From Protonemura montana (lineage: Eukaryota; Arthropoda; Insecta; Plecoptera; Nemouridae), in contig OX387602.1 of the NCBI GenBank assembly GCA_947568835.1, positions 32,398,242-32,462,241 on the forward strand: a stretch of DNA of 64,000 bases. Direction: 5' to 3'. How positions within the stretch are numbered: position 1 is the first letter of the stretch; every line of letters begins with the position of its first letter. A program made the position numbers and the translations under genes. Positions 1 through 64,000 of the stretch are shown piece by piece. The notes below the pieces were generated by a model. The model searched no databases and had not been told where the DNA came from. It saw nothing but the letters and a program-made list of their open reading frames with translations.

Positions 1-1726
1 TTTGGAAAGTGTGCACAGTAACGGTGTCATGAGTTAGCGAGTCAGAAATGACAACGTAACTTAAATGTTGTATGTCTCGATCTTCAGGCTTAAAGTAACA
101 CACAAATGGGTGAAGGGTGCATTGGCTGTTATTCCAATGGTAACCTTGTGCAGCATCCTGGAGCACAAAAGAATAATTCTCAGCGAAGTCGCCCACTACT
201 AAAACTTCCCCTGGTTTAAGGTTGGCTTTCTTCTCCTGCATGAATGCCGCTTGCTGCCGTGCAATAAAATCATGATTTCTTAATAAAATGCATTTTTCAA
301 TAAAACAGTCAACAAACTCATCTGTAGGTTTCGTAATTGTCTCTAGGGTACATCTGTCTGTTGACAGCCACTGTTTATAAGTCACAGAGTCTATGAAATT
401 TTCACTGAATGAGATTTCTAGCCATTCACGAAGTTCATCGGTTCCCGGACAATTGCCACACTTTCCTACAAAGCAGTTGAGAAGCGGGGGGTTGCACATG
501 AGGCTGGCAAGGCAGTGTTGGTATGATTTGATGGTACCGTCTGAAAGCAAAGGCAGCTTTGCTCCCAAAGCCATCAACTTAACGTTTTGGTGTATCGTAC
601 AGACACAGACAGAATGTGTCCCAGCTGCTCCTGCCAGAACACAATGTTTGGGTCTGAGCTCTGCAAACTTCGAGAATCCAACCTTGATGTCAGGATATTT
701 ATCTTTGAAGCTGCGATACACTTCACTTAAGTTGCTTAACACTAGTCTCTTCTGGCGGTGAACTCGATTGTCACCCACTTTAACCGAGACAAAATCTTTT
801 TTACCCGGCATGACACGGCTTACATCATCATTTTCATAAAACTCTTCAATCAGTTGAATGCAATCAGGGGAAAGAGTTTTTCCTGCTTTTTGATTTGCAG
901 ATGGCAGTATCCCTTGGGCCTTTACTAGTTGTTTGGTTTTACGTACCAAATGGTTAGATGCATTGAACTCTTGCATTATTCTCTTAATGCTCCAACTTTT
1001 TGGAAGCACAGATAAAATTGTTATTTTCTCGCTTCTGGTACTCGTCTTAAACTTTTCTTTCAGTTGTGCTATTATCTCTGACCCATCACGGATGCTGTCC
1101 TTGCACTCCTCTGAAGATGTCAAATCTTCTTTGCTGATTTCTTCATTACTGGGAGATACTAGTTCCAATCTCTTCTTTACACCTTGTGTTATTTCGCTGA
1201 ACTTTCTTTTCGAATAAAACATAGATTTACCCTTTAGTTTGGTGGTATTAATAGGTGACACACCAAATGCAGCTAAAGACTGATTCACGGCATCTGCTTC
1301 ACAGGGTATGTCCACGAAAGGTAGGTCAAGTTCAGTGGATTTAGTTGGCGTTAGAACAGAAACGGTTGTTAGTTCCTTCAGCCTGAGCGAGAGCAGCTTA
1401 CGGCAAGTTGAGCATAATTTCTTTCCAGGGATGAGGTCGGCAATCTCCAAGTATTTCGTCCTGGATGCTGCATTAATTTCTCTTAACCCATTAACTTTCA
1501 CTATTCCACAGTGAGCCTGAAACGGATCGCAGCATAACTTGTGGTGACAGCTATACAGACGAAGGAATTTCTTTTCATGTAAATGACACACGGTCTTCAC
1601 ATTATCACACTTAGTACGCAGAGCTAATGATAACTGCTGGTCACTATTGAAACTTTCAATGCTTTTAATCGCTAGATCTTCGATGGGTCCACATTCTTCT
1701 TCAAAGAACAGTCCAATTGAGCACAT
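1..1726 (-). CDS. Transposon-like protein, 575 codons, open at the left window edge
   Basis: I read this frame codon by codon: it is open from an ATG at 1726-1724 to the window edge with no intron or stop, so the protein is at least 575 residues and lacks its C-terminus here. Near residues 45-110 there is a Cys/His-rich module (CHLHEK, SCHHKLCCDPF, LCSTCRK) that looks zinc-binding. Around residue 240 there is a probable helix-turn-helix-like helical stretch, and later a Cys cluster (CNPP, CFVGKCGNCPG). Near the edge is the acidic motif GDFAENYSF, followed by a CTLHPFVCYF segment. I recall similar multi-copy uncharacterised proteins in cnidarians and arthropods and read them as transposases with an RNase-H-type core whose first Asp would be in GDFAENY; that is from memory, not a search. 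It lies antisense to, and probably inside an intron of, GTF3C5. A host-domesticated gene is the alternative. Confidence 0.72.
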   Translation of the reverse strand, partial: MCSIGLFFEEECGPIEDLAIKSIESFNSDQQLSLALRTKCDNVKTVCHLHEKKFLRLYSCHHKLCCDPFQAHCGIVKVNGLREINAASRTKYLEIADLIPGKKLCSTCRKLLSLRLKELTTVSVLTPTKSTELDLPFVDIPCEADAVNQSLAAFGVSPINTTKLKGKSMFYSKRKFSEITQGVKKRLELVSPSNEEISKEDLTSSEECKDSIRDGSEIIAQLKEKFKTSTRSEKITILSVLPKSWSIKRIMQEFNASNHLVRKTKQLVKAQGILPSANQKAGKTLSPDCIQLIEEFYENDDVSRVMPGKKDFVSVKVGDNRVHRQKRLVLSNLSEVYRSFKDKYPDIKVGFSKFAELRPKHCVLAGAAGTHSVCVCTIHQNVKLMALGAKLPLLSDGTIKSYQHCLASLMCNPPLLNCFVGKCGNCPGTDELREWLEISFSENFIDSVTYKQWLSTDRCTLETITKPTDEFVDCFIEKCILLRNHDFIARQQAAFMQEKKANLKPGEVLVVGDFAENYSFVLQDAAQGYHWNNSQCTLHPFVCYFKPEDRDIQHLSYVVISDSLTHDTVTVHTFQ

Positions 1727-1806
1727 TATGAATCTCTAAATAAAAGGTGCTTGAGAGCAAATTAGCTTCTATCCTCATCAACATGAGGCCAGAGACTGAT
1801 TGCTTT

Positions 1807-2052
1807 AGTCCAGACAAGAAATTACCAAACTTTTTACTTGTAACCTGTTACAACTTGATCCATGATTCAGGAGCATGACAAACAATCTATAGTTGTATTC
1901 TAGGGAATACCATTTTAAGATTCTTGTAGATGCAAGTCCAGACAAGAAATGAACAAACTTTTGACTTCTATGAACTGTTTCAACTTGATCCATGATTTAC
2001 AGGAATATGGCAAACAATCGATTTGTATTGTAGAGAATAACATTTCAAGAAC
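1807..2052. repeat. Two tandem copies of a 128-bp unit next to the transposon-like gene
   Basis: The two units begin with agtccagacaagaaat at 1807 and 1935 and are clearly related but diverged. They lie just upstream of the start of the transposon-like gene, where subterminal repeats of a DNA transposon are often found, so they may be part of that element. Confidence 0.7.
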
Positions 2053-2792
2053 ATGCAACTGTGCAAACAAAAATCAACTTTAATATAAAATATATGCCAG
2101 TGCTCTGATCACAATAATTGTGATCAAAATGCTGTTCTACTGGCAAAAAGGCACTTTTTTATAGAAAAAATTTTTTTTCTTGGAAAGTGGTAAAACACCC
2201 ATCTTGATTTTTGGAACACATGATCATATGTATGTTCTGTATATATAGAAAAAAAATCAGGCAAATCAAAAATGACTCATCAGCGATATGGTCATTTTGG
2301 AAAATGCAGATGTGTAAAATCACAATTAAATTCGTATTAACATATCGTCATTTTTGTTTCCATATTCAGGTAGGGTATGAAATTACCTTTCAGATGATTT
2401 TTTTCCCAGCTCTGTAGCTCCCATAGAACCCTAGATATTGCGTAGAAAGGGTGGTCACTACACGCCCGGGGGGCAAAATGACCCCAACTTCCCCCCCTTG
2501 TAATATCCGAACGGTTGGACCAAAAAAAAAAAAAAAAAAAAATAGCCCCTAAGTCAACAAACTTAACAAGTATACCAATTTTCATCAAAATCTGGGTCGG
2601 TCAAAGTGAAATTTAATTAAAAGTGAGTGATTACACATGGAATGACCCTAAAATGTTATTGCAGAATATTTATCAATCGTTTTCTATCGCCATCCAACAA
2701 CATGGATTATGTTGATTGGTATCAACCCAGCTGATGTTAGTGACTTGTATTTTAGTTTATATCTTACAGAATGTGATGTTTTCATTAGACAG
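2053..2792. other. Non-coding stretch, possible right end of the transposon
   Basis: No convincing exon is visible. The stretch holds a run of 20 A at about 2522-2541 and the sequence acacatggaatgaccct at 2633-2649. From memory such a sequence resembles the terminal inverted repeat of the transposon family suspected at 1-1726. The matching left end would lie outside the window, so this boundary is only a suggestion. Confidence 0.3.
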
Positions 2793-5700
2793 TAGATCGT
2801 CAAAAGCTGCGAATGGAGCTGCGCTTCCGCCCGGACGACGCATACTGTAAACCAGTTTGCGGCAACAAGCAACAAATATCTGGACTTTTATTACGAGTTG
2901 TTATTCGGAGGCCGAAGGGACGAGACTGTCCTGCAGTTTCTAGTGTCGCTGTAGTCGGCCAAGTACAAACTACGTACCGCTTTCGCAGTAAGTCTGACTT
3001 CAAATATCAACCCTCTTTTGATGACGGAAAGATTAAAGCATTGTGCAAAATCTTTTATTTGTGCACTTGCTTTTAGAAACAGAGAAAGTTAAACAAATTG
3101 CTAAAAATTTCTTTCCATCATTGAACATTGAAAGCATTCCCATTTAAAGTGTGATAATTTTTCAAATTTGTATCAATTCTAAAATTACCAATTTAAAAGA
3201 TTTGGCTGCAAAATGCACTCAAGTAGTAATAATTAACTTAGCATTTTTTGCCTAGAAATGTCAACATCTCCAGGAAACCTATCCTAGATACAGAATAGGA
3301 GCACGGAGTTTCCATTTATGATAACCGTTTTAAACTCTGCTACTCGGAGCCGATTTCACCAACGTCGTTTAAAACGCTCTCAAACGCCGTTAAGGTTTAA
3401 ATTTAACCGGCGCAGTAATTTGCTTTAAAACAATGTTATTTTAATAATTGCAAACCAATAAACTGAGACAACACACGAAGAACAAGAATAAAATAGTTTT
3501 TAACAATGTGTTTGCTTAGAAACAGAATATTTGGTGACTTGGAAATACAAACAAAATATCAATGTGACTTCTTACTCTGACCTCCAAATGACAGTTGAAA
3601 AGTTAAACCCCGGTCTTCCAGGTTCAAATATTAAACAATGATTTGAACAGAGAGAAAATAGTGACGGATGCTAAATTTAATTTCTTTTATGTGACAGGAC
3701 AAAGCCTTCCTGAATTATCAACAAATCTTTTTAAATCCACAAGACTTATAAACCGATTGCTCTCAAAACCTCAAAGAAATCCAACAAACAGATGCACTTT
3801 TTTCCATGGTTTGTGTAATTGATGTTTCTGCCACCGAGCTAATAAATCTACGTGGTTTGGCAGCACTTTGCGACTTCCAGTATTTGGCAAGCGACGGCAA
3901 GGATTGCATCTACAAGTCCCTTCTCCCGCACGACCTGCCTCGCTCCGAGTGGCTCTTCCAGGACTGTGATTACTTCCTGCCGCCGCCCGCCTTCTCACGC
4001 ATGGACATTCCACAGGTAATAATAATAATAATAAATAATTTTACATAACATAGGAACGTCAGTAAATAATTGACAAATATTCGTCAATAGTATAAAACAA
4101 TGAGAGAATAGAAACTTGTTAATAACAATTGCAAATTGTTTGTCATATGTTTGAAATTTGATATTGTTGGGTAGGTTATTAAATAATAAAATACCCGTAG
4201 CAGCAAAGCTTTTGTTTTGTTTACATTGTTTGAATTAATATTTGTTATTACATCTTATGTTGCTAAAATCATGTGATCAATTACAGGTCAAGTCAATTAG
4301 ATACAAAACAATGCTATAAACATAAATACAAGCCAGCAGTAAAATGTGAAATTTCTCAAATAGTGGTCTGCAAGAATCTTTGTAATAAACTCCTGGTTTT
4401 TGTTAAAGTTTTGAATGATCTGAGTTATGATCTAATGATGATGATTCAGAGGCCATGAGAGCGGGATGTTTGGGAACATAGATCAGTTTTAGTAGAAGTT
4501 ACATAATTTAAATGTGTGGTTTAACAGATTTTATTTGTTTTTCTATACGCATTTGAAAAGCGGAAAATTTTGAAATTTCAAAAGTGATTTTGTATGTTTT
4601 AAGATGTAATGCAATCATTTGTTGCTTCATACAAAAAGACTCAATCGAGATTTGTTGAAAATCTATTTCTGTGTAAATTTTCTGAGCTGATAAAGATTAT
4701 TTTCCCTCTCTTTGAACAGATCTTATAACTTGTGGCTGGAAGACGACCTCGAGCAAAGGTTTTCTTGAGATAAAGTCATTTTAGTATTTCAGAAATGTTT
4801 CACGGCAACTTCTGAAATGTATTGCAAAAATTAATTGTAATTTTTCTATTCATAAACTCACAATTTAATAATTGAGCATCCAAATATATTTAGTCACAGA
4901 TAAAATCATAGATATTGTTGTTATTTTTAGTTATAGTAAAGAACATTTTAATCGTTATCTAGGAAAAGTCATTCAACTTTGAGGTAAAACTCATCAAAGT
5001 ACTCTTACACATCTGCACACGACTGTACTGAATGTTCTGGTTGACTTTGGTCTGTGCCAGGCGTACCTGTATCGCCGAGACAAGGCGGTGGAAGCTCCGC
5101 GCGACGTGATTGGTTGCACGCGACGGCGCCGCGCGGGTCACGCGGTGTTCGCTGCGTTCGATGCCGCGATCGTTCCCTCGGCACCGCGGCCGTTGACCCT
5201 TCGCGCAGCGCAGGCCAAGGGCTTAGCGGGACAACCGCTACTCAAAGTCAAGCAGGTCAGCGAAGTTATAACCGTTGAGTGCAGGTTCTAGGTAGAGTTT
5301 CAACGTCAATGTAACAGTCTCTGCGTGAAAGATGGCCGCCAAATGACCACCTTACCGACAAAAAAGCAGAGTACCGGAACATCACGTTAAGTGGAGCCAC
5401 TGTCGTATGAAATTTAATTTCAATATTTCTCGTAGGTTAACTCGCTTTTGAGACTTTTCATGCTCAAAAAATCTCCGTCAATGTTTACCTCAACGATTGA
5501 TAAACACGTAACGATATTAAAAAGCGAGTTAACCTACGAGAAATATCGAAATTACGACTCAAAATATCGATACATGTTCATAAATCGTTGGGGTAAACAA
5601 ATAACAAGATATAAATACTTTTTGTTTGTGGTTCTTTTGTTATTGGAAAATTGTCAGGACTGCTCTTACCCTTGATAAAGTAACAGGTACAAGTTACGAA

Positions 5701-8700
5701 ACGTTGGGGAATTCAGTTGTTCTTCACTTAGCATTGAAAACCCAGTTGAAATAGTGTAATTTTTACAAAGCTTGCTTTTATTGGAATGTGTTTTGTTTCA
5801 GTTGTTTGAGACTAGAGCCGTGTGGTCTAAGAGTGCGTTGCTAGGCGCCAGCCAACTTCCTGCCGACCAACTGAAGGTGCTTCTACCGTGCGTAGCTTAC
5901 TACGCAGTCACTGGACCCTGGCGCATCATGTGGGTCAGGTTCGGTTACGATCCACGTAAAGATTACTCGGCTCGTGTACTTCAAGCGCTGGACTTTAGGC
6001 TTCGTACGGCAGGTGAGTTACCATGTAAACCAAACCATGCCATGCCATGCCATGCCATGCCTTGCCATGCCTTGCCATGCCATGCCATGCCATGCCATGC
6101 CTTGCCATGCCATGCCATGCCATGCCATGCCATGCCTTGCTATGCCATGCCATGCCATGCCATGCCATGCCTTGCCATGCCATACCTTGCCATACCATGC
6201 CTTGCCATGCCATGCCTTGCCATGCCATGCCTTGCCATGCCATGCCATGCCTTGCCTTGCCATTCCATGCCATGCCATGCCATGCCTTGCCATGCCATGC
6301 CATGCCATGCCATGCCATGCCTTGCCTTGCCATGCCATGCCATGCCATGCCTTGCCATGCCATACCTTGCCATGCCATGCCTTGCCATGCCATGCCTTGC
6401 CATGACCGCTGCTGAAATCTGACACGGATTGTATTGAATTTTTGTATTGTACCTTTACTTGTTTATTATCACGGGGCTTACATTCAAATAGTAAAAGGAT
6501 GTGGACTCGTCAAGATTTAAAATACATTATGATTACACATTACAGATAAATTGCCAGAAAACAAAGAAAATGCGTATAGAAAAGAAAATTCAATCGTAGC
6601 CTACGAACCATACCATGATCATACCAGGGCATAGGGAGACAGTTCAGTACACCTTGTTACTGGAATGAAATGAAATCTGGCAGTTTTAGATGAAATCTAA
6701 TTCAAATTGCAAACGCTTGCAATGCGCAGGGTATTTTATTATTATCAACACTAGAACCGTCTAAAAAATTGATGTCAAAAATTGATCTCGAAAATCGAGT
6801 CCCCGTTTGGGCATCAATTTTTGAGACCGTTATAGTGTTCATAATATTTAAAAATCTGGCAATTGTTTCTTGTACTTAAAACATAACAAATGAAGGCTAA
6901 TCATTCCGTTCCAGTGAACTAAAGTTTCTGAATCAACAACCCTCTCAAGTGCAGAGAATTTAAAATACTTGAAAAATAGATTGATTTATATGCAAGGGAA
7001 ACCAAGACTCGGTTGTTTTCTGTGTCTACAGAAATAAAAAATGTGAGAAAATTAGAAAATTAGAGATTAAAAAGTTTTGGTTCAGGTTAAAGTAATTATT
7101 GACAGAAGATAATTGAAACTGGATCCTGTCTATTTACTGATATTATCTAAGATACCAATTTAAAACCATTATTATTGTACCTGTATTGTTATCATTCTTT
7201 GAAAAATATAATTATTTATTGGCTATCTAGCATCTACTAAAATAAAATATGTCCATGTTTACAGGCGGGCTGAAGACGAAGGTGAAAGCAAAGCGCAGCT
7301 ACTCTAACTACGTGCTGCCGTACAAGTCTGCGCCGCTGCGAGGTAAAGCAGCGATCGCGGGGAACCGACCGGCGATAACTCCCACCGACCACGTCTTCCG
7401 TCCGGGCGTACTTCCGCCATCGCGGCAGATGTTTTATCAGGTACTTGGGGAGTAGTTGAACAGATATTACATCCCCAGCACTTTGACACATTACAAATCA
7501 ACATATTCTTGTTATCCCAGCACTTTGACACATTACAAATCAACATATTCTTGTTATCCCAGCACTTTGACACATTACAAATCAACATATTCTTGTTATC
7601 CCAGCACTTTGACACATTACAAATCAACATATTCTTGTTATCCCAGCACTTTGACACATTACAAATCAACATATTCTTGTTATCCCAGCACTTTGACACA
7701 TTACAAATCAACATATTCTTGTTATCCCAGCACTTTGACACATTACAAATCAACATATTCTTGCTATCCCAGCACTTTGAAACATTACAAATCAACATAT
7801 TCTTGTTATCCCAGCACTTTGACACATTACAAATCAACATATTCTTGTTATCCCAGCACTTTGAAACATTACAAATCAACATATTCTTGTTATCCCAGCA
7901 CTTTGACACATTACAAATCAACATATTCTTGTTATCCCAGCACTTTGACACATTACAAATCAACATATTCTTGTTATCCCAGCACTTTGACACATTACAA
8001 ATCAACATATTCTTGTTATCCCAGCACTTTGAAACATTACAAATCAACATATTCTTGTTATACCAGCACTTTGACACATTACAAATCAACATATTCTTGT
8101 TATCCCAGCACTTTGACACATTACAAATCAACATATTCATGTTATCCCAGCACTTTGACACATTACAAATCAACATATTCTTGTTATCCCAGCACTTTGG
8201 CACATTACAAATCAACATATTCTTGTTATCCCAGCACTTTGACACATTACAAATCAACATATTCTTGTTATCCCAGCACTTTGACACATTACAAATCAAC
8301 ATATTCTTGTTATCCCAGCACTTTGACACATTACAAATCAGTTTTCCCAATAAGAAAATACCCCGTGCATTCCAAGCATTTGTAATTTAAATCAGATTTA
8401 ACGCATGTATCTCCGTGTTTCTTGTTTGTCAGTACTGTGACCTTCACGTGGCCGAGATCCAAACAATGCTGGAGAAGCTGCCGGTGCCTGCGCCAGGATC
8501 CGAGTGCCACGAGCGTCACGGCTGGCTGCCCCCGGGCCTTGACGATCAATGTCGTGATATCTTGCACGCCGTTGTCTTGGAGACATTGAGAAGTTTGCAC
8601 AGCGGTGAGATTCAGTACAGAGACATAACTGTTGCGTTGCCTCAAAAAATTGTATCACGTTCCACTCCTCTTTTCAATTCTTGAACACTTTCTGTTGGAC

Positions 8701-9085
8701 AGTGGCTATAAAAACAAGTCTTAATATATATCCACAGTTCAAATAACAACAAGCACAAGCACACATTCATGTGTGCTACGCTTGTGCTTATTGCTATGTC
8801 AATTGTGTGCAGTCCCATATGATAACCAAGTTTTAAGATCCTTGTGTGCTATGCTTGTGCTTATTGCTATGTCAATTGTGTGCAGTCCCATATGATAACC
8901 AAGTTTTAAGATCCTTGTGTGCTATGCTTGTGCTTATTGCTATGTCAATATTGGGTTTCCCTGAAGTGACTTATTTCTTCTTTGCAGACTCTAACCTCGG
9001 ACAAAGTTTGAAGGCCAGCGGACTTTCGGAGGAAGAAGAGGAAGAGAGTTTTGACGATGAAGATGAAGATTGGGAGGAAAAGTGA
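2793..9085 (+). CDS. GTF3C5: General transcription factor 3C polypeptide 5 (TFIIIC tau-95/TFIIIC63-type subunit), 5' end missing
   Basis: TFIIIC binds the internal A and B boxes of tRNA genes and recruits TFIIIB and RNA polymerase III in the nucleus. Seven exons join in phase: 2793-2987, 3864-4015, 5061-5255, 5802-6012, 7265-7440, 8433-8604 and 8988-9085, giving 398 residues and a TGA stop. Family landmarks are ELRFRPDDAYCKPVCG in the first visible exon, LKVLLPCVAYYAVTGPW followed by WVRFGYDPRKD in the fourth, and KVKAKRSYSNYVLPYK and PGVLPPSRQMFYQ in the fifth. The C-terminus is a short acidic tail (SEEEEEESFDDEDEDWEEK), as in the human protein. The first visible exon starts in phase 1, and the missing part matches only the first 50-60 residues of the human protein, so the first exon lies left of the window. 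Tandem arrays sit directly behind two of its splice donors. Identity is firm. Confidence 0.95.
3349..3740. repeat. MITE-like repeat with gccgatttcac ends, truncated copy
   Basis: Nearly 400 bp here are shared with 18845-19225 and 32142-32671. The copy begins with gccgatttcacc at 3350 and keeps the central part but not the right inverted terminus. It sits in the intron between the first two visible GTF3C5 exons. Confidence 0.75.
5270..5565. repeat. Foldback MITE, left arm and part of the centre
   Basis: The sequence starts with accgttgagtgcaggttc and runs through the arm shared with 34122-34545 and 44794-45222, into the central inverted part, where the right arm is missing. It lies about 15 bp after a GTF3C5 splice donor at 5256. 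Confidence 0.8.
5625..5762 (+). repeat. Dispersed repeat with hammerhead-like core
   Basis: The copy carries ttgataaagtaac, an 8-base loop, then gttacgaaacgttgg, followed by a conserved tail ending near tgaaatag. The same sequence occurs at 14000-14275, 23863-23965 and 51480-51680 on the plus strand and at 19857-20060, 26775-27105 and 43915-44120 on the minus strand. Confidence 0.85.
6036..6402. repeat. Pentanucleotide array (CATGC/CTTGC)n
   Basis: About 73 copies of a 5-bp unit alternate between catgc and cttgc. The array begins roughly 25 bp after the GTF3C5 donor at 6013. The long reading frames through it in several frames come from the repeat and are not genes. Confidence 0.97.
6690..6850 (-). 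repeat. tRNA-derived SINE, rearranged fragment
   Basis: It contains the family tail (caaacgcttgcaatgcgc, tattttattattatcaac) and the block cgagtccccgtttgggcatc with its inverted partner. The order is disturbed compared with the complete copy at 33553-33842. Confidence 0.7.
7468..8340. repeat. 42-bp minisatellite, about 21 copies
   Basis: Nearly identical 42-bp units containing cccagcactttgacacatt occupy almost the whole intron between GTF3C5 exons 7265-7440 and 8433-8604, starting about 27 bp after the donor. Because 42 is a multiple of three, several frames stay open for about 300 codons; these are repeat artefacts. Confidence 0.97.
8772..8946. repeat. 73-bp tandem repeat, about 2.4 copies
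   Basis: The unit contains gcttgtgcttattgctatg and gataaccaagttttaag and recurs every 73 bp. The array ends about 40 bp before the acceptor of the last GTF3C5 exon. Confidence 0.9.
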
Positions 9086-9284
9086 TGAGACTGAGTAGCT
9101 AATGCTCGGGACGTTGCGTTGAGTGTTCTTCTGCAGCCAGTTACAATCGATAACGCCGCCAAGAAATTATTACTTTATTTTTTATGTTGTGAAAAACTTA
9201 ATTACATTGCCGGGTATTATTATCACGAAAACTGATAATTCTTCACTCAAACAATTTCAAACCTCAAGCTACAGTTGTGTTAGT

Positions 9285-9790
9285 CTTACCTTGCCACAAG
9301 CTGGTGGACTCTGATTACACATTGCCAACTTTAGAATGCAAAATAAAGCCAATCTTCACCGGGGAGTTTGAAATTAACCAGAATATTATGATCAAACAAT
9401 GCATCATGCACTTAAATTCTTTGTGGATTTATCAGTTTATTTACGTGAAATTAATTCTATTGAAAAATAAGAACTTAAATGCAAAACTAAAAGTCCTAAT
9501 GACTTCTGCTAAATACCTACCGTACACTAGCGGATTCTAGCAATGGCTGCCAAAAAGCAGTTTGCGAGCTTGGTTTCCTGCCTAAACCTGATAAAAGTTA
9601 AAAGTAATCCAAAATATATTAATTTTAACTTTGGTTGATAAACATCTATTGTTTTTCATTAAATATTTTGTTTTCCTAAAATTATTAAATGTTTCAACCA
9701 AAGAAAAACATTATTTTGTTGCTTTTAAATCGGATAGTTAACAGTAGCATCATGGTGTCATGTTTTCTAGGTTGGTACAAGCACCCCAGA
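9285..9790 (+). repeat. Dispersed repeat family C, about 0.5 kb
   Basis: It starts near ccttgccacaagctggtgg and is closely related to 47170-47655 and, inverted, to 62930-63425. It contains aataaa at 9342-9347, about 260 bp after the GTF3C5 stop, so the repeat may supply the poly(A) signal of that gene. I see no coding sequence in it. Confidence 0.85.
9342..9347 (+). terminator. Possible poly(A) signal of GTF3C5
   Basis: AATAAA is the first such hexamer noticed after the GTF3C5 stop at 9085. It lies inside the dispersed repeat at 9285-9790, so use by the gene is only plausible. Confidence 0.4.
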
Positions 9791-10500
9791 AAGTGGCAAA
9801 CTCAAATTAATCCTAGTGTAGGATATGAAAGCTACCATTTTTATGTTTGTATTCAATTAAAATATTCATATATATGTTTGTATATATAAGAATTGGAATG
9901 AATCCACAGCAAATAAGGCTAGAAAAACGAGCACAATATTTTGGTCGCAAAATAAAAAATACACATTGACAAGGTCTATTTTCTTTGATATCACTTTTTG
10001 TGCCCAATTCTCTGCATCTTGCGTCAACCCAAGCGTGTTTCCACCAACTTCAGACGATAGACCAAGATGTGTTGGTATTCGTCGAAATATACTGCAGTTT
10101 ATTCTTGCTGTTAACTGGACGCTCTGTTAATGTAATGACGTAGAAGAGTGGGTGGAGAAATGGAGAGAATGATTTATGACAATGTTAAGAAGTTGAAGAA
10201 GAAACATTTTTTTTAACCGAAATTTCTCTTCTCCATTGATATTTTTAATACATTTTTCTATAAATACCAATTTGTTCTCTGGTTGTAATTACATTCCACT
10301 CAGCAAGTCATCTTGTGTATGACTGCAGATGGTATTCTTGCCATCATTACGCTTCACTCTCTCTTCTACAAAATGATCATTCACTAGAACGCAAACAAAA
10401 AAGCAAAAAACTAAACATAAGATAGTTTTTTTCAGTGTAAGTGTATTTCCAAATATTGATACTCTCATTAATTACAATAATGCTCAATTGCTTTGTCAAG
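9791..10500. other. AT-rich intergenic sequence
   Basis: I see no exon, RNA gene or repeat with copies elsewhere in the window. Confidence 0.4.
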
Positions 10501-12265
10501 AATTTCAAGGGGAGTTGTATGCACGCCCCTGTTTTTCTCTCAGGTCAACACTAGGGGTCAAAACTAGTTCTAGCAACTAAAATGCTAATTGTATGGAAAA
10601 TCTAATTAGCCTATCGTGTTCGGGGGTGCAAACAACCCCTTAGATTACAGTACAGGCGAATCTTCAAAAATCAAGAAAAACGTAAGGGGTTAGTCCATTG
10701 ATTTTTCAATATTTTTTGAGTGGAATTTCAAGTGATGGATTTTGACCCACGAGGGGTGTCAACAGGGGTGAAATTTCAAGGGGAGTCAAACGCACCCCTC
10801 AGATTTTGTCTCCGATTAATATTAAGGGAGTTATTCAAGTTTTAATGTTTAAAATCAATATAGTGGCTAAAGTATGAGACTAACGCAAAATCTAATTAGC
10901 CCATCGTGTTCGGGGGTGCAAACTACCCCTTAGACCACAGTATAAGCGAATCTTCAAAAATCAAGAAAAAACGTAAGGGGTTAGTCCATTGATTTTTTCA
11001 ATATTTTTTGAGTGGAAATTTAAGTGACGGATTTTGACCCGCGGGGGTGTCAACAGGGGTGAAATTTCAAGGGGAGTCAAGTACACCCCTCTGTTTTTGT
11101 CTCAGATTAAAACTAGGGGAGTTATTTGCGTTTTAAACTTAAAAATAGTTCTAGCGACTAAACTGCTAATTGTATGGAAAATCTGAATAGCCCATCGTGT
11201 TCGGGGGAGCAAACAACCCCTTAGATTACAGTATGGGCGAATCTTCAAAAATCAAGAAAAAACGTAAGGGGTTAGTCCATTGATTTTTTCAATATTTTTT
11301 GAGTGGAATTTCAAGTGATGGATTTTGACCCGCGAGGGGTGTCAACAGGGGTGAAATTTTAAGGGAAGTCAAATGCACATCTCAGATTTTGTCTCCAATT
11401 AATATTAAGGGAGTTATTCAAGTTTTAATGTTTAAAATCAATATAGTGGCTAAAGTATGAGACTAACGCAAAATCTAATTAGCCCATCGTGTTCGGGGGT
11501 GCAAACTACCCCTTAGACCACAGTATGGGCGAATCTTCAAAATTCAACAAAGAACGTAAGGGGTTAGTCCATTGATTTTTCAATATTTTTCGAGTGGAAT
11601 TTCAAGTGACGGATTTTGACCCGCGAGGGGTGTCAACAGGAGTGAAATTTCAAGGGAAGTCGAATGCACCCCTCAGATTTTGTCACCGATTAATATTAAG
11701 GAAGTTATTTAAGTTTTAATGTTTAAAATCAATATAGTGGCTAAAGTATAAGGCTGACGCATAATCTCATTAGCCCATCGTGTTCGGGGGTGCAAACTAC
11801 TCCTTAGACCATAGTATGAGCGAATCTTCAAAAATCAAGAAAAAACGTAAGGGGTTAGTCCATTGATTTTTTCAATATTTTTTGAGTGGAATTTCAAGTG
11901 ATGGATTTTGACCCGCGAGGGGTGTCAACAGGGGTGAAATTTCAAGGGAAGTCAAATGCACATCTCAGATTTTGTCTCCGATTAATATTAAGGAAGTTAT
12001 TTAAGTTTTAATGTTTAAAATCAATATAGTGGCTAAAGTATAAGGCTGACGCATAATCTCATTAGCCCATCGTGTTCGGGGGTGCAAACTACTCCTTAGA
12101 CCATAGTATGAGCGAATCTTCAAAAATCAAGAAAAAACGTAAGGGGTTAGTCCATTGATTTTTTCAATATTTTTCTAGTGGAAATTCAAGTCACGGATTT
12201 TGACCCTTGAAGGAAGTCAACAGGGGTAGAATTTCAAGGGGAGTCAAATGCACGCCCCCGTTCTT
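10500..12265. repeat. Satellite of about 290-bp units, six copies
   Basis: The phrase ccatcgtgttcggggg recurs at about 10612, 10901, 11192, 11484, 11775 and 12067, and taaggggttagtccattga recurs once per unit. Units 5 and 6 are most alike, and units alternate between two variants, which suggests duplication of a dimer. Each unit is rich in short G runs and has no long open frame. Confidence 0.95.
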
Positions 12266-12529
12266 ACCTACGATGGAAACTTACCCCGTGTTTCTTGATT
12301 TTCTTCTGATAATCTGAGTTCATTGACCCCAACGCCTGCACCATCAGCAGCACATCAGCGCACACGTGTACGATGGGTTGCCTACCCATCAGGATTCACA
12401 AATAAATATTACCGTCAGAAATTATTTATTTACATCTCGTTTTATTTCACAACAAACTCTAACAATCATTTGTTTTTACACTGCAGCCAACTCCATTGTT
12501 TAACAATATCTTATTTCCCCTCAATATCA

Positions 12530-13375
12530 TCGTGTCCCGGTGGCTCATTGCAGAAGTTGCTTCATGAGATCGTCGTCCCGTGGCCTCGGGTTCGATTCCC
12601 GGCCGATCCGCTTTTTGTTTATCAGAGAATATAGAATTGATTTTCAGTGATTGACACCACATGTTTGTTAATAAATCCATCCTGATTGCATGAGTCTATG
12701 TGGCCGAGTGGGATGTTCGTCATCTTCGGTACGAGGTGTCGCCAGTTCGATCCCCGACGCATCCGACAGCAAAGCTACGTCACAAGGTAAGTAACAAATA
12801 GTGCGTGTGTGTGCGTATGTGCGTGTTCATATGTCATCTATATGACATCCATCTCTCGTCAGTTTCATCGAGATCATCATGTGACAATTCTAAAACGTCG
12901 ATTCGTATGCACGGCTTGTTGGGTTGCAATCTTCATCAGCGAATAACAATCTCAGAGTGAATGAATTCACTGATCTGCTTTTTGTTCTTCAAGTCGCGAC
13001 TGTAATTCATTACAAAAGATAAATTGCATCTAATGTTGACTAATAAATCCCCATCATATCAAGTGTCCATGTAGCTCAGTGGTATGGTCTACATCTGCAG
13101 TTGGAAGGGTTCGGGGTTCGATCCCCGACACCTTCATGTTTTGTTTTCTGCAACACCTCATTAAAAATATATTTACATTGAAGGGGAACTCGAAAAAAAT
13201 AATGAGAAGTATTTCAGTGAAGTTTTTTTTTTTTTACTAAGTCCAAAGTGGCTCATATACAAGTTAAACCACTAGGTTATTATCAGGGCAGCGTGGCTCA
13301 ATGGTAACGTGCTGGCTTCAGTGCTGCACACAGATTTATATTCCCGGGTTCGAATCCGGTCAAAACTAGGTTTTG
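12530..13375 (+). tRNA. Cluster of four tRNA-like sequences (probably pseudogenes or SINE heads)
   Basis: Four stretches carry a D-arm/A-box-like block followed at the right distance by a T-arm/B-box-like block. They are 12534-12609 (tggctcattgc; ggttcgattcc), 12694-12765 (tggccgagtgg; agttcgatccc), 13065-13135 (tagctcagtgg; ggttcgatccc) and 13289-13370 (tggctcaatgg; ggttcgaatcc). None folds into a clean cloverleaf by hand: the acceptor stems pair poorly and the T-stems have mismatches. I give no anticodon. Poly-T follows the fourth at 13390-13425. Functional tRNA genes are unlikely but not excluded. Confidence 0.4.
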
Positions 13376-13385
13376 GTTCCAGTTT

Positions 13386-13425
<40 letters not shown>

Positions 13426-13999
13426 CGCGGACAGAATAAAGGGGGTAAGTGATTTTAAATAAAAGTGAAACAGTTTGTAAAAATATTTGTTTTTATTGCA
13501 AGTTGTTGCGTTACATTTCATCAACGTGAGTCAACACGTTGACGTAAGATGTGAAAAGAGCACACGGGTAATAAGCAGGTGAAACGTAACGTATCAAGGT
13601 GCCTCGTACAACAATATGTTGCCCTTGCGGCTGCAAGCAGAGATAGTTTTAAATATGAAGTAAACAATTTTATGATTACACATTGTTTTTACAATACTGA
13701 CGAATTTAAAAATTTTAAAGAATGTGAATGTAAATGCGAGGAATGTTCAAAAACCGAACTATTATTATTTGTGGTGTTTAACGACGCACTATTGCGATGG
13801 TTTTTATCAATTAACAATTTTTAATGCTTGTGATATCAACAATATTGTAATTACGCAAAGGGCCGGCACCGAGGTGCAATAAAATGTATTGTAATAAATA
13901 AACACGGAGTTGAATCGACTGGAAAGTAAGACTTTCAAACATACACAATCATACACGAGTCTGAAACCCTGTAGTTTAATAAATCTCTATGGGGAGAGA

Positions 14000-14275
14000 C
14001 GTGGGAAGTTGGAAGATGGATTGGCAAGACTCTGAGAGAAGAGAACCACTGGAGGTTGTAGATTACATTTTCTGATTCGATGTCAAGATTTAGATGTGGT
14101 AAAGCTTAAACTAGGTAATTGTTATAATTTTGTGTGGTTCTTTTGTTATTGGAAAATTGTCAGGACTGCTCTTACCCTTGATAAAGTAACAGGTACAAGT
14201 TACGAAACGTTGGGAAATTCAGTTGTTCTTCACTTAGCATTGAAAACCCAGTTGAAATAGTTTTTGTTAAATTGT
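14000..14275 (+). repeat. Dispersed repeat with hammerhead-like core, long copy
   Basis: It runs from gggaagttggaagatggat through ttgtagattacattttctga to the hammerhead-like core and the tgaaatag tail. It is the plus-strand counterpart of 26775-27105, which shows that the family is at least about 280 bp long. Confidence 0.8.
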
Positions 14276-14843
14276 CAGCTGTTTGTTTTACAGTTTTGTG
14301 TCCGGTGAATATTTGACAGATGAATACAAGCTCGTAACATAGGACCACCCTTGACCTTGACCGACTTGGAATTTCATGAAATTGAATTATTAATGAATTA
14401 AGGTTGAAATTGAGGCGTATTCAGCCCCTGCGTGCGTATCACCGTCACATTATAAGATACATTGTCTAGGGCTGTAAAATACACTTTTACTCAAACTAAC
14501 ATTCTTTAAAAAAATGCCGAATATCATGAAATTCCAAGTTGGTCGAGGTCAGAATTAATTTCAAGTAACTGCCTCCCATGTCACATGGAACGACCAAAAT
14601 GTGAAAAAAGTCTCTCAAAGTAACACGACATTGTACGATTGTTTTCAACCTTGATAAAATAACAGGTGCAAGTTACGAAATGTTGGAAAAACAAGTTGTT
14701 CTTTTGTTTGCATTCAAAACCCAGTTTAACATTTCAGTCATGCGATGATTTTGATTGGAAGAAGCTGAACAAACAGCTGACTGTCTCCTGAGATCACCGT
14801 CACAGTGGATCGATATTTCCCGGCGATGAAATAGAAACCTTGA

Positions 14844-15901
14844 TTATCTCAGCGAGCGACGGAAAGTTGACGACGCGGCCGAGTTCTCCTCGCCGATGTC
14901 GCTAGGGTCAGGGACACCAACCTGCAAAACAAGGGAAGTATTTAGTACGCGCCAGGATAGCCAACTGTGCAAGACGTGGCAGACATGAGATTGCAAAGAT
15001 GGATGTGAAATTCAGCAGCGTTCAAGAACTCACCTGTTGCATACGACAGGCTTCCTCGAAGGTCAAGGGTCGGGCTCCGTATCTTGGCAACCAACGACAG
15101 CAATCTGAAAACAAAAAGCAGTCGCTAAAGAATCTGAAAGTTTGCCCGATTCAAAGCAAAGTACAAAGTCATCGATGCAAAGTTTTAATTCCGGTTCTTT
15201 TTTCAATTGTTATGGCAGACTCGGCATTGTCCGGTTAGAACAGGCTAAAAGCTGGGACAAACGCAATCACATTCAAATCAATTATTTAAAAAGTAAAACA
15301 GAAATTAAAACCAAACAATCATAATTTGATCTCATTCTCTGCTAGAAAAACTAAACAGTAAGCCTGTAAAACATACCTGGCATGCACTCTTATAGGCAGT
15401 GCATTCGACTGGACAGTAAGCCTGTAAAACATACCTGGCATGCACTCTTATAGGCAGTGCATTCGACTGGACAGTAAGCCTGTAAAACATACCTGGCATG
15501 CACTCTTATAGGCAGTGCATTCGACTGGACAGTAAGCCTGTAAAACATACCTGGCATGCACTCTTATAGGCAGTGCATTCGACTGGACAGTAAGCTTGTA
15601 AAACATTATATTATATAACCTTACCACTATTGCATAACTGAACAATTGTAAGAGAAACTTAAATAAATAAATAAACATACCTGGCATGCACTACAATAGC
15701 TACTAAATGCACGTTGATGTATTTATTCTGTGTTTTAAAACCTGGCAATCACACGTTTTATTTCCAATATAGTCTAGACTTTGTCTAAAATTTGTTTCAA
15801 AATGTATGCTCTAGAAATTCCCAAGCAATGTAGGAAACAGTGACAAATGGTGAAGTCTTGAGGTCAAGCTTTGCTCTGATTTGCTCACCTTCAATAGACA
15901 T
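14844..15901 (-). CDS. Spliced small protein of 53 residues, unknown function
   Basis: Three coding segments join in phase on the minus strand: 15901-15889 (ATG, then four codons and one base), 15104-15034 and 14921-14844 (TAA stop). They total 162 nt, exactly 54 codons. The junctions have good signals: GAAG|GTGAGC, TTTCAG|ATTGC, CAACAG|GTGAGT and TTTTGCAG|GTTGG. The protein has a Cys pair and aromatic N-terminus (MSIEDCCRWLPRYG), a FEEACRMQQ helix-like stretch, and a short polar C-terminus ending RRSLR. I see no signal peptide or membrane segment. I do not recognise the family. It follows syntenin on the same strand but is separated by about 2.8 kb. Non-coding upstream exons are listed separately. 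A long non-coding RNA that happens to contain this frame is the alternative. Confidence 0.5.
15361..15606. repeat. 58-bp tandem repeat carrying splice-site-like ends, four copies
   Basis: Units start at 15361, 15419, 15477 and 15535, with a partial fifth. On the minus strand each contains TTTTACAG, then 45 nt that stay open in one frame, then CCAG|GTATGT. It therefore looks like a repeated mini-exon, but copies are separated by only 13 nt. The array lies in an intron of the small-protein gene. Confidence 0.85.
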
Positions 15902-16071
15902 CGTCGCAAACTTTGTTGAAGGAAACCCAGCGAGAATCTTTCAAGTCGATCGTTAGCAAGCACAGGCCTCCAGCAGCAAGTGACAGCAATCTAGAAAGAA
16001 AGATGACAGTGACAGTGAAGATTTCATGACAGTTCCTCATGAGGGCAGTTGTTGTAATAAATTCAACTAAC

Positions 16072-16701
16072 CTTGTGTCAAGTCGTCTTGAAAACAGTCG
16101 CAAGGGAATGTGCAGTTCCCCAAGACAACAATATGACAATCTGGTGACAGAAGCCATCATTGGGCCGGGTTTTCTGTAATAAAGGTGATCAAAAAATTAA
16201 TACCAATCCAATAATTGCATCTGGTGAATTACAGGCAATTTTATAAAACATAAAAAGAGCATTTTTAGCAGGCATATCAGCAGATGGACACAAATATAAG
16301 TTAATAGGAGGAAATCTGGAAAAGATTGGGATAGGGAATTTAAAAAAGATATGTTAAAGATGGGAAGAGGATTACTGATTAAGTGACAAAGAATGTAAGG
16401 AGTTTTAGGAAATGGAAATAAGGTATCTTATAAGCAGTCTGAAGCTTGGCAGCCTTCAATAATGCATTACATTCAGCGTTAAGTCAGAAAGACAGGCAGT
16501 TACTGAACTACTTTGATAGACAGAAATTCCAGATAAAACAGTCAAATATAGCAAAGAAACATACCAGTAGAGGTCTGCACTTCCATAGCCTAGTGACCAT
16601 GTGGCCGTTGCAATCAATCCTCTCGAACTGGTCGCCTTTTTCCGTACAAAGATGACTTGCTCCATTGATGAGTTCATGCTTCAATCGTCATCAGCAGTAT
16701 T
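16072..16701 (-). other. Candidate non-coding 5' exons of the small-protein gene
   Basis: Two exon-like stretches have convincing signals on the minus strand: 16701-16565 (CTTCTAG|AATAC to CTACTG|GTATGT) and 16173-16072 (TTACAG|AAAAC to CAAG|GTTAGT). The coding-start exon 15990-15889 follows, also with a good acceptor. All three frames of 16701-16565 meet a stop near its 5' end, so it would be untranslated. Confidence 0.35.
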
Positions 16702-18733
16702 CTAGAAGCAAAACAACGCCTAATTAAAACTGGGAAAGCTACGCACGGGTTTATGAAACGAAGCCAAGGGTCCGATCGTTTTACAGTATCACAAAATTCT
16801 GATTCGTTAACAGTGGCTTAGAACACCCTCGTCTGGCAAGGAATATATTTCTAAATGCAAAATAAACGAGATATAGGCCATAACTGTTACCTTAACCAAA
16901 CAAGGTTGAATACCGGCAAATTTAGGTGACTTCCCAAACCAAGGGTTATATTGCTATTTTCATATGCAGAAAACCCTGAAAGAAAATATTTAAAAAATGC
17001 TATGAATTCCATTTCCTATTGAAGTTTCCATGAATGTTAAACCATAGAAAAAGGTTTAAAGAAAAGGAAGTAAAACGTGCTCTACAAGTTGAGGTAGCGT
17101 GAGATAAGCTCTCGGAGGCACCCTGTCAAGCAAAGACCCTGTCAAGGTAACATGCAGGGCCTTTAACTATAAAAGAAAAAAAATCACGCACGCCATTTCT
17201 CAGCAAAGATATACAGCAATAAAATACTTGTGTTTGGGTAAATTGTAGTGTGTAATTACTATGAGAAAACTTACAGAGCGTTTACCTAGGTCTCTGGAAG
17301 AATAAAAACAGGGGTTAAGAAATACCGTTAGGCATGAAATAAAAAATCCTTTAACCCAGTCGCAATTTTTTCTATGATTTGACTGACTGACCGGCCACTT
17401 ACTTGGCAAACTAGACTACTAACTACTCTACTTACTTCTAGTGAAAAAAACCTCATCATCAGTCGCTGCTGCTGCTGGGAAACCTGATCATATCTTTGCA
17501 CAAAAACCGTTTTACAGCAGAAAAGAAACTCATAATTAACGCAACAGATGTTAAGCACATGCAAGTCGAGCCTGCCGACGTCAAGCTGTTAAAGGAGCCT
17601 ACTTCACATCGGTCCAACAGAGCTGCCAATTGCAACTTTACTTGCATGCCGCGCCATTTAACAATACTTGTACATTTTCAAACATTAATTGAAATATCGA
17701 TAAATAACTACAACGCAAATCATACAAAACTTTTAAAACTAAAACTAGATGCATAACTGAAATCTTTGACAACCGCTTGAAGTTATAGTTGTATTTGCAC
17801 AATGTTTAAATACTTCAAGTGTTTCACGAAAACATTCATCGTTCCAGTTTCTAAACAAATTCATCATACAACAGGATTCAGCTTGGCACTGTTTCAACGA
17901 ATTGGATAGTTTTGTCTTTACTCCTTTCCAAAATAATTCAATGTTGTTCCAGTTCTGTTTTCATACAAATCAATGAATATATCAATGGACCCTACAGCTT
18001 GACATGAGGTAAAATACTCTACAAATTTTTAAATCACAACAAAACGCCTACATCGGGCCGGTTATTAACTGTTGAGTGTTTTACCCATCGAATTAAAGAA
18101 CAAATTTAGCCTCCAGGATCTACCAGCATTAAAATCTATATTAAAAAAATGACAGGTAGATAAATGTTTTTATTCTATTGACGATTACTTGGCAAAGGCC
18201 GGAAATGATTGATATTCTTGTTATATTCCTAAAATGTATTCTAACATTTGTCTTGTATTTTAAATTTGTACCTACTTTGTGATGCAGCAAATGTGTGCTG
18301 TATTGATTTAACACAGTCTTATATCAACCTTGATCTCAGGACAATAACATGTATTATTATTAATTGTAACAGTATTCTACCTCCAATAGCACATTTCCAC
18401 TCCTAATAATACTTAACTGCATTTAAACAATCACTATTAACGCATTTAGCAAACAAAATATTACACTCTTTATATGAAGGTTCTGGTAATGGTTGTGAAA
18501 AGATTCAAGTAATATTTATATTTTCATATATATTTGTTATATTAAAGGTAGTCGTTGACTAAAGCAGAACATATAAAAAATGGCAACAAAACAAGCACAA
18601 TAATAATACCACTCAACGATAATACGCTGGCAGAATGTTAATAAAAAATTAGGCAAGAAAGCAACGAAGAATGGATTGTTATTTGGAGTGAATACACAAC
18701 AAAGAGAGATGGAAGTCCTCGGCTTCGTTGTTC
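16702..18733. other. Non-coding stretch between the small-protein gene and syntenin
   Basis: Short reading frames occur, such as one at 17459-17647 on the minus strand, but none matches anything I know or has supporting splice structure. The part just below 18734 should hold the syntenin 3' UTR. Confidence 0.3.
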
Positions 18734-21700
18734 TCAGACTGGGATTGAGTGGTCCATGGATCCTCGGAGGAGGCTGACGTTCATCCTGCAAGAACAAAGA
18801 GATCACAATCAACATCACATTTCCAGGACAAGTGTTTTGAAGATGATTTCATCAACGCTGTTTAAAATTCTCTTCATCGCCGTATGTGATTGAATTCAAT
18901 CGGCGCAGTAATTTGTTTAAAACAATGATATTTTAATAATTGCAAACCAAGAAACTATGACAACACACGAAGAACAAGAATAAAATAGTTTTCAACAATG
19001 TGTTTGCTTCGAAACGGAATATTTGGTGACTTGGAAATACAAACAAAATATCAATGTGACTTCTTACTCTGACCTCCAAATGACAGTTGAAAAGTTAAAC
19101 CCCGGTCTTCCAGGTTCAAATATTAAACAATGATTTGAACAGAGAGAAAATAGTGACGGATGCTAAATTACATTTCTTTTATCTGACAGAACAAAGTCTT
19201 CCTGAATCATCAACAAATTCAAATTTAAATTTACATATTTTTTGTGTATTTATTTAAAAATTCTCTTTGAAATCTTTCAAATCAGCTAAACAGGTCTAAA
19301 AACGTTTCTTCTCAAAATCAATAAAAAAAAAGATATTGAACCACAGATGAAATCTTATTTAAATTGCAAACGCTTGCAATGCTCGGGGTATTTTATTATT
19401 ATTAACACTAAAACCGTCTCAAAAATGAGTAATAATTAGTCAAATTAGTAATAAAATATCGTTCCCAAAGAAAACAATGAAAGGGTGAAGCTGAATTGAT
19501 TCCGTCGTTGAATAACAAGCGATGAAGTTTGTGTCAACTTACTTTTTGACCATGTGTTCGTAGACAAAGGTTGGTATGACTGTCACCGTGACGACAGCGT
19601 CAGATCGTTCTATGATCGCGGTGATCTCCTTGTCCTTGATCCCGACAACGTTCTGTCCGTCGACCTCCAATAGATGATGTTCTGTCAGCAAACCGTTGCG
19701 AGCTGCCGAGGAATCTTTCACCAAGCCAACGATCGCTCCGTTCTTGAAGCTGAAGCCGATGTGACCAGCAGAGTCTTTGTGCAGCGTTACCGTCCGTTCA
19801 AACGGCCTGCGAACATGAAACTATAATGTCATTCACGGAGCCTCAACTTATTTGTAGCTAACAAAAACTATTTCAACTGGGTTTTCAATGCTAAGTGAAG
19901 GACAACTGAATTTCCCAACGTTTCGTAACTTGTACCTGTTACTTTATCAAGGGTAAGAGCAGTCCTGACAATTTTCCAATAACAAAAGAACCACATAACA
20001 TTTTTATTTATATTTTGTTATTGGAAAATTGTCAAGACCCAGTTGAAATAGTTTTTGTTAACAGTCAAGGCTGCAGAGAAAGTTCAAATGCTAAACTGTC
20101 AGCAGCAAAGATGGCTGCCAAATGACTGTTTACCAAAACATATAAAGAATCCTCACAAGTCACAGTTATTCATCAGTTATTCCTCGAAGATTACTCGGAT
20201 TTGAGACTGATTTACGCTAAATTAATCTTTATTCCTGACAACTTGAACGATTTGCGCAATGTTACGATGTGTTCTTCAGTTTTGCTCCGCGTCCAAGAGG
20301 TTTGCGGCCCTAAAAAAAGGTCTCACGTATCGGGTATCGTAAAATCAAACCTAAAAACAACAACTTAACAATTCACGAAGGTCAACAAATCATCACCTGT
20401 CCCGCACGACCACGCTGATGCCGTTGACGGGACTCTTGCGGAAGAGATCGTGGACCTTGTCCATCGTGAACCCGGCGACCACGACGCTGTTGACCTGGAG
20501 GATCTGGTCTCCGAATCGCAGACCTGCCAGCGCAGCGGGTGAAGACTTGCTGACCAGGCACACGAAGACTCCGTTGTTGATGGCCTGGACACGAACCCCG
20601 ACCTTCCCCGACCCATCCTTGCAGATCGTTAGCTGCAAGAAGTCAACGAAGTCAAGCTAGGGGCACACCCAACCTTGCCCAAACCATTCTTTAATTCATT
20701 GAGTGATTTCCTTTATTGGGTTTATTGAGTTTTGGGGCCGGGACCACGAGAATGGCGTAGACCGGGGTATAAAGCACTTGGGATTCTTTCCTTACCATGT
20801 CATTACATTTTGATTGTATGTCTGCGTTTTTTTGAGACGGGTGGTAAGACAAGGGGTTGCCTCAAATTGTATCCACAAGTTTTGCAGGCTTAAAATGACT
20901 TAAAATAGCGTTGAACAGGCAGGCAACAAACTACAGTCCGCGATAAGGGAGGCAAAAACTGACGTTAAATACTTCGAGAAACAACTCAAATCATAAACAA
21001 TTTTTATAGTTTAGACTAATTCTTGAAGGTTTAATGTAAATTAATCTTGTATAATATGTGATGATTTTAAAGTGCTGGACCGGATTTACACAGACAAGCT
21101 TTGAATACTTGGATTGTAAAATTAAATAACAAATAAATAAAAATAAAAACATATAAATCCTCTCAAGAATTATATGTCCACGTAGTTTGACTGGTAAAGT
21201 CACCATCTACAACAAGTAAGGATCAATGTTTGCATCCGTGTTTGACTAATAATTTGTAAGAAATTATTAGTGTCTCTAATAATAAAATACACTTTGCATC
21301 CATTTGCAATTTAAATTCAGATAACATATTGATTTCATCTTTAATCATCTGCTCTAGTGATGGTCATTTTAAAACATATACCCCTCGAATACCAATTAAC
21401 AATTTATAGCTTGGTTGATGTCTTAACGAAATCCAATTACTTTGGTGAGAATGTTCGTTACGTACCTCGCGAATACCGTGCGTTACTTGAGCTCTTTGCA
21501 GGCCGACAGATTGGCCGGAAAGTGGAGCTACCATCCCAGCGAGCGGGCCGGTTCTTGCTTGCTCAGCCAGAGCACTCTGTCGTCAATACAAGACAATATA
21601 ATCAATCTCACTTTGAACCAATGTGCTTGGCAAGAAAACAATCTAAAGGTACGAGTAATAAAGGTTGTCTTACCGGTTGAGGAATGGCAACGGCAAAGTT

Positions 21701-22110
21701 GCGAGAAATCATCTCCTCGGTGAGTTCAAGTCCCATGTATTCGTTCAGTTCTGGGTAGAGCAGGTTGGCATGTTCTACAGGAGCGTTTGGCATGGGTTGA
21801 TGGACCAACGGGTAAGGCAACTGCGCCTGAACATTCGGAGCTGCGTTTAATGCGGCCTGCTGGTCGTATGATTGTTGAGCCTGCAAGGAATTAAGTATCA
21901 ATCACGTAATGTAAATACTTGATATATTTCGCACCAAACTCTGACTGAAATCATGATTATACCAGATCGTGCATATTTCATTGACATAATTCCCGTTCTC
22001 GCCTTTTGGCCAATGTCACAAGGGATATTAATTTTCATCAGACCTATTAATTTACTCACCCTAGTCAACTGGTCGATTTTCATATCCTCCAATGATGGGT
22101 ACAGAGACAT
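18734..22110 (-). CDS. SDCBP: Syntenin, tandem-PDZ adaptor of syndecans and exosome formation
   Basis: Syntenin binds C-terminal tails of syndecans and other membrane proteins through two PDZ domains and works in endosome sorting with ALIX. Six exons join in phase: 22110-22060, 21880-21674, 21576-21466, 20632-20397, 19806-19543 and 18785-18734, giving 306 residues. The start [13 protein letters not shown] matches the conserved family N-terminus. The N-terminal region has the [16 protein letters not shown] segment typical of the ALIX-binding part. PDZ1 is in the fourth exon ([18 protein letters not shown]) and PDZ2 in the fifth ([39 protein letters not shown]). The C-terminus ends DHSIPV where vertebrates have DHTIPEV. 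Introns carry a MITE copy, a SINE fragment and a hammerhead-like repeat. It is head-to-head with TP53I13. Identity is firm. Confidence 0.96.
18845..19225. repeat. MITE-like repeat, truncated copy in the last SDCBP intron
   Basis: Closely similar to 3349-3740, including cttggaaatacaaacaaaat and ccccggtcttccaggttc. The terminal inverted repeats are degraded. Confidence 0.75.
19345..19435 (-). repeat. tRNA-derived SINE tail fragment
   Basis: It contains gatgaaatcttatttaaa, the palindromic caaacgcttgcaatg block and a start of the accgtctca block. The tRNA-like head is absent. Confidence 0.7.
19857..20060 (-). repeat. Dispersed repeat with hammerhead-like core, minus-strand copy
   Basis: Reverse complement of the family at 5625-5762. 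A short part of the end is duplicated at about 20010-20060. It lies in the SDCBP intron between the two PDZ exons. Confidence 0.8.
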
Positions 22111-22955
22111 GTTTGCTGATGGTTTGTAGAAGTAAGTTTTGGAGAGAATCTAACGAGGAAGCACACTTCGAATCCCAGCAAATTGTTCAGTAGCTGTTTG
22201 ATGAGAAATCTGTAATTACGACGAATTAGCACAGGTTTAGGTGGAGACGATGGCAACGTCGAACTAGAAACAACTCTTTGATTATGTGACGAGCTAAGCT
22301 TTGTGATTCATTGCGTTGACGTTTGTCACATGACGAGAGCCTGGCAGATAGCTATGCAATCAAGGTTACCGCGTGCGCATGCGTTCAAGCAGAACTATTA
22401 CGACTGGACACCCCTGACTGCCCCAGGCCATGCTGCTGTGACATTTGCATCGGATCAAATGTCAGATTTGAATCGAATCGATTTCAGCTCTCGCGCGGAT
22501 TTGGATGTGTTGACACGTCCTCGGGGGGACTAAATAGAGCGTCGCGACGCCACAGAGCTGGCTCCTAGATTCCCAGACCTTCGTCCTTGTTGACACTTTG
22601 AAGCTGTGCCTCAGCTCGCAATCTCAGCCGGAATATCTTAGCTGTCTTCTCAAGAAATTAAAATGAGATAATGGTCCTAGGACAAGTGCAATCATGAGTT
22701 AAAAAAAAATTAGCTGCCCTAATTTTCGTGACATATTGGTAAGTACCGGCAGAGAAATATTGCTAAAGAACTAAATGTGATGTGATCTTTCAAAGCCCCT
22801 GTCCAGCCAATGTTTTGTGGAAATTTAATCGATCATGGGACATCAAATCTTTCATCCATACATCCAAAGTCCATTTGAAGAACATCCATTCGAAGAAGAG
22901 AAATAGTTAATAATAATTTATGTGGATTTATTTTAGTATCTGAAGGTCTGGCAAG
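22111..22955. promoter_or_regulatory. Divergent promoter region of SDCBP and TP53I13
   Basis: The start codons of the two genes are 845 bp apart and point away from each other. The interval contains an NRF-1-like palindrome tgcgcatgcgtt at 22374-22385 and a CLEAR/E-box-like gtcacatgac at 22325-22334. Transcription starts cannot be seen. Confidence 0.5.
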
Positions 22956-25900
22956 ATGAAAGCCATCATCTGCATCATTCTACTGGCTGCTACATTTAAG
23001 GAATCAAAGTGTCTGTCAGCTTCGGATGCCGTTGAATCCTGGACAGGTCGCTGGCTCCCGGAACGTAAGATCGACCGGATGGCGTTGACTCGTTCCCAGC
23101 TCGACGATATCACGGATCCCAAGCATGGAGTCAAGATGGGCGTGATCTCTAGCGATTGTGACGATGCCAAAGTATGCAGAATTTCATCACAATTTTGACA
23201 AAAAGTAAAACATGTATCAATTCGACTCAAGAATTTGGTGGAAAGTGTTTTTGTAAAGGAGCTCCAAATCGGAAGGATTGTAAAGGGAATTGTTTTACCC
23301 CAATATTTGTTATCCATCTCGATTGGCTATCAGTCCGAGAGTAATTACGTGTCTTTCATTTGTTGTCAGAGGAGAGAGAGCGATGTTTTGACAGCAAAAC
23401 TTAAGGTTTTCATTTGAATCACGATCATATCTTGGAGCTAATCTACGCTTTTAAAGCCAACATTTTAACTTTCCGTAGCTATTTCGACCGACTCGTAACT
23501 GAAATTGTTTTGAAATTGGTTTTGCAGACCAATCTTACGCTCGACTGGGACAACTCTCCGTTGGACTACTCGTGCTACGCTGCTAGATTTGTTCCGTCGA
23601 CAAAGACGAAAGCGCTCGAAGAATTTGAAAACATTCCCAAATATTACAGTGCGATGCATGCGTGTATGAACCAGTCTATTACGTACACGGAGGCCGTACC
23701 AACGTTGTAAGTACACACAGATTTACAGCTTAATTTCACACTTGTAACCACTTATCTTATCAACTCAATCCTGCAACGCATTACTAAAGCTTATGAATAA
23801 TTAGATCGTAATTCACACAATGTTATTTGCATTGTGTTTTAAAAATGAAGCCATGATAAAGCTGCTCTTACCCTTGATAAAGTAACAGGTACAAGTTACG
23901 AAACGTTGGGAAATTCAGTTGTTCTTCACTTAGCATTCAAAACCCAGTTGAAATAGTTTTTGTTAAAACTTGAATAACCTCTCAAAAGATTGTAAAGTTT
24001 CTATCCCTGGTTCCCCGACTCTGCTCTAGCGGGACCCACCGCCCTCTGTGGCCACGCTACGGTGAGTACAGGTTCTTGCCAGCGCAGCGCTGGGTTCACA
24101 GCCTGGAGCACGGCGCAGTCGTCATGTTATATCATCCCTGCGCAGACCCAGCGCAAGTACATCGCCTGCGCACGGTTCTACGAGCTTGCCTGCGCAGGCA
24201 TGTCATCACTCCCAGCGCAAGGCTGTCAAAACTTCGGGTAAAGTATCAACTTGATATCAACATTTTCATTGCGTTGAGATCTGATTTCAGTTCCAATTTT
24301 CCAGTTCACACATTTTCAACACTAAAACATAACGTCTGGCTTCTGTCTTGCAAGCCCCACTTCATTAACCAACAGATCCTGATCCTGACTTGCACAGATA
24401 ATAGGGAAATCTCATTAAGATAATTATTTAATTATTATCATTGTGTTCAAATACGCATTCAAAATAAAATCTGACGTATTTTTTCTTTTTATAATCCGAT
24501 CATAACTTTTCTATTTATATTTGTTTTAAGAATGGCTAAAATATGAATTCTCGTGGCGGGATTAAAACGGGCTGTGATTAACTACACGTAGTTCTGACGT
24601 CATTTTGTTGTTTCCTTTGCGTTCGCTTCTGTTTCTTGACGTCAGATTTCACTTCATGTCATAAAAAATGGCGACCCTCGTTTTCGTACGAGATTCAAAC
24701 GCAAACATTTTAAACAGAGATATTTTATTCAAAATTGGATTTAGAAGAAAATAAAAAACTACAAGTTCATTATTTTCTCACAAAAAAAATTTAAAAAATA
24801 GTTTTAAATTTAAAGAGATTTCCCTGTTCAGGTAGCAAGCACCCTTGTCTGATCCCACCCTGACCTCTTCCAACTCAACTCCTCTACCCGCTCCCACGCA
24901 ACAAGAAGTAGGAATAATATTCAAGCTACTTCCCAGTCATTCTAATACTCAACCCACTCTATCCATGCACCAACCTTACAAACCAACTCAACCCACTCTA
25001 TCCATGCACTAACATTACAAACCAACTCAACCCACTCTATCCATGTACCAACCTTACAAACCAACTCAACCCACTCTATCCATGCACCAACCTTACAAAC
25101 CAACTCAACCCAATCTATCCATGAACCAACATTACAAACCAACTCAACCCACTCTATCCATGCACCAACATTACAAACCAACTCAACCCACTCTATCCAT
25201 GAACCAAAATTACAAACCAACTCAACCCACTCTATCCATGCACCAACATTACAAACCAACTTCCAGCACAAATAGTAACATCTTACAAACATTCAATCTT
25301 CGACTCCAGCCTCTGAAACTTCATTCTACTGCCGAGTTAAATACCAATCTTCCACGAACAAACCCACATAGAAACACATTTACTATTTAGAAAGCTTTTC
25401 CCATTTCCTAACTTTAACCATCAAAATATGCATCAACATCTCATGTAAATATTACTGTTTATTCAGACTGGAAAACTGACGGAAACCTATACAACCGTTG
25501 TGGTTTTCTTGACTTGGGTTCTAGGTTTGAAAATGTAATCTACAACCTCCAGTGTTTCTTGCCAATCCATCTTCCAACTTCCCATTACTAGTAAATCATT
25601 ACTTGATTTCTTGACTTCGGTCCTAGGTTTGATATGAATAACAGAAAATAAATATCTGTGACCAAAGGGACATTACCTTTATTATCGTTTAAGTAAAGCG
25701 AGAATATGTAACTTACCGAGCAATGAATGGCAGGCCGCGGCAGTGGATACTTGTTCGTCAACATTGGCTTGATCAGCGGAGAGAAGAGATTGATAAAGTA
25801 GGCAGGATTTAACAATTAGGATGAAATCTTATTTAAATTGCAAACGCTTGCAATGCGCGGGGTATTTTATTATTATCAACACTATAACCGTCTCAGAAAT

Positions 25901-26632
25901 TGATGTCCAAACGGAGACTCAAACCCCGATCTCCACCTGTCGCGGGTGTTGCTCTAACCAATTGAGCTACTTGGATCCCGATCTCCACCTGTCGCAGGTG
26001 TTGCTCTAACCAATTGAGCTACTTGGACCCCGATCTCCACCTGTCGCGGGTGTTGCTCTAACCAATTGAGCTACTTGGACCCCGATCTCCACCTGTCGCG
26101 GGTGTTGCTCTAACCAATTGAGCTACTTGAACAACGGTTTTTTGAGACGATTTCAGTGTATTTGATGAGAATGACGGATCTCCAAGGAGTAGAATCAAGA
26201 GGCTGTGAACACTCACAGTCACTCTGATTCTAGTGACGCTATATCACGTCACAACCTGTCAATCTCGAGTAACTCCAATTTGACGTTGGATTCGTTGCTG
26301 TATTAGGATGAAATCTTATTTAAATTGCAAACGCTTGCAATGCGCGGGGTATTTTACTATCGAGTCTGCGTTTGGACATCAATTTTTGAGACGGTTGTAG
26401 TGCTGTTAATAATAATATTTAACAATTGTTTCAGCCGCTAGCGCTGGTTACGTGGGGCGTACGACTCACGATGTCGTGGGTTGATGAGGATCTTGCGACT
26501 TCATTCGTGCAACAGAACGCATTGCACGGACCGGAACAGGTCTCGCGGGACGGACAGTTCGACGCCGGTCTACTGGTTCCAGCAAGAACCGTATCCGATC
26601 TCAACGACTCCACGCTTTGTCCAAATCTTTGA
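22956..26632 (+). CDS. TP53I13: TP53I13-like secreted or luminal protein
   Basis: Four exons join in phase: 22956-23171, 23528-23706, 24030-24237 and 26435-26632, giving 266 residues and a TGA stop. A hydrophobic N-terminus ([14 protein letters not shown]) followed by small residues looks like a signal peptide. The diagnostic part is exons 3-4: [48 protein letters not shown] and [18 protein letters not shown], which match the vertebrate tumour-protein-p53-inducible-13 family (related to DUF3105). It is shorter than the human protein (about 390 residues) and ends soon after this domain, without the C-terminal membrane segment I recall there. A further exon is possible, but the frame closes with TGA before any donor. 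The molecular function is unknown. It shares a divergent promoter region with syntenin. Confidence 0.88.
23863..23965 (+). repeat. Dispersed repeat with hammerhead-like core, short copy
   Basis: It contains the core and tail only, in the intron between TP53I13 exons 2 and 3, about 65 bp before an acceptor. Confidence 0.8.
24945..25265. repeat. 39-bp minisatellite, about eight copies
   Basis: Units contain caactcaacccactctatcc with small variants. 39 is a multiple of three, so a 115-codon frame runs through in both directions; it is not a gene. Confidence 0.95.
25820..26305 (-). repeat. tRNA-derived SINE with its tRNA-like head repeated four times
   Basis: On the minus strand the element runs from a left part shared with 33553 and 38561, through four 52-bp copies of the tRNA-like head (25911-26135), to the tail at 25820. 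Each 52-bp copy holds the A-box-like tagctcaattggttagagc. It lies in the last TP53I13 intron. Confidence 0.9.
26306..26412 (-). repeat. tRNA-derived SINE, truncated copy
   Basis: Tail blocks of the family without the tRNA-like head. It abuts the previous copy and ends about 20 bp before the acceptor of the last TP53I13 exon. Confidence 0.75.
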
Positions 26633-26774
26633 TCTCAATGCTTTAGACATTTGCAAATATATCTTTTGTAATCCCTATGATGAGCTTCATTTATAAGCTT
26701 CCTGTGTTCTTTATTTTCAAGTCAATATTTGGGTAATTATTGTGTAAATGTCAGTGGAATGATTACTTACCTTT

Positions 26775-27105
26775 AACAAAAACTATTTCAACTGGGTTTT
26801 GAATGCTAAGTGAAGAACAACTAAATTTCCCAACGTTTTGTAACTTGTACCTGTTACTTTATCAAGGGTAAGAGCAGTCCTGACAATTTTCCAATAACAA
26901 AAGAACCACACAAAATTATAACAATTACCAAGTTCAAGCTTCCTAAATGCATCTAAATAAAATAATCAGGTTCAATAACTCAAAAACTAACGCATCACAT
27001 CTAAATCCCGACATCTCATCAGAAAATGTAATCTACAACCTCCAGTGTTTCTTGCCGATCCATCTTCCAACTTCCCATTACTAGTAAATCATTACTTGAC
27101 TTCTA
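26775..27105 (-). repeat. Dispersed repeat with hammerhead-like core, longest minus-strand copy
   Basis: It includes the tail, the core, an AT-rich middle and the block tgtaatctacaacctccag at about 27026. That block is also found alone at about 25538-25610. Confidence 0.8.
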
Positions 27106-30100
27106 GTTGGGAATAATATCAGGATACCAACGAACCAAGACAGAGGCAAGGACCGTCGCAGATTTGCAAAACACACACACAAAGAAAAACACATTTTTTT
27201 TTTTTGGAAGATTAGTTATATTTTCTCTTCCAAATATTCAAATGTACAGTATTATTAATTTGTTAAAATTTGTTAAAATTGTTTTTGTTCTAAATCGAGC
27301 GGTCTCGCATACAAGATGATATCCGTGCAGAAATGACTAGAGTGCGTTCGTCGTGGGCGGAACATAAAAGTGAAGCACTCGACGACAAAAACCAGGGCCA
27401 ACAAAACGCTAACAATTTATTGTCTACTTTACGTGCGCGCAACGTCTTTGCCGCGGAGGTTGGTATCATCTTGTAGCGAATCAACTCGTCGGGGGAGGCT
27501 AGCCAATCACGAGCAAGGACACTTCTCCAGCCCTCGCACACTAATCCTTACTGCAATTGTAACTTACATATTTTTTTTTTGGTTTTATCTCACATTTTTA
27601 ACACACAGACAACGATTAGCATATTATTATTATTGTGAATATGAAAAGTAATAATGCTCCATCATTACCGACGTGGAAACTAACCTCAAAAACTGTCAAC
27701 TTCTAGCAGCGTAACTTAGAACCTAACCTAAAAACTGTCAACTTCTAGCAGCGCAACTTAGAACCTAACCTAAAAACTGTCAACTTCTAGCAGTGCATTC
27801 AACGTAGAAACACATAACCGGACCAGCAGTCGGGCTTTTAAACCACGCTGTAGAATGGCTTAAAATCCACTGCCACACCTAGCTTCCGATGAAAACTACG
27901 GTATTTCCCTCTAATCTCCGCACTCAACAGGATTGCCAACGCAAATCTACGCTCGACTTCCTACGACCGCAGCTAGGCGTCGACCGTTAACAAAGCCAAT
28001 AATAAAGGAGCACCATGCCTCATCCAAATAACTTTATAATAATCATAAATATTTTTTTTTTTACAATCTATAAAAAGATCATATTTGTGCAGGATTTAAA
28101 AATGACACATTCACAATTTTGATCACATGTTCGCAGCTCCATTGAAAAGAAATAGATTTGAATAGTAAGTACCCCTACTAATAATATAAGTGGTACATGG
28201 TAAGGCTTTTCTTGTAATGTTAAATCGAAATTGCTAAAGTTTGTAATATGATTTATATATTATAATATATATATAACTATATTTATGGTAATATTGAAAA
28301 GTAGAACAACACCAAAGGAACACTTGTTTAAGATGTTTTGAGGAAGATGACGACATAGAGAGCTATTAATGCGACCGATGCGTACGTGTACGACGATCGT
28401 GTCGGAGAGTAATTGCCTACGTACTCGGTTGACTAGTTAGGTATTGCCGTATTGCCTTTTGTTTGTCAGAGAGAACACACACAGAAAGTAGTGAATTAGT
28501 TTCAAAATGAGTCCCGTCTTGGCGGGTAGAGGACACTATAATGTATCTTATGATTGTGTCAAAGAGATGAAAATCTAACCTAAAAACTACTCGCTACCCA
28601 TTCATATCTTATCGGTATTTTAGCTACTCCTAGTGAATATTTCTAGCCGCTCGGCACCTTATTATGATCCGTGTTTAGGTACGCTACGTTTTTTTACAAT
28701 GTTACGGTGCGATATTTCGCGAACGTGTTCCGAGGGTTTTGCCCGTGGACCTCGGAAAGTGCACTGCGTTCGACGCGAGGAGCTCGAACTCGGGGGGAAA
28801 TTGACTCACATTTTTTTCATACACGAGCGCGGCGACTCATGCACGGACTTAATTGATCTCGGAAAACCACGCCTCGCTTAGCAAGCAGTTCAACGGCCAC
28901 TTCACGTGGCTAAATAAAAACACATCGACATTCGACAGAAACAAAATGACAGCCGGCGACTTGGCATGCAGTGAATGGCGTCGCTTGTTTTTTCCTCCAG
29001 AGACACTTGGAATTATTCCCCGTGAATCATTGAAGGACTTGGGTTTCTTTCGAGGTTGTTTCCAGGAAGCCATGCATTGGCGTGATGCTTTGGAAACAAC
29101 CACAAGCTAGCAGTGAAAGCGTCTCTTTAGAAAGAGGTTAGTGTTTTGATAAAAACACTGGGAATGTAAGATAAGCTGGTGGCGGCAGCGAGGATAAAAC
29201 CAATACAAAACTGAAACCGCTGCCGTACGACCAGGAAATTGACCGAAAGTCACAATTTAGGCATCAGTCCTGTCATTGACCGTCGACAAAAACTAGAATT
29301 CAAATACCGCTCGAAATAACCGTTGTTTCGTTTTTAATTTCTAAAATATCGTAGGCCCAAGACATTGTCGACGAGGCTTCGGTGACAATTTGAAAATATC
29401 GAATCGGCGTGGACACGAATTGTAAAGCGCTCAGAGACCGAGGCAACATAACCAAACTTAACGACGGCAGCTTTGTTCCTTGCGAGCAACGTCCTAGCGA
29501 TGTCGCAATGACAGGTCTCCAGCGAGTGGCTAATTATTACGCTGACGTTTCGACTTATGGTCTTAAAGACAGAGGACATTTAACTGCACTTTTCAACGCG
29601 GCTGTGAGGATTGTGACAATTCTATGACGAGGCCTTTTCATAATTCAAGAATGACGACTAATTTTTACACACACTTATTAGAGAAGCCAAGAAAAAAGTG
29701 GCCAAAGTCAAGTATTCTTCACTTTTCTTACGCTGCCTTTGTAACTACCTACTCTAGGGCTAGCACAATCATCTAATTCCGCTCTAGACTCGCTAATTTG
29801 ATTTCAAATCTGTACAATTTCATCTTTCTTTTTTTTTAAATATAATTGCTTATTTTTAAATATTATATAACATTCACAGGTATGACAGCTTCCGCTAGAA
29901 TATAATTATTATTTATACCAACAGAACGTAAGTTTTGCTCGCTTGCTATCACGTGTTTAAAAACCCAATAACGTACGCTCGTTTATAGCTCTCACAATTA
30001 TTGCTACGAAAAATCGGTCAGGCTCGTCTCTGGAACCAAAAAACGGTAACACTTTGGCCGCTTCCCACGTGAACAAATCAACCGGGGGTTTCGTGACAGG

Positions 30101-30202
30101 ATAAAAAATACCGACTAAAGTTTCCCGGCGGCTACCACCGGGTGGCGCCAGCTCCGACAGAAGCGCAAGGGAGCTGGCGTTGGGGGGTTGTCGGCTCGGA
30201 AC
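27106..30202 (-). other. Probable long 3' UTR of syntaxin-1 and intergenic DNA
   Basis: I recognise no exon or dispersed repeat here, apart from a roughly 44-bp unit repeated three times at about 27670-27800. Much of 28300-30200 is CpG-rich and of mixed composition. It lies directly after the stop codon of syntaxin-1 exon 9a, so a long 3' UTR is the simplest reading, but I cannot place its end. Confidence 0.35.
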
Positions 30203-30283
30203 TCACAGGCCAACATAGCCGGCGATCGTCGAAGCAACGATCACGCCGAGAATAGCGAGGCAGACCATGATCATGATCTTCTT
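30203..30283 (-). CDS. Syx1A: Syntaxin-1 alternative terminal exon 9a (membrane anchor)
   Basis: After TCCTGCAG the exon encodes [19 protein letters not shown] and seven more residues before TGA, 26 in all. It resembles the vertebrate syntaxin-1A anchor ([19 protein letters not shown]). It is the distal exon of the pair; using it requires skipping exon 9b. Confidence 0.9.
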   Translation of the reverse strand, partial: KKIMIMVCLAILGVIVASTIAGYVGL

Positions 30284-33200
30284 CTGCAGGAGAAAAGTCA
30301 CAAAACGAAGAATAACAAACGGTTATCGTCGACAGCCGAGTTTTCTAGGTTAGAGTTCGAGAGACAAAGTTAAGCTGACAGATCGAACATTTCTGTTATT
30401 TCTCACAGATTACTCGCATTTTAAACTGGTTTACACTTGAATAATCTTTAACAAAGCTAACAACAACGATTGATGAACATGAAACTCAATATTTTGAGTT
30501 GTAATTATTTCAAAGCTGAGTTTTTGTTTTTTTTGAAAAAAGCCAACCGTCACCACGCATTGCCTTCTCTGACGATAACCTACAAACTCGACCGTGCAAC
30601 GTTGCCAGACGCTCAACTCAAACGCTAGCGCAATGCGGTGTTGCCGTTTTGTCATTTTCTGTGGCAAATTTGAAATGTGTTTTTGCCAAAACGGACGTTT
30701 AACCCTGCAAAGTGTGGGAAGAAAGTCGACGAAATAATAAGATGCAAGAACCAGTTCTACCAGTTTGTACGTAAACAAAACTTGATATTTTTAAGAAACA
30801 TAGGAATACAGGCTTAAGTACAACGGTGTAATTACACAGGTAATTAGTCGGGCTACGCCAACTTGGAAGTAATGAACATTGATAAAAATAGTTTGAAAGT
30901 GTGCGAACGTCGAGGAGGCGACCGCCCTTTGCCTAGATTTTGCTTTACTTTCGTGTCCCTGGCGATAAATTACTCGGCTATTATGCAAAACAGAAACAAC
31001 AGTTTACAACACTAAAACTATAAAATGAGTTGGATTATTTTACAACTAATTAACAGGATAAGTAGGTTTATAATTATATATTTATATATAAACAACTGGG
31101 ATTGCCATGACAACCTTGGGTCCAAGATTAGCTGTCCAATCTTTGCAAGACTTGGGTCCAATCATTGACCGATATACACATATAAATTGAATCCGTTGGC
31201 TGATAATTGCTAATCAGCGTCAATCCCAGCCGCATTATAACGTTAGTACCAAGGACTTTGATATCACTACTTACATAAGACCCTTCGCTCGATCGATCGG
31301 TCGGATGAAAGCTACGAATAAAAGACGGCTACCGCAGTTCGACGGAAGCTAGCTCCGTCGCCCCGGGAAGCAACGCGTTGGCGGCGACAACAAACATTGA
31401 GGTTAGGTTACGCTCGGGCAATCGCGGATTATTGCTCTACGTAAACTGGCGGACATCGAGGCTTCCCGTTTTGCCGCGAAAAAAAAAAAAACCTCACAAA
31501 ATAGATCCTCAAACATTGGACGATCGACCGACCGTAACGTCGTCTACTTTTATGTGAAACGAGGATAAGAATTTGTTCAACTTTTTGATGTCTGCGTACA
31601 TATTTTCGACAGCGTGGAAGATTGATTTAGGCAATTTAATTGTGTTGAGCCCTTTGACACTAGTCCAATAGCTCTAGCCCAGTAAAACAGCCAAAACAAT
31701 AATTAAAATAATGAGTGCTATTGTCAGGCATATGATGATCATGATTTTTTTCTGCAAAAAAACAGAGAACGAAAAACAATAATTATTAAACGAAAAAAGA
31801 ATGCAAAACGTGGCTTTTATACGGCAAAAAAATGAGACCAGACAAAAGGGGGAGCAAACTTGAATGAATCGGGACTCAAACTGGCGTTGAAACTGATTGA
31901 AATGACAGGAACTAAGCAAGTGACAGTTGAATGGGGTTAAATTGACGAGATAATAAGTAGGTCCCCTGTACGAGGCTAGCGACTTGAAAAGTCAGGGTCG
32001 CTGGATACAAAAGTGCGATCGGTTTTAACAAAGGAGACTTTCTGTGCTCGTTACAGACAACATTAAGCAAGCTGGATGATTGAAGTAGAAAACAAAATCA
32101 AACAAAAGATAACACTAGTGAAGTGGAAAGTAAAACATTTAGGGCCGATTTCACAAAAAACTGATTTAAATTATCTTTATTTAACGTTCAGCAGGTGATT
32201 TGGAAATTGAGAAAATATGGATCGCTCAACTTCTCGGCTTAATGAGCATTTGTATCTCATTCTGAACTCATCTGCCATCTAGCAGCAAACTGTCACACTG
32301 TGTTTAAGTGTCATGATTTATTGCTAGATGGCAGCAGTGGTTCAGATTATGCAGCCGAAACAGCTGTGCAGCGAAACGGAATATTCGGTGTCCAAATGAC
32401 AGTTTAAAAGTTAAATCCCGTCCTTCCAGGTTCAAATATTAAACAATGATTAGAAGAGAGAAAATAGTGATGGATGCTAGATTTAATTTCTTTTATGTGA
32501 CAGGACAAAGCCTTCCTGAATATCAACAATTTCAGATTGTAAATTTACATGTTTTTTGTGTATTTATCTGAACATTCTCTTTCAAATTGTCAGCTAAACA
32601 GGGCAAATCATTTTCACAGCAAAACCTTCCTGTGAACGCAAGATTAAATCAGGCATCAGTGAAATCGGCCACGAGTTTACCTACTGTAAAAATAAGCATC
32701 CGACCGGGCCATCATTCCTCACGACACTAAAAAACGTCTAAAACGTCTGAAATTACCTTTCGGCTCTTAACAGAATACTCTTCGGCGATCTCCATCTCCT
32801 TCTTGGCCTTCTGCACGTGGTCCGTCGACTGGGTCACATGGTACTCAACCCTGTCCACCAACTCACCCTACGGTTTGGTCGGCGGGAAGTCGGGGCGGCG
32901 GGGGTTCGGGGGACGGGACGAGGTTAAAGCACAACAACCAGAGGAACAAACATTCCATCGCAGACACCACCACGGTTAATAGATTACACATCGATGAGCA
33001 CAGAAAATGACAAAAGGAACAAACACCAGACGAGTTACAAGAGAGAGAGAGACAGAGAAACACACGTCGACAGAAGCAAGAGAAGTCATTTGTGAACGAC
33101 GGTGACACATATGGAGAGAATTAGTGAACAGAGAAAGAGAAATGCGGTCGGATGGAGAGACGTGAGAGGAATCCGGGACGAGGAGGAGGAGAAAAAAAAA

Positions 33201-36200
33201 AAAAAAAACAGGAAAAAAACCGATTAGAATCTGCGTAAAGTTTTGGTTGTCGTGACTCACCCGACGGGCCTTGCTCTGGTACTTGAGGGCTTTCTTTGTG
33301 TCCTGCGTCGCCGTCTGCACGTAGTCCACCGCGTGCTCAACGTGGTACTCAATCCGATCGATCATTTCGCCCTGAATCGGTCATGTGTGGCCGGGAGGAG
33401 GAAGAGAAGAGCCCAGAACACATAGGAGTTAGTTCGGGATGCAAGACCGGAGATACCATCAATACAACATTGATACCTTCATGCCTCGAGCTAAGAAGCC
33501 AGACCTTCATGCATTCACAAGCGAAGAAGCTTTTGTTATTATTATTAGGTACACTTTGACAGGTTGCGACGTGATATAGCGTCACTAGAATCAGAGTGAC
33601 TGTGAGTATTCACAGCCTCTTGGTTCTACTCCTTGGAGATCTGTCATTTTCATCAAATACACTGAAATCGTCTCAAAAAGCCAGTGTCCAGATAGCTCAA
33701 TGGGTTAGAGCAACATCCGCAAAAGGTGGAGATCGGGGTTCGAGTCCCCGTTTGGGCATCAATTTTTGAGACGGTTATAGTGTTGATAATAATAAAATAC
33801 CCTGCGCATTGCAAGCGTTTGCAATTTAAATGAGATTTCATCTACTTTGGTCAAAATTGCTGGCCAAACGGGGACTTGAACCCCGATTTCTGCCGATCCA
33901 GCCAACTACGACGCAAACAAAATACACAAAAACCCTTTAGAGCTTGTTACGCTTGCTTTGCGAAGACCAGTTTGTTTGAATGTCATGCCGTGAAACTTGC
34001 TGGCGTTTTATTGCTAGAGCTGAAGGCCAACATTAATGTGTTAATACAGGTTTTGAAGCCATGATTTCTGTAGGTATATCTACAATATTGGCTGCATGCG
34101 ATGGATGGGCTTGGTACTAGCGTTGAGTGCAGGTTCTTGGTAGAGAAACAACGTCAATGTAACAGTCTCTGCGTGAAAGATGGCCGCCAAATGACTACCT
34201 TACCGACAAAAATGCAGAGTACCGGAACATCACGTTAAGTGGAGCCACTGTCGTATGAAATTTAATTTTGATATTTCTCGTATTTCGTTTTTAATATCGT
34301 TACGTGTTTATCAATCGTTGAGGTAAACATTGATGGAGAATTTTTGAGCATGAAAAGTCGCAAAAGCGAGTTAACCTACGAGAAATATTGAAATTAAATT
34401 TCATACGACAGTGGCTCCACTTAACGTGATGTTCCGGTACTCTGCATTTTTGTCGGTAAGGTAGTCATTTGGCGGCCATCTTTCACGCAGAGACTGTAAC
34501 ATTGACGTTCTGTCTCTACCTAGAACCTGCACTCAACGGTTCTAGAATATTGGCTGCATGCGATGGGGCTTGTACTAGGCTACTGGCTTGGGTTGGTCTA
34601 CAGGTAACTGGTTGGAGGAAGGTTTCTACGAGGCTCCATAGCAGCATGCAAAGGCAAAGACAAGAGAAGATCGAATACGGCAACAAAAATCAACGCTCGT
34701 CAACCGAGCGAATCACTCGGCTGTCAGGAACAAAATCACGTTCTCCACAGTCGCTAAAAATCGATTATTAGCCGACGGCAATCACTGCAAGATGGATACG
34801 ATTGGGCACGGGTGATTTTCCAGCACACTTTCCAGCGGGTTCACGGTAGGGTTGCCATAATAAAAATTTCGGAAGGCGGGAAAAATTTTAACAAATGAAA
34901 ATTAGTTAGGCCGGAGGCTCGGGGGACAGACAGAGCTCCCCAAAAATTAAGGGTGTCGATGTGGGAACAGGATTTGAGGGCCATTTTCAGCAAATTTACA
35001 CGTTTTAGATATATTAAGGTTTTTCTTGGCACTTGAAATCCTGAGTCATATTTATGCATCAACTTTCAATTTCTCAGCAGCAGGAAATTTAGGTATAATT
35101 TGTATAACTATTTGAAAAAAAAATGTAACCATAGGTTTTAAAATTTGTTTATGGGTGACAGTTGACGTACAATCATAATGTCATTGGCACGATAAGAGGA
35201 ACAATTAGCTATTTATAAGGAAAAATGCTAATGCAATGTTCGATTTCGCGATTTTTTGAAATAAAATTACGATTGAGCGGGATTTTTGAGTGAAAAGCGG
35301 GACGTATGGCAACCCTAGTTCACGGACATCATTCACGTGGGAAACAAATGGAAAGTGTTCTGGAATCCCACCGATCTCCGAGCGAATACGACAGAGAATT
35401 CTGTCGTTTGACACAAACGACCGCGAGGGCACAAAACATTTCACAAACCTAACGCCGAACCTAAAACAAACATCTTCGTAGTAAATCAAGAATCCGGCTT
35501 TAAATTCCTGGAAGTGACAGCTGATTGCCCAAATTTAAATGCACAATTTTCCACTTTTTGCACATATTTGAAGCTTTGAAGACATGAAATTTGACAACGT
35601 GCTATTGGCCAATCGGTAGATCTGTCAAAGTCTGGACTTGACTTAACCTGCATATGAAATGTTATGTCCTGACAAAGCAATACAAGGGTCTAAGTTGAGA
35701 TAGCGTCAATGTGCTCTGCAAATTTGCTTGAAATCTTATTGGATTAGAGAAGGAAAACAAACAAAAGATTAATATCCAAGATTTAGCTTTGTTCATTGAA
35801 TATGATTCAGTATTTTGAACGCAGGCGACCAAATCTGGCATCAACGTTGAAGTGCCACAACCTGACTTCTAAAAAATACAAATTGTTCGGAAGAAAAATA
35901 AAAGTGTTTACAAAAATATTAATGAAACGTTAATTAGTGAAACTCACGTGGGTCAATGTCAACAAAAACTTTATAATAATATCATAAACAAAATCATAAA
36001 CAAAATCATAAATAGTAAAATGATTTAATCTAAATTCGATGCAGATGTGAGGTTTTGCAATTTTTGTAATTTGCATGGATATGCGAGGTTTCGCCACAAA
36101 ATTACGCAATTTTTTTCGTTAAATTTTTCATAAATTGACTCTTTTTTTGAAAAAAATTGAGATGTCAGGTTCTGCCACATAACCATTGATATAGTATTGC

Positions 36201-39200
36201 AAGATATTGCAAGATATTGCAAGTTATTAAAAGATATTACAAGATATTGCAAGGTATTGCACGGTATTGCAAGATATTGCAAGGTATTACAAGATATTGC
36301 AAGATATTGCAAGGTATTGCACGGTATTGCACGGTATTGCAAGATATTGCATGGTATTACAAGAGTTAATGTTACTTTACCTGGCTTTCGACCAACATGG
36401 CCATGTCCATGAACATATCGTGCAGCTCTCGAATGGAGTTCTCCAGTTTAATGATGTCTGCGTGCCTGGCTTCGATGTCTGCTAGCGTCTGCTTGGCTTG
36501 TTGGGTCTCCATTATTATCTGTCCAGACAAACAAACACTATCAACATCATCAATCATCACATTTTAACTTAACATTCTCATTATATTTTCGCCAAATTTT
36601 GCCTCGGGACAATTTTTTAGGGGTTATTTTCCTCACGGTTCCCCCTGGCGTTTGTTCTGAAAGAACTGTACAAATTATTGCTCCACTTGCTACGGCAGTA
36701 ACCAACTTCTCTACTGCGCACCTTTAAGCCAGGTCCAAAGTTTTGGAGGCTTTCGATTTTGGAAGTTTCCCTCGTCCAAGGTTTTGAGTTTGGTCCAAGG
36801 TTTTGAGCCTGGTCCAAGGTTTTGAGCCTGGTCCAAGGTTTTGAGCCTGGTCCAAGATTTTGAGCTTACCCCCTGCGTGAATACCGCCGAGTTTCCCTGC
36901 TCGAGCATCTCTTCGAGTTCTTCGTTGGTCGTTGTCCTCCCAGTGATCTCAAGTTGTCTCTGTATCCGGCCTTTGCATCGCTCCCTAAGAAAACAAAATG
37001 TCGGTCAATTTCAACAAAATTTCAAACAATTTCAGCAAAAAGTCATGAAAATATCATCAAGTATCATCAACTCACCTGTAATCTGTCTGCGTTCTGTTGT
37101 ATTCCGTCATCACTTCGACGAACTTGCGCGACAGCGTCGAGTGCTGAGTCTTTCGTATCCGGAGATCAGCAGACGACTTGTTTGTGTGTTCTTCCTGTTC
37201 TATGTTCTGTTCTATCACTGTAAACAACAACAACAACTACTACTTGTTCAACCCACATTACATAACATAACATAACATAACAGCACGGTTAGGTTAGGTT
37301 AGGTTAGGTAAGGTTTGGATAGGTTAGGTTAGGTTAGGTTAGGTTAGATATTGTTAAGTTAGGTTAGGTTAGAAATGGTTAGGTAAGGTTAGGTAAGGTT
37401 AGGTTAGGATAGAATAGAGTTAGGTTAGATATTGTTAAGTTAGGTTAGATATGGTTAAGTTAGGTTAGGTTCGGTTTGGATAGGTTAGGTTAGGTTTAGT
37501 TTGGTTAGGTTAGGTTAGGTTAGGTTAGGTTCGGTTTGGATAGGTTAGGTTAGGTTAGGTTAGGTTAGATATTGTTAAGTTAGGTTAGGTTAGAAATGGT
37601 TAGGTTAGGATAGAATAGAGTTAGGTTAGATATTGTTAAGTTAGGTTAGATATGGTTAAGTTAGGTTAGGTTAGGTTAGGTTTGGTTAGGTTAGGTTAGG
37701 TTAGGTTAGGTAAGAAATGGTTAGGTAAGGTAAGATTAGGATAGAATAGGGTTAGGTTAGATATTGTTAAGTTAGGTTAGGTTAGGTCAGATCAGGTTAG
37801 GTTAGGTTAGGTTAGATAAGGTCAGATCAGGTTAGGGTTCGAGGACATAAGATGTGTTTAACTCACCCTTTAATTTGGCACGGACTTTATTGGCTGTTTT
37901 CTTGATGTCAGCCATTAGATCCTCGAGTTCTTGCTTCACCTCTGCAACAAAAAGACGGCCGCGTTACTTGACGCTACACTTTGTTATATCAACTCGAGAT
38001 GAACTGGAATCACAAAGTCTAGACTTTATTCCCAGCTTACGGTTACCAGGACAACGCGAACCTAAGTCGAGTTGTTGGATGAGCGAAGTGAAACAATATG
38101 AAGCCTGGACAGATCGAAACAAAACAGCAGAAGTTCACAAAATGAAGTCAGAAATTTGTGAATAAAAAGAGAAAACGAACACTTGCACAACTGCCATCTT
38201 TGCAAAGTGTCGATGTAAAAAAAAAATAATAACTTTGGCGGCACAATTTCGAAAAGTTTATACAAAATCTGCATATTTTCGTAAATTCTCAGAAAAAATA
38301 ATATTGGAGCAAAATAATATTGAGGGTGATTTACAATTTGTCGTGCGTCAATATATCAGTAGGGCCCTGGTCTGCCAGACGTGGTTGAGATCAGCGGAAC
38401 TCACGTTCATTTCTGAGCGCCTGATCATTTCAACCAAAATAATTTCATATAATAATAATAGTATAAAGAATACCCCGCGCATTGCAAGCGTTTGCAATTT
38501 AAATGAGATTTAAACCTAATACAGAAACGAATCCAACGTCAAATTGGAGTTATTCGAGTTTGACAGGTTGTGACGTGATATAGCGTCACTAGAATCAGAG
38601 TGACTGTGAGTATTCACAGCCTCTTGGTTCTACTCCTTGGAGATCCGTCATTCTCATCAAATACACTAAAATCGTCTTAAAAAGCCAGTGTCCAAGTAGC
38701 TCAATTGGTTAGAGCAACACCCGTGACAGGTGGAGATCGGGGTCCAAGTAGCTCAATTGGTTAGAGCAACACCCGCGACAGGTGGAGATCGGGGTCCAAG
38801 TAGCTCAATTGGTTAGAACAACACCCGCGACAGGTGGAGATCGGGGTCCAAGTAGCTCAATTGGTTAGAGCAACACCCGCGACAGGTGGAGATCGGGGTC
38901 CAAGTAGCTCAATTGGTTAGAGCAACACCCGCGACAGGTGGAGATCGGGGTCCAAGTAGCTCAATTGGTTAGAGCAACACCTGGGACAGGTGGAGATCGG
39001 TGTCCAAGTAGCTCAATTGGTTAGAGCAACACCCGCGACAGGTGGAGATCGGGGTCCAAGTAGCTCAATTGGTTAGAGCAACACCCGCGACAGGTGGAGA
39101 TCGGGGTCCAAGTAGCTCAATTGGTTAGAGCAACACCCGCGACAGGTGGAGATCGGGCTTCGAGTCCCCGTTTGGGCATCAATTTTTGAGACGGTTCTAG

Positions 39201-40953
39201 TGTTCATAATAATAATAATTAATAATTGGTTAAGTAAATCAACCAAACAGGGATCCCCCTCAAAGGGGGGATCTATGGTACTATGATACTATGATACTAT
39301 GGTACTATGGTACTATGGTACTATGATACTATGATACTATGATACTATGGTACTATGGTACTATGATACTATGGTACTATGATACTATGATACTATGGTA
39401 CTATGGTACTATGATACTATGATACTATGGTACTATGGTACTATGATACTATGATACTATGATACTATGGTACTATGGTACTATGATACTATGATACTAT
39501 GGTACTATGGTACTATGATACTATGATACTATGGTACTATGGTACTATGATACTATGATACTATGGTACTATGGTACTATGATACTATGATACTATGGTA
39601 CTATGGTACTATGATACTATGATACTATGGTACTATGGTACTATGGTACCATGATACTATGGTACTATGATACTATGATACTATGATACTATGGTACTAT
39701 GATACTATGGTACTATGATACTATGATACTATGATACTATGGTACTATGGTACTATGATACTATGATACTATGATACTATGGTACTATGGTACTATGATA
39801 CTATGATACTATGGTACTACTAGCAGAACCCGATGCCTAACGGCACCTTAAGATTTTGAGGGATTGTGCATTTTGGTTTTAATGTAAAGCCTCTAATGGG
39901 ACCACAACCAAAAGTACCCCCATTTATTTTATTTGAAATTTGCCGCTTATTTCACTTGGGGTCACTGCATTGTGGAAACTCTGTGAATTCCAAAGTGTCC
40001 ACGATGACAATTTCGAAAACAAACGAAGTTGGCTGTCAAAAGATTTCCGTATATGATTTCTTGAAATATTTTTTAGAGAGTGAAACTTGTGAAATACCTT
40101 TTAGAATCTGGGCTTACCAATCTTGCTAGCCAAGACACCAACAATATTTCAGTTCTGTCATTTATTTCCCTTCAGTTTTAGAGATTTTGAAAAGAATTTG
40201 ACATTGACGTTGACATTGACATTGACGTTTGAATATCCTGAATGCACTGCCGCAAAGATAAGTTTAAGAATTCGTTCACCCTGCAGTGGTCAAAAAACCA
40301 AACAAATGAATGCATCTGTCAAACTTTTTGCAAAATTATTTCTATTTCACTTAAAACGAACGTAAATAACAGCGTTTGTGCTCAATTTCTTCAATAACTT
40401 TCATAGGCATGCATGAAGAGTATTACCAAACTGCTGCAGGTCATTTAAAGGCAAGTTTTGAATGAAATAAAAATCGAACTGTGAGACATGGCTCCAATTT
40501 TCCTAGGCAGGAAATTTCAAACACAATTATCAATATTTCACCAAAAAAACGCTTTCAAATCACCCTCAAAGTGTCACAATAGGATAGAGATTTTAATTTT
40601 GAACAATTATAACCCAATTGCACACGTTTTTAACCAAATTTCGCAATTTAAATCAACATGTACAGAAAAATGTTACCCCAGCTGGTCAGCTGGTCAGCTG
40701 GTCAGATACAAACTAAAAAGTTGAACATCGCAATTTTAAAGCTTTTATATAAGGTTAATGGTACTATGATACTATGATACTATGGTACTATGGTACTATG
40801 ATACTATGATACTATGGTACTATGGTACTATGGTACCATGATACTATGGTACTATGGTTCTATGGCCGCATTTCCTCGTGTCGGTCGTTTTATTCGAGCT
40901 AAGCGATTGTCTGGCTACTAGTGGATCGGTCCCGGCTTATCTTCACTGGAGGG

Positions 40954-40984
<31 letters not shown>

Positions 40985-43900
40985 CGGTAAGTCAGGGTCA
41001 CAGGCAGCCGTGACGTCACGAGGCAAGCAAGTGCAGCCACCCCCACCCCCTCCGCCCCTCGCTCTGCCACAGGCCGGGCATTGTATCGATTCTGCAAGAC
41101 TACCCTACTCTCGTTTTCAGTAACGCGGGGGACGAACCCGCATCCCAGCGCCACACTGTCAAGCAGCATCAAGCATAGCCGCAAGCATAGCCCCAATCAT
41201 TGGCCCATAGCCCTAATCATAGCCCCAATCATAGCCCCAATCATAGCCCATAGCCCCAATCATAGCCCCAAGAACCAACGCAGACCGCGGCTCACGCTTT
41301 GCTTTTGGTTTCAATGCCTGGAGCATTCAATGAAAGGGACGGTGGCATGTCCCGGCATGTCCCGTGGTCTGGTTGCTCTTTCCAAGCCAATCCCTCGCCT
41401 GGCTTCCAGCCAGTTTTCCGTTAGTTCTGGAGGCGGCAGCGGGTGGCGGTGGGGTGGGGGATGACAGGGGAAGGGGGGTTCCGTTCGAAAACAGTGAAAT
41501 GACTTCGAGAGTAACAACAATTGCCACGATGCTGGGGGCGATTGAATGTGTTCAAGACCGTCACAGCTCTGCCAAGCATTAGAGACAACTTGACATTCCA
41601 AGATTAGAACCACCTTCACCTAGAAGTACAGCTGAGCAAACGAGGCCGGCAACACGTGGTAACGGAAGACGGAAATAGATAGCGCTAGCAGCCGTTCTTT
41701 TAAACTGACCGCTACAATTTAATTATTACGACTCAAATTATCGCGTTATGTGTTTATCAATCGTTGAGGTAAACATTGATGGAGATCTTTTGAGCATGAA
41801 AAGTCTCAAAAGCGAGTTAACCTACGAGAAATATCGAAATTAAATTTCATACGACAGTGGCTCCACTTAACGTAATGTTCCGGTACTCTGCATTTTTGTT
41901 GGTAAGGTAGTCATTTGGCGGCCATCTTTCACGCAGAGACTGTAACATTAACGTTCTGTCTCTACCTAGAACCTGCACACTCAACGGTTTAACATTAACG
42001 TTCTGTCTCTACCTAGAACCTGCACACTCAACGGTTTAACATTAACGTTCTGTCTCTACCTAGAACCTGCACACTCAACGGTTTAACATTAACGTTCTGT
42101 CTCTACCTAGAGCCTGCACACTCAACGGTTTAACATTAACGTTCTGTCTCTACCTAGAACCTGCACACTCAACGGTTTAACATTAACGTTCTGTCTCTAC
42201 CTAGAGCCTGCACACTCAACGGTTTAACATTAACGTTCTGTCTCTACCTAGAACCTGCACACTCAACGGTTTAACATCAACGTTCTGTCTCTACCTAGAA
42301 CCTGCACACTCAACGGTTTAACATCAACGTTCTGTCTCTACCTAGAACCTGCACACTCAACGGTTTAACATTAACGTTCTGTCTCTATCTAGAACCTGCA
42401 CACTCAATGGTTTAACATTAACGTTCTGTCTCTACCTAGAACCTGCACACTCAACGGTTTAACATTAACGTTCTGTCTCTACCTAGAGCCTGCACACTCA
42501 ACGGTTTAACATTAACGTTCTGTCTCTACCTAGAACCTGCACACTCAACGGTTTAACATTAACGTTCTGTCTCTACCTAGAACCTGCACACTCAACGGTT
42601 TAACATCAACGTTCTGTCTCTACCTAGAACCTGCACACTCAACGGTTTAACATTAACGTTCTGTCTCTACCTAGAACCTGCACACTCAACGGTTTAACAT
42701 TAACGTTCTGTCTCTACCTAGAACCTGCACACTCAACGGTTTAACATCAACTTTCTGTCTCTACCTAGAACCTGCACACTCAACGGTTTAACATTAACGT
42801 TCTGTCTCTACCTAGAACCTGCACACTCAACGGTTTAACATTAACGTTCTGTCTCTACCTAGAACCTGCACACTCAACGGTTTAACATCAACGTTCTGTC
42901 TCTACCTAGAACCTGCACACTCAACGGTTTAACATCAACGTTCTGTCTCTACCTAGAACCTGCACACTCAACGATTTAACATTAACGTTCTGTATCTACC
43001 TAGAACCTGTACACTCAACGGTTTAACATTAACGTTCTGTCTCTACCTAGAACCTGCACACTCAACGGTTTAACATCAACGTTCTGTCTCTACCTAGAAC
43101 CTGCACACTCAACGGTTTAACATTAACGTTCTGTCTCTATCTAGAACCTGCACACTCAACGGTTTAACATCAACGTTCTGTCTCTACCTAGAACCTGCAC
43201 ACTCAACGGTTTAACATTAACGTTCTGTCTCTATCTAGAACCTGCACACTCAACGGTTTAACATCAACGTTCTGTCTCTACCTAGAACCTGCACACTCAA
43301 CGGTTTAACATTAACGTTCTGTCTCTACCTAGAACCTGCACACTCAACGGTTTAACATCAACTTTCTGTCTCTACCTAGAACCTGCACACTCAACGGTTT
43401 AACATCAACGTTCTGTCTCTACCTAGAACTTTTTGCTATCGGAGAAAGCGATTCTGTTAGATCAAAACGTTGACAAAGATTCGATTGTTGTAAGTTATTT
43501 GAGTATTTGTCCAGGAATAGTTTTTATGGTCACCGCGTGGGTCGGACATCGATCAGCTTGTAGTCGGTAGGTTCAGGGTTCAGATCGAGTGAGACCCGAC
43601 GACGCCGCGATATCGACCGCCAGTAATTTGCTTTCTTAATGTCGCGGGGCGTCGGGCGGTGGTCGGGGTTCGAACCGGGGACTTGGGAGGCACACAATGA
43701 GCCACTCGACGTCGCTCGACTCTCAGAAGAGTTATACTCTTTTAATAAAGCGAGGATGAAACCCCGCGCCACCCGCGCCACCCGCTAAACCTAGATGACA
43801 AGACTACACGACATAGGGGGGTCCCACGTTAAGCTAGCGTCATCACAATTACAAACCAAGAACAGGTCTACCAACAGACAATGCGAACACCGGGAATCCT

Positions 43901-46900
43901 TTATGATGGTTATTAGACTCATGTCTACTTGATGTAAACTTAGCACTAGTTTTAACAAAAACTATTTCAACTGGGTTTTCAATGCTAAGTGAAGAACAAC
44001 TGAATTTCCCAACGTTTCGCAACTTGTACCTGTTACTTTATCAAGGGTAAGAGCAGTCCTGACAATTTTCCAATAACAAAAGAACCACATAAAATTATAA
44101 CAATTACCAAGTTGAAGCATCCGCTCATTCATTGCTTTGTGGTGTTTAACTTAGCACTGTTTTGACATCTGGGCATGTAGCACTGGTCTAATGGGGTCTA
44201 TGTCAGTTAGCCACCTTCACCTGTTAGTCGCTGAAAGGCGCAAAGCGAGGCGAGGATAAAAATCTGTCATCAGACAAGTGGAGCAGGGTTAACGCCACTG
44301 GAGTGAGAATCAGAACCAAAAGCCACTGACACAGGAACCTGACGCCTTCCAGGACAGGGACAAGTCGGGGTCCCTCGTGCTATCAACCAGTACATCTGTC
44401 AGCTGACCATCATCATCATCCACAGCCTCATCATCCCCAACATCATCATTCCCAACCTCATCATCCCCAGCCTCATCATCCCCAGCCTCATCATCCCCAG
44501 CCTCATCATCCCCAGCCTCATCATCCCCAGCCTCATCATCCCCAGCATCATCATTCCCAGCCTCATCATCCCCAGCCTCATCATCCCCAGCATCATCATT
44601 CCCAGCCTCATCATCCCCAGCCTCATCATCCCCAGCATCATCATCCACAGCCTCATCATCCCCAGCATCATCATTCCCAGCCTCATCATCCCCAGCATCA
44701 TCATCCACAGCCTCATCATCCCCATCATCATCATCCACGCTGTTAGTATTCAAATGAAATTCATCGGCAGCGAACACAGAGCGTGGTTAGTTTAACCGTT
44801 GAGTGCAGGTTCTAGGTAGAGTTTCAACGTTAATGTTACAGTCTCTGCGTGAAAGATGGCCGCCAAATGACTACCTTACCGACAAAAATGCAGAGTACCG
44901 GAACATCACGTTAAGTGGAGCCACTGTCGTATGAAATTTAATTTCAATATTTATCGTAGGTTAACTCGCTTTTTAATATCGTTACGTGTTTATCAATCGT
45001 TGAGGTAAACATTGATGGAGATTTTTTGAGCATGAAAAGTCACAAAAGCGAGTTAACCTACGAGAAATATCGAAATTAAATTTCATACGACAGTGGCTCC
45101 ACTTAACGTGATGTTCCGGTACTCTGCATTTTTGTTGGTAAGGTAGTCATTTGGCGGCCATCTTTCACGCAGAGACTGTAACATTGACGTTGTTTCTCTA
45201 ACTAGAACCTGCACTCAACGCTGCCACGGTTAATTGACTGGCAATTATTTACGCGGGACATTGCTATGAGGAGCTTTCTGCCCTCGAGGGCACGTTGGCG
45301 TCGAAATCAGCTGCCGGCGAGTAATGAATACAAAATGAGGTACATCAAGTACTTGCTCGACTCCAAGGTGATTGCAATTAACTACGAGTTCAAGTCAATT
45401 TAATGCAGGTCAGAGAGAGACCAGCCCAGGATTGCCATGTGTGTGACCATCATACACATGACCATCATACACATGACCATCATACACATGACCATCATAC
45501 ACATGACCATCATACACATGACCATCATACACTTGACCATCATACACATGACCATCATACACATGACCATCATACACATGACCATCATACACATGACCAT
45601 CATACACATGACCATCATACACATGACCATCATACACATGACCATCATACACATGACCATCATATACATGACCATCATACACATGACCATCATACACATG
45701 ACCATCATATACATGACCATCATATACATGACCATCATACACATGACCATCATACACATGACCATCATACACATGACCATCATACACATGACCATCATAC
45801 ACATGACCATCATACACATGACCATCATACACATGACCATCATACACATGACCATCATACACATGACCATCATACACATGACCATCATACACATGACCAT
45901 CATACACATGACCATCATACACATGACCATCATACACATGACCATCATACACATGATCATCATACACATGACCATCATACACATGACCATCATACACATG
46001 ACCATCATACACATGACCATCATACACATGACCATCATACACATGACCATCATACACATGACCATCATACACATGACCATCATACACATGACCATCATAC
46101 ACATGACCATCATACACATGACCATCATACACATGACCATCATACACATGACCATCATACACATGACCATCATACACATGACCATCATACACATGACCAT
46201 CATACACATGACCATCATACACATGACCATCATACACATGACCATCATACACGTGACCATCATACACATGACCATCATACGCATGACCATCATACACATG
46301 ACCATCATACACATGACCATCATACACATGACCATCATACACATGACCATCATACACATGACCATCATACACATGACCAGCATACACATGATCATCATAC
46401 ACATGACCATCATACACATGACCATCATACACGTGACCATCATACACATGACCATCATACGCATGACCATCATACACATGACCATCATACACATGACCAT
46501 CATACACATGACCATCATACACATGACCATCATACACATGACCATCATACACATGACCATCATACACATGACCATCATACACATGACCATCATACACATG
46601 ACCATCATACACATGACCATCATACACATGACCATCATACACATGACCATCATACACATGACCATCATACACATGACCATCATACACATGACCAGCATAC
46701 ACATGATCATCATACACATGACCATCATACACATGACCATCATACACATGACCATCATACACATGACCATCATACACATGACCATCATATACATGACCAG
46801 TTCTGTTCGGGAGAGAGGTTGGAGGGACGAAAGTTAAGCAACACTGCGCTGGGTCAGGTATTGGATGGGTGACCATCATACACATGACCAGTTCTGTTCG

Positions 46901-49900
46901 TGAGAGAGGTTGGAGGGATGAAAGTTAAGCAACACTGCGCTGGGTCAGGTATTGGATGGGTGACCATCATACACATGACCAGTTCTGTTCGGGAGAGAGG
47001 TTGGAGGGAGGCAAGTTAAGCAACACTGCGCTGGGTCAGGTATTGGATGGGTGGTATTGTTGGCAGTTATTGGTAAGGCTCACGCTTCTCCAGCAACAAT
47101 GTGAAGGATGGGGCTGCTGCACTGGAGCCCTGCACACGATCCGCCACTGGACCCACTCGACCACGGCCAGTACAGTCGTGTCAACCTAACCTTGCCACAG
47201 TCTGGTGGACTCTGACTAAATGTTGCCAACTTTAGAATGAAAAATAAAGTCAGACTTCACCGGGGAGTTTAAAAACTAACCAGAAAATTATGAAGGAACA
47301 ATAAATCTCGCATTTTAATTCTTCTGTGAATTGATCAGTTTATTTACGTGAAATTAATTATATTGAAAAATAAGAACTTAAATTCAAAACTAAAAGTCCT
47401 AATGGCTTCTGCTAAATACCTCAATATTCTAGCAATGGCTGCCAAAGAGCGGTTTGCAAGCTTGGGTGCATGCCAACCTGATAAAAGTTAAAACTAACCC
47501 GCAATATATTAATTTCAACTTTGCTTGATTAATATTAATATTATTTTTCATTTAAAATTTATTTCTACTGAAATTAAGAAATGTAACAACCACAGAAAAT
47601 TCATTATTTTGTTGCTTTTAAATCGGACAGCTAACAGTGGCATCTTGGTATCATGTTTTCATCAGAGGGGGGGTATCTGCCCCCCCCCCCCCCCCTGACA
47701 AGTCGACCCCATGTAGTTCCCGGAACAAGACTAATTCAATGATTCCACCAGGAATAACAAGACTAACGCATTGTAAGGCCAGCCGCCAGGGGGCAGGGGG
47801 GGCAGGGGTGTCAAGGGGGGGGGGGGGGGGCAGGGAAGGGGGCGGGCCGGTGGGCGTATTGATCTGTAGGAATGTTGTCACCACTTCTGTATGTGTGTGG
47901 AGGGCTAGGTGGGATGGGGGCGTCAAGGTGTGAGCCCATTGTTATTTTTGTTACAATCAGAGCCGCCGGCAGAAGGAAGAATTGGTGTCTAATGTCCAGG
48001 AAAATCAGGCGCTTTTATGTTCTGACAGATAAAGAAAGTCCCACTCATAGCGATCAAAGAAAACAACTGTCACAAGATAAATGTCCCTTTGTGAGGCAAC
48101 GACACACACTTAGCAAAAGTCGAGGACAGATGAATGTACTCAACAAATTCCGTTCAATTCCAATAAGCAAGGCGAGTGAAGTTGCTGTACTAACTTTCAT
48201 CCCTCCAACCTCTCTCCCGAACAGAACTGGTCATGTGTATGATGGTCACCCATCCAATACCTGACCCAGCGCAGTGTAGCTTAACTTTCATCCCTCCAAC
48301 CTCTCTCCCGAACAGAACTGGTCATGTGTATGATGGTCACCCATCCAATACCTGACCCAGCGCAGTGTAGCTTAACTTTCATCCCTCCAACCTCTCTCCC
48401 GAACAGAACTGGTCATGTGTATGATGGTCACCCATCCAATACCTGACCCAGCGCAGTGTTGCTTAACTTTTATCCCTCCAACCTCTCTCCCGAACAGAAC
48501 TGGTCCTGTGTATGATGGTCACCCATCCAATACCTGACCCAGCGCAGTGTTGCTGAACTTTCATCCCTCCAACCTCTTTCCCGAACAGAACTGGTCATGT
48601 GTATGATGGTCACCCATCCAATACCTAACCCAGCGCAGTGTTGCTTAACTTTCATCCCTCCAACCTCTCTCCTGAACAGAACTGGTCATGTGTATGATGG
48701 TCACCCATCCAATACCTGACCCAGCGCAGTGTTGCTTAACTTTCATCCCTCCAACCTCTCTCCTGAACAGAACTGGTCATGTGTATGATGGTCACCCATC
48801 CAATACCTGACTCAGCGCAGTGTTGCTGTCGAGAGGTTGCTAAGCAAGGCGAGTGAAGGTATGAGTCATCAGGTGACAGGTGCTAACGAGTAGTGACGTC
48901 ACTGCTAACGAGTAGTGACGTCACTGCCAGGTGGTTATCTGCTATCAGCTGTTATCGCGATGTCGACCGGCCACCAAGGTCGATGTAGACGATAACACGG
49001 CATGAGTCAGATGCGACGAAACTTTGCTCGTGTTTCGTGAAGGTATCATATTGGCAGTGGTTAGGTTAGGTTAGGTTAGGTTAGGTTAGGTTAGGTTTGG
49101 TTTGGTTAGGTTAGGTTAGTTTAGGTTAGGTTAGGTTAGGTTAGGTTAGGTTAGGTTTGGTTAGGTTAGGTTAGGTTAGGTTAGGTTAGGTTAGGTTAGG
49201 TTAAGATAGGTTAGGTAAGGTCTGGTAAGGTTATGTTAGGTTAGGTTAGGTTAGGTTTAGTTAGGTTAGGTCGGGTTAGGTTAGGTTAGGTTAGGTTAGG
49301 TTAGGTTAGGTAAGAATAGGTTAGGTTAGGTAAAGTCAGGTTAGGTTAGGTTAGGTTAGGTTAGGTCAGGTCAGGTCAGGTCAGGTCAGGTCAGGTTAGG
49401 TTAGGTTAGGTGAGGTTAGGTGAGGCTAGGTTAGGCTAGGTTAGGTTAGGTCAGGTCAAGTATGGTTTGGTAAGGTTAGGTTAGGTTACTTTAGAATAGG
49501 TTAGGATAGGTTAGGTTAGGTCAGGTTAGGTTAGGTAAGGTTACGATAGAATAGGTTAGGATAGGTTAGATTATGTTAGGTTAGGTTAGGTTTGGTTAGG
49601 TTAGGTTAGTTTAGGTTAGGTTAGGTTAGGTTAGGTTAGGTTTGGTTAGGTTAGGTTAGGTTAGGTTAGGATAGGTTAGGTTAGGTAAGGTCTGTTAAGG
49701 TTAGGTTAGGTTAGGTTAGGTTAGGTTAGGTTAGGTTTGGTTAGGTTAGGTCGGGTTAGGTTAGGTTAGGTTAGGTTAGGTTAGGTTAGGTTAGGTAAGA
49801 ATAGGTTAGGTTAGGTAAAGTCAGGTTAGGTTAGGTTAGGTCAGGTCAGGTCAGGTTAGGTTAGGTTAGGTTAGGTTAGGTGAGGTTAGGTGAGGCTAGG

Positions 49901-52900
49901 TTAGGCTAGGTTAGGTTAGGTCAGGTCAAGTATGGTTTGGTAAGGTTAGGTTAGGTTACTTTAGAATAGGTTAGGATAGGTTAGGTTAGGTCAGGTTAGG
50001 TTAGGTAAGGTTACGATAGAATAGGTTAGGATAGGTTAGATTATGTTATGTTAGGTTAGGTTAGGTTAGGTCAGGTTAGGTTAGGTTAGGTTAGGATAGG
50101 TTAGGTTAGGTTAGGTCAGGTTAGGTCAGGTTAGGTTAGGTCAGGTCAGGTTAGGCCAGGTTAGGTCAGGTCAGGTCAGGTCAGGTTAGGTTAGGTTAGG
50201 TGAGGTTAGGTTAGGCCAGGTTAGGTTAGGTTAGGTTAGGTTAGGTCAGGTCAGGTTAGGTTAGGTTAGGTTAGGTAAGGTAAGGTTACGATAGAATAGG
50301 TCAGGTTAGGTTAGGTTAGGTTAGGTTAGGTTAGGTTAGATTACGTTAGGTTAGGTTAGGTTAGGTCCGACCCGAAACGTAACGCAGTAGTGAAGCTGAA
50401 GCAATTGGCACACAAATCTATCTGATATTATCTTTAAGTCTGGAAATAAAACAAAACAACTGTTGTTGTTGTTGGTTGCCAGGTTCGCGGCAATCTTAGT
50501 TCATCTGTCTTAAGAAGAGTCAACTTTCCATGATTGCGTCATACGGTGAGGGGTTGGGGTTGGGGGAAGGGGGGGTTGGGGGGGTGATTGACCTGTTGAA
50601 CAAATCCTGGGGCCACGTTGATTGGCGTGGTCGAAACACAACGAAAGACATCGTCCTCAAGTGCCTAGAGTCAGGGGAATCATCATCCTTAGCACATCAA
50701 GTCAATACCATCATCACCCTCAGAACATTATGCCAACTAAATCATCAACCTTGGAACATAAACTAGGGGCCATCATCACCATTAGCACTAAAAGTCAATG
50801 GTATCATCACCCTTAGCACTAAAAGTCAATGGTATCATCACCCTTAGCACTAAAAGTCAATGGTATCATCACCATTAGCACTAAAAGTCAATGGTATCAT
50901 CACCATTAGCACTAAAAGTCAATGGTATCATCACCATTAGCACTAAAAGTCAATGGTATCATCATCCTCCCTGCATTAAGCAAGACTCGGGCCTGGATTT
51001 GCTTCTAAGGAAAGTTTCTTGGCGATGGAATCTTTTGGTACGGTTTAAAAATTCAGAACCCGCGGCCGGATTTAGAACTTGTTGTGGGAACCAGAGACGG
51101 AACCAAACTTAATATCAACCAATCAGGGTTCAGTATCAGTTTGTGACGATTGATTGTGGATTTAATTAGCTCGGTAATTATCAACTTGTTCTTCGTTGAA
51201 CTAAACATATGTCGTGTTAACAACGCTCAAGCTACCAACACGACATTTTTAACAATTCCTTGGATCTCTTCGATCAAATGCAATAAAATTTCATTGGCTT
51301 CAAGAGGTAAATAACAACTATTACCACGGGTAAGTCAAATAGCCATAAAATCCCGTACACCTAGTTGGTTTGTTGGTAAAAAACTCCAATTTGTTCGGGA
51401 ATTTATTTCCGAAAATACAAAATACGTTAGTTTTTGAGTTATTGACTCTGATTATTTTATTGAGATGCATTTAGGAAGCTTGAACTTGGTAATTGTTATA
51501 ATTTTGTGTGGTTCTTTTGTTATTAGAAAATTGTCAGGACTGCTCTTACCCTTGATAAAGTAACAGGTACAAGTTACGAAACGTTGGGAAATTCAGTTGT
51601 TCTTCACTTAGCATTCAAAACCCAGTTGAAAAAGTTTTTGTTAAAACTTGTGCTAAGTTTACATCAAGTAGACATGAGTCTAAAAACAATAATATTCCAT
51701 TTTTGTTTTTTTTTAGCTTATCAATGCTAACTTTGCTGATTCTCTGCACCCCACGATGCACCACGATGCACCACGATGCACCACGATGCACCACGATGCA
51801 CCACGATGCACCACGATGCACTACGATGCACCACGATGCACCACGATGCACCACGATGCACTACGATGCACCACGATGCACCACGATGCACCACGATGCA
51901 CCACGATGCACTACGATGCACCACGATGCACCACGATGCACCACGCTGCACCGCGACGCACCACGATGCACCACAATGCACCACGATGCACCACAATGCA
52001 CCACGATGCACCACGAGGCACCACGATGCCCCACAATGCACCACGATGCACCACAATGCACCACGATGCACCACAATGCACCACGATGCACCACGATGCA
52101 CCACAATGCACCACGATGCACCACGATGCACCACAATGCACCACGATGCACCACAATGCACCACGATGCACCACGATGCACCACGATGCACCACAATGCA
52201 CCACGATGCACCACAATGCACCACGATGCACCACGATGCACCACAATGCACCACGATGCACCACAATGCACCACGATGCACCACGATGCACCACGATGCA
52301 CCACGAGGCACCACGATGCCCCAACCAATAGAAAGCCTAAGAATGGTACACAAAAGCTTGACTTACTCTCATCGGTCTGCGGAGCGGAGAGAATCGCACT
52401 ATGCTTCTTCTTAACTTCTTCCACATTTGCTTGGATTTTGTCGATCATCTCCCGTATCTCTTCAACCTGCAACATGAAGCCACACGGATCAAACACACAA
52501 TCATCTCCCGTATCTCTTCAACCTGCAACATGAAGCCACACGGATCAAACACACAATCAACTCCCGTATCTCTTCAACCTGCAACATGAAGCCACACGGA
52601 TCAAACACACAATCATCTCCCGTATCTCTTCAACCTGCAACATGAAGCCACACGGATCAAACACACAATCATCTCCCGTATCTCTTCAACCTGCAACATG
52701 AAGCCACACGGATCAAACACACAATCAACTCCCGTATCTCTTCAACCTGCAACATGAAGCCACACGGATCAAACACACAATCAACTCCCGTATCTCTTCA
52801 ACCTGCAACATGAAGCCACACGGATCAAACACACAATCATCTCCCGTATCTCTTCAACCTGCAACATGAAGCCACACGGATCAAACACACAATCATCTCC

Positions 52901-55900
52901 CGTATCTCTTCAACCTGCAACATGAAGCCACACGGATCAAACACACAATCATCTCCCGTATCTCTTCAACCTGCAACATGAAGCCACACGGATCAAACAC
53001 ACAATCAACTCCCGTATCTCTTCAACCTGCAACATGAAGCCACACGGATCAAACACACAATCATCTCCCGTATCTCTTCAACCTGCAACATGAAGCCACA
53101 CGGATCAAACACACAATCAACTCTTACCCAACTTCCTATCACCAACACACAAAGTTAGTGATTCACATTTTAAATTCATCAAAGTTAAAATTCTTCTTTT
53201 GATAAGCGATTTGTTAAAAAAGCACATAAATCCCTTTGAAACTTTTAGGTTAAGAAAGCATATGTCACTGGATTGGGGGCAGCTCCAACACGCTTAACTT
53301 TCATCCCTCCAACCTCTCTCCTGAACAGAACTGGTCATGTGTATGATGGTCACCCATTCAATACCTGACCCAGCGCAGTGTTGCTTAACTTTCATCCCTC
53401 CAACCTCTCTCCCTAACAGAACTGGTCATGTGTATGATAGTCACCCATCCAATACCTGACTCAGCGCAGTGTTGCTCAACTTTCATCCCTCCAACCTCTC
53501 TCCCGAACAGAACTGGTCATGTGTATGATGGTCACCCATTCAATACCTGACCCAGCGCAGTGTTGCTTAACTTTCATCCCTCCAACCTCTCTCCTGAACA
53601 GAACTGGTCATGTGTATGATGGTCACCCATCCAATACCTGACTCAGCGCAGTGTTGCTTAACTTTCATCCCTCCAACCTCTCTCCTGAACAGAACTGGTC
53701 ATGTGTATGATGGTCACCCATTCAATACCTGACCCAGCGCAGTGTTGCTTAACTTTCATCCCTCCAACCTCTCTCCCGAACAGAACTGGTCATGTGTATG
53801 ATGGTCACCCATCCAATACCTGACCCAGCGCAGTGTTGCTTAACTTTCATCCCTACAACCTCTCTCCCCAACAGAACTGGTCATGTGTATGATGGTCACC
53901 CATCCAATACCTGACCCAGTGCAGTGTTGCTTAACTTTCATCCCTCCAACCTCTCTCCCGAACAGAACTGGTCATGTGTATGATGGTCACCCATTCAATA
54001 CCTGACCCAGCGCAGTGTTGCTTAACTTTCATCCCTCCAACCTCTCTCCCGAACAGAACTGGTCATGTGTATGATGGTCACCCATCCAATACCTGACCCA
54101 GCGCAGTGTTGCTTAACTTTCATCCCTCCAACCTCTCTCCCCAACAGAACTGGTCATGTGTATGATGGTCACCCATCCAATACCTGACCCAGTGCAGTGT
54201 TGCTTAACTTTCATCCCTCCAACCTCTCTCCCGAACAGAACTGGTCATGTGTACGATGGTCACCCATCCAATACCTGACCCAGCGCAGTGTTGCTTAACT
54301 TTCATCCCTCCAACCTCTCTCCCCAACAGAACTGGTCATGTGTATGATGGTCACCCATCCAATACCTGACCCAGTGCAGTGTTGCTTAACTTTCATCCCT
54401 CCAACCTCTCTCCCGAACAGAACTGGTCATGTGTATGATGGTCACCCATCCAATACCTGACTCAGCGCAATGTTGCTTAAGTTTCATCCCTCCAACCTCT
54501 CTCCCAAACAGAACTGGTCATGTGTATGATGGTCACCCATCCAATACCTGACTCAGCACAGTATTGCTTAACTTTCATCCCTCCAACCTCTCTCCCCAAC
54601 AGAACTGGTCATGTGTATGATGGTCACCCATCCAATACCTGACCCAGCGCAATGTTGCTTAACTTTCATTAATTAAAAAGAAACGGACCCATAAAGAATG
54701 ACTTAATTAGTGGCAATCAATTTTGTCTCAATTTTTATGCGATCATGAGGGAATGAAAAATAAACCTGTGATAATTTTAGTCAATTGTGTATTCAATGAG
54801 AAGCCATGTTTTTAGCCATGCGTATGAAAGCTCGCTACGTAGGTCCATAGCACGGTGACTCTTGATTATAAGCCATCGCAGACAATCATTATAATTTTGT
54901 TTGTTATAAAAAGCATTAGATACAAAAGATACTGATGAACAGATATACATTTTCAATTGATTTAAATTGCATAAGTTTCAGTGCATAATTGCATATGTAA
55001 TTCAGTTTTGACAGACTGTGTTTGGGCTTGACGTAGTTAGCATATGAGAAGATATCAACGGACCATCGCTACATAAATAGTTAAAAGTTGAAATAGTTGA
55101 CTGCGATTTATCAATGTGAACCTTCTCCCATTACCCAACTCTACAAAAGATTTAGCTTCCGGGAAAATCAAACTTTGCGAATGCTGCACAATTTAGAACG
55201 AGCTTGAAAATGACTGGTATTTTTTAATTAGGGCCAAAGTGTTGAACGGCAGTAAAACTTGGATCATTATTAGGATGAAATGTGATTTAAATTGCAAACG
55301 CTTGCAATGCGCGGGGTATTTTATTATTATCAACACTAGAACCGTCTCAAAAATTGGTTCTGAGCAACACCCGCGACAGGTGGAGATCGTGGTTTGTGTC
55401 CGCGTTTGGGCATCAATTTTTGAGACGGTTATAGTGTTGATAATAATAAAAAACTTGGATCATTTCTTGTCAGCAAATTCAAGATCTCGTCTCGATGTTT
55501 GGCACCTGAATAAAGTATGCAGTGACAAGACAAGACTTACAAGATGCCAAGAAACAAGTTGAAACATTAGCTTCCCTCGCGAGCTTACTTTAAGTGCATT
55601 CTAGTGGCCGTTCACTGCGTTACACCGACACAACTTTCAAATACCTGTCGCAAATTCACGGCAGATCGGCTTCTAATCTCAGGGTAAATGTATCGTTATT
55701 TTTGTCTTTTTATCTGTCATTCGTGATCAGCCTTCAAATCCAGTTTTGAAAAAGTTATCGATGCAAAATAAACCAATAAAAACTATTAAAAAACATCTCA
55801 AGAAGAAATTGAAGTAAAGAATGTACAAAGTCTGCGATGATAGCAAATAGGATCGTAACACGAAGATAATAATCCTAAGACTTGGGGGCTCAAGTGGTCG

Positions 55901-57436
55901 TAATGGCAAAGCAAGTGTTAAATTGTTATCATAAAAGAGCGGATTTCCCCCAAAAAGTAAGGAAGCAGACCCTGATAGCCACAAACCATCACATATACGG
56001 ATATTATGGACAACCGCATGAATGGAAAGATATCTAAGATAGGAAACTAAGCTATGATGATGGTTTGATGAAAATCACATGCCAAATAATGCCAAGGTCG
56101 CTGCAGAAAGTAAATAGCAAGCACGTGAAGTTGAAAAGCACTTTTAATTTAGTCAAGATTAATTAATAAAACTAGATTATAGTTTGTATTAGCTTTGATT
56201 AATAGCACAGATGCCAGAATGAGGTTTATGATATTGTTGATATACTTGAACCCACCCATTCAAACCATCTGCTCAGCGAATTATCCCCTCTTGGCTCCTT
56301 GCTTTTCTTAAATATCTGAATCAATGGTCTCTGGACCTAAGTAACAGCCAAGAAAAACAGCAGAAAATCATAAATACCTTCGGGTAAAAGGCTGGTGGAA
56401 GAAAGGCAAACCATAAAACTAACGTATGACTCATAGAACTCGAACAAACAATATTGTGTGAGAAAAGGCAAAGGCAAATAAAAGAAATGTTGGAATATAA
56501 CTTGGTGTATTTGAGATTACTGTAGCTAGAAATTATGACGTAACCCCAGGGGAAAATCTTGGGATAGAAATATCTTCAGAATTGTTTATTTTCGTTTGTA
56601 ATGTATGTACTGAACAGAATTGAATCATCTATCGAGACCCAATGAGACAGATGTCTGCGAAATCAAAACAGAAAAGACAATGCCGTGCAGATTAAATCAC
56701 GTGTTTGCCATTCCACTAAGCAGGGCAATGTGGTGTTCAACAGGTAATCAGGTTTGACAGAACTTTTAAAGAATACGTTGCTTCCGAATGTCAAACTAAA
56801 TCACTTATAGCGATAGAAACTGTCATACCTCGGCAAAGAACTCATCCATGAAGCCATCACGTTCAACGGTGACAGCAACATCATCTGATCCAACATCGTC
56901 GTCGTCACTTTGCGCCTGAAAAGTAAATATCAGATGCAGTTAGTTAAGTAAGACTAATGAAGCTCTGACTAATAGCACTTATAGGCAAGGTAGAAACCCG
57001 GCTTATGGAGGTTACATAGATTTTAAATTAGTTGTAATGAAGTTTTAGAAATTATTGAATTCATATCTCGAGTGGCAGATCTAATTTCATTAATGTGAGA
57101 AATAAATGAATTAATCACTATTGTGAAATGTACTTATCAAGGAACCTGTATATTTGCTTCTGTCAAAATCTAAATTCACCTGTCACCAAGTTTTTTCTTG
57201 GCATTGCAAAATGTCTGCCACTTGTAAAAAAATAAAAGCATACATTTTGTGACCTTTCAATTGTCTGTCTAAAGGTTTTTTTTAATATTAATCTAATACT
57301 GGATGTGTTGCAGATTGGTGGACTGGGTGGGATAGGCCTCGACGAATATCATGGGGCTAGGCCTAGATAAACGACGACCCGTCACTTCTCCGCATCAACT
57401 TACCGCGACAAGGGCTGCTAATCTATCCTTCGTCAT
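30203..57436 (-). CDS. Syx1A: Syntaxin-1 (plasma-membrane Qa-SNARE) with two pairs of alternative 3' exons
   Basis: Syntaxin-1 pairs with SNAP-25 and synaptobrevin to drive fusion of synaptic vesicles. Coding exons in phase are 57436-57404, 56915-56829, 52466-52367, 37941-37867, 37217-37076, 36984-36870 and 36518-36381, then 33371-33261 or 32867-32757, then 31751-31674 or 30283-30203. Either choice gives 292 or 293 residues, the usual length. Landmarks are the start [15 protein letters not shown], the Habc helix piece [39 protein letters not shown], the linker-SNARE start [20 protein letters not shown], and [12 protein letters not shown], which ends with the zero-layer Gln. Exon 7 ends in phase 0 directly after that Gln. 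Introns total about 26 kb and are mostly tandem arrays. It is divergent from RAN. Identity is firm. Confidence 0.96.
31674..31751 (-). CDS. Syx1A: Syntaxin-1 alternative terminal exon 9b (membrane anchor)
   Basis: After TTTTTTTGCAG the exon encodes [19 protein letters not shown] and six more residues before TAG, 25 in all. Its first half resembles the Drosophila anchor (KKIMILICLT); the rest is a plain run of I, L, V and A without the small residues seen in 9a. Phase 0 makes it interchangeable with 9a. The C. elegans homologue unc-64 is known to use alternative membrane-anchor ends. Confidence 0.9.
   Translation of the reverse strand, partial: KKIMIIICLTIALIILIIVLAVLLG
32142..32671. repeat. 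MITE-like element, complete copy with 12-bp inverted termini
   Basis: It begins ggccgatttcac (32143-32154) and ends gtgaaatcggcc (32659-32670), which are perfect reverse complements. The interior matches 3349-3740 and 18845-19225 and has no open frame, as expected for a non-autonomous DNA transposon. It lies in the syntaxin-1 intron between exons 8b and 9b. Confidence 0.88.
32757..32867 (-). CDS. Syx1A: Syntaxin-1 variant SNARE exon 8b
   Basis: This 37-codon exon has exactly the length and phase of exon 8a, with a pyrimidine-rich ACCGTAG acceptor and an AAAG|GTAATT donor. It starts [18 protein letters not shown]. The hydrophobic heptad positions after the zero layer are kept (V, V, V, S, V, A, M, A at layers +1 to +8), while surface positions and the juxtamembrane end (YSVKSRK instead of YQSKARR) differ strongly. 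I do not know a described syntaxin-1 with this exon. Confidence 0.88.
33261..33371 (-). CDS. Syx1A: Syntaxin-1 canonical SNARE exon 8a
   Basis: The exon encodes [18 protein letters not shown] and the [16 protein letters not shown] end. As I recall the Drosophila sequence, it differs at about one position. The acceptor is ATTCAG|GGCG and the donor CGG|GTGAGT. Confidence 0.95.
33553..33842 (+). repeat. tRNA-derived SINE, most complete copy
   Basis: It has a left part (gtgacgtgatatagcgtcac-like), a tRNA-like head with tagctcaatgggttagagc and ggttcgagtcc spaced as A and B boxes, and a tail ending in the palindromic attgcaagcgtttgcaat and gagatttcatc. It lies about 180 bp before syntaxin exon 8a in transcript direction. 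Confidence 0.9.
34122..34545. repeat. Foldback MITE, complete copy
   Basis: The left arm starts cgttgagtgcaggttc and the right arm ends gaacctgcactcaacg; the arms are near-perfect inverted repeats of roughly 190 bp around a short centre. Each arm contains gatggccgccaaatgac, whose reverse complement supplies ATG-started false reading frames. Confidence 0.93.
34546..36180. other. Syntaxin-1 intron 7, unique part
   Basis: No exon or RNA gene noticed. The stretch 34850-35320 has related sequence at its two ends (agggttgccataataaaa and tatggcaaccctagttc are inverted), suggesting another small inverted-repeat element of about 480 bp. Confidence 0.4.
36191..36362. repeat. 10-bp repeat (ttgcaagata-type) beside syntaxin exon 7
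   Basis: About 17 units vary between ttgcaagata, ttgcaaggta and ttgcacggta. The array ends 18 bp from the exon 7 donor. Confidence 0.9.
36760..36866. repeat. 19-bp repeat touching the syntaxin exon 6 donor
   Basis: Units of ggtccaaggttttgagcct, about five copies, end so close to the exon that the last diverged unit overlaps intron positions +4 onward of the donor. Confidence 0.88.
37289..37845. repeat. Degenerate (TTAGG)n block filling the exon 4-5 intron of syntaxin-1
   Basis: Runs of ggttaggttaggttagg are interrupted by ttagatattgttaag-like variants. The block fills almost all of the 649-bp intron between 37217 and 37867. TTAGG is the arthropod telomere unit, but this copy is degenerate and interstitial. 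Confidence 0.93.
38457..39220 (+). repeat. tRNA-derived SINE with nine tandem tRNA-like heads
   Basis: A tail fragment (38457-38510) is followed by a SINE whose 52-bp tRNA-like head is repeated nine times, starting at 38690, 38742, 38794, 38846, 38898, 38950, 39002, 39054 and 39106. Only the last continues into the B-box region cttcgagtccccgtttggg. One unit has a ggtt to gaac-type change at 38815, otherwise they are nearly identical. Confidence 0.93.
39271..39818. repeat. 10-bp array (tatgatac/tatggtac type)
   Basis: About 55 copies of actatgatac and actatggtac are mixed irregularly. A second short block of the same repeat is at 40762-40862. Confidence 0.96.
39819..41724. other. Syntaxin-1 intron 3, partly unique sequence
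   Basis: I see no exon. It includes the short second 10-bp array (40762-40862), a run of about 30 G with few interruptions at 40955-40984, and short catagccccaat repeats at about 41165-41270. The G run may be of uncertain length in the assembly. Confidence 0.4.
41725..41990. repeat. Foldback MITE, right half
   Basis: It starts in the centre and runs through the right arm to gaacctgcacactcaac, where it passes without a break into the 47-bp array. Confidence 0.88.
41954..43435. repeat. 47-bp satellite grown from the end of the foldback MITE, about 32 copies
   Basis: The motif ttctgtctctacctagaac recurs every 47 bp from 41954 to 43411. Most of the unit is the outer end of the MITE right arm. 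Variants (catcaacg or cattaacg; acctagagcc) are shared by neighbouring groups of units, showing later block duplications. Confidence 0.96.
43640..43720 (-). tRNA. tRNA-like sequence on the minus strand
   Basis: On the minus strand tggctcattgtg is followed by ccggttcgaaccccgacc, spaced like A and B boxes. The stems are not convincing, so it is more likely a relic than a gene. Confidence 0.3.
43915..44120 (-). repeat. Dispersed repeat with hammerhead-like core, with end tail
   Basis: The copy includes the extra end block tcatgtctacttgatgtaaac, also present at 51650-51680 and in the TUFM array at 63700-64000. Confidence 0.82.
44409..44735. repeat. 15-bp array (tcatcatccccagcc type)
   Basis: About 22 units. 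Read on the minus strand it gives an Asp/Glu/Ala/Gly-rich 155-codon frame at 44310-44777, which lacks any splice or family support. Confidence 0.93.
44794..45222. repeat. Foldback MITE, complete copy
   Basis: Ends ccgttgagtgcaggttc and gaacctgcactcaacg, about 190-bp inverted arms, closely matching 34122-34545. Confidence 0.93.
45447..46797. repeat. 15-bp array accatcatacacatg, about 90 copies
   Basis: Very homogeneous 15-bp units, with a few variants (acgtg, gcatg, accagcat) repeated about 195 and 315 bp apart. The same 15 bases occur once in every 91-bp unit of the neighbouring 5S-like satellite, into which this array passes at 46797. Four near-500-codon reading frames through it are artefacts. 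Confidence 0.97.
46801..47055 (+). repeat. 5S-rRNA-like 91-bp satellite, three units on the plus strand
   Basis: Units start at 46801, 46892 and 46983. Each holds aaagttaagcaacactg and ggtattggatgggtgacc, which match the internal control region of 5S rRNA genes (A box ...TTAAGCA..., C box ...TACTTGGATGGGAGACC). The third unit continues into gtggtattgttggcag instead of the 15-bp repeat. Confidence 0.85.
47170..47655 (+). repeat. Dispersed repeat family C, copy after the 5S-like units
   Basis: Begins with taaccttgccacagtctgg and matches 9285-9790 over its length. It follows the last 5S-like unit after about 115 bp. Confidence 0.85.
48195..48835 (-). repeat. 5S-rRNA-like 91-bp satellite, seven units on the minus strand
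   Basis: The same units as at 46801-47055 in reverse orientation, for example ggtcacccatccaatacctg and cagtgttgcttaacttt. Units are more diverged than in the plus-strand block. Confidence 0.88.
49058..50365. repeat. Degenerate (TTAGG)n block, 1.3 kb
   Basis: Mostly ggttaggttaggttagg with scattered tcagg, tgagg and taagg variants. A long segment of about 500 bp containing rare variants (tactttagaatagg, gtatggtttgg) occurs twice, at about 49440-49590 and 49925-50050, so the block also grew by large-scale duplication. Confidence 0.95.
50775..50965. repeat. 31-bp tandem repeat, about six copies
   Basis: Units contain aaaagtcaatggtatcatca followed by cccttagcact or ccattagcact. Confidence 0.93.
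51480..51680 (+). repeat. Dispersed repeat with hammerhead-like core, plus-strand copy with both ends
   Basis: Runs from acttggtaattgttataat through the core to tacatcaagtagacatgag. It is the mirror of 43915-44120. Confidence 0.84.
51748..52320. repeat. 10-bp array (ccacgatgca), about 57 copies
   Basis: Units vary between ccacgatgca, ccacaatgca and ctacgatgca. The array ends 47 bp from the syntaxin exon 3 donor. Open frames in five of the six frames are artefacts. Confidence 0.97.
52443..53122. repeat. 56-bp array that copies the 3' splice site of syntaxin exon 3
   Basis: Twelve units including the true exon edge. The element aacctgcaac (acceptor TTGCAG|GTT on the minus strand) recurs every 56 bp from 52467 to 53083. 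Each unit carries about 22 nt of exon 3, the acceptor, and about 34 nt of intron. Units differ only at tcatc/tcaac. Confidence 0.96.
53290..54670 (-). repeat. 5S-rRNA-like 91-bp satellite, about fifteen units on the minus strand
   Basis: The largest of the three blocks, in syntaxin intron 2. Units carry the same 5S-like core and one copy of the 15-bp accatcatacacatg motif in reverse complement, with shared variants (cattcaatacc, cgaac or ccaac or tgaac) marking sub-blocks. Confidence 0.9.
54671..55269. other. Syntaxin-1 intron 2, unique sequence
   Basis: No gene, RNA or repeat recognised. Confidence 0.4.
55270..55450. repeat. tRNA-derived SINE, inverted-tail copy
   Basis: A minus-strand tail (gcaaacgcttgcaatgcgc to accgtctcaaaaattg) is followed by a plus-strand head-to-tail part (caacacccgcgacaggtgg to caatttttgagacgg), giving a foldback arrangement. 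The A box is lost. Confidence 0.75.
55451..56828. other. Syntaxin-1 intron 2, sequence next to exon 2
   Basis: No exon, RNA gene or repeat recognised. Reading frames are short and unsupported. Confidence 0.4.
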
Positions 57437-58334
57437 CTTCTAACCTTCCAATTTACACACTGGGGATTCGTCTTGGTTTATATGAACATCCCATTCACAA
57501 AATTACCATGAAACCGACACTAAACTAAGAAAAGACACTACGATCCCATAAAAATCGATACGCTTCTGATTTCAGAGTGCTTCTGCAGTGCACTTCAAAT
57601 ACTGCGCAGGCGCCAAATCAGCACAGTAAGTCAACGCAGCAGTTTCTTTCATAAATTCAGGTAATTTACTTTGGCTTCTTTTTTAATAATTTTCAATATT
57701 TAAACTTTAAAAGCATTCAGATTTCATAATATTTATGTCAATTTTTACACAAAATATTTTTTGAATGGATTTGTACTACGCTAGTCAACGAACGAACGGA
57801 CGAAATCCGGAGCATTCCCCCTGGTACAACGCCATTGTGAACCCTAACGACTCTGAGTTTTGGTGAGTTTAATCGTACCATTTCGGGTCCATCTAAAGTT
57901 GGAATAGTGTTAGACGAAGGGAATATCTTACATAACTATCGAAGTTCACCCTCCAATGCATATTTTCGCTGTTTATATTTTAGTTTCTCATTAATTTAGA
58001 AACAAAGTCGGTTTGTGGATATCATTTTCCTGTGAGACAGTGAAAAGGCGCGATACGCTGAGGGACATACGATTTTTATGTTGAAATTTAGTGGCATATA
58101 AAATGTATTGGTTGTTTTACGAAGCGTTTCCAGAAGGTGTTTGCTGCCTTTTAAAATAATAATCTGTATTTGCGCGAAAATATTCAGTGTCTGTTAAATA
58201 ACGTAATTCCGTTGCAAACATCAAGGACAGCTGCAGTTCAGGCAGTTGCAGTTGCTGCAGTTCATTTTCCATTAAATTAACCCATTACTAAGAAAATAAA
58301 CTCTTATTCATTGTTTTAGCCGGAATATCTCAAA
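57437..58334. promoter_or_regulatory. Divergent promoter region of syntaxin-1 and RAN
   Basis: The two start codons are 898 bp apart and diverge. The interval holds an NRF-1-like element ctgcgcaggcgcc at 57602-57614. A likely non-coding first exon of RAN ends at GAGTTTTG|GTGAGTTT (donor at about 57863) and joins the acceptor TTGTTTTAG|CCGG just before the RAN ATG at 58335. Confidence 0.5.
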
Positions 58335-59986
58335 ATGGCTCAAGATCCCGACATGCCGACTTTCAAATGTGTGCTAGTGGGGGATGGTGGTACAGGCAAA
58401 ACCACATTCGTCAAACGCCACTTGACTGGTGAATTTGAGAAGAAATATGTAGCGACTCTGGGTGTTGAAGTCCATCCCCTCGTCTTCCATACCAACAGAG
58501 GAGCCATCAGGTTCAACGTTTGGGACACCGCTGGCCAGGAAAAGTTTGGTGGTCTTCGAGATGGTTATTACATCCAGGTACAATCTAATTTCCACTCTGC
58601 ATCATTCAAGCAATGCACTAATACGCAATGGTCTTTGATATTACGTTAACTCCACATGCTCGCCCTAAATTTATCGCGGTTCTGATTACTATTCGCTGTT
58701 CTTCTCTCCAGGGTCAATGTGCAGTCATCATGTTTGACGTTACGTCCCGAGTTACCTACAAGAATGTACCCAACTGGCACAGAGATCTGGTCAGAGTATG
58801 CGAGAACATCCCCATCGTGCTTTGCGGCAACAAGGTCGATATCAAAGACAGGAAGGTGAAAGCCAAAAGTATCGTTTTCCACCGGAAGAAGAATTTGCAG
58901 GTTAGTAGCAACCGTAAAGAGTATAGTTATGTTTTTGCTGGGTGGTGTCTCGATTGAATTTACTAATAAAACACCAACTCAGGTTCAATACCAATCAATA
59001 TCATTGAAATTGGAACCATCATAGCAATTTTCTTCATATGGCAAAGCAAGTTTGGGTAAAACTTTGTTATCAGAACACATAGTTATTAAGTGGTATCTTT
59101 TCATTCCTTGTAAACTTCCATGTGGGTTAATGAAAAGTTTAATAGAAGTAGGAGTTAATGATAGATCAAGCCCAGTGGTAATCTAGACATTGATTCGTGT
59201 TGTTTATTCTGCCAAGCTTTATTTGATGCTCTCATTTCACTGACATCTGTCAAAACAGCCGTCACTGCAGTTCATCTTCACAGAATTGCAAACTTCCAAC
59301 AAGTTTTGCTTCAACTCTGAATTACACGAGCTAACCTGAAGCCATCCAAGAAAGTGCACGTTACATAACCCGCCTCGTGTTCGCTTGTTCCAGTATTACG
59401 ACATCAGCGCAAAGAGCAACTACAACTTCGAGAAACCGTTCCTCTGGCTGGCAAGGAAGCTCATTGGAGATCCCAACCTTGAGTTTGTTGCTATGCCAGC
59501 GCTTGTTCCCCCAGAAGTCACCATGGACCCCAACTGGCAGTTGCAGATCGAGAAAGACCTCAAGGTATTTACACACTTGCGTCTGCTCGGGGTTTCGAAC
59601 GCCCAGAATGCGGTAACTTGTGCACTTGATCAAAGACTGCCATCGGCCTTGATAAATCTACAGGAACAAGTTACGAAACGTTGGGAAAATAAGTTATTTT
59701 TACTTGGCATTCTCAAACCGAGTCTAAATAGCTCCGAATTAGGTTTGCTCATTCGTTTCAAAAGATAACTTCTGCGTACCATAAGTGGTTGCAAATTTGG
59801 GAGATTTTAAACTAATTCAAGATCGGTGCAATCTCTCATCATCGGATAGACATAGGAATAAGAATATGGATAGGAATTGCCATCATGGTCTCTGATTTAA
59901 ATGCAATGATTTACACCTGGTTTTATCTGATTTGTTTCCAGGAGGCCCAAGAAACGGCGCTGCCAGACGACGACGAAGACCTGTAA
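58335..59986 (+). CDS. RAN: GTP-binding nuclear protein Ran
   Basis: Ran is the small GTPase that sets the direction of nuclear import and export and helps spindle assembly. Four coding exons join in phase 0: 58335-58577, 58712-58900, 59394-59564 and 59942-59986, giving 215 residues. All G motifs are present: GDGGTGKT (P-loop), the switch I region [26 protein letters not shown] (switch II), NKVD and ISAKSNYN. The acidic C-terminus ALPDDDEDL is the DEDDDL-type tail. The start [16 protein letters not shown] is like insect Ran. It is divergent from syntaxin-1 and convergent with TUFM. A diverged hammerhead-like repeat lies in the last intron at about 59640-59735. Identity is firm. Confidence 0.98.
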
Positions 59987-60127
59987 TCGCCGCGAGCCTC
60001 AGTTTTAAGCAAAACTTTTCGTTGTTAATCGCTTGGAAAACGCGACGAAGCTAATTGATTCCAGTTAATTTAAAAGTGGATTTGGCTAATTGTTGATGAA
60101 TGTTTAAATGTATGCAAGAATGGTAGG

Positions 60128-60133
60128 AATAAA
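60128..60133 (+). terminator. Poly(A) signal of RAN
   Basis: AATAAA lies 142 bp after the RAN stop, followed by a GT-rich stretch (ttgtgtgtgagc). Confidence 0.65.
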
Positions 60134-60500
60134 TTGTGTGTGAGCCTGAATATTGTGACATTTTCTTGCCATCGCGTTGGCGCCCGTGACTGGATCAAAC
60201 GAGTTGTAATCCCGGAGTTGAATGAATCCCGAACGCAGTCAACGCTTTTATGGACTGTTTACTATTTTTATAGCCTAATAATAATCGAATCGTTAGCAAA
60301 ATGTCGGCCTCCAAACACAATGTACTCAAAGTTTGGCTGCAGATAGACTTCCCTCTTCAGTTCTTGGCGTGTTTTAAAAGTTAACCTCTTTTGTCACAAT
60401 TGTATCACAATTTTATTACTAATTAATAAAACATGAATTCTTTTGTTCTCAATCAAATAAAACATTGAGTCAACAAAGGAAACATACGACTGGAGTTTGT

Positions 60501-60506
60501 TTTATT
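60501..60506 (-). terminator. Poly(A) signal of TUFM
   Basis: tttatt on the plus strand is AATAAA on the minus strand, 126 bp after the TUFM stop codon. Confidence 0.6.
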
Positions 60507-60631
60507 GAGTTCCTGTGCCGTGAGCTTCGAACGCATCTAAATCGTAAAACTAACAAACAAACGGTGATTGGGAAACATTGTACAAGACATTGAGGTTAGG
60601 AGACGGACGAGAATCTACGGGCACCGTCCAA

Positions 60632-63600
60632 TTATTTCTTGTCTTTGGCGTCGCGTGATTTCTTCCCTTCGGAAAGTGTGAGCCGATCTTTCTCTGTGAG
60701 CGCCGACAGCACCTTTGTTACGACGCCGGTGCCGAGCGTGAGATTTCCGTCGCGCAACGTGAAGCGTTGTCCCTGCTCCAGTACCATCGGTCGCATGAGT
60801 TTCAACACCAACCTGTTGAACAAGACAAGACAGAGTACCGTTGAGTGCAGGTTCTAGGTAGAGAAACAACGTCAATGTTACAGTCTCTGCGTGAAAGATG
60901 GCCGCCAAATGACTACCTTACCGACAAAAATACAGAGTACCGGAACGTCACGTTAAGTGGAGCCACTGTCGTATGAAATTTAATTTCAATATTTCTCGTA
61001 GGTTAACTCGCTTTTGTGACTTTTCATGCTCAAAAAATCTCCATCAATGTTTACCTCAACGATTGATAAACACGTAACGATATTAAAAAGCGAGTCAACA
61101 GGTCATGATTATGGGGGAAGGTTTGGAGTTTTGAGTCAAAGGTGAGATGTTGTGGCGAGGTATTCTTCGAGGCTGTAGAAAGGGTTCTGGAGAAGGAAGT
61201 TTCGAAGGATCTATGTTTGGAGGATTCTTTGATATTGGTCGGGAGGTGGTTATCAATGTTTTCACAGATGTGAAGGGACTATGTGTGAACAGGAAGGTAA
61301 CGTGTGGGATGGTCCGAATTTCTTTTCTAGTTTAATGTGTGTGGATAGAGGAGTTGTAGGGGAAGAGGTGGGGATGGGTTCGGACAAGGGTGCTGGCTAT
61401 TTGTAGATCTGTCCTCATGAAATGCACTAAACTAGAGATGATTGGCAGCCGGTCGGTTGCTTACCGGGAGTCTTCGCCCGGCATCACCATCTCCTTGTCC
61501 GGGATTGTGACCTGCGCTGCGCAGTCCCAGGTCCGGGAAAACATCTGAAGCTGGATGAACGACATGAAGGGTTTGTGTCGTCCGCCTTCTTCTTTGCTTA
61601 GAATGTAAACCTGCGCGGAGAGAAAACCAAACAAACATGAAACTGTTAATAATAATAATAATAATAATGATGCTTCATTAAATATTGGTATTGGAAATTG
61701 TCAGTTGTACAGAATCATATAAACAATAAATTTGTTTATTTGCTGCTGACAATCACATTGTAGTTGTATGGGTCTGTTCTAGTAAAGATTTTTATATGAA
61801 GGTAACTTGGTAATATTGTTGCGTTTATAACATTAAGTAAATAAAGTTGGTAAAACAATAATTATATAACGAAACATACATAAAAGATAATAAAAACAAT
61901 TATATATTAAAGTTCTTCACAAAACTCCTTTACTAAATAAAATGCTTTGTCAAGTTGGTACAATTTCAAATCCCCATAAAGCTGCGGACCTGTTTGTTCC
62001 TTTAAGAAATTGGGTAGAGCATTCGTCAGTTTGACATCTGCATAAGAAGGGTATTTTTTAAACAAATTCAAATGATGGTCTTTAGATCTAAAATCAGCTT
62101 TATGCCTCGTGCCATGTAATAGTTTGTGTCTAGTAATCTCAGTAATGTTTTGTTTGGTTCACAAAATGCAAGGAAAGTTGTGTGTATTTGATTTTCATCG
62201 ATTCATTTCTGTGCCTAGCGAATATGTGTCTTAAGAAAGTAACAGGAGAATAATTGAGCAACTTCTCTCCGCTGCCTGACGGCCGCTGTTCATGTTGAGG
62301 GAGTTTTGTCAGATGCCAGTTTCCTAAGTCTCTAATACCCAGGACTATAACCAAGAGTAGGAACTACAAAAATACTTAGAAAATAAAGTTTGATGCCCCT
62401 AGGACTTGATGAAGTCTTTTGTCCCTATGCCCTGATGGCAAACCTGATGGCTTTATTAGGACTCAAATATGGTCCTATATAACCTGGGTGCTAAGACTTG
62501 GGATTGAATCTGGATATTATTGAAGCTGCTTTATAACATGTACTAGCAGAACACGCTGGCTGACAGCGCTGTTGGTGTTGATGTTGAGTCGGCAAGACTT
62601 CACATTTTGGTTCATTTACAACAAAAAAATTATTCTAAAAAGTTTATCGAGTTTTGTCAGATGTTCTTTCCAAAGCCTCTAATGCGACCAAAAACAAAAA
62701 GTACTTTGAAAATGCTAAGAAAACTCAGTTGTATGACTTTATCCTTTATGTACGGTCTTTATCTTTCTGTGTAAACAAGTATCCACTATCACGGCCAGCC
62801 AATCACAGCTCAGTACATTACGTACTCTCACTTTAATTTAACAATCAACTTAATCGTTGGCAGGACAAACTTTGTGTAGACTAGGATTAATTTGAGTTTG
62901 CTACTTTCTGGGCTGCTCATACCAACCTAGAAAACATGACACCATGATGCTACTGTTAGCTATCCGATTTAAAAGCAACAAAATAGTATTTTTCTTTGGT
63001 TGAAATATTTAATAATTTCTGTACAAATAAATTTTGAATGAAAAACAATAAAAATATTAATCAAGCAAAGTTGAAATTACTATATTTTGGGTTAGTTTTA
63101 ACTTTTATCAGGTTGGCATGCACCCAAGCTTGCAAACTGCTCTTTGGCAGCCATTGCTAGAATTCGCTAGCGTACGGTAGGTATTTAGCAGAAGCCGTTA
63201 GGACTTTTAGTCTTGTATTCAAGTTATTATTTTAAAATAGATTTAATTTCACGTAAATAAACTGATAAAATCACAGAAGAATTAATATGCGAGGTGTTTT
63301 GTTCCTTCATAATTTCCTGGTTAGTTTTTAAACTCCCCGGTGAAGACTGGCTTTATTTTGCATTCTAAAGTTGGCAACATTTAGTCAGAGTCCACCAGGC
63401 CGTGGCAAGGTTAGGTTATGCTCTTACCTGAGCTTCGATATGGTCCTGCGCCTTGACAGATCCGGGCTTGCAGAGGACCATGCCCCTGCGAATGTCATCA
63501 CGTTTCACCCCCCGAACAAGAGCTCCGAGTTGGTCGCCTGCGTGGGCCTCGTCAAGGATCTGATGGAACATTTCTACGCCGGTCACCGTCGACTTCAACG

Positions 63601-63684
63601 TCTTGTTGTGACCGACGAACTCACATTCGTTGCCTTTCTTTAAGATGCCGCGTTCCAGCCGCCCGGTCACCACCGTACCTCGAC
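60632..63684 (-). CDS. TUFM: Mitochondrial elongation factor Tu, C-terminal part (5' end beyond the window)
   Basis: EF-Tu brings aminoacyl-tRNA to the mitochondrial ribosome. Three exons join in phase: 63684-63428, 61610-61465 and 60812-60632, giving about 194 residues. They cover domain 2 ([56 protein letters not shown]) and domain 3 ([44 protein letters not shown]). The [13 protein letters not shown] and QRFTLRDGN segments fit animal TUFM rather than cytosolic EF-1alpha. The C-terminus has a Lys-rich extension after GVVTKVL. The GTP-binding domain lies to the right of the window. The first visible exon starts at an acceptor that is copied in a 78-bp array. Identity is firm. Confidence 0.95.
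60837..61100. repeat. Foldback MITE, left arm and centre
   Basis: It starts accgttgagtgcaggttc, 25 bp from the acceptor of the last TUFM exon, and ends in the centre (aaaagcgagt); the right arm is missing, as in 5270-5565. Confidence 0.85.
61101..62929. other. TUFM introns, unique AT-rich sequence
   Basis: Apart from the exon 61465-61610 I see no gene, RNA or window-wide repeat in this stretch. Confidence 0.4.
62930..63425 (-). repeat. Dispersed repeat family C, minus-strand copy
   Basis: Reverse complement of 9285-9790 and 47170-47655. It ends at the donor of the TUFM exon 63428-63684. Confidence 0.85.
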
Positions 63685-64000
63685 CTGGAGACCAGGAACA
63701 ATATCAATAGACTCGTGTCTACTTGATGTAAACTAACCGCCCGGTCACCACCGTACCTCGACCTGGAGACCAGGAACAATATCAATATACTCATGTCTAC
63801 TTGATGTAAACTAACCGCCCGGTCACCACCGTACCTCGACCTGGAGACCAGGAACAATATCAATATACTCATGTCTACTTGATGTAAACTAACCGCCCGG
63901 TCACCACCGTACCTCGACCTGGAGACCAGGAACAATATCAATAGAGTCATGTCTACTTGATGTAAACTAACCGCCCGGTCACCACCGTACCTCGACCTGG
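63660..64000. repeat. 78-bp array that copies the 3' splice site of a TUFM exon
   Basis: The acceptor edge (ctcgacctggagacc) occurs at 63684, 63762, 63840, 63918 and 63996, so at least four extra copies exist and the array leaves the window. Each unit has 26 nt of exon, the acceptor CTCCAG, a short piece of intron and the block tcatgtctacttgatgtaaac from the hammerhead-like repeat family. Confidence 0.95.

Follow-up and report, generated by a model that had tools for sequence, protein, structure and literature searches.

The window examined in this work, a stretch of 64,000 nt from Protonemura montana, contains a complete syntaxin-1 gene on the minus strand (57436-30203). Exon 1 (57404..57436), which provides the start codon and 11 residues and is assigned by its splice pattern and an open joined frame, is followed on the same strand by exons 2 (56829..56915), 3 (52367..52466), 4 (37867..37941), 5 (37076..37217), 6 (36870..36984) and 7 (36381..36518). 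Exon 7 ends in ...MLVESQ, the last residue of which we take to be the zero-layer Gln under the usual SNARE layer numbering; in an alignment with rat syntaxin-1A the exon end falls at this same residue. Downstream lie exon 8a (33261..33371), encoding the SNARE half after layer 0, an intron of 393 nt (32868..33260), and exon 8b (32757..32867), encoding an alternative version of that half. These are followed by two transmembrane anchor exons, 9a (31674..31751; 25 residues, then a stop) and 9b (30203..30283; 26 residues, then a stop), which share the layout of KARR or KSRK, KK, a hydrophobic stretch and a stop, and of which 9b is presumably nearer to the usual syntaxin-1 anchor. The preliminary description, which presented only the exon 8 pair, overlooked the second transmembrane exon and was to that extent incomplete.

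Judged by its domains, its relatives in the PDB and its basic juxtamembrane motif and anchor, the gene is a plasma-membrane Qa-SNARE of the syntaxin-1 type. The N-terminal syntaxin (Habc) domain matches PF00804 at 144.6 bits, above the cut-off, and the full isoforms match the Pfam SNARE profile (PF05739) at 73.8 bits with 8a and 51.8 bits with 8b, both again above the cut-off. When the 8b isoform is compared with the PDB, Syntaxin-1A is matched at E = 8.6e-114 and accounts for the best 8 matches listed. The genome holds four further SNARE-profile matches above the cut-off, which in our assessment resemble Syx16, Syx5 and two Syx7/13-type genes.

The central observation of the preliminary description, that two exons are available for the C-terminal half of the SNARE motif, each of 111 nt, with AG/GT flanks, open in phase 0 and preceded by an exon ending exactly on the zero-layer Gln, is confirmed. 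Equal length and frame are in themselves little proof, since the window has 555 segments of 111 nt bounded by AG and GT, 91 of which are likewise open in phase 0, and it is homology that carries the case. The two exons agree at 16 of 37 residues in the peptide and at 67 of 111 bases in the DNA, and a tblastn search with the 8a peptide recovers 8b at E = 6.7e-9. Their ungapped full-length score is 93, compared with 22 for the runner-up in the window and a maximum of 31 over 60 Markov resamples; on these grounds a chance reading frame for 8b is rejected. Exon 8b by itself scores 30.2 bits against the 26.8-bit Pfam SNARE cut-off (50.2 bits for 8a), and its derivation from another syntaxin gene is disfavoured, its sole other match at E <= 1 in its own genome being 8a. 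Exons 8a and 8b are adjacent, homologous and equal in length and phase, as expected of a tandem exon pair.

The differences between the two exons are unevenly distributed (residue numbers refer to the arthropod protein mapped onto rat/mouse STX1A). The earlier statement that most surface residues are changed holds from residue 238 onwards, where 18 of 26 differ, and fails for residues 227-237, where only 3 of 11 do; the first 11 residues of 8b are thus nearly those of 8a, including D231, R232 and E234. Within residues 238-259 the charge pattern is inverted from 8a to 8b, going from -3 to +1 over 238-251 and from +3 to -3 over 252-259, with E238 lost, lysines gained at K246, K248 and K249, and K252 and K256 replaced by Glu. 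The basic juxtamembrane segment, also reported as altered, proved to carry a net charge of +5 in both forms (residues 260-265); in 8b it reads KSRKKK, and the Glu residues sit ahead of it. Layers +1 to +8 do keep their hydrophobic character (mean 2.76 in 8a and 2.69 in 8b), but the idea that layers are better conserved than surface positions found no significant support by substitution score (permutation p = 0.48).

Compared with vertebrate sequences, 8b scores 85 with STX1A, 84 with STX3A, 78 with STX2, 72 with STX4 and 66 with STX3B, and 8a scores 118 with STX3A. A classification of 8b as STX3A- or STX2-type is rejected, its overall similarity to these being no closer than to STX1A. A few residues of 8b are nevertheless shared with these, H243, K246, E250 and K263 with STX3A, and T241, K248 and E250 with STX2. 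The Glu of 8b at residue 256 is also the residue introduced in the mouse STX1A mutant K256E.

Building on the gene model, the homology, the intact frames and splice dinucleotides, the second anchor exon and the substitution pattern as observed, we consider it probable that 8a and 8b arose by tandem duplication long ago and are maintained as a regulated pair, in which 8b provides a less primed and less clamped syntaxin-1. From these features we infer that both exons are used in mRNA, one or the other at a time and under tissue control, with consequences for function. The two exons would be retained coding alternatives for that half of the SNARE motif which holds layers +1 to +8, exon 7 being spliced to either 8a or 8b and then to anchor exon 9a or 9b, and 8a would be the standard neuronal form. 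Since layer hydrophobicity, the first 11 residues and the basic juxtamembrane motif are kept, 8b would be expected still to zipper with SNAP-25 and synaptobrevin. Its charge changes (loss of E238, K246/K248/K249, Glu at 252 and 256) would be expected to make the primed vesicle pool less stable and to relax the clamping of spontaneous fusion, which would suit 8b to tonic or non-synaptic secretion.

Such a tuning of zippering and clamping would agree with published work in which exactly this region was exchanged in mouse neurons. In these reports, exchange of the C-terminal half in STX1A/STX2 and STX1A/STX3 chimaeras affects the primed pool, the rate of release and also spontaneous release; replacement of the STX1A half by that of STX2 reduces the primed pool and raises the release rate, and surface changes in this half raise spontaneous release. 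Among single substitutions in mouse STX1A, K256E makes the primed pool smaller with spontaneous release unaltered, while E238V and V248K raise spontaneous release without significance, so that the clamp prediction for 8b hangs on the combined changes. The chimaeras are artificial and were made between paralogues, whereas here one gene apparently holds both versions. A syntaxin-1 gene with a standard and a strongly altered half would represent a natural version of the half-swap experiment, and in this single-gene setting exon-specific removal could show the role of each half per cell.

How a choice between 8a and 8b might be made is a separate matter. All four combinations of 8a or 8b with 9a or 9b are in frame, and double inclusion or double skipping of 8a and 8b also keeps the frame (111 = 3 x 37). 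As the 393-nt intron imposes no steric block and either event no frameshift, mutual exclusivity, though plausible, would need a regulator. The acceptor tracts of 8a and 8b contain 2 T in 20 nt each, compared with 8-15 T among the other eight exons for which the tract was scored; T-poor acceptor tracts are frequent in regulated exons. The intron between 8a and 8b has a pyrimidine fraction of 0.69, reached by none of 2545 stretches of 393 nt (25-nt grid, either strand). Clusters of PTB-, CELF- and Rbfox-like words, counted without control for individual words, were set aside, as the pyrimidine richness of this intron alone inflates such counts.

A different reading holds that 8b is non-neuronal (secretory or developmental) and 8a neuronal, with 8a coupled to 9b and 8b to 9a. 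We regard this as unlikely, although there is a precedent in STX3, with its paired exons 9A/10A and 9B/10B. Long-range RNA pairing could supply the coupling by looping out 8b together with 9a: a 17-nt perfect inverted repeat has its 5' arm in the 8a-8b intron (32999..33015, minus strand) and its 3' arm between 9a and 9b (30647..30663, minus strand), and pairing of these arms is predicted to have precisely that effect. In 258 Mb the 17-mer has three occurrences, of which two are the inverted arms described here, and when this intron pair was resampled 3,000 times under a Markov-2 model, 17 nt was never reached. Against this, 17 nt was reached in 1 of 400 resamples when all intron pairs were taken together, the duplex energy of the pair is not unusual (matched by 4 of 100 resamples), and the strongest real duplex is located elsewhere. 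A 14-nt same-sense match also joins the two intervals, and complements of at least 14 nt occur in 3 of 91 control segment pairs from the window; a looping stem as the device of exon choice is a lead only. The compatibility of all four exon combinations also speaks against coupling, as does the region from 9a to 9b, where only ATTAAA (31640) and no AATAAA is found, making 9a a putative last exon.

That 8b is instead a decaying or unused duplicate, seldom or never spliced, appears improbable. Its T-poor acceptor is weak and is overlapped by a donor-like AGG/GTGAGT, but the acceptor of 8a is equally T-poor, 8b alone exceeds the SNARE profile cut-off, and its 111 nt are intact, with 44 base differences from 8a, no indel and no stop. 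Between the two copies in this one genome dN is 0.46 and dS 1.19 (dN/dS about 0.39), dS being imprecise as it rests on 22.7 synonymous sites. Of 20,000 simulated neutral copies of equal base identity, only 49 kept an open frame, matched this degree of similarity and had a hydrophobic residue at each of the eight layers, which disfavours a pseudo-exon produced by neutral decay. Both measures, taken within the genome, indicate that the two copies are under coding constraint.

The arrangement had been put forward as not known from syntaxin-1. This stands insofar as a survey of open-licence literature, by listings and passages of selected papers, showed no SNARE-half pair in a syntaxin-1 gene, although gene-annotation databases may already list such isoforms for arthropods. 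Passages of PMC12470858, PMC8520396, PMC12634045 and PMC12295206 did not bear on the question, and the terms looked for in PMC3303723 and PMC9741552 led to no syntaxin. It requires qualification insofar as the same arrangement is known from the sister gene STX3 and alternative anchors from C. elegans syntaxin-1. The vertebrate isoforms STX3A and STX3B (retina) part right after layer 0, as 8a and 8b do, their stated homology of 43.1% is near the 16/37 seen here, and alternative anchor exons resembling 9a/9b are present, STX3A being coupled to 10A and STX3B to 10B. The precedent gene is nevertheless STX3 and not syntaxin-1, and STX3B, the syntaxin-1-like form, has Glu within its juxtamembrane motif (EARRKK), unlike the basic motif of 8b. 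The C. elegans gene unc-64 (syntaxin-1) has two alternative anchor exons, 8a/8b, comparable to 9a/9b, whose choice is under UNC-75/CELF control (neuronal versus non-neuronal); the passages available describe anchor differences and mention no alternative SNARE half. Vertebrate Snap25 offers tandem-duplicated, mutually exclusive exons 5a/5b in a plasma-membrane SNARE gene, required for normal synaptic function, in another SNARE and another part of the protein.

One gene with two SNARE halves and two anchors could yield several kinds of release machinery, like vertebrate STX3, and if sister species share 8b, the switch known from STX3 would have arisen or persisted independently in syntaxin-1. 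There is only a slim chance that a clamped versus unclamped C-terminal half was an ancient alternative-exon switch of a single ancestral syntaxin-1/2/3 gene, kept in vertebrates in STX3 (3A/3B) with the two kinds otherwise fixed in separate genes, and operating here by splicing with an unc-64-like anchor choice to give four syntaxin-1 proteins. Occasional addition of 8b to 8a to form a lengthened, inhibitory syntaxin, for which the frame is open, is very improbable, as it would move the anchor 37 residues off the zippered helix and would repeat layers +1 to +8 instead of supplying a linker; in mouse neurons, as few as three residues added where the SNARE motif meets the juxtamembrane segment are enough to impair release (PMC9183232).

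Six GCATG words are present in the intron between exons 7 and 8a. Two of them, 28 nt apart (33480..33512, minus strand), lie about 110-140 nt upstream of 8a and, if GCATG is taken as the Rbfox motif, are candidate Rbfox sites and a lead only. The other four are far upstream at 33988-34649, and two of these sit in a duplicated 26-nt stretch.

A complete syntaxin-1 gene lies on the minus strand within the window, comprising exons 1 to 7 (57404-57436, 56829-56915, 52367-52466, 37867-37941, 37076-37217, 36870-36984 and 36381-36518) followed by four alternative 3' exons: 8a (33261-33371) and 8b (32757-32867), each encoding the C-terminal half of the SNARE motif, and two transmembrane-anchor exons, 9a (31674-31751) and 9b (30203-30283). 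Exons were placed by a tblastn search with a Drosophila query, by reading of the sequence and by an open-frame check on the joined exons. The product closely resembles Drosophila Syx1A, a 15,885-base contig of the same assembly carries apparent ND2, COI, COII, ATP6 and COIII genes in code 5 (9,999 bases read), and GGTTA arrays are present; we describe the animal as arthropod-like. All four joins of 8a or 8b with 9a or 9b are open, giving 292 residues with 9a and 293 with 9b. In the 9b isoforms, which were those run against Pfam, the syntaxin domain scored 144.6 bits in both and the SNARE domain 73.8 bits in the 8a form and 51.8 in the 8b form. The second transmembrane exon was absent from the preliminary description and, because the anchor exon is duplicated too, the arrangement is broader than reported there.

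The equal length and phase claimed earlier for 8a and 8b were borne out (111 nt each, phase 0 at both ends, AG/GT borders), as was the termination of exon 7 in VESQ, whose Gln is layer 0 of the motif. The two exons are identical at 16 of 37 residues and 67 of 111 bases, with a tblastn match at E = 6.7e-9 and an ungapped score of 93, against 22 for the next-best place in the window and no more than 31 among 60 resampled windows. Across the 258-Mb genome, the Pfam SNARE profile gave 31 matches at E <= 10, six of them above the curated cut-off, and two of these six are 8a (50.2 bits) and 8b (30.2 bits). The 8b peptide matched two places in the whole genome at E <= 1, namely itself and 8a, and 8b is therefore a copy of 8a or of its ancestor; no other syntaxin gene from which 8b might be a stray copy was detected by this search.

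To gauge neutral decay, 20,000 copies of 8a were brought by simulation to the observed 8a-8b base identity: the frame was still open in 21.6%, no fewer than 16 residues were identical in 3.4%, and each of the eight layers had a small or hydrophobic residue in 18.7%. All three properties were combined in 49 of the 20,000, and the retention of 111 nt without an indel lowers the likelihood of decay further. By the Nei-Gojobori method, 8a and 8b differ by dN 0.46 and dS 1.19, a rough estimate on 22.7 synonymous sites, with dN rising from 0.29 in the first 63 nt to 0.76 in the last 48 nt at similar dS. As judged within one genome, the 8a/8b pair of syntaxin-1 is real and under constraint.

Residues are given in rat STX1A numbering, and layers follow the usual SNARE layer scheme. 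Retention of the hydrophobic layers in 8b was upheld (mean hydrophobicity 2.69 vs 2.76 in 8a, same register), although by 8a-8b substitution score conservation at the layers did not significantly exceed that at the other positions (p = 0.48). The statement that most surface residues had changed holds for 238-263 (18 of 26) but not for 227-237 (3 of 11), where all three substitutions are conservative and D231, R232 and E234 are kept. Net charge shifts from -3 in 8a to +1 in 8b over 238-251, and from +3 to -3 over 252-259. The juxtamembrane motif 260-265 is +5 in both exons, and the earlier statement that this basic segment had changed therefore needs correcting.

In 8b, residue 256 is Glu, E238 is lost and Lys is gained at 246, 248 and 249. 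Two mouse studies bear directly on this half. Replacing it with STX2's gave a smaller readily releasable pool and a higher release rate, single or paired surface changes within it raised spontaneous release (short of significance for E238V and V248K), and the pool was also reduced by the double change D231N,R232N (PMC10957171); K256E reduced the pool with spontaneous release unaltered, and the layer 0 to +8 half is described as pivotal for clamping (PMC9183232). We infer that a syntaxin carrying 8b would preserve assembly yet prime less and be clamped less, the effect on the pool being on firmer footing than that on the clamp.

Neither reading frame (111 = 3 x 37) nor a short intron (393 nt lie between the exons) enforces exclusive use of 8a and 8b. 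The acceptor tracts of 8a and 8b are each poor in T (2 of 20, vs 8 to 15 in eight other exons), the intervening intron has a pyrimidine fraction of 0.69, matched by none of 2,545 393-nt stretches per strand (25-nt steps), and a pair of GCATG words with 28 nt spacing lies upstream of 8a. A donor-like AGG/GTGAGT spans the 8b acceptor and first exon bases (32862-32870, minus strand), a candidate U1 binding site that could dampen 8b use.

A perfect 17-nt inverted repeat has one arm in the 8a-8b intron and the other in the 9a-9b interval, and pairing of these arms would loop out both 8b and 9a. Of the three occurrences of the 17-mer in the genome, two are these arms, and none of 3,000 resamplings of the two introns reached that length. 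Several results speak against the repeat: when all intron pairs were considered, 1 of 400 resamples reached 17 nt; the duplex energy of the pair was equalled in 4 of 100 resamples, the strongest duplex lying elsewhere; the same two introns also hold a 14-nt same-sense match; and a complement of at least 14 nt was present in 3 of 91 segment pairs used as controls. Looping-out is offered as a lead.

The closest known system is vertebrate STX3, whose STX3A and STX3B forms are identical to layer 0 and diverge beyond it (43.1% homology) through exons 9A/10A vs 9B/10B; in C. elegans unc-64 a CELF protein controls the choice between alternative anchor exons, and exon 5 of Snap25 is present as a tandem pair. 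No syntaxin-1 gene with alternative SNARE halves was found described in the open-licence papers searched, and annotation databases may already list such isoforms. The 8a/8b and 9a/9b pairs are a variation on the STX3-type arrangement and not a separate kind; expression of 8b, its exclusivity and its effect on release are putative.

Elsewhere in the gene, the exon 3 acceptor and first 17 exon nt occur as 12 exact copies at 56-bp spacing (52444-53123, minus strand). Among these identical candidate acceptors only the last continues into the remaining exon 3 and, as 56 is not divisible by 3, splicing to the next upstream copy would shift the frame. The intron between exons 7 and 8a holds a large inverted repeat looking like a small transposon (34121-34538), whose two 162-nt arms are 96% complementary and separated by 94 nt, and resembling peptides recur at other window places. 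ARAGORN and Rfam identified three tRNA-like genes, at 33685-33760 (plus) inside the same intron, at 39106-39178 (plus) bordering an array in which a tRNA-like 5' half is repeated nine times in 52-bp units, and at 25904-25976 (minus). The unit of the 91-bp tandem arrays (46779-47053, 48191-48827 and 53292-54669) presumably resembles a section of 5S rRNA, but Rfam detected no 5S in these arrays, even with its threshold relaxed. Arrays of GGTTA, which we take to be the arthropod telomere unit, lie within introns of the gene (37287-37836 and 49059-50366). Beyond the gene, an open frame at 23974-24423 (plus) has a strong DUF3105 match (81.9 bits), and, next to the syntaxin-1 gene, a PDZ-domain exon (20393-20656, minus) lies downstream of frames resembling syntenin (21608-22149, minus).
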